Source: Actinomycetospora sp. NBRC 106375 (lineage in GTDB: Bacteria > Actinomycetota > Actinomycetes > Mycobacteriales > Pseudonocardiaceae). From it: a stretch of 64,000 bases of DNA. The position numbers and the translations under genes are program-made. How positions within the stretch are numbered: position 1 is the stretch's first letter; each line of letters begins with the position of its first letter. The notes beneath the pieces were generated by a model. It was given only the letters and a program-made list of their open reading frames with translations, was not told where the DNA came from and made no database searches. Location of the stretch: the NCBI RefSeq assembly GCF_030269665.1, contig NZ_BSTS01000002.1, forward strand, positions 391,060-455,059, in the 5' to 3' direction. Positions 1 to 64,000 of the stretch are shown here, piece by piece.

Positions 1-1
1 C

Positions 2-484
2 ACGGGGTTCATGGTCGGCTCCGCCTACGAGCGCGGCGGGATCATCAAGGACGGCGCCAAGCTGATCAACGCGGTGTCGAACTCCGAGGTCCCGCACCTG
101 ACGCTCATGGTCGGCGCGTCCTACGGCGCCGGGAACTACGGCATGTCCGGGCGCGCCTACGACCCGCGCTTCGTCTTCACCTGGCCCAACCACCGCATCG
201 CGGTCATGGGCGGCACCCAGCTCGCCGGCGTGATGTCGATGGTGCAGCGCCGGTCGGCGGAGCGGGCGGGTCGCGAGTACTCGGACGAGGCCGACCGCGC
301 CACGCGGAAGGCGATCGAGGACGGCGTCGAGGCGCAGTCCAACGCGATCTACGCCTCGGGGCGGATGTGGGACGACGGCGTCATCGACCCGCGCGACACG
401 AGGACCGTGCTGGCGCTCGCGCTCTCGGCCGTCCACTCGGCCCCCGTCACCGGCGCGACCCGCTTCGCGCCGTTCAGGATGTGA
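2..484 (+). CDS. accD: Acyl-CoA carboxylase beta (carboxyltransferase) subunit, C-terminal part
   Basis: The 5' end lies outside the window; frame 2 is open from the edge. About 160 residues remain. The [19 protein letters not shown] and [20 protein letters not shown] stretches are typical of the C-terminal half of biotin-dependent acyl-CoA carboxyltransferases, which move CO2 from carboxybiotin to an acyl-CoA. The GNYGM form is closer to the methylcrotonyl/geranyl-type (AccD1-like) branch than to housekeeping acetyl-CoA carboxylase, but substrate cannot be fixed from this fragment. It ends 102 bases before the biotin-carrying alpha subunit on the same strand, so the two should form one complex. 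The family and role are confident; the substrate is inference. Confidence 0.9.
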
Positions 485-586
485 GCGGGGTGCTCGGGTG
501 TGTCAGCGAAGTGCCCCTATCGGCGTGCTCAGCTGGATGCAGACACTGAGCGTCCGTATCGGTACTTCGATCACAGGGGAGCGCCG

Positions 587-2626
587 GTGATCAGCACGCT
601 GCTCGTCGCCAACCGCGGGGAGATCGCGCGACGGGTCGTCCGCGGCGCGCGCACGCTCGGCATCCGCACGGTCGCGATCTACTCCGAGCCCGACGCCGAC
701 GCCCCGCACGTCGCCGAGGCCGATCGCGCCGTGGCGCTGCACGGCTCGACGAGCGCCGAGACGTACCTCGACGTCGAGCAGGTCCTCGCCGCCGCACGCG
801 CGACCGGCGCCGACGCGGTGCACCCGGGGTACGGCTTCCTGTCGGAGAACGCGTCGTTCGCCCGGGCGTGCGCCGAGGCGGGCCTCGTCTGGGTCGGCCC
901 GGACCCGGCGTCGATCGAGGCGATGGGCGTCAAGCACACCGCCAAGGCTCTCGCCCGCGATGCCGGGGTCCCGACGCTGCCCGACGCGCTGCTGGAGACC
1001 GACGACCCCGGCGACTGGACCCGCGCCGCCGAGCAGGTCGGCTTCCCGCTCCTGGTCAAGGCCAGCGCGGGCGGCGGGGGCAGCGGGATGCGGGAGGTCC
1101 GGTCGCCCGACGCGCTCGCCGACGCCGTCCGCTCCGCCCGCGCCGAGGCCGCGCGCAGTTTCGGCGACGACACCGTCTTCCTCGAGCGCCTCCTCGACGC
1201 TCCGCGGCACGTCGAGATCCAGGTCGTCGGCGACGCGCAGGGGCACGTCGTCCACCTCGGGGAGCGTGAGTGCTCGATCCAGCGCCGGCACCAGAAGGTC
1301 GTGGAGGAGGCGCCGTCGCCCGTGGTGTCGGCCGAGCTGCGGGCCGAGATGGGCGCGACGGCCGTGGCGCTGGCCGAGAAGCTCGGCTACGTCGGGGTCG
1401 GCACCGTGGAGTTCCTGGTCGAGGATGCGGATTTCCTGACGTCCGACGACGGTGTTGACGCCTCCGGCGCGGCAGCTCCGCAGGGCTTCGTGCCGCAGGT
1501 GGACGCCAAGCTGACACCGGCGAGCTACTACTTCCTCGAGATGAACACCCGGCTGCAGGTCGAGCACCCGGTCACCGAAGAGGTGTACGGCGTCGATCTC
1601 GTCGCCCTCCAGCTCGCGATCGCCGACGGGGAGCCGCTGCCGTTCCGGCAGGACGACGTCACGCCGCGCGGGCACGCCGTCGAGGTGCGGCTCTACGCCG
1701 AGGACCCGGCCGCCGGCGACCGTCCGGGCCCGGGGACGCTGCACCGCTACCGCCACGGCGCCGAGCTCCGCTGGGAGGACGCGCTCGGGGCGACGGGCGA
1801 GGTCAGCGCCTTCTACGACCCCATGATCGCCAAGGTGATCGCGCACGCCCCGACCCGCGCGGCCGCGGCGCGACGGCTCGCCGCCGGGCTGGCGCAGGCC
1901 GAGATCCACGGCCCGACGACCAACCGCGACCTGCTCGTCGCCGTGCTGCGCGACCCCGACTTCCTGGCGGGACGGACCCGCACCGACTTCCTCGACCGGC
2001 GCCCCGACCTGCGCACCCCGGAGGCCGCGACCCCGCGACTCGTGCACCTCGCCGCAGCCGTGGCGTGCACGTCCGCCACCCGGCGGGAGCACGACCCCCT
2101 CGCCGCGCTGGCCCCGCCCGGCTGGCGTCCCCTGCGCGGCGCCCCCCGCCCGACCGTCACCTGGGCCGGTCCCGACGGCGAGGTCGCGGTCACCGCACAC
2201 CGCACCGCGGACGGCATCGACCTCGACGGCCGCCGTCTCGGGCTGCGCGACCTGTCGCCTGGGAGCGTCCGCGTCACCCTCGACGGCGTCGAGTACCGCT
2301 GCCGCGTCGCCCAGCACGACGGCACCGCCCACGTCGACGACGGCGAGGGCCACAGCGCCTGGCGGGAGGTGCCGCGCCTGCCCGCGCCCGACGCCGCGGC
2401 CGGCGGCGCGGGCCCGGTCAGCGAGGTGCCGGGCACCGTCGTCGAGGTGCTCGTCCGCGAGGGCGACCGGGTCGTCGCCGGGCAGAAGCTCGTGGTCCTC
2501 GAGGCCATGAAGATGGAGCACCCGGCGCTCGCGGCCACCGACGGCGTCGTCGAGACCGTGCACGTCGCGGTCGGCCAGTACGTCGAGGCGCACGCGACAC
2601 TCGTGACCCTGGACGTCGCCGAGTGA
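587..2626 (+). CDS. accA: Acyl-CoA carboxylase alpha subunit (biotin carboxylase plus BCCP)
   Basis: Encodes 679 residues. I chose GTG 587 because AGGGGAG sits 5 bases upstream and the product then begins MISTLLVANRGEIARRV, the usual start of biotin carboxylases; the open frame further upstream has no family match. It carries an ATP-grasp domain with a Gly-rich loop (KASAGGGGSGMR), the FLEMNTRLQVEHPVTE active-site segment, and a C-terminal biotinyl domain with EAMKMEH, whose central Lys takes biotin. ATP-driven carboxylation of biotin feeds the beta subunit encoded just upstream. Oddity: roughly 35 extra residues rich in Ala, Asp and Gly lie between VEFLVE and YYFLEMNTRL (about 1422-1530), where relatives usually have a short turn. 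Confidence 0.95.
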   Translation: MISTLLVANRGEIARRVVRGARTLGIRTVAIYSEPDADAPHVAEADRAVALHGSTSAETYLDVEQVLAAARATGADAVHPGYGFLSENASFARACAEAGLVWVGPDPASIEAMGVKHTAKALARDAGVPTLPDALLETDDPGDWTRAAEQVGFPLLVKASAGGGGSGMREVRSPDALADAVRSARAEAARSFGDDTVFLERLLDAPRHVEIQVVGDAQGHVVHLGERECSIQRRHQKVVEEAPSPVVSAELRAEMGATAVALAEKLGYVGVGTVEFLVEDADFLTSDDGVDASGAAAPQGFVPQVDAKLTPASYYFLEMNTRLQVEHPVTEEVYGVDLVALQLAIADGEPLPFRQDDVTPRGHAVEVRLYAEDPAAGDRPGPGTLHRYRHGAELRWEDALGATGEVSAFYDPMIAKVIAHAPTRAAAARRLAAGLAQAEIHGPTTNRDLLVAVLRDPDFLAGRTRTDFLDRRPDLRTPEAATPRLVHLAAAVACTSATRREHDPLAALAPPGWRPLRGAPRPTVTWAGPDGEVAVTAHRTADGIDLDGRRLGLRDLSPGSVRVTLDGVEYRCRVAQHDGTAHVDDGEGHSAWREVPRLPAPDAAAGGAGPVSEVPGTVVEVLVREGDRVVAGQKLVVLEAMKMEHPALAATDGVVETVHVAVGQYVEAHATLVTLDVAE

Positions 2627-2717
2627 GCGACCGTGCCGGGCGCGAACGGGGAGTTCGTGCGCAGAGAAGCAGCGAACAGCGCGTTCGCTGCGGGATCGTC
2701 CCGGAGGAGCTGCTGCG

Positions 2718-3737
2718 ATGAAGGTCGACGCCACCGTGGTCACGGGTGGGCTGGACGCGTTCGCCGACGACGCGGTCACGGCGGAGAAGGCCGGCTACGA
2801 CGCCGTCTGGGCCTCGGAGACCCAGCACGACCCCGCCGTCCAGATCACCCTGGCCGCCACCCGCACCCAGACGATCACGCTCGGCACCGCGATCACCGTG
2901 GCGTTCGCCCGCACCCCGATGACGACCGCGATGACCGCCAACGACCTGCACCAGGTCACCGGCGGGCGCTACATCCTGGGCCTCGGCACCCAGATCAAGC
3001 CGCACGTCACCAAGCGCTTCTCGATGCCGTGGTCGCGGCCCGCCGACCGGATGCACGAGTACATCCGCGCCGTCCGCGCGATCTGGGACGCGTGGAACAC
3101 CGGCGAGCGGCTGGACTTCCGCGGCGAGTTCTACACGCACACGCTGATGACGCCGTTCTTCTCGCCCGACCCGAACCCGTACGGCACCCCGCCGATCCAC
3201 CTCGCCGGGGTCGGTCCGCGGATGACGGCGGTCGCCGGTGAGGTCGCCGACGGCTTCATGGCGCACGCGTTCTCCACCGAGCGCTACCTGCACGAGGTGA
3301 CGCTGCCGGCGCTGCGCCAGGGCTTCGAGCGCGGCGGGAAGGACGGCAGCGACTTCGAGTTCTCGGCGACGGCACTGATCGCCACCGGCAACACCGAGGA
3401 GGAGTTCGCCGAGTCGATCCGCGACGTCCGCCGCCAGGTCGCCTTCTACGGCTCGACCCCGGCGTACCACCCGGTGCTCGAGCTGCACGGCTGGGGCGAC
3501 CTCGCCCGCGAGCTCAACACGCTCTCCAAGAGAGGCGAGTGGGGGGCGATGGGCGAGGCCGTCGAGGACGAGGTCCTGCACACCATCGCGATCGTCGCCG
3601 AGCCCGACCAGGTCGGCCCCGCCCTCGAGCGTCGCTTCGGCGGCGTCGCGCAGCGCATCCCGCTGTACGCACCCACCGGCTCCCAGACCGACCGCTGGGG
3701 TCCGGCGCTGCGCCACCTCCAGGCGCTGCCGACGTGA
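2718..3737 (+). CDS. LLM-class F420-dependent oxidoreductase (MSMEG_2256-like)
   Basis: A 339-residue luciferase-like TIM-barrel protein. MKVDATVVTGGLDAFADDA at the start, AEKAGYDAVWASETQHDP, the GRYILGLGTQIKPHVTKRF segment and HLAGVGPRMTAVAGEVADG are those of actinobacterial deazaflavin (F420)-using LLM oxidoreductases. GGAGGAG lies 6 bases before ATG 2718. Its stop overlaps the GTG start of the acyl-CoA ligase (GTGA at 3734-3737), so it is translationally coupled in the carboxylase operon. A redox step on an acyl or terpenoid-like substrate is plausible but not shown. The 91-base gap before it contains a short tract (GCGCGAACGGGGAGT) that also occurs near 38150. Confidence 0.88.
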   Translation: MKVDATVVTGGLDAFADDAVTAEKAGYDAVWASETQHDPAVQITLAATRTQTITLGTAITVAFARTPMTTAMTANDLHQVTGGRYILGLGTQIKPHVTKRFSMPWSRPADRMHEYIRAVRAIWDAWNTGERLDFRGEFYTHTLMTPFFSPDPNPYGTPPIHLAGVGPRMTAVAGEVADGFMAHAFSTERYLHEVTLPALRQGFERGGKDGSDFEFSATALIATGNTEEEFAESIRDVRRQVAFYGSTPAYHPVLELHGWGDLARELNTLSKRGEWGAMGEAVEDEVLHTIAIVAEPDQVGPALERRFGGVAQRIPLYAPTGSQTDRWGPALRHLQALPT

Positions 3738-5235
3738 GCATCCCCGGCGTCCTGCGCGCCGCCGCCCGCGAGCGCCCCGGCGCGGTGTTCCTGCGGGAGG
3801 CGCCCGGCGCGGTCACCCTCCGCGAGCTCGACGAGCACGTCGACCGCCTGGCCGCGGGTCTCGCCGCCCACGGGGTCGGTGCCGGGGATCGCGTGGGCGT
3901 CGCCCTGCCCAACGGCGCCGCCTGGATCGGCCTGCTCGTCGCGACGACGCGGCTGGGCGCCGTGCTCGTCACGCTCAACGTCCGCTACCGGGGCAGCGAG
4001 CTCGAGCACATGCTCGCCGACTCGGGTGCCCGGCTGGTCGTCACGGTGCCCGAGTCCGGCGGCACCGACCTCGTCGCGCTCTACGACGAGCTGCGTCCGC
4101 GGCTGCCCGACCTCGAGCACGTCGTCACCGACGTCGACACGCTCGTCGGCGACGCGCCCGTCCCGGAGCACGAGCGCGGCGAGGACGACCCCGCGGTCAT
4201 CCTCTACACGTCCGGCACCACGGGGACGCCGAAGGGCGCCGTCCTGACCCACGGCAGCCTGCTCGCCTCGGCCCGCGCCGAGGCGGGGCACCTCGGTCTG
4301 ACCCCGAGCGACCGCTTCCTCGCCACGATGCCGTTCACGCACGTCGGCGGGCTGACGTGCACGCTGCTGACGGCGCTGGTCGCGGGCAGCGAGGTCGTCC
4401 TGACGCCGGGCTTCTCCCCGGCCGGGGCGCTGCGCGACATCACCACCCACGGCGTCACGGTCTTCGCCGGGGTCCCGACGATGTGGACGCTGCTGCTCGC
4501 CGAGATGGCGCGTGCCGGCGTCGGCACCCTCGAGACGGTGCGCTACGCCGTCGCCGGCGGCTCGAACGTCGAGCCGGCCCTGTGCGCGGCGATCACCACC
4601 GCGGCGCCGCACGCGCGCGTCGTCAACCTCTACGGCCTGTCCGAGACCTCGGGCGCCGCGGTGATGTCGGCGCTCGACGACGACGCCGCCACCGTCGCGA
4701 CGACGCTGGGGGTGCCGCTCGCCGGCGTCGAGGCTCGGATCGTCGACCCCGTCGAGGGGACCGACGCCGACGAGGGCGAGCTGTGGCTGCGCGGCCCGTC
4801 GGTCGCGGCGGGCTACCGCAACGTCCCCGACGTCGCGACCTTCCGGCCCGACGGCTGGCTGGCGACCGGCGACGTGGTCGCCCGCGTACGGGGCGACCAC
4901 CTCGCGCTGCGCGGCCGGCTCAAGGAGATGTTCATCTCCGGGGGCTACAACGTCTATCCCGTCGAGGTCGAGAACGTCCTCGGCGCCCACTCGGGCGTCG
5001 CGATGGTCGCGGGTGTCGGCGCCCCGGACGACACCCACGGCGAGGTGGGCCACTACTTCGTCGTCCGCACCCCGGACGGCGACGTCACCGCCGACGAGCT
5101 CGTGGCGCTCGCCGCCGACCGGCTGGCGAACTACAAGGTCCCGCGCGTCGTCGAGTTCGTCGACGAGCTGCCGCTGACACCGGCCGGGAAGATCCAGAAA
5201 GCCGTCCTCCGACAGCGTGTGCAGAAAGGCTCGTG

Positions 5236-5236
<1 letters not shown>
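3734..5236 (+). CDS. AMP-forming acyl-CoA synthetase
   Basis: 500 residues from GTG 3734, which overlaps the previous stop. The ANL superfamily signatures are all visible: the P-loop-like YTSGTTGTPKGAVLTH, the NLYGLSETSG adenine-binding segment, DGWLATGDV, RLKEMFISGGYNVYPVEVE at the domain hinge, and the catalytic Lys in TPAGKIQK near the C terminus. It should activate a carboxylic acid to its CoA thioester through an acyl-adenylate. Its stop overlaps the ATG of the acyl-CoA dehydrogenase by one base (ATGA-type), so it works in the same pathway: activation, dehydrogenation, then carboxylation. The acid is not known; branched-chain or isoprenoid-like acids are candidates because of the carboxylase. 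Confidence 0.92.
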
Positions 5237-6371
<1,135 letters not shown>

Positions 6372-6378
<7 letters not shown>

Positions 6379-6417
6379 GCAGTTGCGGCCCCTATGAGGG
6401 GGTTAACTGCTCACATG
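6372..6417. repeat. Palindromic intergenic element, copy 1 (diverged)
   Basis: Outer arms CATGTGAGCAGTT (6372-6384) and AACTGCTCACATG (6405-6417) are perfect inverse complements; the centre is C-rich then G-rich and only partly pairs. Two better-preserved copies lie at 24609-24648 and 47168-47207. The left arm holds the stop codon of the acyl-CoA dehydrogenase, and the right arm holds the ATG of the next gene. It may be a terminator or a REP-like element. Confidence 0.8.
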
Positions 6418-6897
6418 GGAGTGCGGGTCGTGCCGCTGCCGCCGGAGCAGGCGGTGACGCTGCTGACGGAGCCGGAGGCGTTCACCGAACGCTTCGGGCT
6501 CACGCTCGTGGACGGCTACCTCGCCTTCCCCGAGGCCCTCGAGCCCACCGTGAGCGCGCTCGAGGGCGGGGTCGACCCGTCGTGGTTCGCGCACCTGCTC
6601 GTCGAGGGCAGCGAGGTCGTCGGGCTCGGCGGGTTCACCGGCCCGCCGACCGACGGCGAGGTCGAGATCGGCTACTCGGTGGCGCCGGCGCGCCAGGGCC
6701 GGGGCATCGCGACGGCGGCGGTCGGGCAGTGGCTCGAGCGCGCACGGGCCGGCGGGGTGCGGCGGGTCCGGGCACACACGCGCGCGGAGGAGAACGCCTC
6801 GGTGCGTGTCCTGCGCCGGCACGGCTTCACCTACGACGGCGAGGCCCACGATCCCGACGAGGGCACGGTGTGGTGCTGGGTGCGCGACCTCGATTGA
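6415..6897 (+). CDS. GNAT-family N-acetyltransferase (RimJ/RimL type)
   Basis: About 160 residues. The core SYSVAPARQGRGIATAAVGQWL-like region (residues about 82-104, with Gln/Arg-x-x-Gly-x-Ala/Gly acetyl-CoA loop) and the later ENASVRVLRRHGF segment are the A and B motifs of GNAT acetyltransferases. It transfers an acetyl group from acetyl-CoA to an amine; the target is unknown. ATG 6415 lies inside the right arm of the palindrome; GTG 6421 is an alternative start two codons on. There is no strong Shine-Dalgarno sequence. It is downstream of the catabolic operon but probably unrelated to it. Confidence 0.85.
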   Translation: MGVRVVPLPPEQAVTLLTEPEAFTERFGLTLVDGYLAFPEALEPTVSALEGGVDPSWFAHLLVEGSEVVGLGGFTGPPTDGEVEIGYSVAPARQGRGIATAAVGQWLERARAGGVRRVRAHTRAEENASVRVLRRHGFTYDGEAHDPDEGTVWCWVRDLD

Positions 6898-6930
6898 GCC
6901 GAACGGCCCCGCGAGTTGCCCTCGATGATC

Positions 6931-6936
6931 TACCGT
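6931..6936 (+). promoter_or_regulatory. Leaderless-type -10 box (TACCGT)
   Basis: TACCGT fits TANNNT and lies 6 bases before GTG 6943. TTGCCC at 6916-6921 could act as a weak -35. The same arrangement recurs at several genes in the window, and no Shine-Dalgarno sequence is present. Confidence 0.5.
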
Positions 6937-6942
6937 GCCGCC

Positions 6943-7371
6943 GTGACCACGCCCCGCGAAGCCCCACCCGCCCCGGTGCAGCGCTCGTTCGTGCTCTGGA
7001 TCGCCGCCGTGGTCGTCGGGCTCGTCGGCAGCGTCATCGGCCTCGTCACCGCCCCGCCGATCCCCGATCTGCCCGGGGCGACGGCCGGCGCCGTCACCGG
7101 CCTCGGCGTCGGCGTGGTCTTCCTCGTGCTGTTCGTGATCGGCGCGGTCAAGATGCGGCAGGGGAGGCACTGGGCACGGCTGACGCTCGCGATCGTCGGC
7201 GGCATCTCGGTGGTGTTCACGGTGCTGGGCCTGCTGCTCTCGGCCGGCATCGGCGTGCGCGCGCCCCTCGTGCCGACGATCGCGAACCTCGTGCAGGCGG
7301 CGCTGATCGTCGCGGCGATCATCTTGTCCTACCAGGCCGCGGCCAACCCGTACTTCCGCACCCGCGCATGA
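6943..7371 (+). CDS. Small four-helix membrane protein, paralogue of the next gene
   Basis: About 142 residues from GTG 6943 (VTTPREAPPAPVQRSFVLW); ATG 6925 and TTG 6916 are in frame upstream, but the TANNNT box favours 6943 as a leaderless start. Four hydrophobic segments follow one another: SFVLWIAAVVVGLVGSVIGL, a Val/Leu/Phe-rich span before the KMRQGRHWAR loop, ISVVFTVLGLLLSAGIGV, and a final Ala/Ile-rich one. The PVQRSFVLW start and the basic HWARLTLAI loop match TVQRAFLLW and QWARIVLTV in the following gene, so the pair arose by duplication. I do not recognise a function. Confidence 0.75.
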   Translation: MTTPREAPPAPVQRSFVLWIAAVVVGLVGSVIGLVTAPPIPDLPGATAGAVTGLGVGVVFLVLFVIGAVKMRQGRHWARLTLAIVGGISVVFTVLGLLLSAGIGVRAPLVPTIANLVQAALIVAAIILSYQAAANPYFRTRA

Positions 7372-7440
7372 GTAATCGGTGGCGCCGGTCACTCAGATTT
7401 TGAGTAATCACTTCGTCTGTCCGGGTCATGACGGGCGCCC

Positions 7441-7446
7441 TACGTT
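7441..7446 (+). promoter_or_regulatory. Leaderless-type -10 box (TACGTT)
   Basis: TACGTT lies 6 bases before ATG 7453, the TANNNT-N6-start layout of actinobacterial leaderless genes. Upstream, the 9-base sequence TGAGTAATC occurs twice (7369-7377 and 7401-7409), and ACTCA/TGAGT forms a small inverted repeat around 7391-7405. Confidence 0.5.
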
Positions 7447-7452
7447 CTCGCC

Positions 7453-8256
7453 ATGAGCGCCCCGAACCCGCCCTACGGCCAGCAGCCCCCCGCCGGCGGA
7501 CCGCCGTACGGCCCGCCCCCGCAGTACGGTCCGCCCCCGTCCGGCCCGCCCCCGCAATACGGGCCGCCCCAGTCCGGCCCGCCCCCGTACGGCCCGCCGA
7601 CCGGCGGCGGCCAGCAGTACGGCCCGCCGACCGGCGGCCAGCAGTACGGCCCGCCGACCGGCGGCCAGCAGCAGTTCGGCCAGCAACGGTTCGGCCAGCA
7701 GTACGGCCAGCAGTACGGCCAGCAGCCCGGGCCGCCGTCCGGTCAGCAGCCGTTCGGCCAGCCGCCGCCGTTCGGCCAGCAGCGGCCTTCCGGTCCCTCG
7801 AGCCCCGGCGCCAACGCGCTCATCCCTCCGGGCTTCGGCGGGGTCCCGCTGCCGGTCGACATCCCCCCGACCGTGCAGCGCGCGTTCCTGCTCTGGATCG
7901 GGATCATCGCCGTGAACGTCGTCGGCACGGTCCTGTCGACCATCGGGGTCGGCGACGTGTTCTCCGGCGTCGGGATCGTGTTCGCGCTGCTCGGCGGCGC
8001 CATCGGCGTGTTCCTCGCCCTGCACTTCCGCGGCCGGGCGCAGTGGGCGCGCATCGTGCTCACGGTCCTGACCGGCCTCGCGATGCTGTCGAGCGTCTTC
8101 TCGTTCTTCGGCGCGTTCGTGCTCCTGGCCTTCATGCCCGTCTACGGGATCGTCGCGCTCGCCACGAGCGCGGTCGTGCTCGCCGGCGGCACCCTCGCGC
8201 TGATCAACGCCTGGAACGCCGCGTCGACCGCCTGGTTCGGAAAGCTCGGGTTCTGA
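7453..8256 (+). CDS. Pro/Gln/Gly-rich membrane protein
   Basis: 267 residues. Residues 1 to about 120 are a low-complexity tail built of repeated PPYGPP, GPPTGGQQYGPP and FGQQ units, presumably cytoplasmic. From about residue 135 (PTVQRAFLLW) four hydrophobic helices follow, with a basic HFRGRAQWAR loop between helices two and three, as in the neighbouring paralogue. Such tails on small membrane proteins are common in actinobacteria and often mediate protein contacts, but I do not recognise a specific function. Four membrane helices and the paralogy are visible; anything beyond that is unknown. Confidence 0.8.
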   Translation: MSAPNPPYGQQPPAGGPPYGPPPQYGPPPSGPPPQYGPPQSGPPPYGPPTGGGQQYGPPTGGQQYGPPTGGQQQFGQQRFGQQYGQQYGQQPGPPSGQQPFGQPPPFGQQRPSGPSSPGANALIPPGFGGVPLPVDIPPTVQRAFLLWIGIIAVNVVGTVLSTIGVGDVFSGVGIVFALLGGAIGVFLALHFRGRAQWARIVLTVLTGLAMLSSVFSFFGAFVLLAFMPVYGIVALATSAVVLAGGTLALINAWNAASTAWFGKLGF

Positions 8257-8294
8257 GCGGCGCCGACCTCGCCCGCGTGCGGTAGAACGGCGGG

Positions 8295-9629
8295 GTGGCA
8301 GGACAGGACCGACCCTGGGGCTTCCGGACGCGCGCCGTGCACGCCGGCGCGGTGCCCGACGCGTCGACCGGCGCGCGCGCCGTCCCGATCTACCAGACGA
8401 CGAGCTTCGTCTTCGACGACACCGCGGACGCCGCGAACCTCTTCGCGCTCCAGAAGTACGGCAACATCTACAGCCGGATCGCCAACCCGACGCTGGCGGC
8501 GTTCGAGGAGCGGATGGCGAGCCTCGAGGGGGCGCTCGGGGCGGTGGCGACGAGCTCCGGGCAGGCCGCGGAGTTCCTTACCTTCGCCACCCTCGCGGGC
8601 GCCGGCGACCACATCGTCGCGTCCGCCGCCCTCTACGGCGGCACGGTCACGCAGCTCGACGTGACCCTGCGCCGCTTCGGGGTCGACACCACGTTCGTCG
8701 CCGGCGACGACCCCGACGCGTTCCGCGCCGCGATCACCGAGCGGACGCGGTTCGTGTTCGCCGAGATCGTCGCGAACCCCTCGGGCGATGTCACCGACGT
8801 GGCCTCGCTCGCGGAAGTCGCCCACGAGCGCGGCCTGCCGCTGATCATCGACGCGACGATGGCGACGCCGTACCTGTGCCGCCCGATGGAGCACGGCGCC
8901 GACATCGTGATCCACTCGGCCACGAAGTTCCTGGGCGGGCACGGCACCACGATCGGCGGGGTGATCCTCGAGTCCGGCCGGTTCGACTGGGGCAACGGCA
9001 ACTTCCCGCAGATGACCGAGCCGATCCCGTCGTACGGCGGGCTGACGTGGTGGGGCAACTTCCAGGAGTACGGCTTCCTCACCAAGGTCCGCTCCGAGCA
9101 GCTGCGCGACATCGGCGCGACCCTGTCCGCCCACTCGGCGTTCCTGCTGCTCCAGGGCCTCGAGACGCTGCCGCAGCGCATGGACGACCACGTCGCCAAC
9201 GCCCAGCGGGTCGCGGAGTGGCTGGACGCCGACGAGCGGGTCGCGTGGGTCAGCTACGCCGGGCTGCCGGGCCACCCCCACCACGCGCGGGCCCAGCACT
9301 ACCTGCCGAAGGGACCGGGCGCGGTGTTCAGCTTCGGGGTCCGGGGCGCCTCCGACGGCTCCGATGACGACGAGGACGCCGCCCGCGCCGCCGGCCGGCG
9401 CTTCATCGAGTCGGTGCAGATGTGCAGCCACCTCGCGAACATCGGCGACGCCCGCACGCTCGTGCTGCACCCGGCGTCGACCACCCACCAGCAGCTGACC
9501 GCCGAGCAGCTGCGCGAGGGCGGCGTGCGGCCCGACCTCATCCGCATCAGCGTCGGCATCGAGGACCCCGAGGACATCCTCTGGGACCTCGACCAGGCGC
9601 TCACCGAAGCCACCAAGGAGAGCGCGTGA
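8295..9629 (+). CDS. metY: O-acetylhomoserine/O-acetylserine sulfhydrylase, PLP-dependent
   Basis: 444 residues from GTG 8295. It shows the Cys/Met-metabolism PLP fold: YQTTSFVFDD near the start, YSRIANPTLAAFEERMASLE, the IIDATMATPYLCRP loop, and the PLP-binding Lys in HSATKFLGGHGTTIGG. The long insertion after the Lys (WGNGNFPQMTEPIPSYGG) is typical of O-acetylhomoserine sulfhydrylases (MetY) rather than cystathionine gamma-synthase. It makes homocysteine from O-acetylhomoserine and sulfide for methionine synthesis. The stop overlaps the GTG of the CoA-binding protein, a pairing often seen in actinobacteria. A TAGAAC box 6 bases before the GTG may be a leaderless -10. Confidence 0.93.
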   Translation: MAGQDRPWGFRTRAVHAGAVPDASTGARAVPIYQTTSFVFDDTADAANLFALQKYGNIYSRIANPTLAAFEERMASLEGALGAVATSSGQAAEFLTFATLAGAGDHIVASAALYGGTVTQLDVTLRRFGVDTTFVAGDDPDAFRAAITERTRFVFAEIVANPSGDVTDVASLAEVAHERGLPLIIDATMATPYLCRPMEHGADIVIHSATKFLGGHGTTIGGVILESGRFDWGNGNFPQMTEPIPSYGGLTWWGNFQEYGFLTKVRSEQLRDIGATLSAHSAFLLLQGLETLPQRMDDHVANAQRVAEWLDADERVAWVSYAGLPGHPHHARAQHYLPKGPGAVFSFGVRGASDGSDDDEDAARAAGRRFIESVQMCSHLANIGDARTLVLHPASTTHQQLTAEQLREGGVRPDLIRISVGIEDPEDILWDLDQALTEATKESA

Positions 9630-10093
9630 CCTGGACCCCGCCGAGCGCGCAGGAGCGCCAGGCCATCCTGCGCAAGACGCACACTGTCGCGATGGTCGGC
9701 GCCTCGCCGAATCCGGCGCGGGCGTCGAACTTCGTCGCCACCTACCTGCTCTCGACCGATCTCGACCTCTACTTCGTCAACCCGAACGCCAGCGAGATCC
9801 TCGGTCACCCGGTCTACCCGTCGCTCGACGCGCTGCCAGTGACGCCCGACCTCGTCGACGTCTTCCGCCGCCAGGAGGACCTGCCCGAGGTGCTCGACGC
9901 CACGATCGCGTCGGGGGCCTCGACCTTCTGGACCCAGTTCGGGCTCTACGACGAGGCGCTCGCGGAGCGCGGCGAGGCAGCCGGGCTCGCCGTCGTGATG
10001 AACCGCTGCCTCAAGGTCGAGCACGCCCGCTTCCACGGCGGCCTGCATCTCGCGGGCTTCGACACCGGCGTGATCAGCTCACGCAAGCGCTGA
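9626..10093 (+). CDS. CoA-binding (Rossmann-like, YccU-type) protein
   Basis: 155 residues from GTG 9626, overlapping the metY stop by GTGA. It has the CoA_binding-2 pattern: HTVAMVGASPNPARASNFVA, YFVNPNASEILGHPVYPSLDALP, DVFRRQEDLPEVLD, and MNRCLKVEHARF near the end. Proteins of this family bind CoA in a Rossmann-like pocket; the physiological role is not established. Translational coupling with metY suggests a role linked to sulfur amino-acid synthesis, perhaps in handling persulfide or CoA thiols (inference). Its 3' end faces the convergent TetR gene 15 bases away. Confidence 0.88.
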   Translation: MTWTPPSAQERQAILRKTHTVAMVGASPNPARASNFVATYLLSTDLDLYFVNPNASEILGHPVYPSLDALPVTPDLVDVFRRQEDLPEVLDATIASGASTFWTQFGLYDEALAERGEAAGLAVVMNRCLKVEHARFHGGLHLAGFDTGVISSRKR

Positions 10094-10108
10094 CCGCGCC
10101 CTCCGGGC

Positions 10109-10681
10109 TCAGCCCAGCGCCGCCGCGGCCGCCCGCAGCGCCGCGAGCTCCTCGCGGGCGAGCTCGGGGTACGTCGGCCCGGCGGGCAGGTCGCACCACC
10201 GCTCGAAGGCGCGGTAGAAGGCGTCGACACCGAGGCCGGCGGCCAGGCCCGCGCCCGGGTCGCCGACCCCGCGGGCGCGCAGCGCGTCCGCGATCGCCGC
10301 GCGCAACGACGCCCGCTTGAACGCGGCCCGCTCGGCGAGCTCGCCGTTCTCGGCGATGACGGCGTGCAGGCGCGGGCCGTACTCCCGCTGCTCGGCGGTG
10401 AACACCGCGGTGGCGGCGTCGAGGGCCGCGGCGACCGCCGCCAGCGGCGTCGCGTCGGCGGGCGCCCCGGCGATGCCGTCGGCGAGGAGCCGCCCGAGGA
10501 CCTCCTGGCCGGCGAAGAGCACCTCGCGCTTGTCGGCGAAGTGCCGGAAGAAGGTGGTCCGCGTCAGCCCGGCCCGTTCCGCGATCTGCGCGACGGTCGT
10601 GGCGGCGTAGCCCTGCTCGCCGATGAGGTCGAGCGCGGCGCGCACCAGCCGCGGACCGGCGTCCGGTTCCCATCGGGCCAC
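10109..10681 (-). CDS. TetR-family transcriptional repressor
   Basis: 190 residues from GTG 10681. Residues about 10-55 form the TetR helix-turn-helix: ALDLIGEQGYAATTVAQIAE followed by RAGLTRTTFFRHFADKREVLF. The C-terminal part is helical and Ala-rich, as ligand-binding halves of the family are. The gene is divergent from the epimerase at 10765, and the gap carries a strong palindrome (10706-10748) that is its likely operator. TAGTCT (10693-10688) lies 6 bases before the GTG, so transcription may be leaderless. It probably represses both itself and the epimerase; the inducer is unknown. Confidence 0.9.
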   Translation of the reverse strand: MARWEPDAGPRLVRAALDLIGEQGYAATTVAQIAERAGLTRTTFFRHFADKREVLFAGQEVLGRLLADGIAGAPADATPLAAVAAALDAATAVFTAEQREYGPRLHAVIAENGELAERAAFKRASLRAAIADALRARGVGDPGAGLAAGLGVDAFYRAFERWCDLPAGPTYPELAREELAALRAAAAALG

Positions 10682-10705
10682 CGGACCAGACTAGTGATGC
10701 GACTC

Positions 10706-10748
10706 AGTACCGTCACGGTGCTACGGTGACGGTACTCAGTACCGTCAC
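10706..10748. promoter_or_regulatory. Probable TetR operator: three copies of AGTACCGTCAC
   Basis: The 11-base half-site AGTACCGTCAC occurs at 10706-10716, inverted at 10726-10736, and again direct at 10738-10748. The last two form a perfect palindrome of two 11-base arms around one C. The 16-base tract ACTCAGTACCGTCACG is repeated 32 bases apart. TGAC-GGTAC/GTACC-GTCA is a familiar TetR half-site. A TACGGT box (10722-10727) inside the cluster could be the -10 of the epimerase, so binding would block it. Confidence 0.85.
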
Positions 10749-10764
10749 GTCCACGGAGGGCATC

Positions 10765-11649
10765 ATGCGCGTTCTCGTCACCGGCGCCGCCGGCCACATC
10801 GGCTCGGCCGTCGTCCCCGAGCTGCTCCGGGCGGGCCACGACGTCGTCGGCCTCGCACGCTCCGAGACCTCGGCGGTCACCGTGAAGGAGCTCGGCGCCG
10901 AGGCGCGCCGCGGCGACGTCGCCGACCTCGACGGCCTGCGCGCGGCCGCGGCCGACGTGGACGCCGTCGTGCACCTCGCCTACGACCACGACGCCGTGCA
11001 CCGCGGCGACCTCGCGGACGCCGCGGCGGCGGACATCGCCGTGGTCCGGGCGCTGGGTGAGGCGCTGGCGCCAAACGGCGGCACGCTGATGGGGGTCGGC
11101 ATGACCCGCACCGGCGACGCGGACCTGGACCGCGTGATCGACGCGAACCCCCGTTCGGCCGTCACGGGCGAGCTCACGGCGCTCGCCGACCGCGGTGTGC
11201 GGACCCTGCTCGTCGCGATCCCGCCGCTCGTCCACAGCGACCGGGACCGCGGCGGGTGGCTCCCGACACTCATCGGGATCGCCCGGCGCGCCGGGGTGTC
11301 CGGCTACGTCGGCGACGGCGCCCAGCACTGGCCCGCGGCCCACACCCTGGACCTCGCGGCGCTCTACCGACTGGGCCTGGAGCAGGCCCCGTCCGGCACG
11401 ACGCTGCGCGGCGCCACCGAGCCGGGTGTCACCGTCCGCGCGATCGCCGAGCGCATCGGGCGCCACCTCGACGTGCCCGCCGTCAGCGTCCCCGCCGAGC
11501 GGGCCACGGAGCACTTCGGCCCGTTCGGCGCCTTCATGGCCTTCGACTTCAGGATGGACAACGCGGAGACCCGCGCCCTGGTGGGCTGGGAGCCGGCGCA
11601 TCCCGGTGTCCTCGCCGACCTCGACGCGGGCCACTACTTCCGCGGGTGA
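10765..11649 (+). CDS. NAD(P)-dependent epimerase/dehydratase-like (atypical SDR)
   Basis: 294 residues from ATG 10765, with GGAGGG 5 bases upstream. The N terminus MRVLVTGAAGHIGSAVVPELL is a Gly-rich NAD(P)-binding Rossmann motif, and DVDAVVHLAYDHD matches the extended SDR pattern. The classic YxxxK catalytic pair is not obvious, as in atypical NmrA-like or epimerase-like members that may act as redox sensors or reductases. It is divergent from, and presumably controlled by, the TetR gene. The open frame extends upstream to 10726, but that would run through the operator, so the RBS-preceded ATG is preferred. Confidence 0.85.
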   Translation: MRVLVTGAAGHIGSAVVPELLRAGHDVVGLARSETSAVTVKELGAEARRGDVADLDGLRAAAADVDAVVHLAYDHDAVHRGDLADAAAADIAVVRALGEALAPNGGTLMGVGMTRTGDADLDRVIDANPRSAVTGELTALADRGVRTLLVAIPPLVHSDRDRGGWLPTLIGIARRAGVSGYVGDGAQHWPAAHTLDLAALYRLGLEQAPSGTTLRGATEPGVTVRAIAERIGRHLDVPAVSVPAERATEHFGPFGAFMAFDFRMDNAETRALVGWEPAHPGVLADLDAGHYFRG

Positions 11650-11690
11650 TCACCGGCCGAGGTGCGCAGCGCGGCCGGGAGGGACCTGCG

Positions 11691-12629
11691 GTGATGATCG
11701 GCAGCGGCGGGTTCTGCGACCTCGCCGGACTGCCCCGGGCCACGTTCGACGCGGTGTTCTCCCGGCCCGACGTGATCGTGGCGGGCGTCTTCGCCCCGGC
11801 CGGATCGGTCGCGCCCGCGCCGGGCGGCTACCGGGTCCGCGGCCGCTGGGGCTTCGCCAGCGGCTGCGAGCACGCCGACGTGCTGTACGGCAACGGCGTC
11901 GAGGTCGGCGAGGACGGCGACGGCGCGGAGGGCGCGGAGGGCGCGGAGGGCGCCGGCGTGCACCGGCTCCGGATGGCGCTGTTCACCCGCGACGAGGTGC
12001 AGATCGAGGACACCTGGACCGCCGCCGGACTGTGCGGGACCGGCAGCCACCACATCCGCGCCGACGACGTCGTGGTCCCGGCGGAGCGCACGTTCGACGT
12101 CATGACCGCCGCCGACTGCCTCGACGCCCCGATCCTGCGCGTGCCGCGGCCCGCTCTGTTCGCGGTGCAGATCGCGGCGGTGGCGCTCGGCGTCGCGCGC
12201 GGCGCCCTGGACGACCTCCGCGCGCTGGCCGCCGGCAAGGTCCCGATGTTCGACGGCGAGGCGCTCGCCGCGAACCCCCTGTTCCGGTTCGACCTCGCGG
12301 GCGCCGAGAGCGGCCTGCACGCCGCCCGCGCCCTGCTGGACGACCTCGCGACGTCGGCCTGGCGGCGGGCGGTCCGGGACGACCCGGTGACGCTCGAGCA
12401 GCGGGCCCGGCTGCGGGCCGCGGCCGCGTGGGCGACGGCGCAGGCCGTGGACGTCGTGACCACCGCCCACCGGGCCGCCGGCAGCGGCGCGGTCCACGCC
12501 GACAGCACGCTCGCGCGGCGCCTGCGCGACATCGGGGTCCTGCGCCAGCACTTCCTGGTCAAGCGCGACGTGCTGACCACGGCGGGCGCGGTCCTGTCCG
12601 GCGGCGAGCCGGCGGTCCCGGTCTTCTAG
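11691..12629 (+). CDS. Acyl-CoA-dehydrogenase-like flavoprotein, N-terminally shortened
   Basis: 312 residues from GTG 11691 (or ATG 11694), with GGGAGGGA 8 bases upstream. The product begins at the beta domain: APAPGGYRVRGRWGFASGCEHADVLYGN matches the middle of HsaA/DszC-type monooxygenases and related acyl-CoA-dehydrogenase-fold proteins, and the rest is the helical C-terminal domain (IAAVALGVARGALDDL, then RLRDIGVLRQHF). Roughly 80-90 residues of the usual N-terminal helical domain are missing, and that space is occupied by the end of the epimerase gene. An EGAEGAEGAEGAG run suggests slippage-prone repeats. It may be a decayed gene or a half-length protein; flavin binding could be impaired. 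Confidence 0.7.
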   Translation: MMIGSGGFCDLAGLPRATFDAVFSRPDVIVAGVFAPAGSVAPAPGGYRVRGRWGFASGCEHADVLYGNGVEVGEDGDGAEGAEGAEGAGVHRLRMALFTRDEVQIEDTWTAAGLCGTGSHHIRADDVVVPAERTFDVMTAADCLDAPILRVPRPALFAVQIAAVALGVARGALDDLRALAAGKVPMFDGEALAANPLFRFDLAGAESGLHAARALLDDLATSAWRRAVRDDPVTLEQRARLRAAAAWATAQAVDVVTTAHRAAGSGAVHADSTLARRLRDIGVLRQHFLVKRDVLTTAGAVLSGGEPAVPVF

Positions 12630-12641
12630 GACGCCGACCGG

Positions 12642-14207
12642 TCACAGTGCCTGCACACGCTCCACCACGGCGTCGAGGCGCGTGAGGCACGGGCCCAGCG
12701 TCTCCAGCTCGCCGCGGCCCTCGCGCAGCACCTGCAGCGCGATGTGCGGCGGGAGCCCGGGGAACGGGGTGTGGCGCGTGCCGATCGCGGTCCCGACGCC
12801 GTCCGCGGCCGCGGCCAGGTTCGCCCGGACCTCGGGCGGACCCCCCGCCCGCACGGTCGGCGCGACGGTCCCGACGAGGTCGGTGACGCCGGCGGCCTCC
12901 GCGATCGCGGCGATCTCGCGGGCGATCTCCCCGGTGACGTCCCGGTCGGGCGGCGCGGCGTGACGGGCGGCGGGGGCCCGCCGGACCGTCTCCGTCTCGT
13001 CCGCGGAGGGCGCCGTCGGCACCTCGAACCCGGCGGGCGTCAGCGGCGGCGTCGGGTCGGCGGGCGGACCGGACGGGCGGCGCGGCCGCGCTGGGATCCG
13101 GACGTGCTGGGTGGCGCTGACCGAGCCGGGCACCGTGGACAACGCCCCGAGCACGACGACCGCCTTGGGGTCGTCACGCATCCCCGGCACGTGGCCGAGG
13201 ACGTCGGCGAGCAGCGTGCTGATCCGCGGGGTCCGGCTGGTGCTGCCGGTGAGGTAGACGTCGACGAGCCCGTCGGGCGTGGTGCCGGCCCGCGCGACGG
13301 TGTCGCGCAGCTCGGTGACGCTGCGCGCCAGCAGCGGCTCGACGGCCTTCTCGTACTCGCGGCGCGTCACCCGGATCTCGTCGTCGTACCCGGGGACCCA
13401 GAGGTTCACCGCGGGCCGGCGCGAGAGCGTCTCCTTGGCCTGGGTGACGTCGCGGCGCAGCAGCGTGCGGTGGCGTTCCGCGGTGCGCCCCTCGGCCTCC
13501 CACAGCGTGTTCCACCGGTCGACGTCGAGCGCCTCGGCGTGCTCGGCGAGGATCTCCATGAACGCGGCGTCGAGGTCCTCGCCGCCCAGCGCCACGTCCC
13601 CGCCCGGCGACCCGGCGAGCTCGAACCCGTCACCGCGGCGGCGCAGCACCGCGGTGTCGAAGGTGCCGCCGCCGAAGTCGTAGACGCCGATCATGCCGCC
13701 GTCCGGGACCGTGTCGCCGCTGCGCACGTAGTGGTGCGCCGCGGCCACCGGCTCCGCGACGAGGTCGGGCTCGCCGAGCCCGGCGCGCTCGGCGGCCTCG
13801 GCGAGACGGCGCAGCTCGAGGCCTCCGGCCTGCCAGCGCGCGGGGTGGGTCAGCACTACCCGCGACGGCGGGCGCCCCGAGAACCGGCGGACCGCCTCGC
13901 CCGCCACGCGGGCGAGCACGGCCGCGACGAGGTCGACCGTGGCGATCGTGCGGTCGCCGAGCAGCACCTGCTCCGAGGCGACCAGGGCCCGCTTCGGCAC
14001 CCGCTCGGTGCGGTCCGGAGCCATCGCCGCCTCGGTGAGCGCGTCCCGTCCCACGAGGATCGCGCCGTCGTCGTCGAGACACACCAGCGACGGGACGTAC
14101 TTCGAGCCGTCGATCTCCAGCACCTCGACCCGGCCGCCCGCGAGCGTCGCCGTCGTGGTGAACGACGTGCCGAAGTCGATCGCGAGGTCCCAGCCGGGAG
14201 TGGTCAC
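12642..14207 (-). CDS. Hsp70-family (DnaK-like) ATPase
   Basis: 521 residues from GTG 14207, which overlaps the stop of the acidic protein (GTGA). The nucleotide-binding domain is clear: DLAIDFGTSFTTTATL (phosphate 1), EPVAAAHHYV, GVYDFGGGTFDTAVL (phosphate 2) and VYLTGSTSRTPRISTLL (adenosine). No standard DnaK substrate-binding domain follows. Instead the last 160 residues are a Pro-rich linker and a short Ala-rich helical tail. It is the last gene of the sigma factor/dynamin operon and faces the flavoprotein gene 12 bases away. With the GrpE-like protein in the same operon it probably forms a dedicated chaperone-like ATPase for the two dynamin-like GTPases (inference). Confidence 0.9.
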   Translation of the reverse strand: MTTPGWDLAIDFGTSFTTTATLAGGRVEVLEIDGSKYVPSLVCLDDDGAILVGRDALTEAAMAPDRTERVPKRALVASEQVLLGDRTIATVDLVAAVLARVAGEAVRRFSGRPPSRVVLTHPARWQAGGLELRRLAEAAERAGLGEPDLVAEPVAAAHHYVRSGDTVPDGGMIGVYDFGGGTFDTAVLRRRGDGFELAGSPGGDVALGGEDLDAAFMEILAEHAEALDVDRWNTLWEAEGRTAERHRTLLRRDVTQAKETLSRRPAVNLWVPGYDDEIRVTRREYEKAVEPLLARSVTELRDTVARAGTTPDGLVDVYLTGSTSRTPRISTLLADVLGHVPGMRDDPKAVVVLGALSTVPGSVSATQHVRIPARPRRPSGPPADPTPPLTPAGFEVPTAPSADETETVRRAPAARHAAPPDRDVTGEIAREIAAIAEAAGVTDLVGTVAPTVRAGGPPEVRANLAAAADGVGTAIGTRHTPFPGLPPHIALQVLREGRGELETLGPCLTRLDAVVERVQAL

Positions 14208-14596
14208 ACCCAGCCGCCGTCGTGGTGCCCGTCGTCGTGCGCGTCGGTGCCGGGGTCGACCGCGTCGTGTCCCCCGGGGTCGTGGTCGTCGGAGAGTCCG
14301 AACGCGCGCGCCAGGTCCTCGGACCAGGCATCGTCGACGGCGGGGTCGTCGTCGCCCGCGGCGGCGTCCGGGTCGGCACCGTCGGTCGCGTCGTCGTCCG
14401 CGGGGTCGCCGGCGACCACCGCGAGCATGTGCTCCCACACCGAGTCCGGCAGCGCGGCGTCGTCGACCGCGAGCGACGAGCTGAGCAGCTCGTGCTGGTC
14501 GGGGCTCAGCACGGTGTCCGGGTCCGTGTCGGGGTAGCGGGACATGTCCAGCCAGGTGGCCGATCCGGCTCCCCCGGCCTCCTGCGGCGCGGTCAC
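14204..14596 (-). CDS. Asp-rich acidic protein of unknown function
   Basis: 130 residues from GTG 14596, overlapping the stop of the dynamin-like gene upstream and the start of hsp70 downstream, so it is tightly coupled on both sides. The first 60 residues contain YPDTDPDTVLSPDQHELLSS and an Ala/Val-rich helix; the remainder is extremely rich in Asp, His and Gly (DDHDPGGHDAVDPGTDAHDD). No family is recognised. The position between a membrane-remodelling GTPase and its Hsp70 suggests an adaptor or metal-binding accessory protein. IniB-like proteins also sit beside dynamin-like genes in mycobacteria, but similarity is not evident. Confidence 0.75.
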   Translation of the reverse strand: MTAPQEAGGAGSATWLDMSRYPDTDPDTVLSPDQHELLSSSLAVDDAALPDSVWEHMLAVVAGDPADDDATDGADPDAAAGDDDPAVDDAWSEDLARAFGLSDDHDPGGHDAVDPGTDAHDDGHHDGGWV

Positions 14597-16476
14597 GACG
14601 ACTCCCCTCCGGCGCGGGCCGGCAGCTTGTGGGCCAGCTGCTCGGCGTTCTCCCGCATCTGGTTGCGCTTCTTGAGCCGGGCCTCGACCTCGGCCTTGCG
14701 GCGGGCCAGCCCACTCTTCTCGCCGGCCAGGTTCTTCTCGTGCTCGGCGAGGCTCGCCGTCAGGCGGTCCTTCTCGGTGGTCAGGGCCGTGGTGATCCGC
14801 TGCGAGAGCACCTCGCGGGCGCCGGCCACGGCCTGGCTCACGACGGGCGGGATCTCGTTGCCCAGCCGCGCGGTGACGTCCTGCAGGTAGCGGCGCGCGT
14901 CCTCGCGGCTGCGCGCCCCGCGCTCCTTCGCCCAGCGCCGCCAGGTGAAGAACCCGACGACGCCGACGCCCGCGGCGACCGCGCCGACCACCGCGAACGG
15001 TCCGAGCACCGCGGGGATGACGAGGTAGGCCATGTGCCCCATGCCCATGCCCAGGCTCGCGGACATCACGCCCTGCTCGGCGAAGCTCGTGCTGCCCTGG
15101 CCGCGGGCGGCCTCGGGCAGCTGGGCGAGCCGCTCGGGGGTCTCCGGGACGACGCCGCCGAGGTCGGCCTCGACCCCCTGGAGGTCGGCGAGCAGGGCCG
15201 CCGCGAGCTCGGTCAGCTCGCGGCGCAGCATCGTGTCGAGGTCGATCCAGATCGCCTGCGCGCGGGGCGGCAGGTCGGTCGCGACCTCGTCGAAGACCTT
15301 GTGGTCGCCGGCGGCGATCCGGTCGCCGACCTCCTTGCGCACATCCTCGAGGCGCCGGGCGAGCTCGGTGCGCATGCGCTGCTCGAGACGCACGGCCCGG
15401 TCGGAGAGCGTCTGGCGCCAGGTCGCGTTCTGGCCCTGCAGCGCGCTCAGCGCGTCCTTCTCGCGCTTGACCGACGCGGCGAACTCCGGGCTCAGCGACA
15501 GCGAGAGGGCCCGCCGGACCTGCAGCGCCGACAGACGTTGAGCCAGCCCCTGCGTCTGGTGCAGCAGGTTCGCCAGCCGCAGGCCGTCGGCGCCCTCGGC
15601 GAGCCCGGCGAGCTGGTCGGCGAGCGGGTCGATCCCGCTCGCCGCGCGCTCCTCGGCCGCCTCCTCCGGCTCCCCGTCGGCCTCGGCGGCCAGGGCGTCG
15701 GCCACGGCCCGGCTCGACACCCCGAACCACGGCGCGTCGGCGTAGCGCGGGGCGTGCCGGGCGATGAGCTCGACGTCCCGGGCGCGCACGGCCTCCCACG
15801 CCGGGAACTGGTCGATCTTGGTGAGGGCGAAGACGACGGTCGCGACCCGCTCGGTGGCGCGCTCGAGGAACGCGAGCTCGGAGGCGGTGATCTCGCTCGA
15901 CCCGTCGAGGACGAACACGAGGGCGTCGGCGCGCTCCAGCGTCGCGAGCGTCAGGGCGGCGTGCCCGGCTACGAGACCGCCGACGCCGGGGGTGTCGACG
16001 AGCTCCAGCCCGCCGGCCAGCAGCGGCGCGGGCACCCGCACCTGGACCTGGCTGACGTCCTCGTGCTCGGGCGCGCGGGCGCCGGGGTCGAGGGCGGCGT
16101 ACTCCGCGACACCCTCGAGGGGGACGTCGCGTCCCTCGGTCCCACCGCCGAACACCACCGAGGCGCCGTCGGGGCCGTAGCTGACGACGATGTGGGTGCA
16201 GGTGGCGACGTCGGCGTCGACGGGCAGCAGGCCCGTGCGCCCGACGAGCGCGTTGATCAGCGAGCTCTTGCCGCGCTTCTTCTCCCCGACGACCACGACC
16301 GCCGCGCTGCCGCGGGCGACCCGGGCGACGTCGGCGTCGAGCGCCGCCGCGGCCTCGGTCTCGCCGTCCTCCTCGGCCGCGGCGCGCACCTCCGCGACGA
16401 GCCGCAGGACGTCGTCGGCCATCGGGTGGGGGCGGCGCCCCGTCCCGGCCGGTGTCGTGCGCGAGTCGGTGGTCAT
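14593..16476 (-). CDS. Dynamin-like GTPase, IniA-like
   Basis: 627 residues from ATG 16476. The GTPase signatures are in order: G1 GEKKRGKSSLINAL near residue 65, G3 VDTPGVGG near 160, and G4 LTKID near 220. Long helical regions follow, with a hydrophobic pair (AYLVIPAVLGPFAVVGAVAA, then GVGVVGFFTW) around residues 470-505 that could be a membrane paddle, and a coiled-coil, Lys/Glu-rich end. This is the bacterial dynamin-like layout of mycobacterial IniA, which remodels membranes under envelope stress. ATGA overlap with the GrpE-like gene and GTGA overlap with the acidic gene show it is mid-operon. Membrane function is inferred from family knowledge. Confidence 0.88.
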   Translation of the reverse strand: MTTDSRTTPAGTGRRPHPMADDVLRLVAEVRAAAEEDGETEAAAALDADVARVARGSAAVVVVGEKKRGKSSLINALVGRTGLLPVDADVATCTHIVVSYGPDGASVVFGGGTEGRDVPLEGVAEYAALDPGARAPEHEDVSQVQVRVPAPLLAGGLELVDTPGVGGLVAGHAALTLATLERADALVFVLDGSSEITASELAFLERATERVATVVFALTKIDQFPAWEAVRARDVELIARHAPRYADAPWFGVSSRAVADALAAEADGEPEEAAEERAASGIDPLADQLAGLAEGADGLRLANLLHQTQGLAQRLSALQVRRALSLSLSPEFAASVKREKDALSALQGQNATWRQTLSDRAVRLEQRMRTELARRLEDVRKEVGDRIAAGDHKVFDEVATDLPPRAQAIWIDLDTMLRRELTELAAALLADLQGVEADLGGVVPETPERLAQLPEAARGQGSTSFAEQGVMSASLGMGMGHMAYLVIPAVLGPFAVVGAVAAGVGVVGFFTWRRWAKERGARSREDARRYLQDVTARLGNEIPPVVSQAVAGAREVLSQRITTALTTEKDRLTASLAEHEKNLAGEKSGLARRKAEVEARLKKRNQMRENAEQLAHKLPARAGGESS

Positions 16477-16793
16477 CGGCTCTCCAGGGCGTACACGACG
16501 ACCTCGGGCCGGCGCAGGACGCGGCCGTGGTCGAGGTATCCGGTGCGTTCGGTGCTCGCGACCGTGCGGTCGCGGGCGGGGTCGGCGGTGGGCTCGCGGT
16601 CGACGGCGTCGTGCTCGGCGCGGTCGAACGGCCGCCCGTCCGGCTCGATCGGGAGCACCCCCACCTCGGCGAGCCCGCGGTGCAGCCGGGCCCGCAGGCC
16701 GGGCCCGGTGTCGCGCAGGCGGTCGGCGAGGTCGATGCAGAGATCGACGAGGACCGTCCGATCGGTCGCCGGGGTCGCGGAGGTGGCCGTCAT
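16473..16793 (-). CDS. GrpE-like protein reduced to the head domain
   Basis: 106 residues from ATG 16793. The C-terminal 65 residues follow the GrpE beta-head pattern: LAEVGVLPIEPDGRPFDRAEHDAV, then the GYLDHGRVLRRPEVVVY strand pair. A short helix (LVDLCIDLADRLRDTGPGLRARL) replaces the long coiled coil of ordinary GrpE, so it cannot form the usual stalk. GrpE opens Hsp70 nucleotide clefts to release ADP; this protein is encoded three genes before an atypical Hsp70, and is probably its private exchange factor. The stop overlaps the dynamin-like gene by ATGA. Assignment rests on recognising the head pattern, not on a database search. Confidence 0.78.
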   Translation of the reverse strand: MTATSATPATDRTVLVDLCIDLADRLRDTGPGLRARLHRGLAEVGVLPIEPDGRPFDRAEHDAVDREPTADPARDRTVASTERTGYLDHGRVLRRPEVVVYALESR

Positions 16794-16809
16794 GTCGTGG
16801 TCCTCGGGC

Positions 16810-17148
16810 TCAGAACCCGGCCGGGTCGTACGCGGTCGTGTCGGCGGTGCCGTCGTGGTCGGCGTCGACCGCGGCGGTGTCGTAGTCGCCGTCGCCGTCG
16901 GTGTCCATGATCATGGTGTCGTAGTAGCCGTCGCCGTCGGTGTCCACCACACCGGTCTCGAAGGTCCCGTCGTGGTCGGTGTCGGAGATCGACGTGTCGA
17001 GGCGGCCGTCGCCGTCGGTGTCGGTGGTGACGAGGTCGACCCGCCCGGACGCGTCGGTCTCGTAGGTGCCGATCATGGTGCCCGTGGCGTCGTAGACCCC
17101 GCCGTCGGCGCTGAAGTACACGTCGCCGGTGCCGGTGGTGCCGCTCAT
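16810..17148 (-). CDS. Asp-Gly repeat protein, calcium-binding-like
   Basis: 112 residues from ATG 17148. From residue 40 a unit of about 14 residues built on DTDGDGRLDT, DTDHDGTFET, DTDGDGYYDT, DTDGDGDYDT and DADHDGTADT repeats five times. DxDxDG loops of this kind bind calcium in EF-hand, dockerin and thrombospondin type 3 repeats; here they may also mimic the acidic surface of another protein. There is no signal peptide, so it appears cytoplasmic. It is 16 bases ahead of the GrpE-like gene and 178 bases after the kinase-like gene. Similar repeat proteins accompany Hsp70/dynamin operons in actinobacteria; the function is unknown. Confidence 0.8.
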   Translation of the reverse strand: MSGTTGTGDVYFSADGGVYDATGTMIGTYETDASGRVDLVTTDTDGDGRLDTSISDTDHDGTFETGVVDTDGDGYYDTMIMDTDGDGDYDTAAVDADHDGTADTTAYDPAGF

Positions 17149-17185
17149 CGCGTCCCGTCCTCGTCGCGGGGCCCGTCGCCGTCGG

Positions 17186-17223
17186 CGGACCGTTCACGTC
17201 TCTGACGGTCCGGGCACGCCCGG
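17186..17223 (-). other. Paired hairpins in the 178-base gap of the dynamin/Hsp70 operon
   Basis: CGGACCGT (17186-17193) pairs with ACGGTCCG (17205-17212), and CCGGGC (17210-17215) pairs with GCCCGG (17218-17223). There is no T-run, so this may be a weak terminator, an attenuator or a processing site that divides the operon into two expression units. The rest of the 178-base gap shows no coding sequence. Confidence 0.4.
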
Positions 17224-17326
17224 ATGTTCCGGCGTCCGCCGAGATTTCTCGGCCAAGGCGCGGGAACGGCGCGGGTGCGCGACGAAGGAGCGCTGTCGAG
17301 CCGTCTCCTCGTCGCCGGGACAGACC

Positions 17327-18181
17327 CTAGAGCGCCGCGCGGGCGGCGGCGGCCAGGGTGCCGACGGTGGCGGTGCGCTCGGCGGGGGTCTTGGCCAGGG
17401 CGCCGGCGATCACGGCGTCGAAGGCGGCCGGCACGCCGGGGCGGTGCTCCGAGGGCTTCGGCACCGGGCTCTCGAGGTGCCCGCGCATCCGTTCGGGCAG
17501 GCTGCGGCCGGGGTAGGGGCGCGCGCCGGTGAGGCAGGTGAAGAGCACGCAGCCCAGCGCGTAGACGTCCTCGCGGTGATCGGTCGGCCCGCCGCGGAAG
17601 CGCTCGGGCGCGGTGTGGTCCAGCGACAGGCCGTTGCGGGAGACGAGGCCGAAGTCGCCGACGCGGACCTCGGTGGCATGCGCGTCGGCGAAGAGCACGT
17701 TGGACGGCTTGACGTTGCGGTGGGCGAGACCCCGGGCGTGCGCGGCGGCCAGGGCGCCCGCGACCTGCTCGACGACGGCGACCGCCCGCGCCGGGTCGAG
17801 CACCTCGTCGCGGCCGAGGACCGTGCGCAGGTCCGGACCGGCGAGCAGCGGGGTCGCGACGAACAGGCGGCCCGCGAGCTCGCCGTGGTCGAGCACCGGC
17901 AGGACGTGGGGCTCGTGCAGCGTGCGGGCGACGGCGCAGGCGCGCTCGAAGCGGGTGCGGAACTCCCGGTCGGCTCCGTCGGGGGCGAGCATCTTGAGGG
18001 CGACGACGCGGTCGTGCGCCTGGTCGTGGGCGCGCACGACCTCGCCCGAGCGCCCGCGGTGGAGGACGTCGGACACCACGTAGGGCCCGAGGGCCGGCGG
18101 ACCGGCCCGGGGTGGCACCCCCACCGCGGCCTCCTCCCCGCCCATCGGCTCCCGCTGCGCGCCGTGTCGCGCGACGATCAC
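17327..18181 (-). CDS. Ser/Thr kinase-like protein lacking the catalytic Asp (probable pseudokinase)
   Basis: 284 residues from GTG 18181, overlapping the GTPase stop by GTGA. The fold is a Hanks-type kinase: a degenerate Gly loop (LHRGRSGEVV, residues 40-49), the ATP-anchoring Lys63 in VALKML, DFG at 176-178, APE at 191-193, and DVYALGCVLFTCLTG. The catalytic loop reads HRNVKPSN (154-161): the proton-accepting Asp of HRD is Asn. ATP may still bind through Lys and DFG, but phosphotransfer should be weak or absent. No transmembrane segment or sensor domain is present. It is likely a scaffold or regulatory pseudokinase controlling the adjacent dynamin-like GTPases. Confidence 0.85.
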   Translation of the reverse strand: MIVARHGAQREPMGGEEAAVGVPPRAGPPALGPYVVSDVLHRGRSGEVVRAHDQAHDRVVALKMLAPDGADREFRTRFERACAVARTLHEPHVLPVLDHGELAGRLFVATPLLAGPDLRTVLGRDEVLDPARAVAVVEQVAGALAAAHARGLAHRNVKPSNVLFADAHATEVRVGDFGLVSRNGLSLDHTAPERFRGGPTDHREDVYALGCVLFTCLTGARPYPGRSLPERMRGHLESPVPKPSEHRPGVPAAFDAVIAGALAKTPAERTATVGTLAAAARAAL

Positions 18182-19731
18182 GGACTCGACGTCCGAGCCT
18201 GCCAGCTCGGCGAGGTCGGCGCCGCCGGATCGGCGGGCTCGCCGGGCTCGTCGGGTTCGTCGGGTGCGGAGAAGAGGATGTGCTCGCAGAGCTCGCGGGC
18301 GGTGCGCACGTGGCGCTGCAGCACGCGCGACGGCCGGGCCTCCAGGCGACGCCACTGCGGGATCTGAGCCGTCGCGGCGGCGGCGATCTCGTCGCGCCCC
18401 GCTCCGGCGGCGAGGCCGAGGCGGCGCGCGTCGTCGACGCCGGTGGCGAGGTCGCGCAGGCGGGCGACGTCGTCGTCGCCGAGGCGCATCCGCCCGGCTT
18501 CGAGGTCGACGAGCGCCGCCGCGAGGTCCACCTGGCGCAGCGCGGGCTCGAGGCGCAGCCGGTCGAGGTCGGACTGCAGCGTGAGCAGGACGCGGCGGTC
18601 GAGCTCGTCGGGGGCATCCCACCCGAGGTGCTCGAGGGCGGCGATGCCGGCGCTCGCCCGCAGCCGGTCGGCGCCCGCGACGAACACCGTGTCGATGCGC
18701 TCGAGCACCGTGTCGATCCCGGAGCGCGCGGCGAAGCCCTCCAGCAGCGCGGGCGTCGAGCGACGGCCCTCGTCGAGCAGCGCGAGACCCACCCGGATGC
18801 CGTGCAGGCCGAGCAGCTCGAGGAGCCGCTCGCGGTCCTCGGCCGGGACCGGTCCGTCCTCCCACCCGCGGAAGCGCTGCACGGTGCGCAGCTTGCGGGT
18901 GGTCGTCCCCCGGTCGGCCTCGGCGAGGGCCCGGAGCGCCCGGGCGTCGGGCTCGCCGAAGTCCGGGCCGCGCGCGGTCTCGGCGAGCAGCCCGGCGACG
19001 GGCACGACGTCGGAGAGCACCGCGCGCAGCTCGCGGGCGTAGCGGTCGGCGACGCGGCGGGCGTCGGGCCACGGGTCGTCCTCGCCGGAGAGCGTGTCGA
19101 TGCGGGACAGGACGCCGATCATGTTCGCGGCGCCGAGCCGGAGGTCGCCGGTCCAGGACCGGACCGCGTCGATGGCCTCGATGTCGTGTTCGCCGGGGTG
19201 GGGCATGAGGTAGACGACGGCGTCGGCGTCGCCGAGGGCGGCGAGGGAGTCCGGATCGAGCTTCGACAGCGAGTCCATGCCGGGGGTGTCGATGAGCGTG
19301 TGGCGGCTCAGGGCGTCGTTGGGGGTCTCAACGGTGAGGTGGCCGATCTCGCCGGGGTCCGCGTCCGTCATCGACGCCCCGACCCCGCCGGTCGCCGCCA
19401 GGGGCACGACGCGCTCGGTGCCGTCGCGGCGGTGCACGCGCAGGCGGGCCTGGTGGCCGTGGCAGAACCAGGTGACCAGCCGCGTCGTCTCGGTGGCCCC
19501 GGTGGCCGCGAGGCGTTCCTGGAGCATCGCGTTGGCGAGCGTGGACTTCCCGGCGTTCATCCGTCCGCCGACCGCCACGCGAATCCGGGGCTCGGACAGC
19601 CGCGTCACCAGGCCGTCGAGCCGGTCGCGCAGCTCGGGGGTGCGCAACCGGTCGCGGGTCTGCGCGCACAGCGCGACGAGGCGGGACGTCACGGGCCCGA
19701 CGGGCCCCTCCGGCGCCGGCACGCGGGACAT
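18178..19731 (-). CDS. Dynamin-like GTPase, IniC-like
   Basis: 517 residues from ATG 19731. GTPase motifs: G1 VAVGGRMNAGKSTLANAM near residue 55, G3 LIDTPGMDSLSK near 145, and the G4-like VLSRID near 205. The remainder is helical with no obvious membrane segment, as in mycobacterial IniC. The Pro/Asp/Glu-rich tail (APDEPDEPGEPADPAAPTS) looks unstructured. It starts 4 bases after the sigma-factor stop and overlaps the kinase-like gene. With the larger IniA-like GTPase downstream it forms the kind of pair in which two dynamin-like proteins act together on the cell membrane. Confidence 0.85.
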   Translation of the reverse strand: MSRVPAPEGPVGPVTSRLVALCAQTRDRLRTPELRDRLDGLVTRLSEPRIRVAVGGRMNAGKSTLANAMLQERLAATGATETTRLVTWFCHGHQARLRVHRRDGTERVVPLAATGGVGASMTDADPGEIGHLTVETPNDALSRHTLIDTPGMDSLSKLDPDSLAALGDADAVVYLMPHPGEHDIEAIDAVRSWTGDLRLGAANMIGVLSRIDTLSGEDDPWPDARRVADRYARELRAVLSDVVPVAGLLAETARGPDFGEPDARALRALAEADRGTTTRKLRTVQRFRGWEDGPVPAEDRERLLELLGLHGIRVGLALLDEGRRSTPALLEGFAARSGIDTVLERIDTVFVAGADRLRASAGIAALEHLGWDAPDELDRRVLLTLQSDLDRLRLEPALRQVDLAAALVDLEAGRMRLGDDDVARLRDLATGVDDARRLGLAAGAGRDEIAAAATAQIPQWRRLEARPSRVLQRHVRTARELCEHILFSAPDEPDEPGEPADPAAPTSPSWQARTSSP

Positions 19732-19735
19732 GCGG

Positions 19736-20299
19736 TCAGGCGGTCGCGGTGGCGGGGCGGTCGCTCAGCAGCTCAACGAGGGCCTGCCGCCCGCGGGAGA
19801 GCTGGGACTTGACGGTGTCGATGGGGATGTCGCGCAGTTCGGCGATCTCGGCGTACGTCAGGTCGCAGAGCTCGCGCAGCACCACGACGGCACGGTACTG
19901 CGGAGGGAGCTGTGCGAGCGCGCGGTCGACGTCCATCCGGGCGACGACCCCGCGGTCGGCGCCGCGGCTCGGCGTCGGCTCGGGCATCGACTCGGCGTCG
20001 GTGGGCTCGGGCGCGCGCTTGCGGCGGCGGACCTCGTCGATCGCGGCGTTCGTCGCCACGCGGTAGAGCCACGTGCCCACTGCCGACCGGCCGTCGAACT
20101 CCCCGAGCCGCTTCCAGGCGATGATCATCGTCTCCTGGAGCGCCTCCTGGGCGTCCTGGTCGTTGGTGGTGATCCGCCGGCAGACCGCATACAGACGGGG
20201 CCGGTGCCGGGTCATGAGCTGGGCGAACGCCGGCTGGTCGCCGCCCGCGGCGAGCACGGCCAGCTCGGTGTCCAGCCGCTCGTCCGCCCCTACCGCCAC
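19736..20299 (-). CDS. ECF-type RNA polymerase sigma factor (SigE/SigM-like)
   Basis: 187 residues from the start at 20299. Region 2 is seen in FAQLMTRHRPRLYAVCRRIT and DAQEALQETMIIAWKRLGEF, followed by TWLYRVATNAAIDEVRRRKR; region 4 is LPPQYRAVVVLRELCDLTYAEIAELRDIPIDTVKSQLSRGRQAL. No anti-sigma gene is adjacent: the next gene, 4 bases downstream, is the IniC-like GTPase. The sigma factor therefore probably heads and drives the dynamin/pseudokinase/Hsp70 operon in response to envelope stress, with the usual anti-sigma role perhaps taken by one of the operon proteins (inference). Confidence 0.92.
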   Translation of the reverse strand: MAVGADERLDTELAVLAAGGDQPAFAQLMTRHRPRLYAVCRRITTNDQDAQEALQETMIIAWKRLGEFDGRSAVGTWLYRVATNAAIDEVRRRKRAPEPTDAESMPEPTPSRGADRGVVARMDVDRALAQLPPQYRAVVVLRELCDLTYAEIAELRDIPIDTVKSQLSRGRQALVELLSDRPATATA

Positions 20300-20416
20300 G
20301 ACCCCTCCGCCGTCTCGCGCTCCGTGGCGTCACCCGGGGTGACCGGAACGCCCTGACCCAGGGCCAGACGTTACGTTCTGTCGACCACGACAGCCACCGG
20401 ACTCACTCTGATGGCC

Positions 20417-20422
20417 TAGTAT
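20417..20422 (+). promoter_or_regulatory. Possible -10 box for hrpA (TAGTAT)
   Basis: TAGTAT is the most AT-rich hexamer in the 275-base divergent gap between the sigma factor and hrpA. No convincing -35 is seen and the 5' leader would be about 145 bases. The rest of the gap shows no gene or strong repeat. Confidence 0.3.
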
Positions 20423-20574
20423 TGGTTTCGTTGCGTGACCAGAACGGCCGGGAACAGCGCAGGTCGCGCCGACGCTGACAATGGAGTCGAGGCCGCCGGT
20501 CCGCACCCGCAGACTGTCGAGGCCACCACACCATCGCCATCCCACCCGCCATCCCGCCAGGAGGAGACCGCCCG

Positions 20575-23500
20575 GTGCCCGCTGCGACCGATCGCGCGAC
20601 CGCCGTCGAGGCGGACCTGGGTGCCCGCGTCGGCGCCCTGGGGCCCGCGGACGCGCACCGGCTGCGGCGGCGCCTCGGCGGCGCGGAGCGGATCGACGAC
20701 GCGGCGAAGCGCGCCGGCACCCTGGAGAAGATCGCGGGCGACGTCACCGCCGCCGAGGCGCGCCTCGAGCGACGTCGGGCGTCGGTCCCGTCCGTCACCT
20801 ACCCCGCGGACCTGCCGATCACCGAGCGCGTCGGTGACATCCGCGCCGCGCTCGAGCAGCACCAGGTGGTCGTCGTCGCCGGGGAGACCGGCTCGGGCAA
20901 GACCACCCAGCTGCCCAAGATCGCCCTCGAGCTCGGGCGCGGCGTGCTCGGCACGATCGGGCACACCCAGCCCCGCCGGATCGCGGCCCGCACCGTGGCC
21001 GAGCGGGTCGCCGAGGAGCTGGGCACCACCGGCACTGACACCATCGGCTACCAGGTGCGCTTCACCAGCCGCGCGAGCGAGGACACGCTGGTCAAGCTCA
21101 TGACCGACGGCATCCTGCTCGCCGAGATCCAGCAGGACCGGCTGCTGCGCCGCTACGACACGCTGATCATCGACGAGGCGCACGAGCGCAGCCTGAACAT
21201 CGACTTCCTGCTCGGCTACCTCGCCCAGCTGCTGCCCCGCCGGCCCGACCTCAAGGTGATCATCACCTCGGCGACGATCGACCCCGAGCGCTTCAGCAGG
21301 CACTTCGGCGACGCCCCGATCGTCGAGGTCTCCGGCCGGACCTACCCCGTCGAGATCCGCTACCGGCCGCTCGTCGACGACGAGGGCGACGGGCGCGACC
21401 AGGTCGACGGCATCGTCGACGCCGTCGACGAGCTCCGCCGCGAGGGGCCGGAGGGCGACGTCCTCGTGTTCCTCTCCGGCGAGCGGGAGATCCGCGACGC
21501 CGCCGACGCCTTGCGCGAGCACGCCGGGCAGGCGCACGTCGAGGACCTCGACGTGCTCCCCCTCTACGCCCGGCTCTCCGCGGCCGAGCAGCACCGTGTC
21601 TTCGAGCCGTCGCGGGGCGGGCGGCGGCGGGTCGTGCTCGCCACCAACGTGGCCGAGACCTCGCTGACCGTCCCCGGCATCCGCTACGTCGTGGACCCGG
21701 GGCTCGCCCGCATCTCGCGCTACTCGCGGCGGACCAAGGTCCAGCGGCTGCCGATCGAGCCGATCTCGCAGGCCTCGGCCACCCAGCGCGCCGGGCGCTG
21801 CGGGCGCGTCGCGGACGGCATCTGCATCCGGCTCTACGCCGAGTCGGACGTCGACGCCCGTCCCGAGTTCACCGATCCGGAGATCCAGCGCACCAACCTC
21901 GCCTCGGTGATCCTGCAGATGGCGGGCGCCAAGCTCGGTCCGGTCGAGGACTTCCCGTTCGTCGACCCGCCCGACCGGCTCGCCGTGCGCGACGGGGTCC
22001 GCCTGCTCACGGAGCTGGGCGCGCTGGTCAACGGCGACGCGACGCGGCTCTCGGACATCGGGCGGCGGCTCGCGCGCCTGCCCGTCGACCCCCGCATCGC
22101 GCGCATGGTGCTCGCGGCCGACGAGCTGGGGTGCCTGCACGAGGTCACGGTGATCGCGGCGGGGCTGTCCGCGCAGGATCCCCGGGAGCGGCCGGCGGAG
22201 AAGACCGACGAGGCGGACGCCGCGCACGCCCGCTTCACCGACCCGCGCTCGGACTTCCTGTCGTGGGTGCATCTCTGGGAGCACGTGCGCTCGGGGCGCC
22301 GCGAGCTCTCCTCGAACCAGTTCCGCAAGCGCTGCCAGGCCGAGTTCCTCAACTTCCTGCGCATCCGCGAGTGGCAGGACCTCGCCGCCCAGCTGCGCCA
22401 GCTCGGCGACGAGCTCGGGCTCACCCGCAACGAGCCGTCGCCGGAGATCACCAAGGATCTCGCGCAGCGGGTCCACCAGGCGCTGCTCACCGGGCTGCTG
22501 TCCCAGATCGGCCTGGCCCAGGAGCCGCCGAAGGACCCTCGCACCGGGAAGCCGAGGAAGCGCGCCCTGATCGAGTACGAGGGCTCGCGGGGCGCCCGGT
22601 TCGCGATCTGGCCCGGCTCGACCGTCGCGAAGCGGCCGCCGACGATGGTGATGGCCGCCGAGCTGGTCGAGACCTCCCGGCTGTGGGCCCGCACGGTCGC
22701 GGGCGTCGACCCGGCGTGGGTCGAGGAGGCGGCGGGCGACCTCGTCACCCGCACCCACTCCGAGCCGCGCTGGTCGAAGCGACGCGGCACCGCCGTCGCC
22801 ACCGAGCGGGTGTCCCTGTTCGGCGTGCCGCTCGCGATGGACCGCACCGTCGACTACGCGCGGATCGACCGCGAGGTCGCGCGTGACCTGTTCATCCGCC
22901 ACGCCCTCGTCGCGGGCGAGTGGAACACCCGCCACGCGTTCGTCACCCGCAACCGCGAGCGCCTCGAGCAGGTCGAGGAGATGGAGCGACGGGCGCGCCG
23001 CGAGCTCGTCGTCGACGAGGAGACGATCGTCGCGTTCTACGACGCGCGCGTGCCCGCCGACGTCGCGTCGGTGCGCCACTTCGACCGGTGGTGGCAGAAG
23101 GCGTCGCGGCGCGACCCGCACCTCCTGGACCTCGACCTGGAGGCGCTGCTCGCCGGTGAGGCGCCGACCGCCGAGCAGTACCCGGACACGTGGACCTCGG
23201 GCGGGCTGACGCTCCCGCTGTCGTACGCCTTCTCCCCCGGCGCCGTGAGCGACGGCGTGACGGTGACCGTGCCGCTGGCGGTGCTCGGGCAGGTGCGGGC
23301 CGAGGACCTCGCGTGGCAGGTCCCGGGCCTGCGCGAGGAGATGCTCACCGCGCTCGTCCGCTCGCTGCCCAAGAACCTGCGCCGCTCGCTGGTGCCCGCG
23401 CCGGACTCCGCGCGCGCCCTGATGGCGCGCCTGGCCCACGACGGGAGGCCGAAGGCGGAGGAGCCGTTGCTGCCGGCGCTGTCGGACGCCGTGCGCCGGC

Positions 23501-24612
23501 TCTCGGGACTCGACGTCCCCGTCGACGCGTGGAACGTCGCCGGCCTGCCCTCGCACCTGCGGCTGACGTTCCGGGTGACCGACGACGACGGCGGCACCGT
23601 GGCGGAGGGCCCCGATCTGGGCGCCCTGCGGCGGCGGCACGCCGCGGCCACGCGGGCGGCCGTGGCGGCGGTCGCCGACGGCGCCGAGCGGCGCGGGCTG
23701 ACGTCGTTCGCCGAGATCGGCGAGCTGCCCCGCACCCGCGAGCAGCGCCGCGCGGGCGGCATCGTGACGGCGCACCTCGCGCTGGTCGACACCGGGCGAG
23801 CGGTCGACGTCCGCGTGTTCGACTCGGCGCTCGAGGCCCGCGACGCGATGCGCGCCGGGACCCGGCGGCTGCTGCGTCTCGCGCTGTCCTCGCCCGCCCG
23901 CTCGCTGGTCCGCTCGCTCGACAACCGCGCGGTGCTGCGGCTGCGCGGCGCGATGACCACTTCGGACACGGAGCGCAGCGGAGCTGGACCATCGACGCGC
24001 TACCGCGACGTCGACGCGCTCGCCGAGGACTGCGTGGACGCCGCGATCGACGCGCTCGTCGCCACCGGCGGCGGGCCGGCGTGGGACCCGACCGCGTTCG
24101 AGACCCTGCGCGCCCACGTCGCCGCGCGCCTGCCCGCCGCGGCCGCCGAGGTGCTCTCGCGCGCCGAGTCCGTGCTCGGCGAGGCCGGGCGGGTGGAGCT
24201 CGCGCTCCAGGAGCTCGCCCAGCGCCCGGGCGGCGCGCTGGGCGCGGCGCTCGATGACGTCCGCGAGCAGCTGCGCACCCTGGTCGGCGACCGCTTCGTC
24301 GCGCGCACCCCGGTCGCGCGCCTGCCCGACGTCGCCCGCTACCTGCGCGCGGCGCAGAAGCGGCTGGAGAAGCTCCCGACCGCCCCGCGCCGCGACGCCG
24401 AGGCCACCGCGACGGTGCACGGGGTGGAGGGCGCCTACCGCGCCCAGCGCCACCGCGCCGCCGGCGAGCCGCGCACCTTCGACGCCGACGCCTACGACGC
24501 GGTCGGCTGGATGGTCCAGGAGCTCCGCGTGAGCCTGTTCGCCCAGGAGATCGGCACCTCGGGCCCCGTCTCCCCCCAGCGCATCACGAAGGCCCTCGCC
24601 AAGCTCACGTGA
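20575..24612 (+). CDS. hrpA: ATP-dependent RNA helicase HrpA
   Basis: 1345 residues, typical of full-length HrpA. GTG 20575 has AGGAGGAG 8 bases upstream. DEAH-box motifs: I GETGSGKTTQLPK, Ia TQPRRIAA, II DEAH in TLIIDEAHERSLN, III ITSATIDPERFS, V ATNVAETSLTVPGI, VI QRAGRCGR. The helicase core is followed by the ratchet/OB region and the long DUF3418 C-terminal extension ending near the stop. It unwinds RNA or resolves stalled translation complexes. It is divergent from the sigma-factor operon. The stop TGA lies in the left arm of the palindrome at 24609. Confidence 0.95.
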   Translation: MPAATDRATAVEADLGARVGALGPADAHRLRRRLGGAERIDDAAKRAGTLEKIAGDVTAAEARLERRRASVPSVTYPADLPITERVGDIRAALEQHQVVVVAGETGSGKTTQLPKIALELGRGVLGTIGHTQPRRIAARTVAERVAEELGTTGTDTIGYQVRFTSRASEDTLVKLMTDGILLAEIQQDRLLRRYDTLIIDEAHERSLNIDFLLGYLAQLLPRRPDLKVIITSATIDPERFSRHFGDAPIVEVSGRTYPVEIRYRPLVDDEGDGRDQVDGIVDAVDELRREGPEGDVLVFLSGEREIRDAADALREHAGQAHVEDLDVLPLYARLSAAEQHRVFEPSRGGRRRVVLATNVAETSLTVPGIRYVVDPGLARISRYSRRTKVQRLPIEPISQASATQRAGRCGRVADGICIRLYAESDVDARPEFTDPEIQRTNLASVILQMAGAKLGPVEDFPFVDPPDRLAVRDGVRLLTELGALVNGDATRLSDIGRRLARLPVDPRIARMVLAADELGCLHEVTVIAAGLSAQDPRERPAEKTDEADAAHARFTDPRSDFLSWVHLWEHVRSGRRELSSNQFRKRCQAEFLNFLRIREWQDLAAQLRQLGDELGLTRNEPSPEITKDLAQRVHQALLTGLLSQIGLAQEPPKDPRTGKPRKRALIEYEGSRGARFAIWPGSTVAKRPPTMVMAAELVETSRLWARTVAGVDPAWVEEAAGDLVTRTHSEPRWSKRRGTAVATERVSLFGVPLAMDRTVDYARIDREVARDLFIRHALVAGEWNTRHAFVTRNRERLEQVEEMERRARRELVVDEETIVAFYDARVPADVASVRHFDRWWQKASRRDPHLLDLDLEALLAGEAPTAEQYPDTWTSGGLTLPLSYAFSPGAVSDGVTVTVPLAVLGQVRAEDLAWQVPGLREEMLTALVRSLPKNLRRSLVPAPDSARALMARLAHDGRPKAEEPLLPALSDAVRRLSGLDVPVDAWNVAGLPSHLRLTFRVTDDDGGTVAEGPDLGALRRRHAAATRAAVAAVADGAERRGLTSFAEIGELPRTREQRRAGGIVTAHLALVDTGRAVDVRVFDSALEARDAMRAGTRRLLRLALSSPARSLVRSLDNRAVLRLRGAMTTSDTERSGAGPSTRYRDVDALAEDCVDAAIDALVATGGGPAWDPTAFETLRAHVAARLPAAAAEVLSRAESVLGEAGRVELALQELAQRPGGALGAALDDVREQLRTLVGDRFVARTPVARLPDVARYLRAAQKRLEKLPTAPRRDAEATATVHGVEGAYRAQRHRAAGEPRTFDADAYDAVGWMVQELRVSLFAQEIGTSGPVSPQRITKALAKLT

Positions 24613-24648
24613 GCAGTTGGCGCCCCGGGAGGGGCGCCAACTGCTCAC
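24609..24648. repeat. Palindromic intergenic element, copy 2 (perfect)
   Basis: GTGAGCAGTTGGCGCCCC (24609-24626) and its exact complement (24631-24648) form an 18-base-pair stem with loop GGGA. It sits between convergent hrpA and the DUF3040 gene and contains the hrpA stop codon. The same arms occur at 47168-47207, with only the loop differing. A bidirectional terminator is plausible, though no T-run follows. Confidence 0.9.
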
Positions 24649-24653
24649 ATGGG

Positions 24654-24950
24654 TCAGCCGGGGGGCAGGTCGCCCTGGCGGAGGGCCCAGGCGACGAGGA
24701 CGGCGGGGACGACGACGAGCACGAGGGTCGCGACGGCGGCCAGGACGAACACGCCCGGCACGAGCAGCAGGGCCACGCCGATGATCGCGAGGCCGGCGAC
24801 GACGAGCCAGGGCGAGAAGCGGGTCCGACGGCCGCGCAGCCGGCGGGCGAAGCCGGGGTCCGCGGCGGTCTCGTGGGCCGCGAGGCGGTCGAGCGCCACC
24901 CGCTCGCGGTCGGTCAGGGCGGAGGGTCGGGGCTCGGGCAGGCTTTCCAT
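24654..24950 (-). CDS. DUF3040 membrane protein
   Basis: 98 residues from ATG 24950; the frame is open upstream but ATG 24950 gives the family start MESLPEPRPSALTDRERVALDRLA. A short cytoplasmic helix with LTDRERVALDRLAAHE, then a basic stretch (RRLRGRRTR), is followed by two hydrophobic helices (residues about 45-65 and 68-90). This is the compact actinobacterial DUF3040 pattern; the function is not known. It is convergent with hrpA across the palindrome and divergent from the first glutaminase. Confidence 0.85.
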   Translation of the reverse strand: MESLPEPRPSALTDRERVALDRLAAHETAADPGFARRLRGRRTRFSPWLVVAGLAIIGVALLLVPGVFVLAAVATLVLVVVPAVLVAWALRQGDLPPG

Positions 24951-25057
24951 GGCAGACCTCGGATGCGTCGTCGACGTCGTTGTCGAACCCCGACGAGGAT
25001 GCCCCGGATCCCCCCGCGGCGCATCCACCAGGTGGGAGGGAGGCAGGATGCCCGCCC

Positions 25058-26059
25058 GTGGTGAGCGATGCCGAGGAGGCACTGGTCCAGGAGCAGCTCG
25101 AGCAGCTGCACGACCACCACGCCGAGGCGCACGAGGACGACATCGTCTCGATCGCCCTGCCCGCCGCGGACGGCGAGGAGGACGTCTTCGGGCTCGCCGG
25201 CACGTCGGTCGACGGGACCCAGTGGACCGTCGGCGACTGCGAGTTCCGCTTCGCGCTGCAGTCGATCTCGAAGGTCGTGACGTACGCGCTCGCCCTCGAG
25301 GACAACGGGCGCGAGACGACCCAACGCCACGTCGGCGTCGAGCCCTCCGGCGACCCGTTCAACTCGATCACGTTCGACGACGAGCACCAGCGCCCCCACA
25401 ACCCGATGATCAACGCGGGCGCCCTCGTGGCCGCCTACCTGGTGCACGGTGACACCGCCGAGGAGAAGGTCGCGCGCATCCTCGCGCGCCTGCGGGCGTT
25501 CACCGGCGTGCCCGACCTCGAGGTCGACACCGATCTCCTCGCCGACCAGCTCGCCGCCGCGGACCGCAACCTCGCGATCAGCTACCTCATGCGCTCGCTC
25601 GGCATGATCGCCGGCAGCATCGAGGACAACCTGCTCGTCTACCTGTCGATGTGCTCGGTGCGGGTCACGACGTGCGAGCTCTCGGCGCTCGGGGCGACCC
25701 TCGCGAACGGGGGCCGCAACCCCGTCACCGGCGAGCGCGCGCTCGACGCGACCCACGTCCGCGACGTCGTCAGCGTGATGATGACCTGCGGCATGTACGA
25801 CGCGGTCGGCGAGTGGACCACCGACGTCGGCATCCCGGCCAAGAGCGGCGTCTCCGGCGGGATCGTGGCGGTCATGCCCGGGCGCCTCGGGATCGCGACG
25901 TTCTCGCCCGGTCTCGACGCCCACGGCAACTCGGTGCGCGGGCAGGCGGTGTTCCGGGAGCTCTCCGCCCGGTACGGGCTGCACATGTTCGCCACGCCCG
26001 ACCAGACGCGCTTCGGCCGCCTCCGGCGCACCGGCGGCCCGCGACTCACCCGGGCCTGA
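25058..26059 (+). CDS. glsA: Glutaminase, first of two tandem copies
   Basis: About 333 residues from GTG 25058 (GTG 25061 is equally possible), with GGGAGGCAGG upstream. Beta-lactamase-like glutaminase motifs are all present: FALQSISKVVTYAL with the Ser-x-x-Lys nucleophile pair, GVEPSGDPFNSI, HNPMINAGAL, RNLAISYLMRSLGMI, MMTCGMYD and IPAKSGVSGGI. It hydrolyses glutamine to glutamate and ammonia. It is the usual length for bacterial glutaminase, without an added STAS or cyclic-nucleotide domain. A second glutaminase starts 43 bases downstream, and the two are clearly paralogous but well diverged. Confidence 0.94.
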   Translation: MVSDAEEALVQEQLEQLHDHHAEAHEDDIVSIALPAADGEEDVFGLAGTSVDGTQWTVGDCEFRFALQSISKVVTYALALEDNGRETTQRHVGVEPSGDPFNSITFDDEHQRPHNPMINAGALVAAYLVHGDTAEEKVARILARLRAFTGVPDLEVDTDLLADQLAAADRNLAISYLMRSLGMIAGSIEDNLLVYLSMCSVRVTTCELSALGATLANGGRNPVTGERALDATHVRDVVSVMMTCGMYDAVGEWTTDVGIPAKSGVSGGIVAVMPGRLGIATFSPGLDAHGNSVRGQAVFRELSARYGLHMFATPDQTRFGRLRRTGGPRLTRA

Positions 26060-26101
26060 CGGGCTCCCCACGCCGGGCCGGTCGCGGCAGAATCCGACGA
26101 C

Positions 26102-27112
26102 GTGGCGGCCCCCGGCGAACCCGAGCTGATCCGGACGCAGCTCGACGAGATCCACGAGCGGTTCCGGACGTACGGCACCGAGGAGGTCGTCAGCTACTAC
26201 CCGCCCGAGGCGGAGGCCGACGGCGCCCTGTTCGGGGTCGCCGGCACCAACGTGCGCGGCATGCAGTGGCAGGCCGGCGACTGCTCGGTGCCGTTCCCCC
26301 TGCACTCGGTGTCGAAGGTCTTCACCTACGGGCTCGCGCTGGAGGACAACGGGGCCGCGGCGACCCTGCGCCGGGTCGGCGTCGAGCCCTCCGGCGACCC
26401 GTTCAACTCGATCACCTTCGACGAGGTGCACCACCGGCCGTACAACCCGATGATCAACGCGGGGGCGCTGGTCGCCGCGGACCTCGTGGCGGGCCGCGAC
26501 GTCGACGAGAAGGTCGACCGCATCCTCGAGCGCTACCGCTCCTACGCCGGCAACCCCGACCTCGCCGTCGACCAGCGGATCCTGCGCCAGCAGCTGCGCA
26601 GCAACGACCGCAACCTCGGGCTCTGCTACATCATGCGCTCGCTCGGCATGATCACCGGCGACATCGAGGAGGTCGTCGAGACCTACCTGTCGGCGTGCTC
26701 GATCACGGTGACCGCGGCCGACCTCAGCGTCATGGGCGCCACCCTGGCGAACGGGGGGACGAACCCGCTGACGGGACACCGGGCCGTTCCGCGCGAGCAC
26801 GTGCGCGACATCGTCAGCGTGATGATGACCTGCGGCATGTACGACGCCGCCGGCCAGTGGGCCACCGACGTCGGCATCCCGGCCAAGAGCGGCGTCTCCG
26901 GCGACATCGTCTGCGTGCTGCCCCGGTACTTCGGGTTCGGCGTGTACTCCCCCGGGCTGGACGTGCACGGCAACTCGGTGCGCGGGGTGGCGCTGTGCCG
27001 CGAGCTGTCCGCGACCTTCGGCCTGCACGTGTTCGCCGACCCCGAGGACGCGCGCTTCGGCCGGCCGTCCGTCCCGCTGTCCCCCCGCGACGCGACGACG
27101 GGCACGGGATGA
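26102..27112 (+). CDS. glsA: Glutaminase, second tandem copy
   Basis: 336 residues from GTG 26102. PLHSVSKVFTYGLALEDNG holds the Ser-x-x-Lys pair; GVEPSGDPFNSITFDE, YNPMINAGAL, NDRNLGLCYIMRSLGMI, MMTCGMYDAAGQW and IPAKSGVSGDI follow in the family order. All key residues match the upstream copy, so both should be active. The N-terminal third differs most from its neighbour (RTYGTEEVVSYYPPEAEADG), which may reflect different regulation or oligomer contacts. A CAGAAT box 8 bases before the GTG may drive it as a leaderless gene. Confidence 0.94.
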   Translation: MAAPGEPELIRTQLDEIHERFRTYGTEEVVSYYPPEAEADGALFGVAGTNVRGMQWQAGDCSVPFPLHSVSKVFTYGLALEDNGAAATLRRVGVEPSGDPFNSITFDEVHHRPYNPMINAGALVAADLVAGRDVDEKVDRILERYRSYAGNPDLAVDQRILRQQLRSNDRNLGLCYIMRSLGMITGDIEEVVETYLSACSITVTAADLSVMGATLANGGTNPLTGHRAVPREHVRDIVSVMMTCGMYDAAGQWATDVGIPAKSGVSGDIVCVLPRYFGFGVYSPGLDVHGNSVRGVALCRELSATFGLHVFADPEDARFGRPSVPLSPRDATTGTG

Positions 27113-27119
27113 TGGAGCC

Positions 27120-27305
27120 GTGCAGCGCGACGTCCGGGCCTCCGACGCGGAGCGGGAGCTCACCGTGGAGCGGCTGGCGCGCGCGGTGGGCACCGGGCGG
27201 CTGACGGTCGAGGAGTTCGACGAGCGCTCGGCGAAGGCCTACGCCGCCCGCACGCGCAGCGAGCTCGCGGCGCTCACCGAGGATCTGCCGGGTCACCTCT
27301 GGTAG
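27120..27305 (+). CDS. DUF1707 (SHOCT-like) small protein
   Basis: 61 residues from GTG 27120. The sequence RASDAERELTVERLARAVGTGRLTVEEFDERSAKAYAARTRSELAALTEDLP is the whole DUF1707 domain and nothing else; larger members attach membrane helices. The GDRE-type ASDAERE start and the LTVEEFDERS core are characteristic. Its role is unknown, though such domains are thought to aid oligomerisation. GATGAT lies 6 bases before the GTG. Its 3' end overlaps the convergent SPFH gene by 32 bases. Confidence 0.88.
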   Translation: MQRDVRASDAERELTVERLARAVGTGRLTVEEFDERSAKAYAARTRSELAALTEDLPGHLW

Positions 27306-28128
27306 CCGGGTCCTCGTCGTCGCCGGCCTCGATCTCCGGGACCTCGGGGGGCGGCGGCGGTGCCGGAGCCGACGCCGGAGCGTTCTCGAAGAACCGCAGC
27401 AGCTCCACCGGCAGCGGCATGACCAGCGTCGAGTTCTTGTCCGACGCGACGTCGGTGACGGTCTGCAGCAGGCGCAGCTGCAGCGCCCCGGGCGCGGCGC
27501 TCATCCGCTCGGAGGCCTGCGTGAGCTTCTCCGACGCCTCCAGCTCGGCCTCCGCCGAGATCACGCGGGCCCGGCGGTCGCGCTCGGCCTCGGCCTGCCG
27601 GGACATCGAGCGGCGCATCCCCTCGGGCAGCGCGATGTCCTTGATCTCGACGCGGTCGATGGCAACGCCCCAGTCCTCGGTCGGCGCGTCGATGACCGCC
27701 TTGAGCTCCGAGTTGATGGCCTCTCGGTCGGAGAGCAGCGTGTCGAGGTCGGCGCGGCCGATGACCGAGCGCAGCGAGGTCTGGGCCACCTGCGACGTCG
27801 CCCGCAGGTAGTCGTCGACGTTGACCACCGCACGCACGGGGTCGTTGACGCGGAAGTAGACGACGGCGTCGACCCCGATCGTCACGTTGTCGCGCGTGAT
27901 GGCGTTCTGCGACGGCACGTCGAGCACCGTCGTCTGGACCGGCACCTTCCGCATGCGGTCCGCGAACGGGACGATCACCCGCAGACCGGGCTGGCGGACG
28001 GCCGGCAGCAGCCGGCCGAACCGCAGCACGACCCCGCGCTGGTACTGCTGCACGGCCTGCACCGACGCGCTCACCGTGACCAGGGCGAGCACCACGACCA
28101 CGATCAGCGCGACGAGCAACGCTTCCAT
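27274..28128 (-). CDS. SPFH/Band 7 (stomatin-like) membrane protein
   Basis: 284 residues from ATG 28128. One N-terminal helix (ALLVALIVVVVLALVTVSAS) anchors it. The Band 7 domain follows: QYQRGVVLRFGRLLPAVRQPGL, PVQTTVLDVPSQNAITRDNV, YFRVNDPVRAVVNVDDYLRA, IKDIALPEGMRRSMSRQAEAER. A helical stretch and a Pro/Glu-rich tail complete it. Stomatin-like proteins form membrane microdomain assemblies and often control proteases; no NfeD partner is adjacent here. The PspC-like gene ends 10 bases upstream, so the two are co-transcribed as an envelope-stress pair. Confidence 0.92.
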   Translation of the reverse strand: MEALLVALIVVVVLALVTVSASVQAVQQYQRGVVLRFGRLLPAVRQPGLRVIVPFADRMRKVPVQTTVLDVPSQNAITRDNVTIGVDAVVYFRVNDPVRAVVNVDDYLRATSQVAQTSLRSVIGRADLDTLLSDREAINSELKAVIDAPTEDWGVAIDRVEIKDIALPEGMRRSMSRQAEAERDRRARVISAEAELEASEKLTQASERMSAAPGALQLRLLQTVTDVASDKNSTLVMPLPVELLRFFENAPASAPAPPPPPEVPEIEAGDDEDPATRGDPADPR

Positions 28129-28138
28129 CCCGGACTCC

Positions 28139-28318
28139 CTACTGCTTGGGCATGACGACCCACAGGGCCAGGTAGATGACGAACTGCGGCCCCGGCAGCA
28201 GGCACGAGAGCACGAACAGCACCCGCACCAGGTTCGCCGAGACACCGAAGCGCTGCGCGAGCCCCGCGCACACCCCGGCGATGACCGCATTGTTCCTCGG
28301 CCTGGTCAGCGTGGCCAT
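28139..28318 (-). CDS. PspC-domain small membrane protein
   Basis: 59 residues from ATG 28318. LTRPRNNAVIAGVCAGLAQRFGVSANLVRVLFVLSCLLPG, then a hydrophobic FVIYLALWVVMPK ending, is a single PspC domain. PspC proteins sense membrane stress and in actinobacteria are often small and stand-alone. It precedes the SPFH gene by 10 bases. The 225-base divergent gap to the IclR gene (28319-28543) holds no other gene. Confidence 0.9.
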   Translation of the reverse strand: MATLTRPRNNAVIAGVCAGLAQRFGVSANLVRVLFVLSCLLPGPQFVIYLALWVVMPKQ

Positions 28319-28530
28319 GACGCCTCCGATCTCCTCGCCCCCGGGCCCGTCCCGGGTTCCCCGGGACCGACACTCCTCCAACGTGCGGGGCCCCGCCTGC
28401 GTGCCCGACCCGGACATTCGCCGGGGAAACCCCGATCGCGGGGGTCCGGGCCGGGCCCGGAGATCGCCCACACGGGGGTCGACGCCCGAGGTCGTCCCAC
28501 ATTGAGACAGGCATCACGACGCCATGGCCC

Positions 28531-28536
28531 TAGGTT
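28531..28536 (+). promoter_or_regulatory. Leaderless-type -10 box (TAGGTT) of the first IclR gene
   Basis: TAGGTT lies 7 bases before GTG 28544 and there is no Shine-Dalgarno sequence, consistent with leaderless initiation. Confidence 0.5.
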
Positions 28537-28543
28537 GAGCCTC

Positions 28544-29473
28544 GTGGACGACGACGGAGTGCCCGCGGGAGGTGGCGCGCGGTCCCTGAAGACCGCGGCG
28601 ACGGTCCTGCGCGCGCTGCGCCTGCTCGGTGACCACCCGGCGGGCCTGTGCGCGACGGAGCTCGCCGCGTGCCTGGGCAAGAGCGCCGCGACCGCCCGCT
28701 ACATGATCAACACCTTGTGCGACGCCGGCTACGCCGAGCGCGACGGCTCCGGCCGCTGCCGCCTCACCGAGGCGCCGCCGTGGGGCTCGTGGGGCGCCGA
28801 CCCCAAGACCCTGAGCCCCGTGCCCGGCGACCCCGATCCCGGCGCCGTGCTCGCCGAGGCCACCACCGAGCTCTACCGCCGCACGCGGCAGCGCTCCTAT
28901 CTCGTCCGCCGCACAGGGACCCTGGTGGCCGCGGTGACCGACTCCCGCGGCCACCAGGGTCTCGCCAAGCTGCCCGGCCTCGGCACCCACGTGCCGCCGC
29001 ACCAGGCCCACGCACTGGCCATGACGAAGGTGCTGCTCGCCGTGTCGCCCTCCTACCGCGAGGCGATCGAGGCCGAGCCCCTGCAGGCCCTGACCCCGGC
29101 GACGCTGACCGACCTGGACGACCTGCGCGCCGACCTCGCCGACATCGGGGAGGCCGGTGTCGCGCTCGACCGCGAGGAGTACGCCGAGGGTTTCTGCACC
29201 GTCGCCGCCCCGGTGGTGTCGCCGTCCGGGTCGTCGACGGTCGCCGTCGGCCTCTCGTGCTCCGCGCGCCGCCTCGCCCTCGACGAGGACGAGCTGGTCG
29301 ACGCCGTCCGCGAGGTGGCGCGGCGGGCCAGCGCGCAGTGGGCCGGCGAGAACCGCGCCCGTCCCGTGCCGGCCGTCCCGACGGTGCGCGACGCCGTCGA
29401 GACGTCGGGCCGTCCCGTGTCGACGCCCGACGGCGAGTCCCTGGTCGGCGGGCTCAGCGGCCCACGTCGGTGA
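28544..29473 (+). CDS. IclR-family regulator, right border of the monooxygenase locus
   Basis: 309 residues from GTG 28544. The N-terminal winged helix is SLKTAATVLRALRLLGDHPAGLCATELAACLGKSAATARYMINTL; the IclR effector domain follows, with YRRTRQRSYLVRR, HQAHALAMTKVLLA and GVALDREEYAEGFCTVAAPV. A second IclR gene at 42753-43619 shares the SLKTAA, LGKS.ATARY, EAPPWG.SWG and DREEYAEGFC segments, so the two are paralogues that bracket the prm cluster. A 45-residue tail absent from the other copy follows. It converges on the activator gene, with a 20-base overlap of 3' ends. Effector unknown; a catabolite of the hydrocarbon pathway is likely. Confidence 0.88.
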   Translation: MDDDGVPAGGGARSLKTAATVLRALRLLGDHPAGLCATELAACLGKSAATARYMINTLCDAGYAERDGSGRCRLTEAPPWGSWGADPKTLSPVPGDPDPGAVLAEATTELYRRTRQRSYLVRRTGTLVAAVTDSRGHQGLAKLPGLGTHVPPHQAHALAMTKVLLAVSPSYREAIEAEPLQALTPATLTDLDDLRADLADIGEAGVALDREEYAEGFCTVAAPVVSPSGSSTVAVGLSCSARRLALDEDELVDAVREVARRASAQWAGENRARPVPAVPTVRDAVETSGRPVSTPDGESLVGGLSGPRR

Positions 29474-31313
29474 TGCCGAAGGCGCGCAGGCGCCGGTAGA
29501 GCGTCGCCCGCCCGATCCCGAGGGCGGCCGCGGCCTGCGAGCGGTTGCCGCCCGCTTCCACGAGCGCGGACACGATCAGGTCGCGCTCGGCGGTCTCGAG
29601 CGGCGTCAGCCGCCGGCGCGTGCCCGTCACCGCGAACTCGGCCGGCAGGTCGGCGGGTTCGACGTCCCCGGCGGGGCGGGCGGCGAGCGCCCGGCGCAGG
29701 ACGTCCGCGAGCTGCGTGACGTTGCCCGGCCACCGGGCGCCGGCGAGCAGCGCCGCGGTCTCCGTGGTGCAGGAGGCGCGCCGCGACGGCGCGAGACGCG
29801 TGAGCAGCGCGGCGGCGATGAACGGGACGTCGTCCGGGCGCCGGCGCAGCGGCTCGATGAGCACCGAGGTCGCGAACCCCGCGAGGACGTCGCCGACCGC
29901 GCCCTGCTCGGGCGCCCGGTCCGCGGTCACGAGCCCGACGACCCACCACGTGGGCGGGACCTCGCCGAGCAGCGCGGTGAGCGCGCCGGCCCCGGCCGCG
30001 TCGAGGGCCTCGGTGTGCCGCACGGCGACGGTGACCGGCCCGGCGTGGGGCTCGGAGGCCTCGGCCGCGTACCCGCCGAGGGTGACGGCGGCCTCCGGGT
30101 CGGAGCCGTCGACGGTGACCCACCGGGCGTGGGGGCGCAGCTCGCCGTGCACGGCCCGGACCGCGGCGGCCTTGCCGACGCCCGGCTCCCCGAGCACGAC
30201 GGTGCTACGCGCGGAGCCCGCGGCGAGGCGCAGGGAGGCGGCCGCGGACCGCCAGGGCCGGGAGTTGCCCGCGAGCCCGGGCAGCGGCCGGTCCGCCGCG
30301 GGCGGGGGCGCCGGCATCTCGGCGCCGCGCGACTCGGTGCCGCGCACGGAGGCGGAGGTGGCCGCGGGCAGCATGACCGGCGGCGGGTCGTCGGCGTGCG
30401 CCAGGCGCAGGTTGCTCCGGCTGGGGACGACCTCGACGACCACGCCGGCCGGGCGCTCCGAGGGCACCGGCGTGATGAGCAGCCGGGCCGGGCCGTCGGC
30501 GAGCAGCACGCGGTCCTGGTGGGCCCGCGCGCCGTAGCCCAGCTCGAGGGCCCGCATCGTGATGCGGTCCTGGTCGGCGGCCGAGAGCAGGCGGGCCGGC
30601 CGGTTGGCCATCACGAGGTCGTCGGTGAGCGCGAGCACCGGCCCGCGCGCCCGCGCGCAGGTGGCGCGGAACGCCGCCATCACGCGCCGGATGCCGGCGC
30701 CGCCGCGCTCGCGCAGCACGTCCTCGATGTCCGTCGCGGCCTGCTGGGCGAGGAACCGCATGAGGTCGTTGGCCTCGGCGCGCAGGCAGGTGACGTCGAG
30801 GATCCCGGCCAGGCCGCCGTCCGGGCCGCGCACGGGCGCGCCGGCGCACGCGAAGGCCTGCAGGCGCTCGCTGAAGTGCTCGGCGCCCACGACCAGGGCC
30901 GGCATCGCGCCCTCGAGCGACGTGCCGACGCCGTTGGTGCCGGCGAACTCCTCGGCGTACGAGAAGCCCGGGGCCAGCGAGATCGCGTCGAGGCGGCGCT
31001 GCAGCTCGCCCTCACCGACCCGCCGCTCGAGCACCCGCCCGTCGGCGTCGGTGAGGACGACGGCCACCGACATGCCCGAGAGCCGCTCGGCGAGGTCGTC
31101 GAGCACCGGCCGGGCGCAGTTCGCGAGGCTGCCGTCGAAGTCGAGGTCCGGCTCGTAGGGCAGCGCGAGGTGGGTGGCGTCGACGCCAGCGCGCCGCGAG
31201 CGCTCCCAGGAGTCGACGATCTCGGGCCGGACGACACCGCGGGCGCTCACCGAGCCCTCGTCGACGAAGTGTTCGCGCGCGCGACCGAGGGCGCTCTGGG
31301 CGCGTCGGTCCAT
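29454..31313 (-). CDS. GAF/Fis-type transcriptional activator (AcoR/MimR-like)
   Basis: About 619 residues from ATG 31313, which has GAGGTGG 3 bases upstream; ATG 31328 is an in-frame alternative. The layout is an N-terminal helical part (RPEIVDSWERSRRAGVD), a GAF-like sensor with GFSYAEEFAGTNGVGTSLEG, a degenerate AAA region (Walker A VVLGEPGVGKAAAV), and a Fis-type helix-turn-helix (ETAERDLIVSALVEAGGNRS, then QAAAALGIGRATLYRRLRAF). The sigma-54-contacting GAFTGA loop is missing, as in actinobacterial members that work without sigma-54. In mycobacteria MimR, of this type, activates the acetone-responsive mimABCD cluster. It lies downstream of the prm accessory genes on the same strand. Confidence 0.88.
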   Translation of the reverse strand: MDRRAQSALGRAREHFVDEGSVSARGVVRPEIVDSWERSRRAGVDATHLALPYEPDLDFDGSLANCARPVLDDLAERLSGMSVAVVLTDADGRVLERRVGEGELQRRLDAISLAPGFSYAEEFAGTNGVGTSLEGAMPALVVGAEHFSERLQAFACAGAPVRGPDGGLAGILDVTCLRAEANDLMRFLAQQAATDIEDVLRERGGAGIRRVMAAFRATCARARGPVLALTDDLVMANRPARLLSAADQDRITMRALELGYGARAHQDRVLLADGPARLLITPVPSERPAGVVVEVVPSRSNLRLAHADDPPPVMLPAATSASVRGTESRGAEMPAPPPAADRPLPGLAGNSRPWRSAAASLRLAAGSARSTVVLGEPGVGKAAAVRAVHGELRPHARWVTVDGSDPEAAVTLGGYAAEASEPHAGPVTVAVRHTEALDAAGAGALTALLGEVPPTWWVVGLVTADRAPEQGAVGDVLAGFATSVLIEPLRRRPDDVPFIAAALLTRLAPSRRASCTTETAALLAGARWPGNVTQLADVLRRALAARPAGDVEPADLPAEFAVTGTRRRLTPLETAERDLIVSALVEAGGNRSQAAAALGIGRATLYRRLRAFGITDVGR

Positions 31314-31331
31314 GGGCCACCTCGCCATCTC

Positions 31332-31351
31332 CCATCACGCCGAAGTGATGG
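31332..31351. promoter_or_regulatory. Inverted repeat before the activator gene
   Basis: CCATCAC (31332-31338) and GTGATGG (31345-31351) are 7-base arms around GCCGAA, just upstream of the activator start. This is a possible autoregulatory operator; TACGAT on the minus strand (31367-31362) is a candidate -10. Confidence 0.45.
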
Positions 31352-31389
31352 TTAACACGGCATCGTACGGCCCGAACGGGCTCCGCAGG

Positions 31390-31440
31390 GACCTGCGACT
31401 GTCTCGGATCGAGACGACCGGCGAAGCGACGTCGCAGGTC
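31390..31440. other. Nested inverted repeats between the prm operon and its activator
   Basis: GACCTGCGAC (31390-31399) pairs with GTCGCAGGTC (31431-31440), and inside it GTCTCG-GAT-CGAGAC (31401-31415) is a perfect palindrome. It lies in the 169-base gap after the last accessory gene. It could end the long prm transcript or serve as an operator; no T-run is present. Confidence 0.5.
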
Positions 31441-31482
31441 AGGGCCGGTCGGGCACCCGGCCGGCCGGGGCTCAGCCGGGAC

Positions 31483-32028
31483 TCACCCGGGACTCCTGCC
31501 CGGATCTCGGCCCTCACCACCGTCCGGCGGCCGGGCGAAGTCCTGCGCCGTGGCCTCCTCGAGGAACTCCCGCATCTGCTCCACCTGCTCCGCGGCCTCG
31601 CGGGCGGGCTCCGGGCGGTCGCCCCCGAGCTCGGAGAACGACTGGCCCACCGCGTCGAGGACCGCGTCGGCCACCTCGATGCGCAGCGCCTCCCGCACGG
31701 CCACGGCGAGCACGTCGCTCGGGCGCCCCGGCAGGCGGGTACCGTCGTCGAGCACCAGCTCGGCCTTGAAGCGGTCGTCGACGAGGTCGACGATCTCGCC
31801 GCGGTCCAGCCGGCGCCCGAGGAGACCGGCCAGGTCCGCGAGCAGGTCCTGGGTCATCCGGTCGTCGTCGCTCGGCTCCGCCGCGCGGGGCCCGCGGTCG
31901 ATCACCTCGGCCTGGGGCGCGCGCACCGACACGACCAGGCACCGGTCGGCGTCCTCCTCGACCAGCAGCGCGAGCGGCTCGCGGGTCATCCGGTGCACCA
32001 CGAGCCGCGCGAAGCGCATCGCGACCAC
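31483..32028 (-). CDS. Bifunctional-nuclease (BFN, DUF151) domain protein
   Basis: 181 residues from GTG 32028 (ATG 32019 is an alternative). The BFN pattern is visible in CLVVSVRAPQAEVI, MTQDLLADLAGLLG, IVDLVDDRFKAELVLDDGTRLPGRPSDVLAVAVREALRI, and ADAVLDAVG. A Glu-rich helical C-terminal tail follows. BFN proteins were described as RNase/DNase-like in plants and have an uncertain role in bacteria. Here it is the last gene of the prm accessory run, 3 bases after an 80-residue protein. Its place in a di-iron monooxygenase operon is unexpected, and a non-nuclease role is possible. Confidence 0.75.
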   Translation of the reverse strand: MVAMRFARLVVHRMTREPLALLVEEDADRCLVVSVRAPQAEVIDRGPRAAEPSDDDRMTQDLLADLAGLLGRRLDRGEIVDLVDDRFKAELVLDDGTRLPGRPSDVLAVAVREALRIEVADAVLDAVGQSFSELGGDRPEPAREAAEQVEQMREFLEEATAQDFARPPDGGEGRDPGRSPG

Positions 32029-32031
32029 GTC

Positions 32032-32274
32032 TCAGCTCCGCGACTCGTCGGACTCGAAGGCGGCCCGCAGCTTGGCGAGGTCGTCCTTCACGCGCACCGC
32101 GTCCTGCCCCTCGCCCCACGAGGGGTCGCCGGGCTCGATGCCCAGCGAGCGCAGCAGTTCGGACGCCGCCTGCGAGGGGTCGCCGGACTCGCCCAGCACG
32201 GGGTGCAGGCCCTTCTCCGCGAGGTGGGAGAAGACGAGGTTGACCACGGTCCAGGGGTTGTACTTCTCGATCAC
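32032..32274 (-). CDS. Small conserved-looking protein of the prm accessory operon
   Basis: 80 residues from ATG 32274. MIEKYNPWTVVNLVFSHLAE suggests an amphipathic helix; the rest (LLRSLGIEPGDPSW, DAVRVKDDLAKLRAAFESDE) is helical and acidic. I do not recognise a family. The spacing is 7 bases from the upstream gene and 3 bases to the BFN gene, so it is translated with them. Small unassigned proteins recur beside propane monooxygenase genes in actinobacteria; assembly or stability of the enzyme is a guess. Confidence 0.7.
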   Translation of the reverse strand: MIEKYNPWTVVNLVFSHLAEKGLHPVLGESGDPSQAASELLRSLGIEPGDPSWGEGQDAVRVKDDLAKLRAAFESDESRS

Positions 32275-32281
32275 TCGCCCA

Positions 32282-32887
32282 TCACTCCCCGTCGCCCGGC
32301 ACGTCGGTGAGCTCCACCTCGTCCAGCGTCTCGAGCTCCGCCGGGCTGAGGCTGCGCACGCCCTCCAGGACGGTCCCCTGGTGCTCGGCGATCCGCCGGT
32401 CGACGAGCTGGGAGAGCTGGTAGGCGATCGCCCCGGTCTGGTGCACCGAGATCGTGTCGGGCAGGTCCTGGCGGGTGGAGGTGATGGCCACGCCCTGCGG
32501 GGTGCCGTCGACGACCGCGACCCCGACCTCGAACGACTCGCGCGGGTTGACCGCGGGGTCGGCGTAGTGCTTCTTGAGCTGGCGCAGCATCTTGTGCCAG
32601 CCGAGCACCTCGCCCTCGAGCTCGAGGCCCTGGACGTCGTCCTCCGTGAGCCCCATGCCCCGTCCGCCCGGCGCGAAGCAGCGGGCGTACGACAGGAGCG
32701 CGGTGGTCCACAACGACTCGACGACGACCGGGTCCGGCTCCGGGACGTTGAGCTGCGGGACGAGCCGCTCGCAGCACAGGAGCACGGTCTGGAGGTCGTC
32801 GAAGATCGCGGCGAGGTCGGCGAGCGCCGACGCGGCCGGCGATCCGACCCTCCGGACGGTGCGCGGGGTCTCGCTGGGCGCGGTCAT
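32282..32887 (-). CDS. Unknown protein of the prm accessory operon (201 aa)
   Basis: 201 residues from ATG 32887, overlapping the upstream gene by ATGA. A helical first half (ASALADLAAIFDDLQTVLLC, then LWTTALLSYARCFAPGGRGMGL) is followed by a mixed region with VAVVDGTPQGVAITSTRQDLP and HQTGAIAYQLSQLVDRRIAEHQ. No membrane segment or known motif is seen. The strong coupling with its neighbours and the absence of similarity to housekeeping families suggest a function tied to the monooxygenase pathway. I do not assign a function. Confidence 0.72.
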   Translation of the reverse strand: MTAPSETPRTVRRVGSPAASALADLAAIFDDLQTVLLCCERLVPQLNVPEPDPVVVESLWTTALLSYARCFAPGGRGMGLTEDDVQGLELEGEVLGWHKMLRQLKKHYADPAVNPRESFEVGVAVVDGTPQGVAITSTRQDLPDTISVHQTGAIAYQLSQLVDRRIAEHQGTVLEGVRSLSPAELETLDEVELTDVPGDGE

Positions 32888-33537
32888 GCGCACAGCTCCT
32901 CTCTGCCGGTCCGCGGCGCGGGGATGCCGCGCCGGGTGCCGGTGTCGGGGACGGGCTCGGCGGCGTCCTCGTCGGGCACCTCGTCGAGGACGAGGTCGAG
33001 GACGCTGTCGAGCAGGGCGACGAGCGCGATGTCGCGCTCGGGGGACTGCGGGGGACCGGACACGGTCAGCAGGGCGTGCAGCGCCGCGACGAGCTCGTCG
33101 AGCGCGGCGAGGCCGCACCCGACCACGGCCCAGCGCGGGAGCCCGCGGGCCAGCCGACGGGGGACGAGCACGCCCCACACCCGCCGGGACCGACGGGCGC
33201 GGGCGAGGCGCCGGGTCGCGACCGGGTCGCCCGGACGCAGCGCCAGCACCGCTTCGGCACCGAGCGCCACGAGGCGCCAGGTCAGCGCCGGGTCGTCGCT
33301 GTCGGCGCGGGCCAGCGCCTCGGCCCGGCGTGCCAGCGTCGCCCGCCCCGCCGGCGAGCAGCGGTCGTTGACCTGGGTGGCCAGCGCCGCGACGGCGGGG
33401 TGGGTGCACCGGGGCCACGCCCGGAACGGCTCGCCCGCGAGCACCGAGACGTGCTCCATGAGGCACCTGCCGGTGCCGGGGCCGTCGTGGTTGCCGGCGT
33501 CGAGCCGCACGGGACCCCCCACCGGGTCACACGGCAT
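32884..33537 (-). CDS. Unknown Ala/Arg-rich protein of the prm accessory operon (217 aa)
   Basis: 217 residues from ATG 33537, with GAGAGGGGAG upstream. The CLMEHVSVLAGEPFRAWPRCTHPAVAALA segment near residue 25-53 (written here in outline: two Cys and His-rich start) is followed by long Ala/Leu/Arg helices. MEHVSVLAGEPF and HPAVAALA recur in actinobacterial proteins of unknown function, some encoded near regulators or cell-surface genes. One moderately hydrophobic stretch (VVGCGLAALDELVAALHALL) is not a clear membrane helix. Stop and next start overlap (ATGA). Function unknown. Confidence 0.68.
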   Translation of the reverse strand: MPCDPVGGPVRLDAGNHDGPGTGRCLMEHVSVLAGEPFRAWPRCTHPAVAALATQVNDRCSPAGRATLARRAEALARADSDDPALTWRLVALGAEAVLALRPGDPVATRRLARARRSRRVWGVLVPRRLARGLPRWAVVGCGLAALDELVAALHALLTVSGPPQSPERDIALVALLDSVLDLVLDEVPDEDAAEPVPDTGTRRGIPAPRTGREELCA

Positions 33538-33558
33538 GGCGGGCGCTCCCCTCTCGCG

Positions 33559-34305
33559 CTAGTCCTCGGGCGCCGCGACCGGGCTCGCGAGCCCGTAGCG
33601 GGCCGCGAGCTGGCCACGGCAGATGCTGGTGTTGGCGTCGACCCCGACCTGGTACGAGCGCGCCTTGCGCAGGTGCAGGGGCAGGGCTTCGAGCCCGACC
33701 GTCCGCCCGACGGGGTCGACCACGAGCGGGGCGTCGTCGTCGGCGGCGATGCCGAGCTCGCGCCGCCGCGCACGCAGCCGCGTCAGGTCCCCACTCTCCG
33801 GGGCGTCGCCGATGGTCATCGCCGCGACGTCCTCGGGCGTCGCGCCGGCGCGCATCAGCGGCCGGACGACGAGGTCGGTGCCGGCGAGCATCGCGCGCTC
33901 GGTAAAGCTGCGCCGCAGGTCGTGCAGCTCCTCGACCGCCTCGCCGACCTCGGTGCCGGCCATCGAGTGCACGAAGCCCGCCCGTGCGGCGACACCGGCG
34001 TTGATGGCGTCGGAGGCGAAGTGGTCGATGAGCGTGACGTCGACGTCGGCGAGCCCCGGGACCTGCGACACCGCGTCCCACGCATCGGCGACCATGAGGA
34101 AGGCGAAGTTCGGGGCACAGAAGTAGGTGGGCAGGCGCAGGCGCACGTGGGCGACGGGGCCGGTCTCCTCGTCGGAGATCCGGCATTCGGCGACGAAGTC
34201 GAGCGAGACGACGTCGGCATCGAGCTCGGGGTCGCGCACGGTGCGCAGCGCCTCCCACACCCCGCTGGCCAGGGTGGCCGGCGGGGTGTCGGAGGTGAGC
34301 GTCAT
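33559..34305 (-). CDS. DUF59/MIP18-type iron-sulfur assembly-like protein
   Basis: 248 residues from ATG 34305, overlapping the amidohydrolase stop by ATGA. The first 100 residues follow the DUF59 pattern: VWEALRTVRDPELDADVVSLDFV, then RLRLPTYFCAPNFAFLMVADAWDAV, with the Cys that such proteins use. A C-terminal extension of 140 residues (ELHDLRRSFTERAMLAGTDL, ARSYQVGVDANTSICRG) is not recognised. DUF59 proteins such as PaaD and SufT help mature Fe-S or di-iron enzymes. A homologue accompanies propane monooxygenase genes in Rhodococcus and Mycobacterium, so a role in metal loading is likely (inference). Confidence 0.82.
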   Translation of the reverse strand: MTLTSDTPPATLASGVWEALRTVRDPELDADVVSLDFVAECRISDEETGPVAHVRLRLPTYFCAPNFAFLMVADAWDAVSQVPGLADVDVTLIDHFASDAINAGVAARAGFVHSMAGTEVGEAVEELHDLRRSFTERAMLAGTDLVVRPLMRAGATPEDVAAMTIGDAPESGDLTRLRARRRELGIAADDDAPLVVDPVGRTVGLEALPLHLRKARSYQVGVDANTSICRGQLAARYGLASPVAAPED

Positions 34306-35348
34306 GCCTGGGCCACCTCGCGCTCGTCGACGAGCTGGGCGCCCTCACCCTCGGTGATCCGGCACTCGGCCGGGACCTCGATGTCGTAGAGCTTCGCGGC
34401 ATTGAGGCCGAGGATCTTCTTCTTGCCGTTCGTGTCGAGCCGCGGGTAGTCGGCGAACTGGTCGTCGTCGGGCATCGACCAGTCGACGAGGCCCTCGATC
34501 TGCCACTTCGGCGTCCAGATGTTGTAGTCGGAACCGAAGGTCATCTTGTCCTCGCCGACCCAGAACAGCAGCTCGCCCATGACCTTGGCGAAGAACTTGG
34601 GACGGGCGTGCATGAGGCCGCCGACGACCACCGAGAGCCCGGCGTACACGTTGGGCTCCTGCGTCGCCATGAAGCAGAAGTCCTCGATGCGCGGCAGACC
34701 CACGTGCTCGACGATGAAGTTCAGGCCCTGGAAGTCGGTGGCCGCGTGGTCGACGTCCGAGACGTCGAAAGCGTCCTTGTCCAGCGGCCAGATCGTCGGG
34801 CCCTTGTGCACGTGGATGTTCTTGACGCCGAGCTCCTCGGCGCGCTGCAGGAAGCGGTACGCCTCCGGGTCGGTGAGCTTGTAGCCGCGCGAGTCACCGT
34901 TCCACTCGGCGGTGTAGAGCTTCGCGCCCTTGCAGCCGAACTTCCGCACGTTCTCCTCGAACTCGCGCATGCCGGCGTCGCCGTCGCGCGGGTCGAAGCG
35001 GGTGTTCAGGATGAACTTGCCCGGGTACTTCTCGGCGAGGTAGCCGTTGCGCTCGGTGGTGTTGAAGCCGTCCTTGTACCACTCGCGCAGGTACGTCGAC
35101 TGGAAGATCGCGACGTCGACGTGCCCCTCCTCGAACTCCTCGCGCATCAGCTGGTCCTCGGAGACCTTCTGGAACTCCTCGAGCGGCTGGTGCGTGTCGG
35201 CGGGGCCGAGTCCCTGGTAGGCGTGGAAGCACTCGATCCAGCCCTTGGCGTACTGCTCCGCCCCCTGCACCCAGTTCTCGGGTGAGGCGTCCCAGTAGTG
35301 CATGTGGGAATCGACGATGAAGTACTTCTCGCCGTCCTTCTCGTACAT
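34302..35348 (-). CDS. Amidohydrolase-family (TIM-barrel) metal-dependent hydrolase
   Basis: 348 residues from ATG 35348. The metal-binding start is FIVDSHMHYWDASPENW; NIHVHKGPTIWPLD, VEHVGLPRIEDFCFM and MTFGSDYNIWTPKW carry further conserved His and Asp residues. This is the amidohydrolase-2 branch, which includes decarboxylases and hydratases such as ACMSD-like enzymes. A close relative is the gene next to adh in the Rhodococcus jostii prm locus and in mycobacterial mim loci. Its reaction there is not established; hydrolysis of a lactone or ester intermediate, or a maturation role, are both possible. It lies 29 bases after adh. Confidence 0.9.
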   Translation of the reverse strand: MYEKDGEKYFIVDSHMHYWDASPENWVQGAEQYAKGWIECFHAYQGLGPADTHQPLEEFQKVSEDQLMREEFEEGHVDVAIFQSTYLREWYKDGFNTTERNGYLAEKYPGKFILNTRFDPRDGDAGMREFEENVRKFGCKGAKLYTAEWNGDSRGYKLTDPEAYRFLQRAEELGVKNIHVHKGPTIWPLDKDAFDVSDVDHAATDFQGLNFIVEHVGLPRIEDFCFMATQEPNVYAGLSVVVGGLMHARPKFFAKVMGELLFWVGEDKMTFGSDYNIWTPKWQIEGLVDWSMPDDDQFADYPRLDTNGKKKILGLNAAKLYDIEVPAECRITEGEGAQLVDEREVAQA

Positions 35349-35377
35349 GTGGTGGTGTCCTTCCTGTACTCCGCCGT

Positions 35378-36406
35378 CTACGGGACGAGGATCGCCCGGC
35401 CGCGGACCTTCCCCGCGTCCAGGTCGTGCAGGGCGTCCAGCGCCTGGTCGAGCCGGTACTGCACGGTGTGCAGCGTGACCTTGCCCGCCTGGGCCAGGAC
35501 CATCAGTTCGGCGAGGTCGTTGTACGTCCCGACGATGTTGCCGATGATGTTCTTCTCGCCGGCGACGAAATCGAGCGTCGGAGCCCGGAACTCGCCGCCG
35601 TAGCCGAGGTTGAACTGGTAGCCGGCCGGCCCGGTCATCTGCCAGGCGTCGAGCTCCGCGCCCTGCTCGGCGACGTAGTCGAAGACGACGGTGGCGCCGC
35701 CCCCGGTCAGGTCCTGCACCGCGGCGACCTGGTTGCCGTCCGCCACCACGGTCTCGTCCGCGCCGATCTGCTTCGCCAGCTCCAGGGCGGCGGGGTTCTT
35801 GTCGACGACGATGATCTTCGTGGCGGTCAGGGCGGCGAGCGCCTGGATGCCGATGTGGCCGAGCCCGCCCGCGCCCTGCACGACCGCGGTGGTGCCGGGG
35901 TACAGGTAGGGGACCGCCTTGCGCACGGCGTGGTACGCCGTGAGCCCCGCGTCGGCCAGTGCGGCCACGTCGGCCGGCTGGGTGTCCGGGTTCAGCTTCA
36001 CGCAGGCCCGGGCGGTCGTGCGCATGTACTCGGCCATGCCGCCGTCGTTGTTCGACAGGCCCGGGAAGAACGCGTCCCCCGTGCACTGCATGTCGCGACC
36101 GGCGCGGCAGGCCAGGCACAGCCCGCAGGAGGGCTGCGGGTGCAGGATCACCGTGTCGCCGACCTTGACGTTGGTGACCGCGTCGCCGACCTCGTGCACC
36201 CAGCCAGCGTTCTCGTGGCCGATGACGTAGGGCAGGTCGGGGTTCTGGATCTCCGCCCAGTCGCCGTCGACGATGTGCAGGTCGGTGCGGCACACCCCCG
36301 CGGCGCCGATCTTGACGATGACGTCGAGCGGTCCCTGGAGCTTGGGCTCCGGGATGTCGTCGATGCTCGGGTCCTGCTTGTACCCATGCACCCGCACGGC
36401 CTTCAC
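35378..36406 (-). CDS. Zinc-dependent alcohol dehydrogenase (NAD-linked)
   Basis: 342 residues from ATG 36406, full length for the medium-chain family. Catalytic zinc ligands are in CRTDLHIVDGDW and GHENAGWVHE; the structural zinc Cys set is CGLCLACRAGRDMQC; the Rossmann motif is VVQGAGGLGHIGIQ, followed by IIVVDKNPAAL with the NAD-selecting Asp. It should oxidise the alcohol formed by the monooxygenase, for example 2-propanol to acetone or an equivalent. It sits 28 bases after groEL in the same direction, as in the Rhodococcus prm cluster. Substrate is inferred from context. Confidence 0.93.
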   Translation of the reverse strand: MKAVRVHGYKQDPSIDDIPEPKLQGPLDVIVKIGAAGVCRTDLHIVDGDWAEIQNPDLPYVIGHENAGWVHEVGDAVTNVKVGDTVILHPQPSCGLCLACRAGRDMQCTGDAFFPGLSNNDGGMAEYMRTTARACVKLNPDTQPADVAALADAGLTAYHAVRKAVPYLYPGTTAVVQGAGGLGHIGIQALAALTATKIIVVDKNPAALELAKQIGADETVVADGNQVAAVQDLTGGGATVVFDYVAEQGAELDAWQMTGPAGYQFNLGYGGEFRAPTLDFVAGEKNIIGNIVGTYNDLAELMVLAQAGKVTLHTVQYRLDQALDALHDLDAGKVRGRAILVP

Positions 36407-36434
36407 GATGAGCTCCTCTCGGTGGTCACGGTGG

Positions 36435-38162
<1,728 letters not shown>

Positions 38163-38187
38163 TCAACGGTTCTGTCACGAACGGCAC

Positions 38188-38230
38188 CGGGTCGTCGCAC
38201 GTCCGCCCCGTGCGGACGTGCGACGACCCG
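38188..38230 (-). terminator. Strong hairpin between prmD and groEL
   Basis: A perfect 19-base-pair stem (38188-38206 with 38212-38230) and a 5-base loop CCCGT lie just after the prmD stop. No T-run follows, so it may be a partial terminator or a 3'-end stabiliser that keeps the prmABCD transcript more abundant than the groEL-adh part. Confidence 0.75.
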
Positions 38231-38242
38231 AGAGCCGGTGTC

Positions 38243-38623
38243 CTACTTGTTCACCACGGGGGGCAGCATGTCGCCGATGAACTCGGCGGCCTCCTCGAGA
38301 TTCCCGAACATGATCGTCCGGTCATCCATGTGGATCATCTTCCCGTAGTGGGTCGACATGTTCTCCTCGAACTCGGCGGCGTTGTAGAAGTCGGGCTCCT
38401 CGCCGAGCGCCTCGGAGATCTCCGAGTACACGAAGTCCATGCGGCCCTGGCAGTCCACGCGGATCATGGACGGCAGGTGCTTGACCGTCACGTTCTCCTG
38501 GCGGTCCATCACCTCCGCGACGACCACGCCGACCTGGTTGTTCATCAGGGTCACGCCGGCCATGCCGGACTCGGTGTTGTCCTGCTTGAACGGGCTCTCG
38601 GCCGTCTTGAAGCTCCTGGTCAC
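38243..38623 (-). CDS. prmD: Propane-type monooxygenase coupling protein
   Basis: 126 residues from GTG 38623, overlapping the prmC stop by GTGA. It matches the MmoB/DmpM coupling family: MNNQVGVVVAEVMDRQENVTVKHLPSMIRVDCQGRMDF, then EISEALGEEPDFYNAAEFEENMSTHYGK. Coupling proteins carry no cofactor; they bind the hydroxylase and gate electron transfer, oxygen activation and substrate access. The final GNLEEAAEFIGDMLPPVV tail resembles propane/tetrahydrofuran monooxygenase coupling proteins. mimD is the mycobacterial name. Confidence 0.92.
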   Translation of the reverse strand: MTRSFKTAESPFKQDNTESGMAGVTLMNNQVGVVVAEVMDRQENVTVKHLPSMIRVDCQGRMDFVYSEISEALGEEPDFYNAAEFEENMSTHYGKMIHMDDRTIMFGNLEEAAEFIGDMLPPVVNK

Positions 38624-39810
38624 TGGTTCAGCTCCTTCGGGGGCTCGAGTCCGAGGTCGGAGAGGATGCCGGCGAAGCGGCTCTTGGCGCGGTCGAGGCT
38701 GTCCTCGAAGCGAGGGGGCTTGGCGTCCGGCTGCGACCACAGCGGCTGCATCGTGCGGGCCGCCTCGAGGCACTTCGGCACCCACTTGGCCGTCCAGCTG
38801 TCGAACAGCTGCTTGTTGTGATCCGCGAACTCGCGGTCCTGGGTGAGCGGGGCGAAGGCGGCGACGGTCCAGCGCAGGTCACGCTGGGCGAAGTCGTACT
38901 CGCCGGCGCCCATCACAGTGGGCGTCACGTAGTCGCCGTTGCCGGCGGCCGACTGCATGACCAGGTTCGAGCGGAAGAGCTCGCCGAGCAGGGGCTCGAA
39001 GACGATGTTGGTGGCGAAGATCATCTCGCCCCAGTCGTCCTCGATCGCGGTGATCTCCTCGACGACCTTGCGGACGCCCTGCCACTCGGCGTCGGAGTTC
39101 CAGGCCGCCGTGTGCGCGGAGCCGTCGAAACCCTCGATCTCCTCGCTGAGGGTGAGGTTGTACAGCGCCAGGTCCTGCGCGAAGCGGATCTTGTGCTCGC
39201 TGTTCACCACCATCGCCGTGTTGTGCATGTTCGTCGGGCCCGAGCGGTTGCAGCCGGCGAACACGTAGAGCCCGAGGACGTGCTCGATGTGCATCCAGGC
39301 GCCGACGTTGCGCTCGACGAAGCGGACCCAGTTCTGCGTCCACTGCTCGAAGGCCTTCGCGTTGCGGGCGTTCTCGACGTTCTGGGTGACCTGCCGGACA
39401 ACGTTGGCGTTGTTCCGGTACATCGTGAGTTCCCACTCCTCGTTGGGATCACGGAACTCGTGCCACCCGTGGGCGGGCCAGTTCTCGATCGGCTTGCCGC
39501 CGGAGCCGGGGCCGCGCTCGGGCTCGGGGTCGTCGACGCCCCACGCCTTGAGCTTGGTCCAGGTCAGCGGGTAGCCGCGGGAGCCGTCGGCGAAGCCGTA
39601 GATCCAGCCCTGGGTGAGGTAGTGGCGGGGATCCGGCTGGACCTCGACCGTCACGTCCTCGTAGTGGGTCTGCTTGCGCTTCGCCGGCTTGAAGTAGTTG
39701 TAACGCCGGGCGCCGGGCCCGGAGTCGGGGAACTCCTTGGCGCCCGCTTCCGCGTCGGTGAAGACGGGCTTCGGAACGCTCCGCTCGGGACGTTCTTCGG
39801 TGCTTGTCAT
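38620..39810 (-). CDS. prmC: Propane-type monooxygenase hydroxylase small (beta) subunit
   Basis: 396 residues from ATG 39810, 2 bases after the prmB stop. The ferritin-like beta-subunit fold without metal ligands is recognised from RRYNYFKPAKRKQTHYEDVTVEVQPDPRHYL, here quoted only to show the conserved YNYFKPAKRK and DPRHYL ends, plus WVRFVERNVGAWMHIEHVLGLY and FATNIVFEPLLGELFRSN. It packs against PrmA to form the (alpha-beta)2 hydroxylase. The order hydroxylase alpha, reductase, beta, coupling protein matches prmABCD/mimABCD/thm operons and differs from methane or toluene systems. Confidence 0.94.
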   Translation of the reverse strand: MTSTEERPERSVPKPVFTDAEAGAKEFPDSGPGARRYNYFKPAKRKQTHYEDVTVEVQPDPRHYLTQGWIYGFADGSRGYPLTWTKLKAWGVDDPEPERGPGSGGKPIENWPAHGWHEFRDPNEEWELTMYRNNANVVRQVTQNVENARNAKAFEQWTQNWVRFVERNVGAWMHIEHVLGLYVFAGCNRSGPTNMHNTAMVVNSEHKIRFAQDLALYNLTLSEEIEGFDGSAHTAAWNSDAEWQGVRKVVEEITAIEDDWGEMIFATNIVFEPLLGELFRSNLVMQSAAGNGDYVTPTVMGAGEYDFAQRDLRWTVAAFAPLTQDREFADHNKQLFDSWTAKWVPKCLEAARTMQPLWSQPDAKPPRFEDSLDRAKSRFAGILSDLGLEPPKELNQ

Positions 39811-39812
39811 GG

Positions 39813-40865
39813 TCAGCCCTCGTCCTCCGGCTCTCCGGTGGTGGTGAACTTGTCGTAGTAGATGTGCTGCTCGTCCATTCCGCGCTGGGTCAGCAGGGCG
39901 ATTGCCGCATCCACCATCGGCGGCGGCCCGCACACATACGCATCCATCCCTTCCAGCCCCGGCTCGTTCGCCCGGACGACCTCGGTGATGAGGCCGGTCG
40001 CGCCGTCCCAGTCGTCGCCGTCGTGCTCGGAGAGCGCGGGGACGTACTGGAAACCGGGGATCTTCTCCTCGAGGGCGCGCAGTTCGTCCTCGAAGCACAG
40101 GTCGGCCTTCGTGCGGGCGCCGTAGTACAGGCGCGCCTTGCGCTCGCCGTCCTTCTCCGCGAGGGCCCGCAGGAGACCGAGCAACGGGGCCATGCCCGCG
40201 CCGCCACCGATGAAGACGATGTCCGAGGTCCGGTTCTCGCGGAGGGTGCAGGTCCCGAAGGGCGCCTCCACCTCGATGCGGTCGCCGACCGCCACCTTGT
40301 TCTCGAGGAACTGGGAGAACGCGCCGTCCGGGTAGATCTTGATGACGAACTCGAACACGCCTTCGCGGTTCGGGAGGTTGGCCATCGAGAACGACCGGAC
40401 CTCGCCGGTGTCGGGCACCGTCAGGTCCATGTACTGACCGGGGAAGAACTTGATGTCCTCGCCGGCCACCTGCTTCACCACGAGGTGGCGCATGTCCTTG
40501 GTGACCGGCTCGTTGGACACCACCTCGACGGTGCCCTTCCGCAGCGGGAGGCCACTCCGGATGATCTCCTCGTCGTAGTTGAGGAGCTCGATCACGAGAT
40601 CGTCGTAGGCGTGGGCGCGGCAGAGGAGCGTCTGGCCCTCCTCGCGCTCCATGTCCGGCAGCGCGAAGGTCGAGTACCTGTCGAGGTCGATGTCGTCGAC
40701 ATCGCCCTCGAGGACGAACGATTTGCAGGCGGCGCACTGGCCTTCCTTGCAGCCGTGCATCAGCTGCAGACCCTGCTCCGAGGCGGCTCGCAGGATCGTC
40801 TGGTCCTCGTCGACCTCGATCTCGATGCCCACCGGTTCGAAACGGACCCGGTGCTTGTCACCCAT
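39813..40865 (-). CDS. prmB: Monooxygenase reductase (2Fe-2S, FAD)
   Basis: 350 residues from ATG 40865. An N-terminal plant-type ferredoxin domain has ligands Cys39, Cys44, Cys47 and Cys82 (CKEGQCAAC and LLCRAH). The FAD domain carries RSFSMANLP, and the NAD domain FIGGGAGMAPLLGLLRAL and the C-terminal YDKFTTTGE end. It passes electrons from NADH through FAD and the 2Fe-2S centre to the PrmA di-iron site. It lies between prmA and prmC, separated from prmA by 149 bases with a hairpin. Confidence 0.95.
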   Translation of the reverse strand: MGDKHRVRFEPVGIEIEVDEDQTILRAASEQGLQLMHGCKEGQCAACKSFVLEGDVDDIDLDRYSTFALPDMEREEGQTLLCRAHAYDDLVIELLNYDEEIIRSGLPLRKGTVEVVSNEPVTKDMRHLVVKQVAGEDIKFFPGQYMDLTVPDTGEVRSFSMANLPNREGVFEFVIKIYPDGAFSQFLENKVAVGDRIEVEAPFGTCTLRENRTSDIVFIGGGAGMAPLLGLLRALAEKDGERKARLYYGARTKADLCFEDELRALEEKIPGFQYVPALSEHDGDDWDGATGLITEVVRANEPGLEGMDAYVCGPPPMVDAAIALLTQRGMDEQHIYYDKFTTTGEPEDEG

Positions 40866-40946
40866 CGATGGCTTCTCCGTTCGGGAGCTGGATGCCGAAA
40901 TCCGGGCAAATCGGTCAGAATTGCCCGGACGAGGGCGTGAGGGATC

Positions 40947-40976
40947 GAGGGGGGCCGGTGTGACCCGGCCCCCCTC
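40947..40976 (-). terminator. Hairpin between prmA and prmB
   Basis: GAGGGGGGCCGG (40947-40958) pairs fully with CCGGCCCCCCTC (40965-40976) around a 6-base loop TGTGAC. A second stem, CCGGGCAA (40902-40909) with TTGCCCGG (40921-40928), lies closer to prmB. Neither has a T-run. They may attenuate transcription after prmA or stabilise the prmA message. Confidence 0.6.
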
Positions 40977-41014
40977 TCACCTCACCGTGCTGGTCTGGAC
41001 CAGCCGGCCAACTG

Positions 41015-42667
41015 CTAGCTGGTCGCGTCGGCCGGACGCCCGGCCGGGCCCTGGCGGTTGTAGTCCGCCACGAAGGCCTCGCGGTCCGCGTCGCTCATCT
41101 CGTTGAGGATGACGTTGGGGCTGGCCACGTGCGGCATGCGCCGCAGGTGGTCGAGCGTCCACATCTTCTTCGGGTCGAGATCGAGGTGCGGCTGCGCCGT
41201 CATGGTCTTGCCGTCGTCACGGACGAAGCCCATGTCGGAGACCACGTCGGCCCAGTTCCAGCCGTGGTACAGCGTCTCCCACTCGCGGTGCCCGACGAGC
41301 TTGCCCATGTTCGGGGTCTCGCGGCCCTGGTAGGTCGGGCGGAACGCCTCGGCGTCCGTCCAGCGGCAGGCCTCGTGGCAGTACGTGCGCCACTGGCCGT
41401 CCACCTTGTCGACGACCATGTCCTCGCGCACCAGGCAGGGGACCATGCAGGTCCAGCAGCGGTGCGGGTACACGTAGTCGACGTCCTCGGCGACGATCGG
41501 GTGGTGACCGTTCGGCTTCGCCAGACGGTTGTAGTTCTCCCACCACTTGCCGTACTTGTCGTACCAACCCGGGTACTTGTACTCGAACCACTCGAAGTCT
41601 TCGTCGGTCATGCCGTCGATGCGCCAGTAGTTCGCGAGCCACCCGGTGGCGAAGAACTGCGCGACCTCGTGGACGTAGCCCTTGTTCCAGATCTGGTTCC
41701 AGGACTCCTCGACCAGGTCGTGCGGGATCACGAGGCCGTACTTCTCGAGCGGCAGCAGGTACGCCCGGTAGTAGTCGTCGTAGATCCAGCGGCGCCACAT
41801 CTCGGCGTAGGACTCACGGTCCTTGCGCCGGTCCTTGGTGCCGTACTCGATGAACGTGCCGATGGCGGCGTCCACCACGCGGTGGTTGTTCCACCACGCG
41901 TAGCGCAGGTCGCGCTCGAGGAGCTGGCGGTTGTCCTCGTCCGACAGCGCCATGAGCAGCGTGGCGTAGCCGTTCGAGATGTGCCGCGACTCGTCGGACT
42001 GGACCGAGTGGAACACCGTGGGCAGCAGGTAGTCACCGTTCGCCGCGGCCTCGGCCGGCATGGCCACGAACAGGGTGTTCGTGAACGCCGTCTCGGCGAC
42101 GATCGTCAGGTAGATGCTGGCCGCGGTGATCGCGTCACCGGTGATGAAGCCCTCGGCGAACTGACGGCCGATGGTGCCGCAGTAGTCCGAGTGGAAGTTC
42201 CGGAGGGTGTTGTTGAAGCCCGCCGGGTCGATGTAGTTGTTCATGTACAGCCGCTTGAGGTTCTGCTGGATCGTGCTGTGCCGAACCTCGTCGATCATCT
42301 GGATCGCCTGGCCGTTGTGCAGCTCCGGGTTCGGAACCGCCTGGAACAGCATCGGCATCGACCGTGCGGCCGAGATCTCCGGCAGCGGGATGATCGAGAG
42401 GAACAGCTTCTGCCACTCCAGCCAACGCTCCTGGACCTGGCGGAACATGTTCCCGCGGATCGCCCCGTCGGAGGCGCCGTACACGCGGTTGTCCTTCTCC
42501 TCCTGCATGGGGAAGTAGGACCGGAGGACCTGCTTGAGCGGGTCCTTCTTGGCCGCCTTACGGAACGTGTAGTCCGTCCCGTACTTCATGTACGGCTCGT
42601 GGTACTGCGGCTCCCAGGAAAGTTCCTGGATCTTCTGGTGAGCCTTCGCCAAACTCTGACGGCTCAT
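41015..42667 (-). CDS. prmA: Propane-type soluble di-iron monooxygenase, hydroxylase large (alpha) subunit
   Basis: 550 residues from ATG 42667, preceded by AAGGAGAAG. The two di-iron half-sites are Glu97 with DEVRH (126-130) and Glu192 with DESRH (225-229), giving the four carboxylates and two histidines of SDIMO hydroxylases. Length and flanking sequence (SLAKAHQKIQELSWEPQYHE start) match the propane (Prm/Mim) and tetrahydrofuran (Thm) groups. It activates oxygen to hydroxylate a small hydrocarbon, ether or ketone; propane or acetone is the best guess because of the chaperonin, amidohydrolase and alcohol dehydrogenase neighbours. A C-terminal part with CWTCMVPCLVRED and YCHEACRW adds Cys pairs that may bind another metal. 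Confidence 0.95.
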   Translation of the reverse strand: MSRQSLAKAHQKIQELSWEPQYHEPYMKYGTDYTFRKAAKKDPLKQVLRSYFPMQEEKDNRVYGASDGAIRGNMFRQVQERWLEWQKLFLSIIPLPEISAARSMPMLFQAVPNPELHNGQAIQMIDEVRHSTIQQNLKRLYMNNYIDPAGFNNTLRNFHSDYCGTIGRQFAEGFITGDAITAASIYLTIVAETAFTNTLFVAMPAEAAANGDYLLPTVFHSVQSDESRHISNGYATLLMALSDEDNRQLLERDLRYAWWNNHRVVDAAIGTFIEYGTKDRRKDRESYAEMWRRWIYDDYYRAYLLPLEKYGLVIPHDLVEESWNQIWNKGYVHEVAQFFATGWLANYWRIDGMTDEDFEWFEYKYPGWYDKYGKWWENYNRLAKPNGHHPIVAEDVDYVYPHRCWTCMVPCLVREDMVVDKVDGQWRTYCHEACRWTDAEAFRPTYQGRETPNMGKLVGHREWETLYHGWNWADVVSDMGFVRDDGKTMTAQPHLDLDPKKMWTLDHLRRMPHVASPNVILNEMSDADREAFVADYNRQGPAGRPADATS

Positions 42668-42752
42668 CTTCTTCTCCTTGTGGAGTTCCAGCTCGGCGTA
42701 CGGGGTTCCGCAGCCGTGGTTCGTGGTGGTGTGGCCGGGCGTCCCGGGGGTG

Positions 42753-43619
42753 TCAGTTCCCCCGGGGGACGGGATCGGCCGGCAGCGGCGGCGGGAGGTC
42801 CCGGTCGGACTCCTGCCAGCCGCGTGTCGCGGTGCTGGCGACGTCGCGGACGGCGCTGGTGAGCTCGTCGGCGTCGGTCGCGAACTTCCGCGCCGGCGTC
42901 GAGATCGCGATGCTGGCCGCGACCTGGCCGTCCGGCGCGAAGATCGGCGCCCCGATGCAGCAGAAGCCCTCGGCGTACTCCTCGCGGTCCACCGCGTAGC
43001 CGCGCTTGCGGACCCGCGCGAGCTCGAGCTCGATCGCCGGGGTGCTCGTGATCGTCGTGCCCGTGAACGCGGCGAGGTCACCGCGCGTCGTCATGAGCGC
43101 GGTGCGCGTGCCGGACGACGCGATGAGGGCCTTCGTCACGGCGAGCGCGTGGGCGGAGGCGAGCGGGATCCGCTCGGCGAGGTCGGGGATGCGCGCCAGG
43201 CCCTGGTGGCCGCGCGCGTCCACGATCACCGTCGCGTCGTCGTCCTCCCACCGCGCGAGGTAGGTGCGCTGGCGGGTGCGCCAGTAGAGCTCGGTCACCG
43301 CGTCCGAGAGGCGCTCCGGGAGCTCGTAGCGGGAGTACTCGTCGTGCGCCTCGGACTCGCCCCAGGACTCACCCCAGGGCGGGGCCTCCTGCAGCCGGAA
43401 CGTGCCGCCCTGCCGGTCGCGGACCGCGAAGCCCTCCTGGCAGAGCGTGTTGAGGAGGTAGCGCGCGGTCGCGGTGCTCTTGCCGAGCTCCGCGGCGAGC
43501 GCCTCGGCGGTGACACCGCCGTCGGCGGCGCCCAGGAAACGCAGCGCCGCCAGCGCCTCGGCTGCGGTCTTCAGGGAGCGGCCCCCGCCGACACCGCGGC
43601 CGTGGCGCGGTTCGATCAT
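42753..43619 (-). CDS. IclR-family regulator, left border of the monooxygenase locus
   Basis: 288 residues from ATG 43619. The winged helix is RSLKTAAEALAALRFLG to LGKSTATARYLLNTL; the effector domain has YWRTRQRTYLAR, DARGHQGLARIPDLAERI and AVDREEYAEGFCCIGAPI. It lies 85 bases upstream of prmA on the same strand, so it may be co-transcribed with the cluster or have its own promoter. It is a paralogue of the IclR at 28544-29473. A role in induction of prmABCD is inferred from position; the ligand is unknown. Confidence 0.88.
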   Translation of the reverse strand: MIEPRHGRGVGGGRSLKTAAEALAALRFLGAADGGVTAEALAAELGKSTATARYLLNTLCQEGFAVRDRQGGTFRLQEAPPWGESWGESEAHDEYSRYELPERLSDAVTELYWRTRQRTYLARWEDDDATVIVDARGHQGLARIPDLAERIPLASAHALAVTKALIASSGTRTALMTTRGDLAAFTGTTITSTPAIELELARVRKRGYAVDREEYAEGFCCIGAPIFAPDGQVAASIAISTPARKFATDADELTSAVRDVASTATRGWQESDRDLPPPLPADPVPRGN

Positions 43620-43980
43620 GGTGCCTCCTCCCCGTCGTCGGCCCCGTCATCGGGTGGTCCGTGCTGCTCCGACCGGCCGCTCGCTCGCCGTCGTGCGGAG
43701 GTCACTGAACGCGGCAGCGACCCTTGTGGTCAACATCACGGTTTTCGCGTGCAGATGCTGCACCCGCCGCTGGCCGCAGCGCTGCGACCGCTGCCCGTGC
43801 CGTGTTCGCAGGTCACGGCGGCGAACGGCCGACGAGCGGTCGCCGCACGGCGGCCCCGAGAGCCCTCCACGGACCAAGATCTCGTGCGGATCCGCCGGTT
43901 CCCTCGGTCACAGGACGCGCGCCCGACGCGGTGTCCGCGCGCCCTGAACCGGCGGCCGGTCGGCACTAGGCTCGGCGCGC
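43620..43980. other. Divergent control region upstream of the prm locus
   Basis: This 361-base gap lies between the IclR gene (minus) and the DUF2505 gene (plus) and holds no convincing gene. GTGCAG-ATG-CTGCAC (43749-43763) is a perfect 6-base inverted repeat and a candidate operator. TTGACC on the minus strand (43733-43728) could be a -35 for the IclR gene, though the -10 is weak. Confidence 0.4.
43967..43972 (+). promoter_or_regulatory. Leaderless-type -10 box (TAGGCT)
   Basis: TAGGCT lies 8 bases before GTG 43981 with no Shine-Dalgarno sequence, the TANNNT pattern seen at several genes here. Confidence 0.45.
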
Positions 43981-44508
43981 GTGAGCACCCGGCTGGCGCT
44001 GAGCCGCGACTACCCGCACGGCGTCCCCGCCTTCGCGGCCGCGCTCGCCGACCCGGAGTTCCACCGCGTGAAGCTCGACGTCGACGGCTCCGGCCGGATC
44101 GAGGTGGCCGCCTTCGCGCGCGACGACGACCCCGGCGGGCGGCAGCGGATCCGGGTCGTGCTGCGGCAGCCCGTCCCCCCGGGGCAGGTCCCGGCGGTCG
44201 TCGAACGCCTGCTCGCGGGCGTCCTCGTCATCGAGCGCACCGAGGAGTGGCGTCTGGGACCCGACCGCTGCGACGGCCGCGCCCAGGTCGCCGTGCCGGG
44301 CACGCCGATCAGCGCCGCGGGCACCATGTCCGTGACCGCCGGGGCGCCGGACCACAGCCGCCTCAGCGTGGACCTCGCGATCACGGCCGCGGTGCCGCTG
44401 CTGGGCGGGGGCATCGAGCGTGCGGTGGTCACCGGCATCCGCGGGCTCACGGGCACCGAGCACGACCGGATCTCGCGCTGGCTCGCCGGCGCCGAGCGGG
44501 CGGGCTGA
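43981..44508 (+). CDS. DUF2505 protein
   Basis: 175 residues from GTG 43981. The family pattern is a SRPBCC-like (START-related) fold: LALSRDYPHGVPAFAAALADPEFHRVKL, quoted here as its YPHGVPAFAAALADPEF core, then TPISAAGTMSVTA and VAVPLLGGGIERAV-like ending (AAVPLLGGGIERAVVTGI). DUF2505 occurs across actinobacteria and may bind a lipid or small hydrophobic ligand; no activity is established. The stop overlaps the ATG of the NERD-like gene (TGATG). Confidence 0.85.
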   Translation: MSTRLALSRDYPHGVPAFAAALADPEFHRVKLDVDGSGRIEVAAFARDDDPGGRQRIRVVLRQPVPPGQVPAVVERLLAGVLVIERTEEWRLGPDRCDGRAQVAVPGTPISAAGTMSVTAGAPDHSRLSVDLAITAAVPLLGGGIERAVVTGIRGLTGTEHDRISRWLAGAERAG

Positions 44509-45407
44509 TGCCCGCACGCCGCCGTCGCCGGCCCGGGTCGGACCGGCTCTACGTCACGTCGTCCGACGGCCTGCCCCTCGGTCACCTCGACCTCGTCACC
44601 CGCGTCGCGCACGACGTGCCCGCCGGCTACCGGGAGCGGTTCGTCCAGGAGGCCAACGCGTGGCTGTGGCAGAACGGCCTGCCGCCGATGGGCGGCCCCG
44701 CGGAGGTCGCCGAGCCCGCGGCCCTCGGCGCGGGCGCCGAACCCCCGGCCGGCGGGTGGGATCCGGCGTGGGACGACCTCGCCCTGCACCGTCCCGGCCA
44801 CGGGCTGCTCGAGGAGGCGGCGGAGGCGCGGGCCGCCCAGGGCACCGGGGCCGACCGGCCCTACCGGCTGCGCGCCGACGGTCAGCACGCGGTGGCCGAG
44901 GCGCTGGGCAAGCTGACCCGCCCGCCGACGCTGCGACGCGGGCGCGGCGCCCGCTGGCGCATCCTGCACGCGGTGCCGATGGCGGCGCCAGACGGCGACG
45001 TCGTCCTCGACCACGTGCTCATCGGCCCGCCCGGGCTGTTCCTCATCGAGGACGTCAACGTCCCCGGCGGCCGGGTGGTCCTCGAGAACCAGACCGTCGA
45101 GCTCGGCGACGGCACGATCATGAGCCTCGAGGAGCGCCGGCAGATCGCGGCGGAGGCGGCGGAGCGCGTGTCGGTGGCGCTGGCCCGGGCCGCCGGCGCG
45201 AGCGAGACCCTCGACCCGCCCGCCGTGCACCCGGTGATCGCCGTCGTCGGCGCGATCCTCTCCGGGGCGGGGCGCCCGCGCGGGGTGACGGTCTCGCGCA
45301 TCAGCCAGCTGCCCCGGCTGCTCTCGGCGTTCGGCGCGCCGCTGTCCGACCTCGCCGTCGCCCAGATCTTCGAGGTCGCCCGGCGCTCGGGCACGTGGAG
45401 CCCGTGA
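44508..45407 (+). CDS. NERD-like nuclease-related domain protein
   Basis: 299 residues from ATG 44508. After a basic N terminus (MPARRRRRPGSDRLYVTSSD) and an Ala/Pro-rich linker, the core WRILHAVPMAAPDGDVVLDH, then VLIGPPGLFLIEDVNVPGGR, follows the NERD pattern of a strand-Asp-strand-Glu nuclease fold; the usual catalytic Lys after the Glu/Asp strand is not plain (EDVNVPG instead of DTKxxxG). Activity may therefore be lost. It overlaps both DUF2505 and the MFS gene, forming a four-gene operon. The biological role is unknown. Confidence 0.65.
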   Translation: MPARRRRRPGSDRLYVTSSDGLPLGHLDLVTRVAHDVPAGYRERFVQEANAWLWQNGLPPMGGPAEVAEPAALGAGAEPPAGGWDPAWDDLALHRPGHGLLEEAAEARAAQGTGADRPYRLRADGQHAVAEALGKLTRPPTLRRGRGARWRILHAVPMAAPDGDVVLDHVLIGPPGLFLIEDVNVPGGRVVLENQTVELGDGTIMSLEERRQIAAEAAERVSVALARAAGASETLDPPAVHPVIAVVGAILSGAGRPRGVTVSRISQLPRLLSAFGAPLSDLAVAQIFEVARRSGTWSP

Positions 45408-46594
45408 CCCCCGAGCTGCGCCGCGCCCGCGTCGCGGTGATCGCGATGTTCGTCGTCAACGGGGCGACGTACAACAGCATCGTCCCGCGGTTCCCGACGC
45501 TGCGCGACGACCTCGGGCTGTCGAACGCGGCCCTGGGCACCGCGATCGCCGCCTTCCCCCTCGCGGCGCTGCTGTTCGGGATCCTCGCGGGCCCCCTCAT
45601 CGCCCGGGTCGGCAGCGGCCGGGCCGGCGCCGGGGTCGGGCTCGCCGGGGCGGTGCTGCTGCCCGCGGTGGCCCTGGCGCCGTCGTGGTTCGCGCTGGCC
45701 GCGGCGCTGTTCGTCCTCGGCCTGACCGACGCGTGGGCGGACGCGGCGATGAACGCGCACGGCCTGCGGGTGCAGACCGGCTACGGGCGCTCGATCGTCA
45801 ACGGCCTGCACGCGGTGTGGAGCGTGGCCGCGGTCGGCGCGGGCCTGCTCGGCGCCGCGGCCGCGGGGTTCGGGGTGCCGCTGCTCGTGCACCTCGGCTC
45901 CGTCGCGGCGGTGCTGGTCGTCGTCTCGCTGCTGGCGTGGCGGTGGGCCCTGCCGGGACCGGAGCCCGAGGCCGAGCACGACCCGGCCGACGACACCGCC
46001 GGCGGGCGGCGCGGCCCGATCCGCGCCGTGCTGGTGGCGGCCGGGCCGCTGCTCGCGCTGGCCGCGCTGCTCGTGGCCTCGGGCGGGATCGAGGACTCGG
46101 CGGCGTCGTGGGGCGCGATCTACGTGCGCGACGACCTCGGCGGCGGCGCGTTCGTCGCGGGCCTGCCGTTCGTCGCGTTCCAGACCTTCATGACGCTCGG
46201 GCGCCTCGCGGGCGACCGGGTCGTCGACCGCTTCGGTCCGGTCGCGGTGGCGCGCACCGGGGCGGCGCTGGCGGCGGTCGCCATGGGGACAGCGCTGCTC
46301 GTGGCCCACCCGGTCGCCGCCGTCACGGGGTATGCGCTGACCGGGCTCGGCGTGTCGACGCTGTTCCCCCTCGGGTTCGCCGCCGCCGGCCGCGTGCCCG
46401 GCGTGCGCCCCGGCGACGGCATCGCGGTGGTCGGGTGGCTCGCGCGGCTGGGCTTCCTGGTGTTCCCGCCGGTCATCGGCGCCGTCGCCGACCGGGTGTC
46501 CGTCGGCGCGGGGCTCGTGCTCGTGCCGATCTCCGCGGTCGTCGCGATCGTGCTGGCGGGGTCGCTGCGCCCGCGGGGGACACTGTCGCGGTGA
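45404..46594 (+). CDS. Major facilitator superfamily transporter
   Basis: 396 residues from GTG 45404, overlapping the upstream stop. Twelve hydrophobic segments are arranged in two halves with a charged loop of about 25 residues (PGPEPEAEHDPADDTAGG) between helices six and seven. The NGATYNSIVPRFPTLRDDLGLSNAALGTAIAAFP start and the GIEDSAASWGAIYVRDDLG loop belong to the YbjJ/FucP-like MFS group often annotated as fucose or drug permeases. Substrate unknown. The GTG of the next gene overlaps its stop. Confidence 0.88.
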   Translation: MTPELRRARVAVIAMFVVNGATYNSIVPRFPTLRDDLGLSNAALGTAIAAFPLAALLFGILAGPLIARVGSGRAGAGVGLAGAVLLPAVALAPSWFALAAALFVLGLTDAWADAAMNAHGLRVQTGYGRSIVNGLHAVWSVAAVGAGLLGAAAAGFGVPLLVHLGSVAAVLVVVSLLAWRWALPGPEPEAEHDPADDTAGGRRGPIRAVLVAAGPLLALAALLVASGGIEDSAASWGAIYVRDDLGGGAFVAGLPFVAFQTFMTLGRLAGDRVVDRFGPVAVARTGAALAAVAMGTALLVAHPVAAVTGYALTGLGVSTLFPLGFAAAGRVPGVRPGDGIAVVGWLARLGFLVFPPVIGAVADRVSVGAGLVLVPISAVVAIVLAGSLRPRGTLSR

Positions 46595-47163
46595 GCGATC
46601 TCGACGACGTCGTCAGCGCCCTGGTCGCGCCGCTCGATCCACTCGAGGACGCCGTCGCGGCGCTGGGCCGCGACGCGGGGCTGGTGGCGTGGTGGGGCAC
46701 CGACGTCGCGATCGAGGCGCTCCTCACCGGGTCGAGCTCCGCTCCGCTGCGTCTCCCGCCGCACCCGACCGACGCCGGCTGGACGCTGCTCGACGTCGGC
46801 GACGCGACGATGCTGCGCAACCGCGTCACCCGCCAGGACCTGTACCGCACCGGCGTCTCGCCGTTCCGGCGCGCGCTGGCCGGCCTGCTGCTCGACGACC
46901 TCGCGCTCGCCCCGACCTGGGCCGCCGACGTCCTCCTCACCCGCGCCGACGAGGACCGGCTGGGCGAGTGGATGCGCGCGCACCTGCGCCTGTCGACCGT
47001 GCTGCACCCCGACCGCAAGCTGCTCCTGGGCCCGGTGCGCGACGCGCTGGCGCCGGGGCTGCGCGAGGACGGCGCCACCGCCCGCGCCGCCCGCGACCGC
47101 TTCGCCGCCGCCGCCGGCCCCCGCCCCCACCGCGACCCCTCCGTCCCCTTCCAGCGTCCGTAG
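46591..47163 (+). CDS. GIY-YIG-like fold protein, degenerate
   Basis: 190 residues from GTG 46591. The pattern TMLRNRVTRQDLYRTGVSPFRRALAGLLL (core NRVTRQDLYRTGVSPFRRAL), followed by ADEDRLGEWMRAHLRLS, is like actinobacterial GIY-YIG family proteins in which an Arg-rich helix and a WM..HL motif follow the first strands. The GIY and YIG strands are replaced by TLLDVGDATML, so nuclease activity is doubtful. It closes the DUF2505/NERD/MFS operon. The assignment is by pattern only and could be wrong. Confidence 0.5.
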   Translation: MSDLDDVVSALVAPLDPLEDAVAALGRDAGLVAWWGTDVAIEALLTGSSSAPLRLPPHPTDAGWTLLDVGDATMLRNRVTRQDLYRTGVSPFRRALAGLLLDDLALAPTWAADVLLTRADEDRLGEWMRAHLRLSTVLHPDRKLLLGPVRDALAPGLREDGATARAARDRFAAAAGPRPHRDPSVPFQRP

Positions 47164-47167
47164 CCAT

Positions 47168-47207
47168 GTGAGCAGTTGGCGCCCCCATCGGGGCGCCAAC
47201 TGCTCAC
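47168..47207. repeat. Palindromic intergenic element, copy 3 (perfect)
   Basis: GTGAGCAGTTGGCGCCCC (47168-47185) pairs with its exact complement (47190-47207) around loop CATC. The arms are identical to copy 2, 22.6 kb away. It lies between convergent genes and supplies the stop codon of the DksA-like gene on the minus strand. Confidence 0.9.
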
Positions 47208-47536
47208 GTACGACGGTCGGCGCAGCGCACGCAGGTGCGGGCGGCGGGGCGGGCCTCGAGGCGTTCGGCGGCGATCGGGCGCCCGCAGCGCTCGCAGGCC
47301 CCGTACGTGCCGGCGTCGACGCGCGCCCGGGCGGCGTCGACCTCGGCGAGGTCGTGGCGCGCGGCGGCGAGGAGGGCGGCGACCTGGGCGCGGTCGTAGG
47401 CGATCGTCTGGCCCTCGGGGTCGTGCTCGTCGTCGCCCGAGCTCGCCGAGGCCGTCTCGACGATCTCCGCGAGCTGGGCCTCCAGCGCCGCGATGCGCGC
47501 GACCGCGTCGTCGCGCGCCCCGTCGAGCCCGCTCAC
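47204..47536 (-). CDS. DksA/TraR-type zinc-finger protein
   Basis: 110 residues from GTG 47536, overlapping the lipid-kinase-like gene by GTGA. A coiled-coil first half (DDAVARIAALEAQLAEIVE, then VAALLAAARHDLAEVDAARARVDAGTYG) leads to the C4 zinc finger CERCGRPI...CVRC. DksA-type proteins enter the RNA polymerase secondary channel; the tip Asp-x-x-Asp-Ala signature of true DksA is not evident, so it may be a TraR-like relative. The stop TGA lies in the arm of the palindrome. Confidence 0.85.
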   Translation of the reverse strand: MSGLDGARDDAVARIAALEAQLAEIVETASASSGDDEHDPEGQTIAYDRAQVAALLAAARHDLAEVDAARARVDAGTYGACERCGRPIAAERLEARPAARTCVRCADRRT

Positions 47537-48438
47537 ACCACGGTCGGCAGGGCCCGCGGGGCGATCTCGACGGTCACGCCGCGGTCGGACCCCAGGTCGA
47601 GCACCTCGCCGTCGAGCTGCACCGGCAGCGGCGAGCGGGTGCGGAACGCGAAGCGGTCGGTGCGCGGCTGCGGGCCCAGACCGCCGACGGCCGCCCGCAC
47701 CGCGTACGCCAGCAGCCGCAGCTTCGAGCGGTGCGGCAGCGTGACGACCTCGAACAGCCCGTCGGCCGGGTCGCCGTCCGAGAGCGTCACGTACTTCGCC
47801 ATCTCCGTGGTGTTGGCGAGGATCAGGCTGTCGAAGCGCCGCTCGCCCTCGCCTTCCACGTCCACCGCGAACGGCCGGAACCGGGAGAACGCGCGCACCG
47901 TGGTGACGATCTCGCGCACCGAGCCCTTGCCGCCGCGCTCGAGCTCGAGGGCGACGGTCGGGGTGATGCCGAGCCCCAGGTAGGAGTGCGCCCAGCGCGG
48001 CGCGTCGCCGTCCACCGACACCCGCAGCAGGTCGAGGTGCTGGAGCCGGGCCGCGGCGATGGCGTCGACGAGGGGGCGCTCGCGGGTCGCGCGGCGGTGG
48101 TCGTTGGCGTTGCCGGCCGGCAGCACCGCGGCCGGGGCGGCCGCCACCGTGCCGTCGCCGGCGGCCATCACGCCCTGGACGACCTCGTGGTAGCCGCCGT
48201 CCCCGCTGACCGAGACCACCAGCGTGCGGCCCGCCCGGGCCTCCTCCTCGGCGATGACGCGGGCGTGCCCGGCGTACTCGGTGGCCTTCAGAGCGACCGC
48301 CAGCTGCGGCGCCGTCTCCTCCAGCGTGGCGCGGCACCGGCGGGCGCGCTGCTCGCCGTCGCCGCTGCTCTGCGGGTTGTAGACGAGCACGACCCGGTCG
48401 TAGGCGGGCATCGGGGACGGTTCGGACGGCACGGCCAC
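47533..48438 (-). CDS. Diacylglycerol-kinase catalytic-domain protein
   Basis: 301 residues from GTG 48438 (ATG 48411 is in frame and would give MPAYDRVVLVYNP). VVLVYNPQSSGDG, VVSVSGDGGYHEVVQGVM and LPAGNANDHRR match the nucleotide- and lipid-binding motifs of DagK/YegS lipid kinases. The C-terminal beta-sandwich with PVQLDGEVLDLGSDR is also typical. It should phosphorylate a lipid such as diacylglycerol, a sphingoid base or a menaquinone-related alcohol. The conserved GDGT is GDGG here. A TACGCT box 6 bases upstream suggests leaderless transcription. Confidence 0.85.
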   Translation of the reverse strand: MAVPSEPSPMPAYDRVVLVYNPQSSGDGEQRARRCRATLEETAPQLAVALKATEYAGHARVIAEEEARAGRTLVVSVSGDGGYHEVVQGVMAAGDGTVAAAPAAVLPAGNANDHRRATRERPLVDAIAAARLQHLDLLRVSVDGDAPRWAHSYLGLGITPTVALELERGGKGSVREIVTTVRAFSRFRPFAVDVEGEGERRFDSLILANTTEMAKYVTLSDGDPADGLFEVVTLPHRSKLRLLAYAVRAAVGGLGPQPRTDRFAFRTRSPLPVQLDGEVLDLGSDRGVTVEIAPRALPTVV

Positions 48439-48444
48439 CCGTGC

Positions 48445-48450
48445 AGCGTA
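48445..48450 (-). promoter_or_regulatory. Leaderless-type -10 box (TACGCT) of the lipid-kinase-like gene
   Basis: On the minus strand TACGCT is followed by 6 bases and then GTG 48438. It lies in the 18-base gap after the HAD gene, so the kinase/DksA-like pair can be expressed separately. Confidence 0.45.
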
Positions 48451-48456
48451 CGACGG

Positions 48457-49116
48457 TCAGCGCAGCGCGAGGACGACCTCGACGGCCTCCGGCAGCGTGG
48501 CGACCGCCGGGGCGACGGTCCGCAGATCGGCCTCGTGGTGGGTGGAGTGCTCCGCGACGAGCACGCAGGCGCTGCCGACCGCGGCCGTCGCGGCCGCGTC
48601 GTCGAGCGTGTCGCCGACCAGCACGACCCGCGCGGGATCCAGGCCGAGGGTGTCGAGGTGCCTCGCGAGCGCGTCGGCCTTGCTGCGCCCGTCGTGGTGG
48701 TGGTCGCCGTCGACGCGGGCGAACCAGTCGTGCAGCCCGCGGCGCCCGAGGGTCGCGTGGAGCTCGTCGTGGGCGAGCATGCTCAGGACCGACTGGCCGA
48801 ACCCGGCACCCGCGAACCGCTCCAAGGCGTCCCGCGCCCCGTCCGCCAGCGGCAGCGTTGGCTCGGCGCCCCGGTAGTGCTCGCCGAACACCGCGTTCAG
48901 GCGCGCCCACTCGTCGTCGGGGACCTCCCGGCCGACGAGGTCGGCGTAGAACGCCCGCAGCGGGCGCCGGAACGTCGACCGGTAGCGCTCGAGGTCCAGC
49001 GACGACGCCGCGCCGACGGCCTCCAGGCTGGCGTTGGAGGCGTCGACGACCGCGTGCACGTCGGCGAGCAACGTGCCGTTCCAGTCCCAGACGACGTGGT
49101 CGACCACGGATCCCAT
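48457..49116 (-). CDS. HAD-family hydrolase (phosphoglycolate-phosphatase-like)
   Basis: 219 residues from ATG 49116. HAD motifs: I VWDWNGTLLADV with the nucleophile Asp, II VLSM, III the Lys in GRSKADALARHL, IV VLVGDTLDDAAAT. The helical cap between motifs I and II is the usual Gph-like one. It dephosphorylates a small phosphate ester; a housecleaning role against phosphoglycolate is one option. It begins 6 bases after the CinA-like gene, so the two are co-expressed. Confidence 0.9.
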   Translation of the reverse strand: MGSVVDHVVWDWNGTLLADVHAVVDASNASLEAVGAASSLDLERYRSTFRRPLRAFYADLVGREVPDDEWARLNAVFGEHYRGAEPTLPLADGARDALERFAGAGFGQSVLSMLAHDELHATLGRRGLHDWFARVDGDHHHDGRSKADALARHLDTLGLDPARVVLVGDTLDDAAATAAVGSACVLVAEHSTHHEADLRTVAPAVATLPEAVEVVLALR

Positions 49117-49122
49117 GATCCG

Positions 49123-49593
49123 CTACCGGTCGAGGTGGTCCAGCAACGCCTGCAGTGACCGCACGCGCGTGTGCCGCAGGACGTCGTGCGGGTCGTCGGA
49201 GTCGGTCTGCTCGAGCCACGTTTCGGTGTCGCCGCGGTCGGTGACCGCGAACCAGACCGTGCCCGGGGGCTGGTCGTCCTGCGGTTCCGGACCGCCGGCC
49301 CCGCTGACGGCCAGCGTCAGGTCCGCACCGAGCAGGTCGGCGGCCTTCTCGGCCATCGTCCGCACCGCGGGCTCCGAGACGACGGGGCCGTCGGGCACGC
49401 CGAGCGCGCCGTGCTTCGTCGTCCGGTCGTAGGCGACGACGCCGCCGCGGAACCACTCGCTGGAGCCCGGCGAGGCCGCCAGGTCACTGCACACCAGCCC
49501 GCCCGTCAGCGATTCGACGACCGCCAGCCGACGCCCGTCCCGGGACGCCACCTGCGACACCGACCGCGCGAGCTCCTCCGGATCCTCCGACAC
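49123..49593 (-). CDS. cinA: CinA C-terminal domain protein (NMN deamidase-like)
   Basis: 156 residues from GTG 49593, with GAGGAGG upstream. AVVESLTGGLVCSDLAASPGSS, FRGGVVAYDRTTKHGALGV, EKAADLLGADLTLAVSGAGGP and PPGTVWFAVT match the stand-alone PncC/CinA C-terminal domain, which deamidates nicotinamide mononucleotide to recycle pyridine nucleotides. There is no N-terminal MoCF domain. The open frame upstream belongs to a shadow of the copper ATPase. It lies 59 bases after the ATPase and heads the CinA/HAD pair. Confidence 0.9.
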   Translation of the reverse strand: MSEDPEELARSVSQVASRDGRRLAVVESLTGGLVCSDLAASPGSSEWFRGGVVAYDRTTKHGALGVPDGPVVSEPAVRTMAEKAADLLGADLTLAVSGAGGPEPQDDQPPGTVWFAVTDRGDTETWLEQTDSDDPHDVLRHTRVRSLQALLDHLDR

Positions 49594-49652
49594 CGTGCAC
49601 CTCCTCGTGCGCCGCCGAACGGCGTTGCCGATCGGGGCACGGAGGAAACGCG

Positions 49653-52043
49653 TCAGGGACGGAAGCGGCGCAGGCGCAGGCTGTTGCCGACGACGAAGAC
49701 GCTCGAGAGCGCCATCGTCACGCCCGCGATCATGGGGTTGAGCAGCCCCGCGACCGCGAGCGGCAGGGCGGCGACGTTGTAGGCGAACGCCCAGAAGAGG
49801 TTGCCCCGGATCGTGCCCAGGGCCCGGCGGGCCAGGCGCAGCGCGTCGGGCACCGCGCGCAGGTCGTCGCGGACGAGGGTGACGTCGCCGGCCTCGATGG
49901 CCATCGCCGTCCCCGTGCCCATGGCGACGCCGAGGTCGGACTGCGCGAGCGCGGCCGCGTCGTTGACGCCGTCGCCGACCATCGCGACCGTCGCCCCGTT
50001 CTCCTGCAGGCGCCGGACCTCGTCGGCCTTCTCGGTGGGCAGCACCTCCGCGACGACGTCGCCCGGGTCGATGCCGACCTCGGCGGCCACGGACCGCGCG
50101 GCGGCGGGGTTGTCGCCGGTCAGCAGCACCGGGCGCAGGCCGCGCGCCCGCATCTCGGCGACGGCCTCGGCCGAGCCCTCGCGGACGGTGTCGGCGACGG
50201 CGAGCACGGCCCGCGCCCGCAGCGTCCCGGACCCGTCGTCCCAGGCCACGACCACCGTCGTCGCGCCCCGCGCGGCGGCGTCGTCCAGGGCCGCGTCCAG
50301 CTCGGACGCCAGCGGGACGCGCCACTCGTCGAACAGACGCCGGCGCCCCGCCAGCACGCGGGTGCCGTCGACGGTGCCGACCACGCCCAGCCCGTCGAGG
50401 GCCTCGACGTCGGCGACGCCGGCCCGCTCGACGTACTCCGGCACCTCGTCGCGGGCGGCCGCCGCGATCGCGCGCGCGACCGGGTGCTCGAGGCGCGCCT
50501 CGAGGGCGCCGACGCGGGCGAGGACCTCGTCGCGCCCGACGCCGCCCGTCGTCGCCAGCCCCCGGAGGGTCATGCGACCGGTGGTCACCGTGCCGGTCTT
50601 GTCCAGAACGATCGTGTCGACCCGCCGCGTGGACTCGAGCACCTCGGGCCCGCGCAGCAGGATCCCGAGCTGGGCGCCGCGGCCGGTCGCGACGGCGAGC
50701 GCCGTCGGGGTCGCGAGCCCGAGCGCGCAGGGGCACGCGACGACGAGGACGGCCATCCCCGCGGCGACCGCGAAGCCCCAGCCCTCGCCGGAGACGCCCC
50801 AGAACAGCAGCGTGAACAGCGCCACGAGCATCACGACGGGCACGAAGAACGCCGAGATGCGGTCGGCCAGCCGCTGGATGGCGGTCTTGCCCTCCTGCGC
50901 CTCCTGGACGCGGCGCGCCATCCGCGCCCACTGGGTGTCGCCGGCGGCGCGGGTGGTCTCGACGACGACGCGGGCGGTCTCGTTGCGGGTGCCCGCGAGC
51001 ACCTCGGCGCCGGACTCGATGTCGATCGGGGTGGACTCGCCGGTCATGGCGCCGGCGTCGACGCTGGACCGGCCCTCGACGACGCGCCCGTCGAGCGGGA
51101 ACGGCTCGCCCGCGGCGACCGCGACCCGGTCCCCGGGCTGGACCCGGTCGACGGGGACCGGCAGCTCACGGGCGCCCGCGACGACCCGCGCCTCGAGCGC
51201 CGGCGGAGTCATCAGCGCCGCCGACACCCCGAGGGCCCGCCGCCGCCCGCGGCGCTCGATCCAGCGCCCCAGCAGCGCCGCCGTCGTGATCGCGGCCGCG
51301 GTCTCCAGGTAGATCGTGCGGGAGCCGTCGAACTGGTCGGGCTGGGGGACGAGGTAGATGCCGTGGCGCATGCCGCCCAGGCCCGCGCCGCCGAAGAAGA
51401 GCGTCCACAGCGACCAGCCGAAGGCCGCGAGCGTGCCCACCGAGACCAGCGTGTCCATCGTCGCCGAGAGATGACGCAGGTGCCGTGCGGCGGCGCTGTG
51501 GAAGCGCCACCCGCCCCAGATCACCACCGGCGCGGCGAGCACCAGGCAGAACCACTGCCAGTACCGGAACTGCCAGGCGGGGTTCATCGACACGGCGATG
51601 ATCGGCAGCGTGAGGGCCAGGCACACCAGTGCGCGGTGGCGCAGAACGCCGATCTCGGGGTCGGGCGGCGCCTCGGCCGCCGTGCCCGACGCCGGCGTCG
51701 CGGCCGCGTGCCCGGCGGCGCCCTCGGGCGCCGGGCGGGGTGCCGGGAGGGCCGGGTCGGGCGCTCCGGGGGTCGCCGCGGGCACGAGCGGCGCGGCGGG
51801 GGCGGCACCGAAGCCGAGCCCGGTGACAGCCGCGACGAGCTCGGCGGGGTCCTGTTCGGGCGGGTGGGTGACCCGCGCGCGGCCCGAGGCGTAGTTCACG
51901 CTCGCCTCGACGCCGGGCAGCCGGCCCAGCTTCTTCTGGATCCGTGCGGCGCACGTCCCGCAGGTCATGCCGGTGACGGCCAGCTCCGTCGTCACCGTCG
52001 GGGTCCCGGACGGCCCCGCGTGATCCGCGACGTCGGTCGCCAC
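49653..52043 (-). CDS. copA: Copper-translocating P1B-type ATPase
   Basis: 796 residues from GTG 52043, with GGGAGGTGG upstream. One heavy-metal-associated domain (MTCGTCAARI) is followed by an unusual Ala/Pro-rich linker of about 60 residues, eight membrane helices, the TGES phosphatase motif (GAMTGESTPID), the CPC permeation motif in VVACPCALGLATPTALA, the phosphorylated Asp in LDKTGTVTTGRMT, an HP motif (LEHPVAR), and GDGVNDAAAL. The CPC and terminal helix pattern (YNVAALPLAVAG, MALSSVFVVGNSLRL) point to Cu(I) export. No copper chaperone or regulator gene is adjacent. Confidence 0.95.
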   Translation of the reverse strand: MATDVADHAGPSGTPTVTTELAVTGMTCGTCAARIQKKLGRLPGVEASVNYASGRARVTHPPEQDPAELVAAVTGLGFGAAPAAPLVPAATPGAPDPALPAPRPAPEGAAGHAAATPASGTAAEAPPDPEIGVLRHRALVCLALTLPIIAVSMNPAWQFRYWQWFCLVLAAPVVIWGGWRFHSAAARHLRHLSATMDTLVSVGTLAAFGWSLWTLFFGGAGLGGMRHGIYLVPQPDQFDGSRTIYLETAAAITTAALLGRWIERRGRRRALGVSAALMTPPALEARVVAGARELPVPVDRVQPGDRVAVAAGEPFPLDGRVVEGRSSVDAGAMTGESTPIDIESGAEVLAGTRNETARVVVETTRAAGDTQWARMARRVQEAQEGKTAIQRLADRISAFFVPVVMLVALFTLLFWGVSGEGWGFAVAAGMAVLVVACPCALGLATPTALAVATGRGAQLGILLRGPEVLESTRRVDTIVLDKTGTVTTGRMTLRGLATTGGVGRDEVLARVGALEARLEHPVARAIAAAARDEVPEYVERAGVADVEALDGLGVVGTVDGTRVLAGRRRLFDEWRVPLASELDAALDDAAARGATTVVVAWDDGSGTLRARAVLAVADTVREGSAEAVAEMRARGLRPVLLTGDNPAAARSVAAEVGIDPGDVVAEVLPTEKADEVRRLQENGATVAMVGDGVNDAAALAQSDLGVAMGTGTAMAIEAGDVTLVRDDLRAVPDALRLARRALGTIRGNLFWAFAYNVAALPLAVAGLLNPMIAGVTMALSSVFVVGNSLRLRRFRP

Positions 52044-52217
52044 GCCGCCACCTCCCCGGTCTGGTCGTCGGTCGACGGCGCGACGCTAGGGGTCACCTCC
52101 GCGCGGGCGCCGGGAGCTGAGAACCCCCGACGGCCCGTCCGACGACCGCTCCCTTCGGGCACGACGAGCGGTCGACGGGTAGCCCGGATGGCGTAGCACA
52201 CGTTCTCAGCCGCGGCG

Positions 52218-52244
52218 GTGTCGACCGAGGTGACGATCGGGTAG
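52218..52244 (+). promoter_or_regulatory. Possible SigB-type promoter for the CsbD gene
   Basis: GTGTCG (52218-52223) and GGGTAG (52239-52244) are 15 bases apart, close to the GTTT-N15-GGGTA form of general-stress sigma promoters. csbD genes are general-stress genes in other Gram-positive bacteria. Confidence 0.4.
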
Positions 52245-52285
52245 GCCCGCGCCCGACCGAGGACCACCGACCGCAGGAGGCACCC

Positions 52286-52495
52286 ATGGCGGAGGACACC
52301 GGCGCCGAGGACCTGAAGGGCCGCGCCAAGGAGGCCGTCGGCGCCATCACGGGCCAGGACGACTGGGCCCGCGAGGGCAAGGAGCAGCAGAAGAAGGCCG
52401 ACGCCGAGGACACCGCCCGCCAGAAGGAGGCGGAGGCCCAGAAGGCCCGCGCCGAGGCGGACAAGAAGGAAGCCGACCAGAAGAAGCACCAGTAG
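52286..52495 (+). CDS. CsbD-like general stress protein
   Basis: 69 residues from ATG 52286, with AGGAGG 5 bases upstream. EDLKGRAKEAVGAITGQDDWAREGK is the CsbD domain; the Lys/Glu/Ala-rich remainder (QKKADAEDTARQKEAEAQKA) is a single charged helix. Such proteins accumulate in general stress and are thought to be disordered or helical protectants. It is monocistronic, divergent from copA, with a SigB-like promoter candidate upstream. Confidence 0.9.
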   Translation: MAEDTGAEDLKGRAKEAVGAITGQDDWAREGKEQQKKADAEDTARQKEAEAQKARAEADKKEADQKKHQ

Positions 52496-52636
52496 TCGGC
52501 GACATCCCGCACACGGCCCCGGACCGGCACGACGCCGGTACCGGGGCCGTCGTGTGTCCGGGGGACCGCGCGGCGTAACGACCGTGATCGCCACACCGAT
52601 GCCCGTGCGTCACACCGGGTCGTCGGAGGAGCAGCA

Positions 52637-52900
52637 GTGACGGTGCTCGTCGTCCTGAGTGCGGTGGTCCTGGGGATCGTCGCCGGGTTCGAGCTGCGGT
52701 TCGTCGGCCTCTGGCTGCTGGTGCGCCTGGCCGACGCGGTCGAGGGCGCCGACCCGCGCGACCACCGCCACTACGGCGACTTCCGCCGGGTGATGGACGA
52801 ACGCGGCGTCGCCGGGCTGGACCTCGCGTGGCGCTCGGAGCCCGACGCCCGCGGGCGGGCCGCCGACCGTCCCGACTGGCAGCTCCACAGCGGGTTCTGA
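52637..52900 (+). CDS. Small protein with one N-terminal membrane segment
   Basis: 87 residues from GTG 52637, with CGGAGGA upstream. VLVVLSAVVLGIVAGF forms a hydrophobic start, followed by a Leu-rich amphipathic part and a charged tail (DPRDHRHYGDFRRVMDERGV). No family is recognised. It follows the csbD gene by 141 bases and may be expressed separately. It ends about 185 bases before a hairpin that could terminate it. Confidence 0.6.
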   Translation: MTVLVVLSAVVLGIVAGFELRFVGLWLLVRLADAVEGADPRDHRHYGDFRRVMDERGVAGLDLAWRSEPDARGRAADRPDWQLHSGF

Positions 52901-53084
52901 CGTTAGGGGCGGCCGCCGCGTGGGGTACATCGCGGCCAGGCTGACCGGATGCCCGCGGGCTGATCGTCGGCTCAGGTCCCGCCGGTTCCCTGTCATGAGC
53001 CGGCGGGGCCGCCCGACGCCTCCCGCGTCGGCCCGTCACCCGATCGGCGACCGCCCGTGTCGTCTTTCGGCACGGACACACCGA

Positions 53085-53112
53085 CGGGCCGCACCCTGCC
53101 CGGTGCGGCCCG
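53085..53112. terminator. Hairpin between convergent small membrane-protein genes
   Basis: CGGGCCGCACC (53085-53095) pairs with GGTGCGGCCCG (53102-53112) around CTGCCC. It lies in the roughly 320-base gap 52901-53224, which otherwise shows no gene, and could end transcripts from either side. Confidence 0.55.
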
Positions 53113-53224
53113 CCGGCTCGTCGCTCGCGCGACCTGCCCGGTAAGTCGCGCCGGCGATCACGGGCGTTAGTCCACGTCCGGGTGAAGCGCTCCCGTCCCG
53201 CGTCACGACGAGCGGGGGTCGGCG

Positions 53225-53503
53225 TCACGCCACGGCGTTGCGCCGGCGGCGGTAGGCACCGCCCCAGGCGTGGCTCGCGAGATCGGCGAACACGGCGATC
53301 GCGAGCCAGATCCAGTCCGGCCCGACGACGCCGCCCGGCGCGACGAGCATGTACATCAACGTCGTCCACGGAAGCAGCAGGAAGCCGAGGATCGGCCACA
53401 GCAGCGTCCCGAAGGTGACGCTCCACTGCAGCGGGGCGAGCAGCCACCACACGACGATCACGAAGCGCGGGCCGAAGACCAGCAAGAGGATGAGCAGGCA
53501 CAC
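53225..53503 (-). CDS. Small membrane protein
   Basis: About 92 residues from GTG 53503; the frame is open to 53593 but the upstream part is Pro/Arg-rich and unlike the rest. Three hydrophobic helices are seen: VCLLILLLVFGPRFVIVVWW, a segment around FGTLLWPILGFLLLPWTTLM, and DWIWLAIAVFADLASHA. The tail GGAYRRRRNAVA is basic. Similar proteins are scattered through actinobacteria without assigned function. TATCAC lies 6 bases before the GTG, so it could be leaderless. Confidence 0.65.
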   Translation of the reverse strand: MCLLILLLVFGPRFVIVVWWLLAPLQWSVTFGTLLWPILGFLLLPWTTLMYMLVAPGGVVGPDWIWLAIAVFADLASHAWGGAYRRRRNAVA

Positions 53504-54532
53504 GCTGCGGTGATAGCAAGCGGCACGGGACCGCGTCCCCACCCGCAGAGGATGATCCGTGGGGTCTGGCGGCCGTTCTACCAGCGCCGACACGGAGCGC
53601 TACGCGGACCAGTGCGAGGTGACCCGACCGGGGGTGGGGAGTGGGACGGTTGCTCCGTTCGGCACCGCGGAACTCCACGGAAGCACGAACGGACCCGACG
53701 TGCGCCACGCCGCCACCGAGCCGTGGACCGTGGCAGCGCCGGCTCGGGGCCCGGCGACTTGAAGGACGCCGGCGGGCCCAGGGGGGAGCGTGCCCGGTGG
53801 CGACCACAACGGTCGAACAGATCGATGGCGGCGTGGACGCCCATCCGATTCCTCGCGGCGCGCCGGTCCAAACCGCGGAATCCCGCGGACGACGCTCCCG
53901 CCGCCGAACCGCCGGAATCCGTCGCCGAACGGCGCGGTGAGGTCACGCCAGCAGGGTCCCCGGAGCCGGCTCGTAGGGCGCGAAGAAGTCGTTCGCGCTC
54001 GCCCCAACCAGGGTGAGCACCAGCGCGGGTACCGCGACGCCGTCGATCTGTTCGCGGACGACGTCGGCGTGCCGGGCGTACTCCTCGAGCAGGTGCACCA
54101 GGTAGTAGCTAGGCCGCCAGGGCTCGCCGTGGGGTCGGACGATAATCCGCGCCGCTACGAGTCGGCCTGGACGGCGAGAGTCTCGCAGATCAGCTCGGTC
54201 GGATCGATGTTCAGACCGGCTGCTGCGCAGCCCCGGGCCGCCACCTCCGGCTGCCCCCGGCGCGTGGCGCCCGCCCAGGGTCACCGAGCCGGCCTCATGG
54301 CGTGCTGCTCACCGCTCGCGATGTGTCGTGGCGTTCCTTCGGCCCGCAGGCCGCGGTGACGTCGCTGTCCCATCGTCGCGGCCAGCATCCACAGACCGGC
54401 GCCCACCGCCAGAGCCTGCAGCCCCTCGCGGGCATCCCCAGCGATCTCCCCCACGCGAGGCTGACCTGCTCGGGCAACGCCGGCGCCGGCGAGCCCATGT
54501 CCCCACCGGGCACAAGAGGGCAACCTCGTGGC
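53504..54532. other. About 1 kb with no intact gene
   Basis: The frames here are short, lack family patterns and conflict with each other. The only recognisable coding trace is the DinB-like fragment listed separately. The base composition is a little lower in GC than the flanks. It marks the start of the accessory region. Confidence 0.6.
53943..54125 (-). pseudogene. C-terminal fragment of a DinB/DUF664 protein
   Basis: About 60 residues before the stop include RPSYYLVHLLEEYARHADVV and REQIDGV. This is the C-terminal helix of DUF664/DinB proteins, usually written as [24 protein letters not shown]. The metal-site His is present, but nothing matching the rest of the domain is found upstream. 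It is a decayed remnant. Confidence 0.65.
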
Positions 54533-55147
54533 GTGGACGCTCTCCAGATGGCGACGGCCGAGCGGACCGACCTGGCGGATCTCCTGGCGACGCTGAGGCC
54601 CGAGCAGTGGGAAGCCCCGTCGCTGTGCGAGGGCTGGCGCGTCCGCGACGTGGTCGCTCACGTCATGAGCTTCGACGTCAGTTTGCTTGGGATGTCGCGC
54701 CGTGCGATCCGCGGTCGGATCGTCCGCACCAACCAGGCCGGCGTCGACGAACTCGCGCTACTCAGTACCGATGCGCTCCTCGACAAGCTAAGAGCTCACC
54801 TGCGGCCACAGCGGCTGGCCGCAGCCTTCGGGGGACGCCTCGCCCTGCTCGACGTCACCGTTCATCACCAAGACATCCGACGGCCACTGGATCTGCCGCG
54901 CGACATTCCGGTCGAACGGCTGCGCCTGGTCCTGGACTGCAGCCTGCGCAGTCTGGAGCTGCCGACCTGGCGCATCGCCCGCGGCGTACGCCTGGTGGCG
55001 TCCGATCTGGACTGGAGCCACGGCTCAGGGCCAGAGGTGTCCGGACCGGCGGAGGCCATACTGATGGCGATCACCGGTCGGCCATGCGCGGCCGGTGAGC
55101 TGACCGGTCCAGGGCGACCGGTCGTGGCCGCCCGGCTTGCTCACTGA
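54533..55147 (+). CDS. Maleylpyruvate isomerase/mycothiol-dependent DinB-like family (TIGR03083)
   Basis: 204 residues from GTG 54533; ATG 54497 is an in-frame alternative. ERTDLADLLATLRPEQWEAPSLCEGWRVRDVVAHVMSF (core PSLCEGWRVRDVVAHV) is the family signature, with the metal-binding His in AHV and further His in VTVHHQDIRRPL. The C-terminal SCP2-like half (GPAEAILMAITGRP, core AEAILMAITGR) completes it. Such proteins use mycothiol or a metal in isomerase or transferase reactions. The gene is intact and lies between two decayed stretches. Confidence 0.85.
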   Translation: MDALQMATAERTDLADLLATLRPEQWEAPSLCEGWRVRDVVAHVMSFDVSLLGMSRRAIRGRIVRTNQAGVDELALLSTDALLDKLRAHLRPQRLAAAFGGRLALLDVTVHHQDIRRPLDLPRDIPVERLRLVLDCSLRSLELPTWRIARGVRLVASDLDWSHGSGPEVSGPAEAILMAITGRPCAAGELTGPGRPVVAARLAH

Positions 55148-55430
55148 CCTCATCGGCGAACCACCGGGAACCGCATGGGTGGCGCGGCGACTGCCCGCCT
55201 GCCGGACGGGTCCTTGTCCGCGCAACCTTCCGCTGCCCGCGGACACTCTTCGATACGAGCTTCTCCAGTGATCTACGCTGTGTTGGCGGTGGGCCGCGTG
55301 TAGCGGGACCAACGTCCTCGCCTGACCCATCGCCACCGAGCCGGCCTGGGGCCAGATCAAGTCGTCCTAGTGGGGCCAGCGGGAGTTGACATTCTCACCG
55401 CGACGGCCATCGCCGTGACGGTCCTGGGGG
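55148..55430. other. Non-coding or decayed DNA before the minus-strand peptide array
   Basis: No intact gene is seen in about 280 bases. One plus-strand frame (LVGPAGVDILTATAIAVTVL) may be a scrap of a transposase, but it is too short to name. Confidence 0.45.
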
Positions 55431-55464
55431 CTATCGGCTCGGGGCGGGACTGTCCGACGAGCGG
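55416..55464 (+). repeat. IS256-end-like direct repeat, left copy
   Basis: TGACGGTCCTGGGGG then C-TATCGGCTCGG (55416-55442), and GGGACTGTCCGACGAGCGG (55446-55464), recur at 63284-63310 and 63340-63358 in the same order and orientation. The left copy lacks about 29 bases between the two parts. The second part abuts the IS256-type transposase piece at the right copy, so it is probably the transposon end. Confidence 0.75.
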
Positions 55465-55499
55465 CGGCCGCGGGTGATGCGGCGGGAGCGGGTCAGCAT
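55431..55499 (-). CDS. Micro-ORF, MLTR-type basic peptide, 3' end replaced by IS sequence
   Basis: 22 codons from ATG 55499. The first 13 residues MLTRSRRITRGRR match the array consensus; after that the frame runs into the IS-end repeat and codes SSDSPAPSR. The normal C-terminal end was probably lost when the IS end arrived. It is the last member of the minus-strand array. Confidence 0.65.
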   Translation of the reverse strand: MLTRSRRITRGRRSSDSPAPSR

Positions 55500-55592
55500 G
55501 ATTGGTCTCCTCGAGGGTCGGATGGACAGTGCTTCGGTTATCCGGAGCTGCATCGGCCGCGGGTGCGGCGCTGAATCTTGGTGATCACAGCG

Positions 55593-55643
55593 TCAGCCGC
55601 GGGAGGTGCGGCCGCGATTGACGCGGCGGAAGCGAGTCAGCAT
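55593..55643 (-). CDS. Micro-ORF, MLTR-type basic peptide
   Basis: Encodes MLTRFRRVNRGRTSRG, 16 residues. An in-frame ATG two codons upstream (MAMLTR) is an alternative start. GGAUG-like GAGGA/CGAGGACGATGG context provides an RBS (GAGGACGA, 5-8 bases upstream of the earlier ATG). Consensus MLTRxRRxxRGR is intact. Confidence 0.7.
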   Translation of the reverse strand: MLTRFRRVNRGRTSRG

Positions 55644-55688
55644 GGCCATCGTCCTCGAGCTTTCGGTGGGTGCGTACAAGGGCGGTTT

Positions 55689-55739
55689 CTAGCCGCGGGA
55701 TATGCGACCGCGGGTGACGCGGCGGTAGCGGGTCAGCAT
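55689..55739 (-). CDS. Micro-ORF, MLTR-type basic peptide
   Basis: Encodes MLTRYRRVTRGRISRG, 16 residues. AGGAAGGA lies 8 bases before the ATG on the minus strand, a good ribosome site. The C-terminal ISRG ending is like the TSRG of the next copy and differs from the LP ending of the plus-strand copies. Confidence 0.75.
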   Translation of the reverse strand: MLTRYRRVTRGRISRG

Positions 55740-55783
55740 GACTAGATCCTTCCTGAGCAGCCGCGGGGTGCGGATGGTTTGGT

Positions 55784-55903
55784 TCAGCCGGCGCTGCGGC
55801 GGCCGCGGGTGGTGCGGCGTCCGAGTCGGCGCAGGCCGGTGGCCCGCTCGGGGGTGGTCGTCTCGCGGGTGATGACGGCGGTGGCGGCGCTGCGGTGGCT
55901 CAT
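55784..55903 (-). CDS. Small ORF with related Arg-rich end (39 aa)
   Basis: 39 residues from ATG 55903: MSHRSAATAVITRETTTPER, then ATGLRRLGRRTTRGRRSAG. The end LGRRTTRGRRSAG resembles the core of the 15-residue peptides (RRLTRGRR). GGAG lies 7 bases before the ATG. It could be a longer precursor whose first half acts as a leader, and is the first of the minus array together with the overlapping 18-residue ORF. Confidence 0.65.
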   Translation of the reverse strand: MSHRSAATAVITRETTTPERATGLRRLGRRTTRGRRSAG

Positions 55904-55956
55904 CGGTGGCTCCTGGGCTGCGGGGCTTCGTCGGCGGGCTTGCTCGGTGTTGCCAT
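55900..55956 (-). CDS. Very small ORF overlapping the 39-aa ORF (18 aa)
   Basis: Encodes MATPSKPADEAPQPRSHR; its stop overlaps the next ATG (ATGA), suggesting translational coupling. No strong RBS is visible. Coding is supported only by the overlap and the position between the M50 gene and the peptide array. Confidence 0.4.
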   Translation of the reverse strand: MATPSKPADEAPQPRSHR

Positions 55957-56018
55957 GAAGTCTGCTGGCCCCGGGCCACCGATCCCATCGCGGCGGGGCG
56001 AGGAACTCGTCGTGGTCC

Positions 56019-56046
56019 GGTAAGGGTCCTCTTACCGAGGGGTAAG
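56019..56046 (-). promoter_or_regulatory. CTTACC repeats 22 bases apart, upstream of the minus peptide array
   Basis: On the minus strand CCTTACC occurs at 56047-56041 and again at 56025-56019, exactly 22 bases apart. Between them GGTAAG on the same strand (CTTACC at 56031-56036 on plus) makes inverted pairs. The same hexamer with 22-base spacing occurs at 61023-61072. It is in the 285-base gap 55957-56241, which holds no other gene. Confidence 0.6.
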
Positions 56047-56241
56047 GCCGCTGATCCACGTCCCGGTGTCCGGGACGATGCTGACGTCGAGTTGCCACGG
56101 CTGCCGAAACGCGAGCGGCCGGATCGGCTGGCGGATCGAGATCGCAGGGGGTCCGCCCGATCGGCCCGAGTGGGTGCCGACGCCGCGGCCGGGCGGGAGG
56201 CGTGGACTGAGGAGGCCAGGCCCTGAGAGGTGGCCGCCGGT

Positions 56242-58113
56242 CTACGGGCGTGGGGATGGCGCCGGGTGGTGTGGGGGTTCGTCGCCGCGTGCTCGCGGTG
56301 GCGCGAGTCGTGTCGCTGGTCGGTGGGGAATCCCGGCCGAGGTGGTGAGGCGGGAACCGCGAGAGGTAAGCGCGGTGGCACCGGTTCGTGCCCTGCGTGG
56401 TCGGGGGGTGAGGGTCAGGGTCGGTGCTTCGGGGTGCTGTCCGAGGGCAACGACCGTGCTCCCTAACCGCAGTTGGTGGTGCTCGATGGGGTACGCGTCG
56501 ACGAGGATGCCATTGGCGCTGTGGTTGATGATCTCCCAGCCCTCGGGGTGGGGGCGCAGGGTGAGGTGATGGCGCGAGACTCTCGGGTCGTCGATTCGGA
56601 CGTCGTTGTTGAGGTCACGCCCCACCTGGTATTCGCGGTGAGAACGCAGTACCCGCCGCCGGGTTCCGGGCGCGATGAGGACCTCGAGGTCGTCACCCAC
56701 GGACGCGGCGCCGAGCGCCGGTGCGGTGATGCCCGGAACGGTCAGGCCGGCCACGGTGACCTCGTCGAAGCCGGCGGGGTCGGAGTGGGAGCCGGCGGAC
56801 TCCGGGCTGTCGGGTTCGCCGTCGGGAGGGGCGCTGTCGGGCTGCGGGGGTTGCGCCGGTGTGCTGGCGACTTCGACGACCAGCCCGATGAGGCTCGCCA
56901 GCAGGCTCAGCGCGAAGGGCACGACGACGTAGAGCCCGATCAGGATGTCGGCGAGGTTGCCGGAGAACAGCGCGAGGATGAGGTCCCCGGCGGCGTACCA
57001 CCAGACGAGCGCGCCGCCGGAGAGCAGCACCCCACCCCCGAGCAGCGAGGCGGCCCCGTAGATTGCGAGCCATCGGGCTCCGGCCGTCTGGCGGCCGCGC
57101 AGGCGGGCCCCGAAGGCGCTGCGGGCGCGCTGGGCGAGGTCGGGCTCGTCGAGGTAGTCCGCGAGCGCCCAGTGCCCGTCGAGCTCGAGGATGGGGGCGG
57201 CGTTGGTGAGCAGGTCGACGATCCCAGTCACGGCGAGACGCCAGAACACCGCTGTGATCAGCACCGTGCTGCTCAGGTGCGCGGTGATGGCCAGCAGGCT
57301 GATGGCGACGGTGTCGACGGCGAGCCCGGCGAGGGCTTGGGTGACCCGCGCGCGCCGCGGCAGGGTGACCGCGTCGGTGGAGTCGACGTAGAAGCAGATC
57401 GAGCCCCAGTAGAACCCGAACCCGGCGCGGCGCGGGGTGCCGCCGTAGTGGACCAGGGCCACGGCGTGGGCGAGTTCGTGGGCCGCGGCGAAGACGAGCA
57501 CGAGCGTGATCCCGAGCAGCGCGTCCACCGCGGGGTGGGCGCTGACGGTGGGGCCGGGCGGGCGGCCGAGGGCGAGCGCGACGACGCCGGCGACCACGAC
57601 GCCGGCGAGTAGGACCAGTGCCAGTCGCTGGGTCAGTACGGGCACGAGGTAGCGGTCGATCCAGCGGGCGGGGATGTCGATCCCGGAGAGCTCGACCCCG
57701 TGCCGGCTGACGTGCACCCGTCGAGGCCGGGACGGCGCCGACGACTGCTCCGGCGAGGCGGTGTCCGCTGTCCCCCCCGTCCCCGCCGCGCCGTGACGGG
57801 GACCGCGGACCGGATCCTCGGTGAGGATGCCGGCCTCGAGCATCTGCTCGATCAGCTCGGCGCCCGGGGCCAGCTCGGCGCCCGGGGCGAGGTCGACCAC
57901 CGGTGCCGCGCTGCCCGGCATGGTGCCCGACGTGGGCTCGGCGGCCTGGTCGAGGGAGCTGGCGAGCTCGTCGCGGTCGGCGCCGCGGATGAGCAGATCG
58001 GGAAGCACCGCGGCCCCGGGGTGCTCGAGGAACAGCGCGTCGGAGTCCGGGAGGGCGAGGACCAGACCGCGCTTGCTCACCCGCCACCGAACGCCGTCGG
58101 CGAAGCGGACCAC
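56242..58113 (-). CDS. Membrane M50 (site-2-protease-like) metallopeptidase with C-terminal FHA domain
   Basis: 623 residues from GTG 58113, preceded by GAGGAGGGTGAGGG. Residues 1-55 (RWRVSKRGLVLALPDSDALFL, then AAVLPDLLIRGADRDEL) look like a PqqD-type winged-helix, the fold that binds RiPP leader peptides. Several membrane helices follow from residue 160. HELAH (212-216) is the zinc-binding HExxH, and NAAPILELDGHWALADYLDEP (304-324, Asn-x-x-Pro...Leu-Asp-Gly) is the second M50 motif in the form used by peptide zinc metalloproteases of the YydH type. Residues about 500-580 are an FHA domain (YQVGRDLNNDVRIDDPRVSR, then HHLTL). It follows the kinase gene and precedes the minus peptide array, so it may process those peptides under kinase control. 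Confidence 0.85.
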   Translation of the reverse strand: MVRFADGVRWRVSKRGLVLALPDSDALFLEHPGAAVLPDLLIRGADRDELASSLDQAAEPTSGTMPGSAAPVVDLAPGAELAPGAELIEQMLEAGILTEDPVRGPRHGAAGTGGTADTASPEQSSAPSRPRRVHVSRHGVELSGIDIPARWIDRYLVPVLTQRLALVLLAGVVVAGVVALALGRPPGPTVSAHPAVDALLGITLVLVFAAAHELAHAVALVHYGGTPRRAGFGFYWGSICFYVDSTDAVTLPRRARVTQALAGLAVDTVAISLLAITAHLSSTVLITAVFWRLAVTGIVDLLTNAAPILELDGHWALADYLDEPDLAQRARSAFGARLRGRQTAGARWLAIYGAASLLGGGVLLSGGALVWWYAAGDLILALFSGNLADILIGLYVVVPFALSLLASLIGLVVEVASTPAQPPQPDSAPPDGEPDSPESAGSHSDPAGFDEVTVAGLTVPGITAPALGAASVGDDLEVLIAPGTRRRVLRSHREYQVGRDLNNDVRIDDPRVSRHHLTLRPHPEGWEIINHSANGILVDAYPIEHHQLRLGSTVVALGQHPEAPTLTLTPRPRRARTGATALTSRGSRLTTSAGIPHRPATRLAPPRARGDEPPHHPAPSPRP

Positions 58114-58274
58114 CCCTCACCCTCCTCACCGTTGTGGTGCTCTCGCCCTGGCGCCTCAGACGCGCGGTGCGACTCTTCGATCGTGGCCACGGCCTTCAGG
58201 CGAAGGCTGCTGTCGCCGCGGAACCGCGGGATCAGCGCGCAGGGTTGCGAGGCAGCCAGGATGAATGACTCCAC
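58077..58274 (-). CDS. Possible 65-aa ORF in the kinase-protease gap
   Basis: From GTG 58274 (CCGAGG just upstream) to 58077, overlapping the protease start by 37 bases. It begins VESFILAASQPCALIPRFRG, has a central Leu/Ala helix (SLRLKAVATIEESHRA) and a Gly/Glu-rich end finishing in FGGG. A leader-like helix and a small-residue tail would suit a precursor peptide, but no family supports it. The 205-base gap between the kinase and protease genes contains nothing else. Confidence 0.35.
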   Translation of the reverse strand: MESFILAASQPCALIPRFRGDSSLRLKAVATIEESHRASEAPGREHHNGEEGEGWSASPTAFGGG

Positions 58275-58318
58275 CTCGGCGTGGCCGCGCTTTCGAGGAA
58301 GTCGCTCTAATGCCGGGC

Positions 58319-60976
58319 TCAGGACGCGATGCTCAGCACGGTGAGCGCGTTGGTCTCCTTGTTGGTGACGTAGGCGAAGCGACCGTCGGGTGAGACGGCC
58401 ACCATCCACGGGCTGGTGCCGAGCGGGATGGTCGATGTGACGGCCCCGGTGTCGGTGTTGATGACCGAGAGGTTGTTGGTGGCGTTGTTGACCACGTAGC
58501 TGTGCCGCCCGTCGCGGGCGAACGCGATCGACTGCGGGTTGCGACCGACCGGGACGGTGCCGAGCACCTGGTTGGTGGCGGTGTCGATGGTCGAGACCGT
58601 GTTGCCCTCGTAGTTGGTGACCTGCGCGCGGCGCCCGTCGGGCATGACCGCGATGCTGTGCGGGGCCACCATGTCCCCGATCGGGATCACCCCGGTGACG
58701 GTGTTGCTGCGGGTGTCGAGGACGGTGACGACCCCCGAGTGGTGGTTGGCCGCGTAGGCGATCCGCCCGGTCGGGGAGAACGCGATCCAGTGCGGGCTCT
58801 CCGGGACCGGGATCTGGGTGACGACGCTCTGGCGGGCGGTGTCGATCACCGTGACATCGCCCGAGTCGTGGTTGGGCACATAGACCCGGGACCCGTCCGG
58901 GGAAACCGCCAGCCCGAACGGACGCTTCTGCCCGGTGGGGATGACCGCGGTGAACGCGTTGGCGCGGGTGTCGAGGACCGCGACCGCGTTCTGGTCCCGG
59001 CTGGGGTCATAGAGGGTCACATAGGCACGGGCCCCGGAGGGCTCCATGGCGATGAACTGGGGCGGTCCCGGTGCCGGGATCGTGGTCAGCAGCCGCCCGT
59101 CGGTGGTGTCGACGACGTTGACCACGTTGCCGCCGCCGCTGCCGGTCACATAGGCCAGCCGGCCGTCCGCGGACAGCGCGATCGCTTCGGGAGCGTTGCC
59201 CACGCTGAGGGTGGCCGTGATGGTCGGGGTGTCGGTGCTGCGCAGCACCGGCCCGGCTGGGGCCAGCGGGATCGCCACCCCGCCACCGGCATCGTCAGTT
59301 GTCGCCGGGCCAGCACCCACCGAGGTGCCGATCACGACACCGAGCACGAGCACCAGCACCAGGCCCACCGCCGAACCCACCCACACCAGCGTGCTCCGGG
59401 AACGTCCCGAGGATCCGTCGACAGGTCCCCCCGCGGACGGTCCCGTGGGCGGAGGCGGCGGGAACGGCGGCTCGGAGGGAGGCGATGGCCGGGGCTGCGG
59501 TGTCGGACCAGCCGAGTTGGTTCCGGCGGTTCCGTTGGTTCCGGCGGTCCCGCCCGGCGCCGCCGCCGGGCTCGCGGTCTCGATCGTGGAGGTCGAAGCA
59601 TCCGCGGTTGCGGTCCGTGCCGCGGGTGCCGCGGCGGTTGTCGGGCGGGTGGCCAACGCCGTCGGTGCTCCCCCGTCCATCCGCGGGGTAGCAACCGTGA
59701 CCGAGCGTGCCGCAGCGAGCACACCTGGGGCCGCCCCCCGGTTCGCGCCTGTCCGAGGCGCCGCGGACGCGCTACCCGGCTCAGAGGCGGCCTCAGCCGT
59801 GGTCTCGGTCGTGGTTTCGGCGGTGGGCTCTGACGCGGGCACGACCGCGGGCTCATCGGCCTCGAGCTCGCTCGTGACGGGATCGGCGCTCGCCGCGGCC
59901 ACTGCGGCGTTCGAAACCGACGCCTGGCCCGGAGGAAGGGCGACCTCGGTGCCCCCGGGCACCGCGAGGGGCGCGACGGCCCCCTCGGAGCCGGCGCCCT
60001 GGCCCGATGTCGGACCCGTGGGCAGCACCCCGGCGGTCGGGCTGGCGGCGGTCGGGCTGGCGGCGGCCTGGCTAGCGGCGGTCTGCTCGGCGGCGTGCTC
60101 GGCGGTGTCGCTGTGGGTGTTGCTGTGCGTGGTGCCCTCGCCGCCGGCCTGGGCGAGCGCCTCGCGGGCGGCGGCGGCCAGGGCCCCGGCGCTGGGGTAG
60201 CGCTGGTCTGGGTCTTTGGCCAGCGCCTGGGCGATGACGTCGTCGAATCGCTCGCCGAGTTCCGGACGGGTCTGTGAGGCCAGCGGCGCGGGCTGGGTCA
60301 GGTGCGCCCGCATCAGCTGCGGGAAACCCTCGAACGGGAACGGTTTGCTCCCGGTCAGACACTGGAACAGCAAGCAGCCCAACGAGTAGATGTCGATCTC
60401 GGGGCCGGTCACCCCGTCGAACTGTTCGGGGGCCATGTAGTCCAAGCTGCCCACCACGGCGTGGGTCGAGGTCAGGGACTGGCTCTCGCCGCCGATCGCC
60501 CGGGTGATCCCGAAGTCGGCGAGGTAGACGAAGTCGTAGGCGCCGACCGCGGTGTCGAGCAGGACGTTCGACGGCTTGATGTCGCGGTGTATCAGCCCGG
60601 CGTGATGCGCGGCGTCGAGCGCGCTGGCGACCTGGTCGATGATCGCCACCGCCTGGGCCGGGGTCAGCGCCGGTTCGCGGCTCAGTCGCTTCTCGAGATC
60701 GCAGCCGTTGACCATGCGCATGTCGATGAACAGCTGGCCCTCGATCTCCCCGGAGCGGTGGATCGGGATCACGTGCGGACTGCTCAGACGGGCGGCCAGG
60801 CGCGATTCCCGCCGGAACCGCTTCTGGAACTCCGCGTCGTGCACCAGATGCGGCACCAGGCGCTTGAGCGCCACGGTGCGATCTTGTTCGCTGTCGTGGG
60901 CCTCGAAGACCTCGCCCATGCCGCCGCGCCCGATCAACCGCACCAACGTGTACGGGCCGAACTGTTCCTCGCCCAC
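58319..60976 (-). CDS. Transmembrane Ser/Thr kinase with extracellular YVTN-type beta-propeller
   Basis: 885 residues from GTG 60976, where GGGGGGAT precedes by 7 bases; the frame is open to TTG 61042. The kinase is complete: RLIGRGGMGEVF, Lys38 in VALKRL, HRDIKPSN (130-137), DFG (154-156) and YMAPEQFDG. A 230-residue Ala/Thr/Pro-rich juxtamembrane region follows, then one membrane helix (about 529-553) and, outside the cell, seven repeats of about 42 residues such as PFGLAVSPDGSRVYVPNHDS, forming a propeller. The unusual sensor suggests detection of a surface ligand. It is divergent from the FHA regulator and upstream of the M50/FHA protease, both plausible phospho-targets. Confidence 0.92.
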   Translation of the reverse strand: MGEEQFGPYTLVRLIGRGGMGEVFEAHDSEQDRTVALKRLVPHLVHDAEFQKRFRRESRLAARLSSPHVIPIHRSGEIEGQLFIDMRMVNGCDLEKRLSREPALTPAQAVAIIDQVASALDAAHHAGLIHRDIKPSNVLLDTAVGAYDFVYLADFGITRAIGGESQSLTSTHAVVGSLDYMAPEQFDGVTGPEIDIYSLGCLLFQCLTGSKPFPFEGFPQLMRAHLTQPAPLASQTRPELGERFDDVIAQALAKDPDQRYPSAGALAAAAREALAQAGGEGTTHSNTHSDTAEHAAEQTAASQAAASPTAASPTAGVLPTGPTSGQGAGSEGAVAPLAVPGGTEVALPPGQASVSNAAVAAASADPVTSELEADEPAVVPASEPTAETTTETTAEAASEPGSASAAPRTGANRGAAPGVLAAARSVTVATPRMDGGAPTALATRPTTAAAPAARTATADASTSTIETASPAAAPGGTAGTNGTAGTNSAGPTPQPRPSPPSEPPFPPPPPTGPSAGGPVDGSSGRSRSTLVWVGSAVGLVLVLVLGVVIGTSVGAGPATTDDAGGGVAIPLAPAGPVLRSTDTPTITATLSVGNAPEAIALSADGRLAYVTGSGGGNVVNVVDTTDGRLLTTIPAPGPPQFIAMEPSGARAYVTLYDPSRDQNAVAVLDTRANAFTAVIPTGQKRPFGLAVSPDGSRVYVPNHDSGDVTVIDTARQSVVTQIPVPESPHWIAFSPTGRIAYAANHHSGVVTVLDTRSNTVTGVIPIGDMVAPHSIAVMPDGRRAQVTNYEGNTVSTIDTATNQVLGTVPVGRNPQSIAFARDGRHSYVVNNATNNLSVINTDTGAVTSTIPLGTSPWMVAVSPDGRFAYVTNKETNALTVLSIAS

Positions 60977-61022
60977 CAGATCATCCCCCCGGCCGAACCA
61001 CTCGATGACACTATGTCGCAGG

Positions 61023-61072
61023 CTTACCCCCAAGTGATACAACTCTTACCGAAGTGGCAGGAAAGTCTTACT
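61023..61072 (+). promoter_or_regulatory. Three CTTAC(C/T) repeats at 22-base spacing in the divergent promoter
   Basis: CTTACC at 61023-61028 and 61045-61050 and CTTACT at 61067-61072 are each exactly 22 bases apart, two helical turns. TAATCG follows at about 61078 and could be a -10. Direct repeats at 11- or 22-base spacing next to a -10 are typical of SARP-like activators. The same hexamer and spacing is found at 56019-56046. Confidence 0.65.
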
Positions 61073-61237
61073 GTCCGTAATCGCATCAGCGTGGTAGGAG
61101 CCGCCGCCGGTAGCGACATCTCGGACGTGTGGCGGCGCCGCCGAGGCGCTACGCGGCGAGTGGCGTCGGGGCTCGGTCCGCGTCTCGGCCCGAGGTGCTG
61201 GCGGGTGACATTGGGGGACGAGACGGGATGATCAGCG

Positions 61238-61909
61238 GTGATGATGACGAGATGGGTCACGGGGGGCGGCGCATCCGGGAGCACGTCCGCGTACGGGGGT
61301 GGATCGGCGGTACCGACCAGCTTCCTCGAGGTGGCACGGCCCGGTGGCCTCGAGGTCGTGCTGCTCACCGGGGCGTCGGTGACGATCGGCCGAGCCGAAG
61401 GCAACGCAGTGGTACTCGGTCACGACACCCAGGTCTCCTCGATGCACGCGGTCCTGCAGTCCTACGGTGCGGGCTGGGCGATCAGGGACCTGGGCAGCAC
61501 CAACGGCACCGTCGTGGCCGGTGAACGGCTCGTCGCCGAGCGAGCGCTACGCCACGGCGACACCATCCAGCTCGGTCGCACCCACCTGACCTTCCGCAGC
61601 AGCGGCGCCGGCCAACTCGCCCCGACCACCGCACCCCGCCGCGCCCCCGAACTCACCCGCCGCGAACGCGACGTGCTCATCGCGCTGTGCCGACCCCTGT
61701 TCTCCGGCGACGTGTTCACCGAGCCGGCCACCGCCCGCACCATCGCCGAGGTACTCGTGGTCACCGAGGCCGCGGTCAAACAGCATCTGCTGCGCCTCTA
61801 CGACAAGTTCGACCTCAACCCCAACAGCACCCGCCGCCGCGTGGAGCTCGCCAACGAAGCCCTCCAGCGTGGCGCGGTCACCCCCGCCGAGCTCCGCGCG
61901 ACCCCCTAG
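61238..61909 (+). CDS. FHA-domain protein with C-terminal DNA-binding (winged-helix-like) domain
   Basis: 223 residues from GTG 61238, with ATG 61241 and 61244 as alternatives. Residues 25-120 are an FHA phosphothreonine-binding domain: VTIGRAEGNAVVLGHDTQVS, then SMHAVL and DLGSTNGTVV. From residue 137, ELTRRERDVLIALCRPLFSG to RTIAEVLVVTEAAVKQHLLRLYDKFDL and RRRVELANEAL resembles the HTH of actinobacterial FHA regulators paired with kinases. It is divergent from the kinase and lies upstream of the nine-copy peptide array. The simplest model is that phosphorylation at or near this protein switches the two arrays on. Confidence 0.85.
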   Translation: MMMTRWVTGGGASGSTSAYGGGSAVPTSFLEVARPGGLEVVLLTGASVTIGRAEGNAVVLGHDTQVSSMHAVLQSYGAGWAIRDLGSTNGTVVAGERLVAERALRHGDTIQLGRTHLTFRSSGAGQLAPTTAPRRAPELTRRERDVLIALCRPLFSGDVFTEPATARTIAEVLVVTEAAVKQHLLRLYDKFDLNPNSTRRRVELANEALQRGAVTPAELRATP

Positions 61910-62268
61910 AGCGATCACGCACGCCCGGCATCCACCTCAAGCCGCACCACCACCACCGCAGCCTCGGCCGATCGCCGACGGTCCCCCGCGCGACCGCGTG
62001 CCCGCTCCGCGCGGCGAGCAGTAAGACCGCGCGGCGGCTGGACCGGGTCCTCACCTCCGCAGGACCAGAACTCGCGAGGCGAGCACTCGCGGGCGCCACC
62101 GGCAGACGGGGCCAGCGCGCCACCCTCACCCCTTCCCTTCCGGTCAGGTTCTTCTAACCCTCGTGAACGGGAAAGCTCACCGCACAGCGATAGCAACGCC
62201 CAGCACACCAGGGCAACATTATCCCCAACACCGAACAGACATACCACCACGAACAACAGGAGAACCCG
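61910..62268. other. Leader region of the plus-strand peptide array
   Basis: About 360 bases without a convincing gene. CATTAT (62213-62218) is the most likely -10 for the array; its 5' leader would be about 45 bases. AT content rises sharply from 62160 onward compared with the coding DNA before it. An open frame at 62163-62414 is a shadow that ignores the micro-ORFs. Confidence 0.4.
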
Positions 62269-62316
62269 ATGCTTACCCGATTCTCGCGCCGCACCCGCGG
62301 CCGCCGCTTCCCCTGA
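62269..62316 (+). CDS. Micro-ORF 1 of plus array: MLTRFSRRTRGRRFP
   Basis: 15 residues, stop TGA. AGGAGA (62258-62263) is well placed 5 bases before the ATG. It is the first of nine consecutive micro-ORFs on this strand with the same start and core. Confidence 0.75.
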   Translation: MLTRFSRRTRGRRFP

Positions 62317-62356
62317 CCATCCGCCGCCCGACCCGAACGAGACAACGGAGACTTCG

Positions 62357-62404
62357 ATGCTCACCCGACACCAGCGCCGCACTCGCGGTAAGCGCTTCCC
62401 TTAA
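62357..62404 (+). CDS. Micro-ORF 2: MLTRHQRRTRGKRFP
   Basis: 15 residues, stop TAA. CGGAG (62346-62350) lies 6 bases before the ATG. Differences from copy 1 are at positions 5, 6 and 12, with synonymous changes elsewhere (CTC for CTT, CGA kept). Confidence 0.75.
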   Translation: MLTRHQRRTRGKRFP

Positions 62405-62446
62405 CCATCCTTAGCTAGCCCTCCGACACTGCGACAGGAATCCCTA

Positions 62447-62494
62447 ATGCTGACTCGTGCACGCCGCCTAACCCGCGGCCGCCACCTCCCCTGA
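62447..62494 (+). CDS. Micro-ORF 3: MLTRARRLTRGRHLP
   Basis: 15 residues, stop TGA. AGGAA (62436-62440) precedes the ATG by 6 bases. From this copy onward position 8 is Leu, giving the consensus RRLTRG. Confidence 0.75.
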   Translation: MLTRARRLTRGRHLP

Positions 62495-62517
62495 TCTGCA
62501 ACGAGTAGGGACATCTC

Positions 62518-62565
62518 GTGCTGACCCGATCCCGCCGCCTCACCCGCGGCCACAGGCTTCCCTAA
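62518..62565 (+). CDS. Micro-ORF 4: MLTRSRRLTRGHRLP (GTG start)
   Basis: 15 residues with a GTG start and a TAA stop. AGGGA (62507-62511) lies 6 bases upstream. The change of start codon while the frame and length are kept argues for translation. Confidence 0.75.
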   Translation: MLTRSRRLTRGHRLP

Positions 62566-62597
62566 TCTCCACTCGACCTCCGCCAGAAAAGGAAAAG

Positions 62598-62648
62598 ATG
62601 ATGCTCCTCCGTGCTCGCCGCCTCACGCGCGGCCGCCGTCTCCCCTGA
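62598..62648 (+). CDS. Micro-ORF 5: MMLLRARRLTRGRRLP
   Basis: 16 residues if the first of two adjacent ATGs is used, 15 from ATG 62601. AAAAGGA (62587-62592) precedes. Thr3 is Leu here; the core RARRLTRGRRLP is intact. Confidence 0.72.
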   Translation: MMLLRARRLTRGRRLP

Positions 62649-62682
62649 ACGTCTCTCAAGTCCCACCCGAAAAGGACATCGC

Positions 62683-62730
62683 ATGTTGACCCGATCGCAC
62701 CGCCTCACCCGCGGCCGCCGTTCCCCCTGA
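62683..62730 (+). CDS. Micro-ORF 6: MLTRSHRLTRGRRSP
   Basis: 15 residues, stop TGA. AAAAGGA (62670-62675) lies 7 bases before the ATG. Leu2 uses TTG rather than CTG, a synonymous change. Confidence 0.75.
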   Translation: MLTRSHRLTRGRRSP

Positions 62731-62763
62731 CAATCCCGCTGTTCCGCAGAAAGAAGATGTCGG

Positions 62764-62811
62764 ATGCTGACTCGAACCCGCCGCCTCACCCGCGGCAAGC
62801 ATCTTCCCTGA
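62764..62811 (+). CDS. Micro-ORF 7: MLTRTRRLTRGKHLP
   Basis: 15 residues, stop TGA. AAGAAG (62751-62756) is the nearest purine-rich tract. An out-of-frame ATG lies 7 bases earlier. The core is intact. Confidence 0.72.
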   Translation: MLTRTRRLTRGKHLP

Positions 62812-62860
62812 CCGTTCCGAGCACATCACGCGCTCTGGCCCGAAAGGAGGTGACGTCCCG

Positions 62861-62908
62861 ATGCTGACTCGAACCCGCCGCCTCGCCCGCGGTCGCCGCA
62901 CGCCCTGA
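62861..62908 (+). CDS. Micro-ORF 8: MLTRTRRLARGRRTP
   Basis: 15 residues, stop TGA. It has the strongest ribosome site of the array, AAAGGAGGTGA (62843-62853), 7 bases before the ATG. Thr9 is Ala. Confidence 0.78.
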   Translation: MLTRTRRLARGRRTP

Positions 62909-62964
62909 AAGCCGCCGCGCTTCACCCCAAGCAACCACCCTCAACCACCGACGAGGTGCTTCCG

Positions 62965-63012
62965 ATGCTGACTCGTTCCCGCCGCCTGACCCGCGGCCGC
63001 AAGAATGCCTGA
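62965..63012 (+). CDS. Micro-ORF 9: MLTRSRRLTRGRKNA
   Basis: 15 residues, stop TGA. GAGGTG (62953-62958) lies 6 bases before the ATG. It is the last copy, with a different end (KNA in place of xLP), and is followed 58 bases later by the terminator. Confidence 0.75.
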   Translation: MLTRSRRLTRGRKNA

Positions 63013-63070
63013 CTCTCACGGAGCCCCGCCAGAGTGCTTCTACGGGGCAGACACAGCCCGCATCAACCAG

Positions 63071-63109
63071 AGCCCGAGCCGACGCACAGAAGCGCTGGCT
63101 CGGGCTTTT
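63071..63109 (+). terminator. Rho-independent terminator of the plus peptide array
   Basis: AGCCCGAGCC (63071-63080) pairs with GGCTCGGGCT (63097-63106), a 10-base-pair stem with a 16-base loop, followed by TTT. It is the clearest intrinsic terminator in the window and supports transcription of the nine micro-ORFs as one RNA. Confidence 0.8.
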
Positions 63110-63283
63110 CCGCCCTGACACCCCCAAGGTGCTTCGGTCGGCGATTGTAAGTGGCCGCCGATGACGGCTTTCCGGATCAGCTCAGCGATACCGCGGCGCA
63201 AAGCAATCCATAGGGATGAAATTCCCGGGCGTGTGCTCGGAACTCTCCAGATCTGAGCGCTGACGCGCGAGCGCGCGATGCCC

Positions 63284-63358
63284 TGACGGTCCTGGGGGTT
63301 ATCGGCTCGGCACGAACCGGAGTCATCCGCGCCTTCAGGGGGACTGTCCGACGAGCGG
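63284..63358 (+). repeat. IS256-end-like direct repeat, right copy
   Basis: Matches 55416-55464 in two blocks (63284-63310 and 63340-63358) with 29 extra bases between them. The second block ends 20 bases before the stop of the IS256-type transposase fragment, so it is probably the transposon's terminal sequence. The 170 bases between the array terminator and this repeat show no intact gene. Confidence 0.7.
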
Positions 63359-63377
63359 TGTAACTGGCATTGACAGG

Positions 63378-63632
63378 TCAGTTGGTGGTTGACGGGACGA
63401 TACGGCCGGGGAACGCGATCGCGAAGGCGTTCAACGCTGGCTTCCAGCGCATCGCCCAGCGGGTCCGGCCCTTGCCGGTCGGATCGAAGGATCTCGTGAC
63501 GAGGTAGAGGCACTTGAGGGCGGCCTGCTCGGTCGGAAAGTGCCCGCGGGCCTTGACCGCGCGGCGGTAGCGGGCGTTGAGGCTCTCGATCGCGTTGGTC
63601 GAGCAGATCACCTTGCGGATCTCCACGTCGTA
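63378..63632 (-). pseudogene. IS256/Mutator-family transposase, C-terminal fragment
   Basis: About 84 residues remain, reading VEIRKVICSTNAIESLNARY, RRAVKARGHFPTEQAALKCL and a Trp-containing NRW-like end (RTRWAMRWKPALNAFAI). STNAIESLN and the RGHFP turn mark the end of the IS256 DDE transposase, including the region after the catalytic Glu. The N-terminal part is missing because another IS begins at 63633. Not functional. Confidence 0.85.
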
Positions 63633-64000
63633 GAGCCTGTTGCAAAATCAGCGTGTCGCAGGAGTGGATCTTTGGGTGCGGTGGCGAGGATGAGCAGCGT
63701 GGCCCGCTCGTACCGTCCCGTGCAGCGTGACCAGGGGTTCTTGTTGCCGCCGGACATGCGTGAATGGCTGCCCGAGGACCATCTGGTCTGGCTGGTGCTC
63801 GAGATCGTGCCCCAGCTGGATCGTTCGCAGTTGCATGCCCGGCACCCGAACATCGGGGCGGGGCGGTCGGCCTACGACCCCGACCTGCTGCTCGCCCTGT
63901 TGATCTACGCCTATTGCCACGGGGTTCGCTCATCGCGGCAGATCCAGCAGCGCTGCGTCACGGACGTGGCATTCCGGGTGCTGTGCGCCCAGGACGTCCC
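63633..64000 (+). mobile_element. IS1182-like insertion sequence, left end, inserted in the IS256 remnant
   Basis: GAGCCTGTTGCAAAATCA (63633-63650) is a terminal sequence of the type found on IS1182/IS4-like elements, and starts exactly where the IS256 transposase frame is broken. The transposase gene follows 40 bases later. The right end is beyond the window. Confidence 0.75.
63690..64000 (+). CDS. IS1182-family transposase, N-terminal part (runs off the window)
   Basis: From ATG 63690, open to the window edge (103 codons). It begins MSSVARSYRPVQRDQGFLLP, followed by DMREWLPEDHLVWLVLEIV, then GAGRSAYDPDLLLALLIYAY and GVRSSRQIQQRCVTDVAFR. PxDMRxWLPxDHL and the YDPxLLLxLLIYAYCxGxRSSRxIxxxCxxDxAFR segment are the N-terminal DUF772 pattern of IS1182 transposases. 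Whether the element is intact cannot be seen. Confidence 0.88.
   Translation, partial: MSSVARSYRPVQRDQGFLLPPDMREWLPEDHLVWLVLEIVPQLDRSQLHARHPNIGAGRSAYDPDLLLALLIYAYCHGVRSSRQIQQRCVTDVAFRVLCAQDV

Follow-up and report, generated by a model that had tools for sequence, protein, structure and literature searches.

In daptide biosynthesis, the peptidase MpaP/DapP joins an N-terminal RRE to an intramembrane site-2 protease, and the excerpts of its description name actinomycetes among the hosts and several short precursor ORFs per locus (PMC10036551). Membrane M50 enzymes also mature small ribosomal peptides in the epipeptide and pearlin systems (EpeP/YydH/LiaK and TglG/TmoG), in which, according to the excerpted source, the peptides are modified by partner enzymes and the pearlin proteases TglG and TmoG make a C-terminal cut (PMC10885120). 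Eep, a site-2 protease that helps make the SHP/Rgg signal from the C-terminus of a tiny-ORF product, offers a functional analogy only, as its excerpted account presents the SHPs as hydrophobic and mentions no RRE (PMC3150281).

Here, we analyze a 64,000-nucleotide stretch of Actinomycetospora sp. NBRC 106375 (GCF_030269665.1, NZ_BSTS01000002.1, forward-strand positions 391,060–455,059; hereafter the window), in which fourteen tiny Arg-rich peptide ORFs surround the gene for a predicted membrane protease. The plus strand holds an FHA-HTH gene followed by nine 15-codon ORFs of the MLTRxRRLTRGRRxP type (62269–63012), and the minus strand a kinase-M50 pair followed by a 39-mer ORF and four 15-mer-type ORFs (55431–55739). 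A first-pass annotation had described a two-sided locus of kinase, M50-FHA protease and FHA regulator with peptide ORFs, and every part that it named is found at 55431–63109 (Table 1). We consider it somewhat more probable than an even chance that the RRE-site-2-protease binds the peptide heads, cuts, and releases the basic tails, under phospho-control in this genome.

Table 1. Positions of the protease, its neighbors and the micro-ORFs within the window.
Feature	Position	Strand	Remarks
Micro-ORF m4, MLTRSRRITRGRRSS + tail DSPAPSR	55431..55499	-	Tail from repeat common to the Mutator-transposase flank
Micro-ORF m3, MITKIQRRTRGRCSSG, GTG start	55538..55588	-	Shine-Dalgarno not clear
Micro-ORF m2, MLTRFRRVNRGRTSRG	55593..55643	-	R1 match
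Micro-ORF m1, MLTRYRRVTRGRISRG	55689..55739	-	R1 match
39-aa ORF, longer type: N-terminal extension + LRRLGRRTTRGRRSAG	55784..55903	-	Same type in A. termitidis array L066
RRE-M50-FHA membrane protein, 623 aa	56242..58113	-	
FHA domain, residues 495–554	56452..56631	-	Sole bearer among 87 members
HELAH (HExxH) zinc motif, residues 212–216	57466..57480	-	
Predicted RRE (PqqD-like), residues 1–102	57808..58113	-	Net charge -10
Ser/Thr kinase (PknB-like), C-terminal beta-propeller	58319..61042 (start probably 60976)	-	
FHA domain + C-terminal HTH-like region	61238..61909	+	Likely regulator
Micro-ORF p1, MLTRFSRRTRGRRFP	62269..62316	+	AGGAG upstream; R1 match (p1 in R1 training)
Micro-ORF p2, MLTRHQRRTRGKRFP	62357..62404	+	R1 match
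Micro-ORF p3, MLTRARRLTRGRHLP	62447..62494	+	R1 match
Micro-ORF p4, MLTRSRRLTRGHRLP, GTG start	62518..62565	+	R1 match
Micro-ORF p5, MLLRARRLTRGRRLP	62601..62648 (alternative start 62598)	+	R1 match
Micro-ORF p6, MLTRSHRLTRGRRSP	62683..62730	+	R1 match
Micro-ORF p7, MLTRTRRLTRGKHLP	62764..62811	+	R1 match
Micro-ORF p8, MLTRTRRLARGRRTP	62861..62908	+	R1 match
Micro-ORF p9, MLTRSRRLTRGRKNA	62965..63012	+	R1 match
Two short stretches matching 55412–55464 (opposite locus edge)	within 63280..63358	+	
Mutator-family transposase fragment	63378..63626	-	Flanks locus

The locus resembles daptide loci in its predicted RRE-site-2-protease, its several short ORFs and its actinomycete host. Unlike daptide precursors, the peptides collected here from the window and related loci are 14–17 residues long and Arg-rich, with the ELExMEAP leader in none of 35 and a C-terminal Thr in one of 35, and the window protease falls well below the cut-off of the NCBIfam daptide_HExxH model (2.6e-33, 115.7 versus 300 bits). 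A Pfam scan of eleven distinct ORFs of the window (47533–63933) found no aminotransferase, alcohol dehydrogenase, methyltransferase or DUF-RRE among them. The peptides are not daptide precursors. A system of this kind was not found in the open-licence PMC literature, where site-2 protease, RiPP, RRE and precursor peptide came together only in the daptide paper; in their excerpts, neither the RRE-Finder paper (PMC7470986) nor the structure-based one on RREs (PMC12710340) mentions a membrane protein. The present system would be an undescribed and very small peptide system.

Assignment of the protease to M50 rests on three observations: the daptide_HExxH match, invariant HExxH and DG residues, and the predicted fold. 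Residues H212, E213, H216, D312 and G313 are identical in all 87 aligned sequences (the window protein and 86 of its 118 homologues, which include Micromonosporaceae proteins; alignment A2 holds 86 of these and A4 holds 74), and five homologues score 91.8–125.3 bits with daptide_HExxH (cut-off 300). The Pfam M50 model (PF02163) did not call the window protein at E 0.001 or 0.01 and matched nine of the 87 members, while the NCBIfam LiaK model gave a weak match (E 7e-6, 25.9 of 225 bits). In the structural model the N-terminus is predicted to be an RRE, in agreement with the PqqD-like start noted in the first pass, and the remainder to adopt a site-2 protease membrane fold. Foldseek returned no match at E≤0.001 for the whole predicted model, for which reason a single-domain model was made, and this too gave none at that threshold (best 0.017). 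Among plasmids we found no close M50 relative, the nearest entries being daptide-type proteases on three Streptomyces virginiae plasmids (37.6–39.6% over 108 residues); neither the viral collection nor the family of genome G040 (3 genomes) yielded any M50 relative.

Stronger evidence than the locus itself is the adjacency of protease and peptides in other genomes. Counting M50 hits of E 1e-30 or stronger (which excludes G052 at 34% and 2.6e-24, G785 at 34% and 1.3e-27, and many weaker or FHA-only hits), nine of 12 loci carry Arg-rich micro-ORFs of 14–17 amino acids that share the strand of the M50 gene and begin no more than 0.6 kb from it. These share roughly the pattern M-[LI]-x-[RK]-x-x-R-[LR]-[AT]-R. 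At one further locus, in A. termitidis, the array lies 17.6 kb from the M50 gene, and two loci have no such micro-ORFs. The co-occurrence recurs across four families of one order and supports the proposed protease-peptide partnership. Since the remaining neighbor genes differ, the core appears to be a module of two parts; no conserved enzyme was found among the neighbors scanned, and a methyltransferase-domain gene adjoins the A. termitidis array. The scanned loci were mostly picked for an M50, R1 or R2 match and are not random sequence, and the relatives' peptides were first found via DNA repeats, R1 or Arg content. The peptide motif, derived later, had no match in the reversed sequence of 110 records (614,614 bases, some overlapping), nor did any ORF match it in the 18-kb locus L035 of the excluded genome G052. 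Gene annotation commonly skips ORFs this short, and such a system can readily be overlooked.

Peptides persisting without the protease were one of the outcomes that the first-pass annotation had named as evidence against its proposal. No such case emerged from two peptide searches, R1 (trained on G000; 249 genomes) and R2 (trained on G010, G015, G356, G471 and G391; 397 genomes), both of which detect diverged peptides poorly. Strong matches occurred in two genomes with R1 and three with R2, all of which carry the M50 gene. R1 misses the peptides of G010 and G015, and R2 recovered three of the five peptide-bearing M50 genomes among the 397, all of them training genomes, missing G000 and G1087; as the searches overlook known peptides, this absence is weak evidence. 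It leaves our weighting of the readings unchanged, because that weighting rests on adjacency. Matches in 28 of the 30 genomes hit by R1 (best 4.2e-5) and 23 of the 26 hit by R2 (best 7.2e-6) were regarded as noise; the small loci of the weak matches listed were covered by the motif scan, and G309 and G420, inspected singly, had no matching ORF.

Five arrays with at least three complete relatives were compared by entropy, and in four of them the first ten residues are conserved and the tail is more variable. A conserved head with a variable rest is seen in the plus array, G010, G015, G1087 and the two G633 ORFs; it was not seen in the A. termitidis array or the minus array. R7 and R10 are invariant in 35 peptides, where the motif itself demands R or K at position 7 and R at position 10 (the G555 peptide MIRRLARRLTRGRTRRY, whose register differs by one residue, was left out of this set). 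Ten peptides were tested for net charge, which ranges from +5 to +8, opposite to that of the predicted RRE.

From these features we propose that the ORFs would be translated into Arg-rich peptides of 15–16 residues, whose conserved N-terminal ten residues are likely bound by the RRE. The protease would then likely cut behind these ten residues, so that the short tail is freed as a small, basic C-terminal product, which may be released outside and serve as a signal or antagonist. That the protease processes or exports the peptides is likely. In this genome only, the FHA tail, the adjacent propeller-sensor kinase and the FHA-HTH regulator likely represent phosphothreonine control, the least certain step. 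A more specific version is one that we consider less likely than not: a two-gene cassette with no modifying enzyme, whose RRE-site-2-protease reads a ten-residue Arg-rich head and whose hypervariable tails of 4–6 residues form a multi-component peptide code, here with fourteen peptides placed under phosphothreonine control by the FHA-tagged protease, sensor kinase and FHA regulator. In daptides the RRE-site-2-protease is the final step of a longer pathway, whereas here the protease and the 14–17-residue peptides are the only parts found to recur across the four families. This raises a clean question, namely if an RRE-bearing site-2 protease suffices for the production and release of a peptide, and makes the window a possible case of kinase control over peptide maturation.

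Phosphorylation could also be the central event, with the kinase modifying the conserved peptide Thr or another partner and both FHA domains reading the mark, a possibility we regard as unlikely but worth weighing. The kinase, FHA-protease and FHA-HTH genes are adjacent in the window (Pfam: Pkinase 3e-45; FHA domains 2e-12 and 3e-17), and six membrane spans, read from the predicted helices, would place the RRE and FHA domain together on the cytosolic side. EmbR/PknH is a Ser/Thr kinase and FHA-domain regulator pair; in such pairs, too, an FHA protein whose tail resembles a DNA-binding domain is encoded close to a sensor-type kinase, and the window differs in adding an FHA domain on the protease and flanking peptide arrays. 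The gene first called a sensor kinase does encode a kinase, with one likely transmembrane stretch near residues 551–577 (judged by eye), but of the PknB-like Ser/Thr type with a C-terminal beta-propeller and not a histidine kinase. Position 9 of the peptides, in an RRxT context, is Thr in 16 of 19 peptides from the two genomes with FHA regulators versus one of 16 elsewhere (G555 omitted, though it has Thr at a like place), a count confounded by one lineage. Against a general role, all three parts come together only in this genome: the FHA tail is confined to one of 87 members (precomputed domains place FHA in none of the 118 homologues), the FHA-HTH regulator to two of 12 loci, and a Ser/Thr kinase within ~4 kb to three of 12, all in the genus Actinomycetospora, with only the window kinase directly adjoining M50. 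Kinase gating, proposed in the first pass, is not borne out as a general feature. In Rhodococcus pseudokoreensis, an FHA-HTH gene and a kinase gene lie close together in a 12.6-kb stretch that has neither M50 nor matching peptides, so the FHA-HTH and kinase genes may form a separate regulatory module.

Charge and shape could instead indicate that the full-length peptides are the active, finished form, cationic and membrane-active in the manner of antimicrobials, with M50 only exporting or trimming them or protecting the producer; we think this rather improbable. In the excerpted account, the M50 enzyme EpeP probably combines cleavage of an antimicrobial with its export (PMC10885120), and the charge of the ten tested peptides would suit such a role. 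Peptides from G010 and G015 are strongly amphipathic (μH 0.86 and 0.89, reached by 33 and 13 of 2000 shuffles), and weaker amphipathicity is seen in those from G1087 (76 of 2000) and G633 (101 of 2000). However, the window and A. termitidis peptides tested are not amphipathic (μH 0.17, 0.36 and 0.11, reached by 1718, 879 and 1841 of 2000 shuffles), and G356, G471 and G391 not clearly (726, 636 and 192), so that this shuffle test rejects a uniform amphipathic-helix reading. Greater conservation of the head than of the rest in most arrays also argues against action of the whole peptide.

That the micro-ORFs are upstream attenuators, whose Arg codons stall ribosomes and so control the M50 gene, would suit their position upstream of M50 at all but one of the nine loci with adjacent micro-ORFs and the single ORFs at G356, G471, G391 and G555, but we rejected this very unlikely reading because the window arrays are found downstream of M50 and, on the opposite strand, after another gene, the A. 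termitidis array is far removed (17.6 kb), up to nine tandem copies are needless for attenuation, and the heads are conserved as amino acids while synonymous sites vary.

Least probable of all, and likewise rejected, is that the arrays consist of DNA repeats, either regulatory or mobile, with a mere resemblance to ORFs: the repeats are short, similar and GC-rich and the locus is flanked by short repeats and a transposase fragment, but starts and stops are conserved, the same peptide pattern occurs in other families, and substitution in the plus array is frame-specific (pN/pS 0.62 in frame versus 1.38 and 1.09 out of frame), with 73% identity between ORFs versus 30% for the 40 nucleotides past each stop. 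By a simple test, a Shine-Dalgarno-like sequence precedes 12 of the 13 15-mer-type ORFs, m3 excepted. An Rfam scan of 50000–64000 gave no family at gathering score, and the array DNA pattern occurs five times in its own genome, always inside these arrays, and not at all in a reversed control. At the edge of the locus, m4 runs into the short sequence repeated beside the transposase fragment, so its end looks replaced.

The peptide arrays and the kinase / M50-FHA / FHA-regulator locus described in the first-pass annotation are present in the window as claimed. The DNA pattern of the arrays has five matches in the 6.8-Mb assembly, all inside the plus and minus arrays, and 0 in the reversed-sequence control of the same genome. 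The HTH-like tail of the FHA protein bears a weak likeness to GerE and sigma-70 region 4. The last minus ORF continues into a short repeat that is also found at the opposite locus edge, beside a Mutator-family transposase fragment, and a further ORF at the contig end (63540–64000) is presumably transposase-like. Elsewhere in the window lie a second Ser/Thr kinase domain (17360–18103; 44% identity to the kinase of the peptide locus) and, near the region, an ordinary heavy-metal P-type ATPase (49653–52043).

Features of the peptide locus (window coordinates)
Feature	Position	Strand	Remark
39-aa ORF and four 15-mer-type ORFs	55431–55903	-	after M50 gene
M50-type protein with FHA tail, 623 aa	56242–58113	-	after kinase gene
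Ser/Thr kinase with beta-propeller tail	58319–61042	-	
FHA protein with HTH-like tail, 223 aa	61238–61909	+	FHA 3e-17
Nine 15-codon ORFs	62269–63012	+	3' of FHA-HTH gene; spacing 71–104 nt

By a simple test, Shine-Dalgarno-like sequences precede 12 of the 13 15-mer-type window ORFs, and starts and stops are conserved across the aligned ORFs, with unalike spacers. Plus-array identity is 73% within ORFs versus 30% over the 40 nt after stops, and pairwise pN/pS is 0.62 in frame versus 1.38 and 1.09 in the other frames. Codons 2–10 of the minus array gave 0.96, from three complete ORFs too few and too diverged to reveal constraint. From sequence, the window micro-ORFs are candidate genes predicted to be translated. 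On visual inspection, the peptide heads often encode Arg by CGT instead of CGC in the GC-rich genomes of alignment A3 (L032, L033, L072, L075, L073), which may point to high expression.

M50 searches covered 61 related genomes, 200 and then 397 genomes of the order, 112 and 251 of two other families, 325 of the class and one family of three genomes (overlapping sets), and yielded 12 loci in 11 genomes (E ≤ 1e-30). The proposed partnership of protease and peptides is backed outside the window: nine of the twelve loci have adjacent Arg-rich micro-ORFs on the M50 strand, the nearest within 0.6 kb. These are the minus array of the window genome, four micro-ORFs in G010 (MLRRLRRLARNWRT and kin), three at G015:C4, one each in G356 (MLRRLRRLARARSWR), G471 (MLRRLRRLARGRLWR), G391 (MLRRIRRLTRKFRLR) and G555 (MIRRLARRLTRGRTRRY), those of G633 (MIRKLTRLARAIRGRI and MIRKLTRLARAMRGR) and four in G1087 (MIRKL[TN]RLAR...); outside the window, the micro-ORFs of all eight loci are upstream of the M50 gene. 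Arg-rich micro-ORFs were found at neither the G400 locus (M50 intact) nor G015:C13 (M50 fragment), and the surrounding genes vary from lineage to lineage. A frame change interrupts the G1087 M50 gene (L109, ~8600–9700) beside its four well-formed micro-ORFs.

In A. termitidis, 17.6 kb separate the FHA-HTH/M50 pair from six window-type 15-mers and ~37-aa forms (e.g. MTQQSTTIVTGETAESTRSTGLRRLPRRIARGRRSRG). The long forms of this stand-alone array (L066, 9634–11013) bear an extra Thr-rich N-terminus, and one seems, by eye, to lack any usual start codon. A methyltransferase-domain gene adjoins the array, a second likely one lies farther out, and a kinase-like ORF (27% identity) is ~4.6 kb off.

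A loose motif built from the found peptides, scanned over 110 sequence records, matched only within these peptide arrays, save two ORFs without Shine-Dalgarno sequences (L033:1664, L041:1261), and gave 0 matches in a 614,614-base reversed control. Of two peptide search models, R1 matched strongly in 2 of 249 family genomes (its training genome and A. termitidis) and R2 in three of the order's 397 genomes (G471, G356, G391), all among its training genomes; M50 is present in six of the 397, these three included. Neither model gave a strong peptide match without M50 in its 249 or 397 genomes. R1 missed the G010 and G015 peptides and R2 those of the window genome and G1087 within its 397, so that this absence is weak evidence only.

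Among 35 tabulated peptides M1, R7 and R10 are invariant (R7 and R10 partly demanded by the search motif), position 2 is L/I/F, position 4 is R/K in 32, position 8 is L/R/V/I and position 9 is T/A/N. Mean entropy over positions 2–10 and the tail is 0.60/1.00 in the plus array, 0.00/0.70 in G010, 0.20/0.86 in G015 and 0.11/1.33 in G1087, with the opposite trend in A. termitidis (0.81/0.65). Four of five arrays thus look like a fixed recognition head with a variable tail; the fifth does not.

The predicted RRE–site-2-protease architecture of the window's M50 protein matches the one that PMC10036551 describes for the daptide leader peptidase, and PMC10885120 describes M50 enzymes involved in epipeptide maturation and M50 enzymes that trim pearlin scaffolds C-terminally. 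From this architecture and these precedents, we propose that the RRE would hold the head of the peptide at the membrane, with the protease cutting behind it. The product might further be released outward and used as a signal, for which Eep with SHP pheromones (PMC3150281) is a works-like example. By analogy, we infer that the window system works like an RRE–site-2-protease RiPP maturation system; it is not a daptide, judged by the features tested.

The kinase gating suggested for the peptide system is lineage-specific and putative. A kinase directly beside M50, an FHA tail and an FHA-HTH gene occur together only in the window among the 12 loci. The A. termitidis M50 lacks the FHA tail and adjoins an FHA-HTH gene (74% identity to the window's) with no kinase between. 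Three of the 12 loci, those of the window, A. termitidis and G010, have a kinase gene within ~4 kb of M50; all three belong to this genus, which contributes five of the 12. A Rhodococcus pseudokoreensis plasmid stretch (L110, NZ_CP070614.1 322400–334969) has an FHA-HTH gene with a Ser/Thr kinase nearby, and neither an M50 match nor matching peptides. Given this distribution, we regard the kinase/FHA parts as a regulatory module distinct from the peptide module, the two having been joined in the window's lineage. Thr occupies position 9 in 16 of 19 peptides from the two FHA-regulator genomes versus 1 of 16 elsewhere, an enrichment that fits putative peptide phosphorylation but comes from a single lineage. 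In L110 the FHA-HTH gene is divergent from the Ser/Thr kinase and two hypothetical proteins, one with a Gln-rich repeat.
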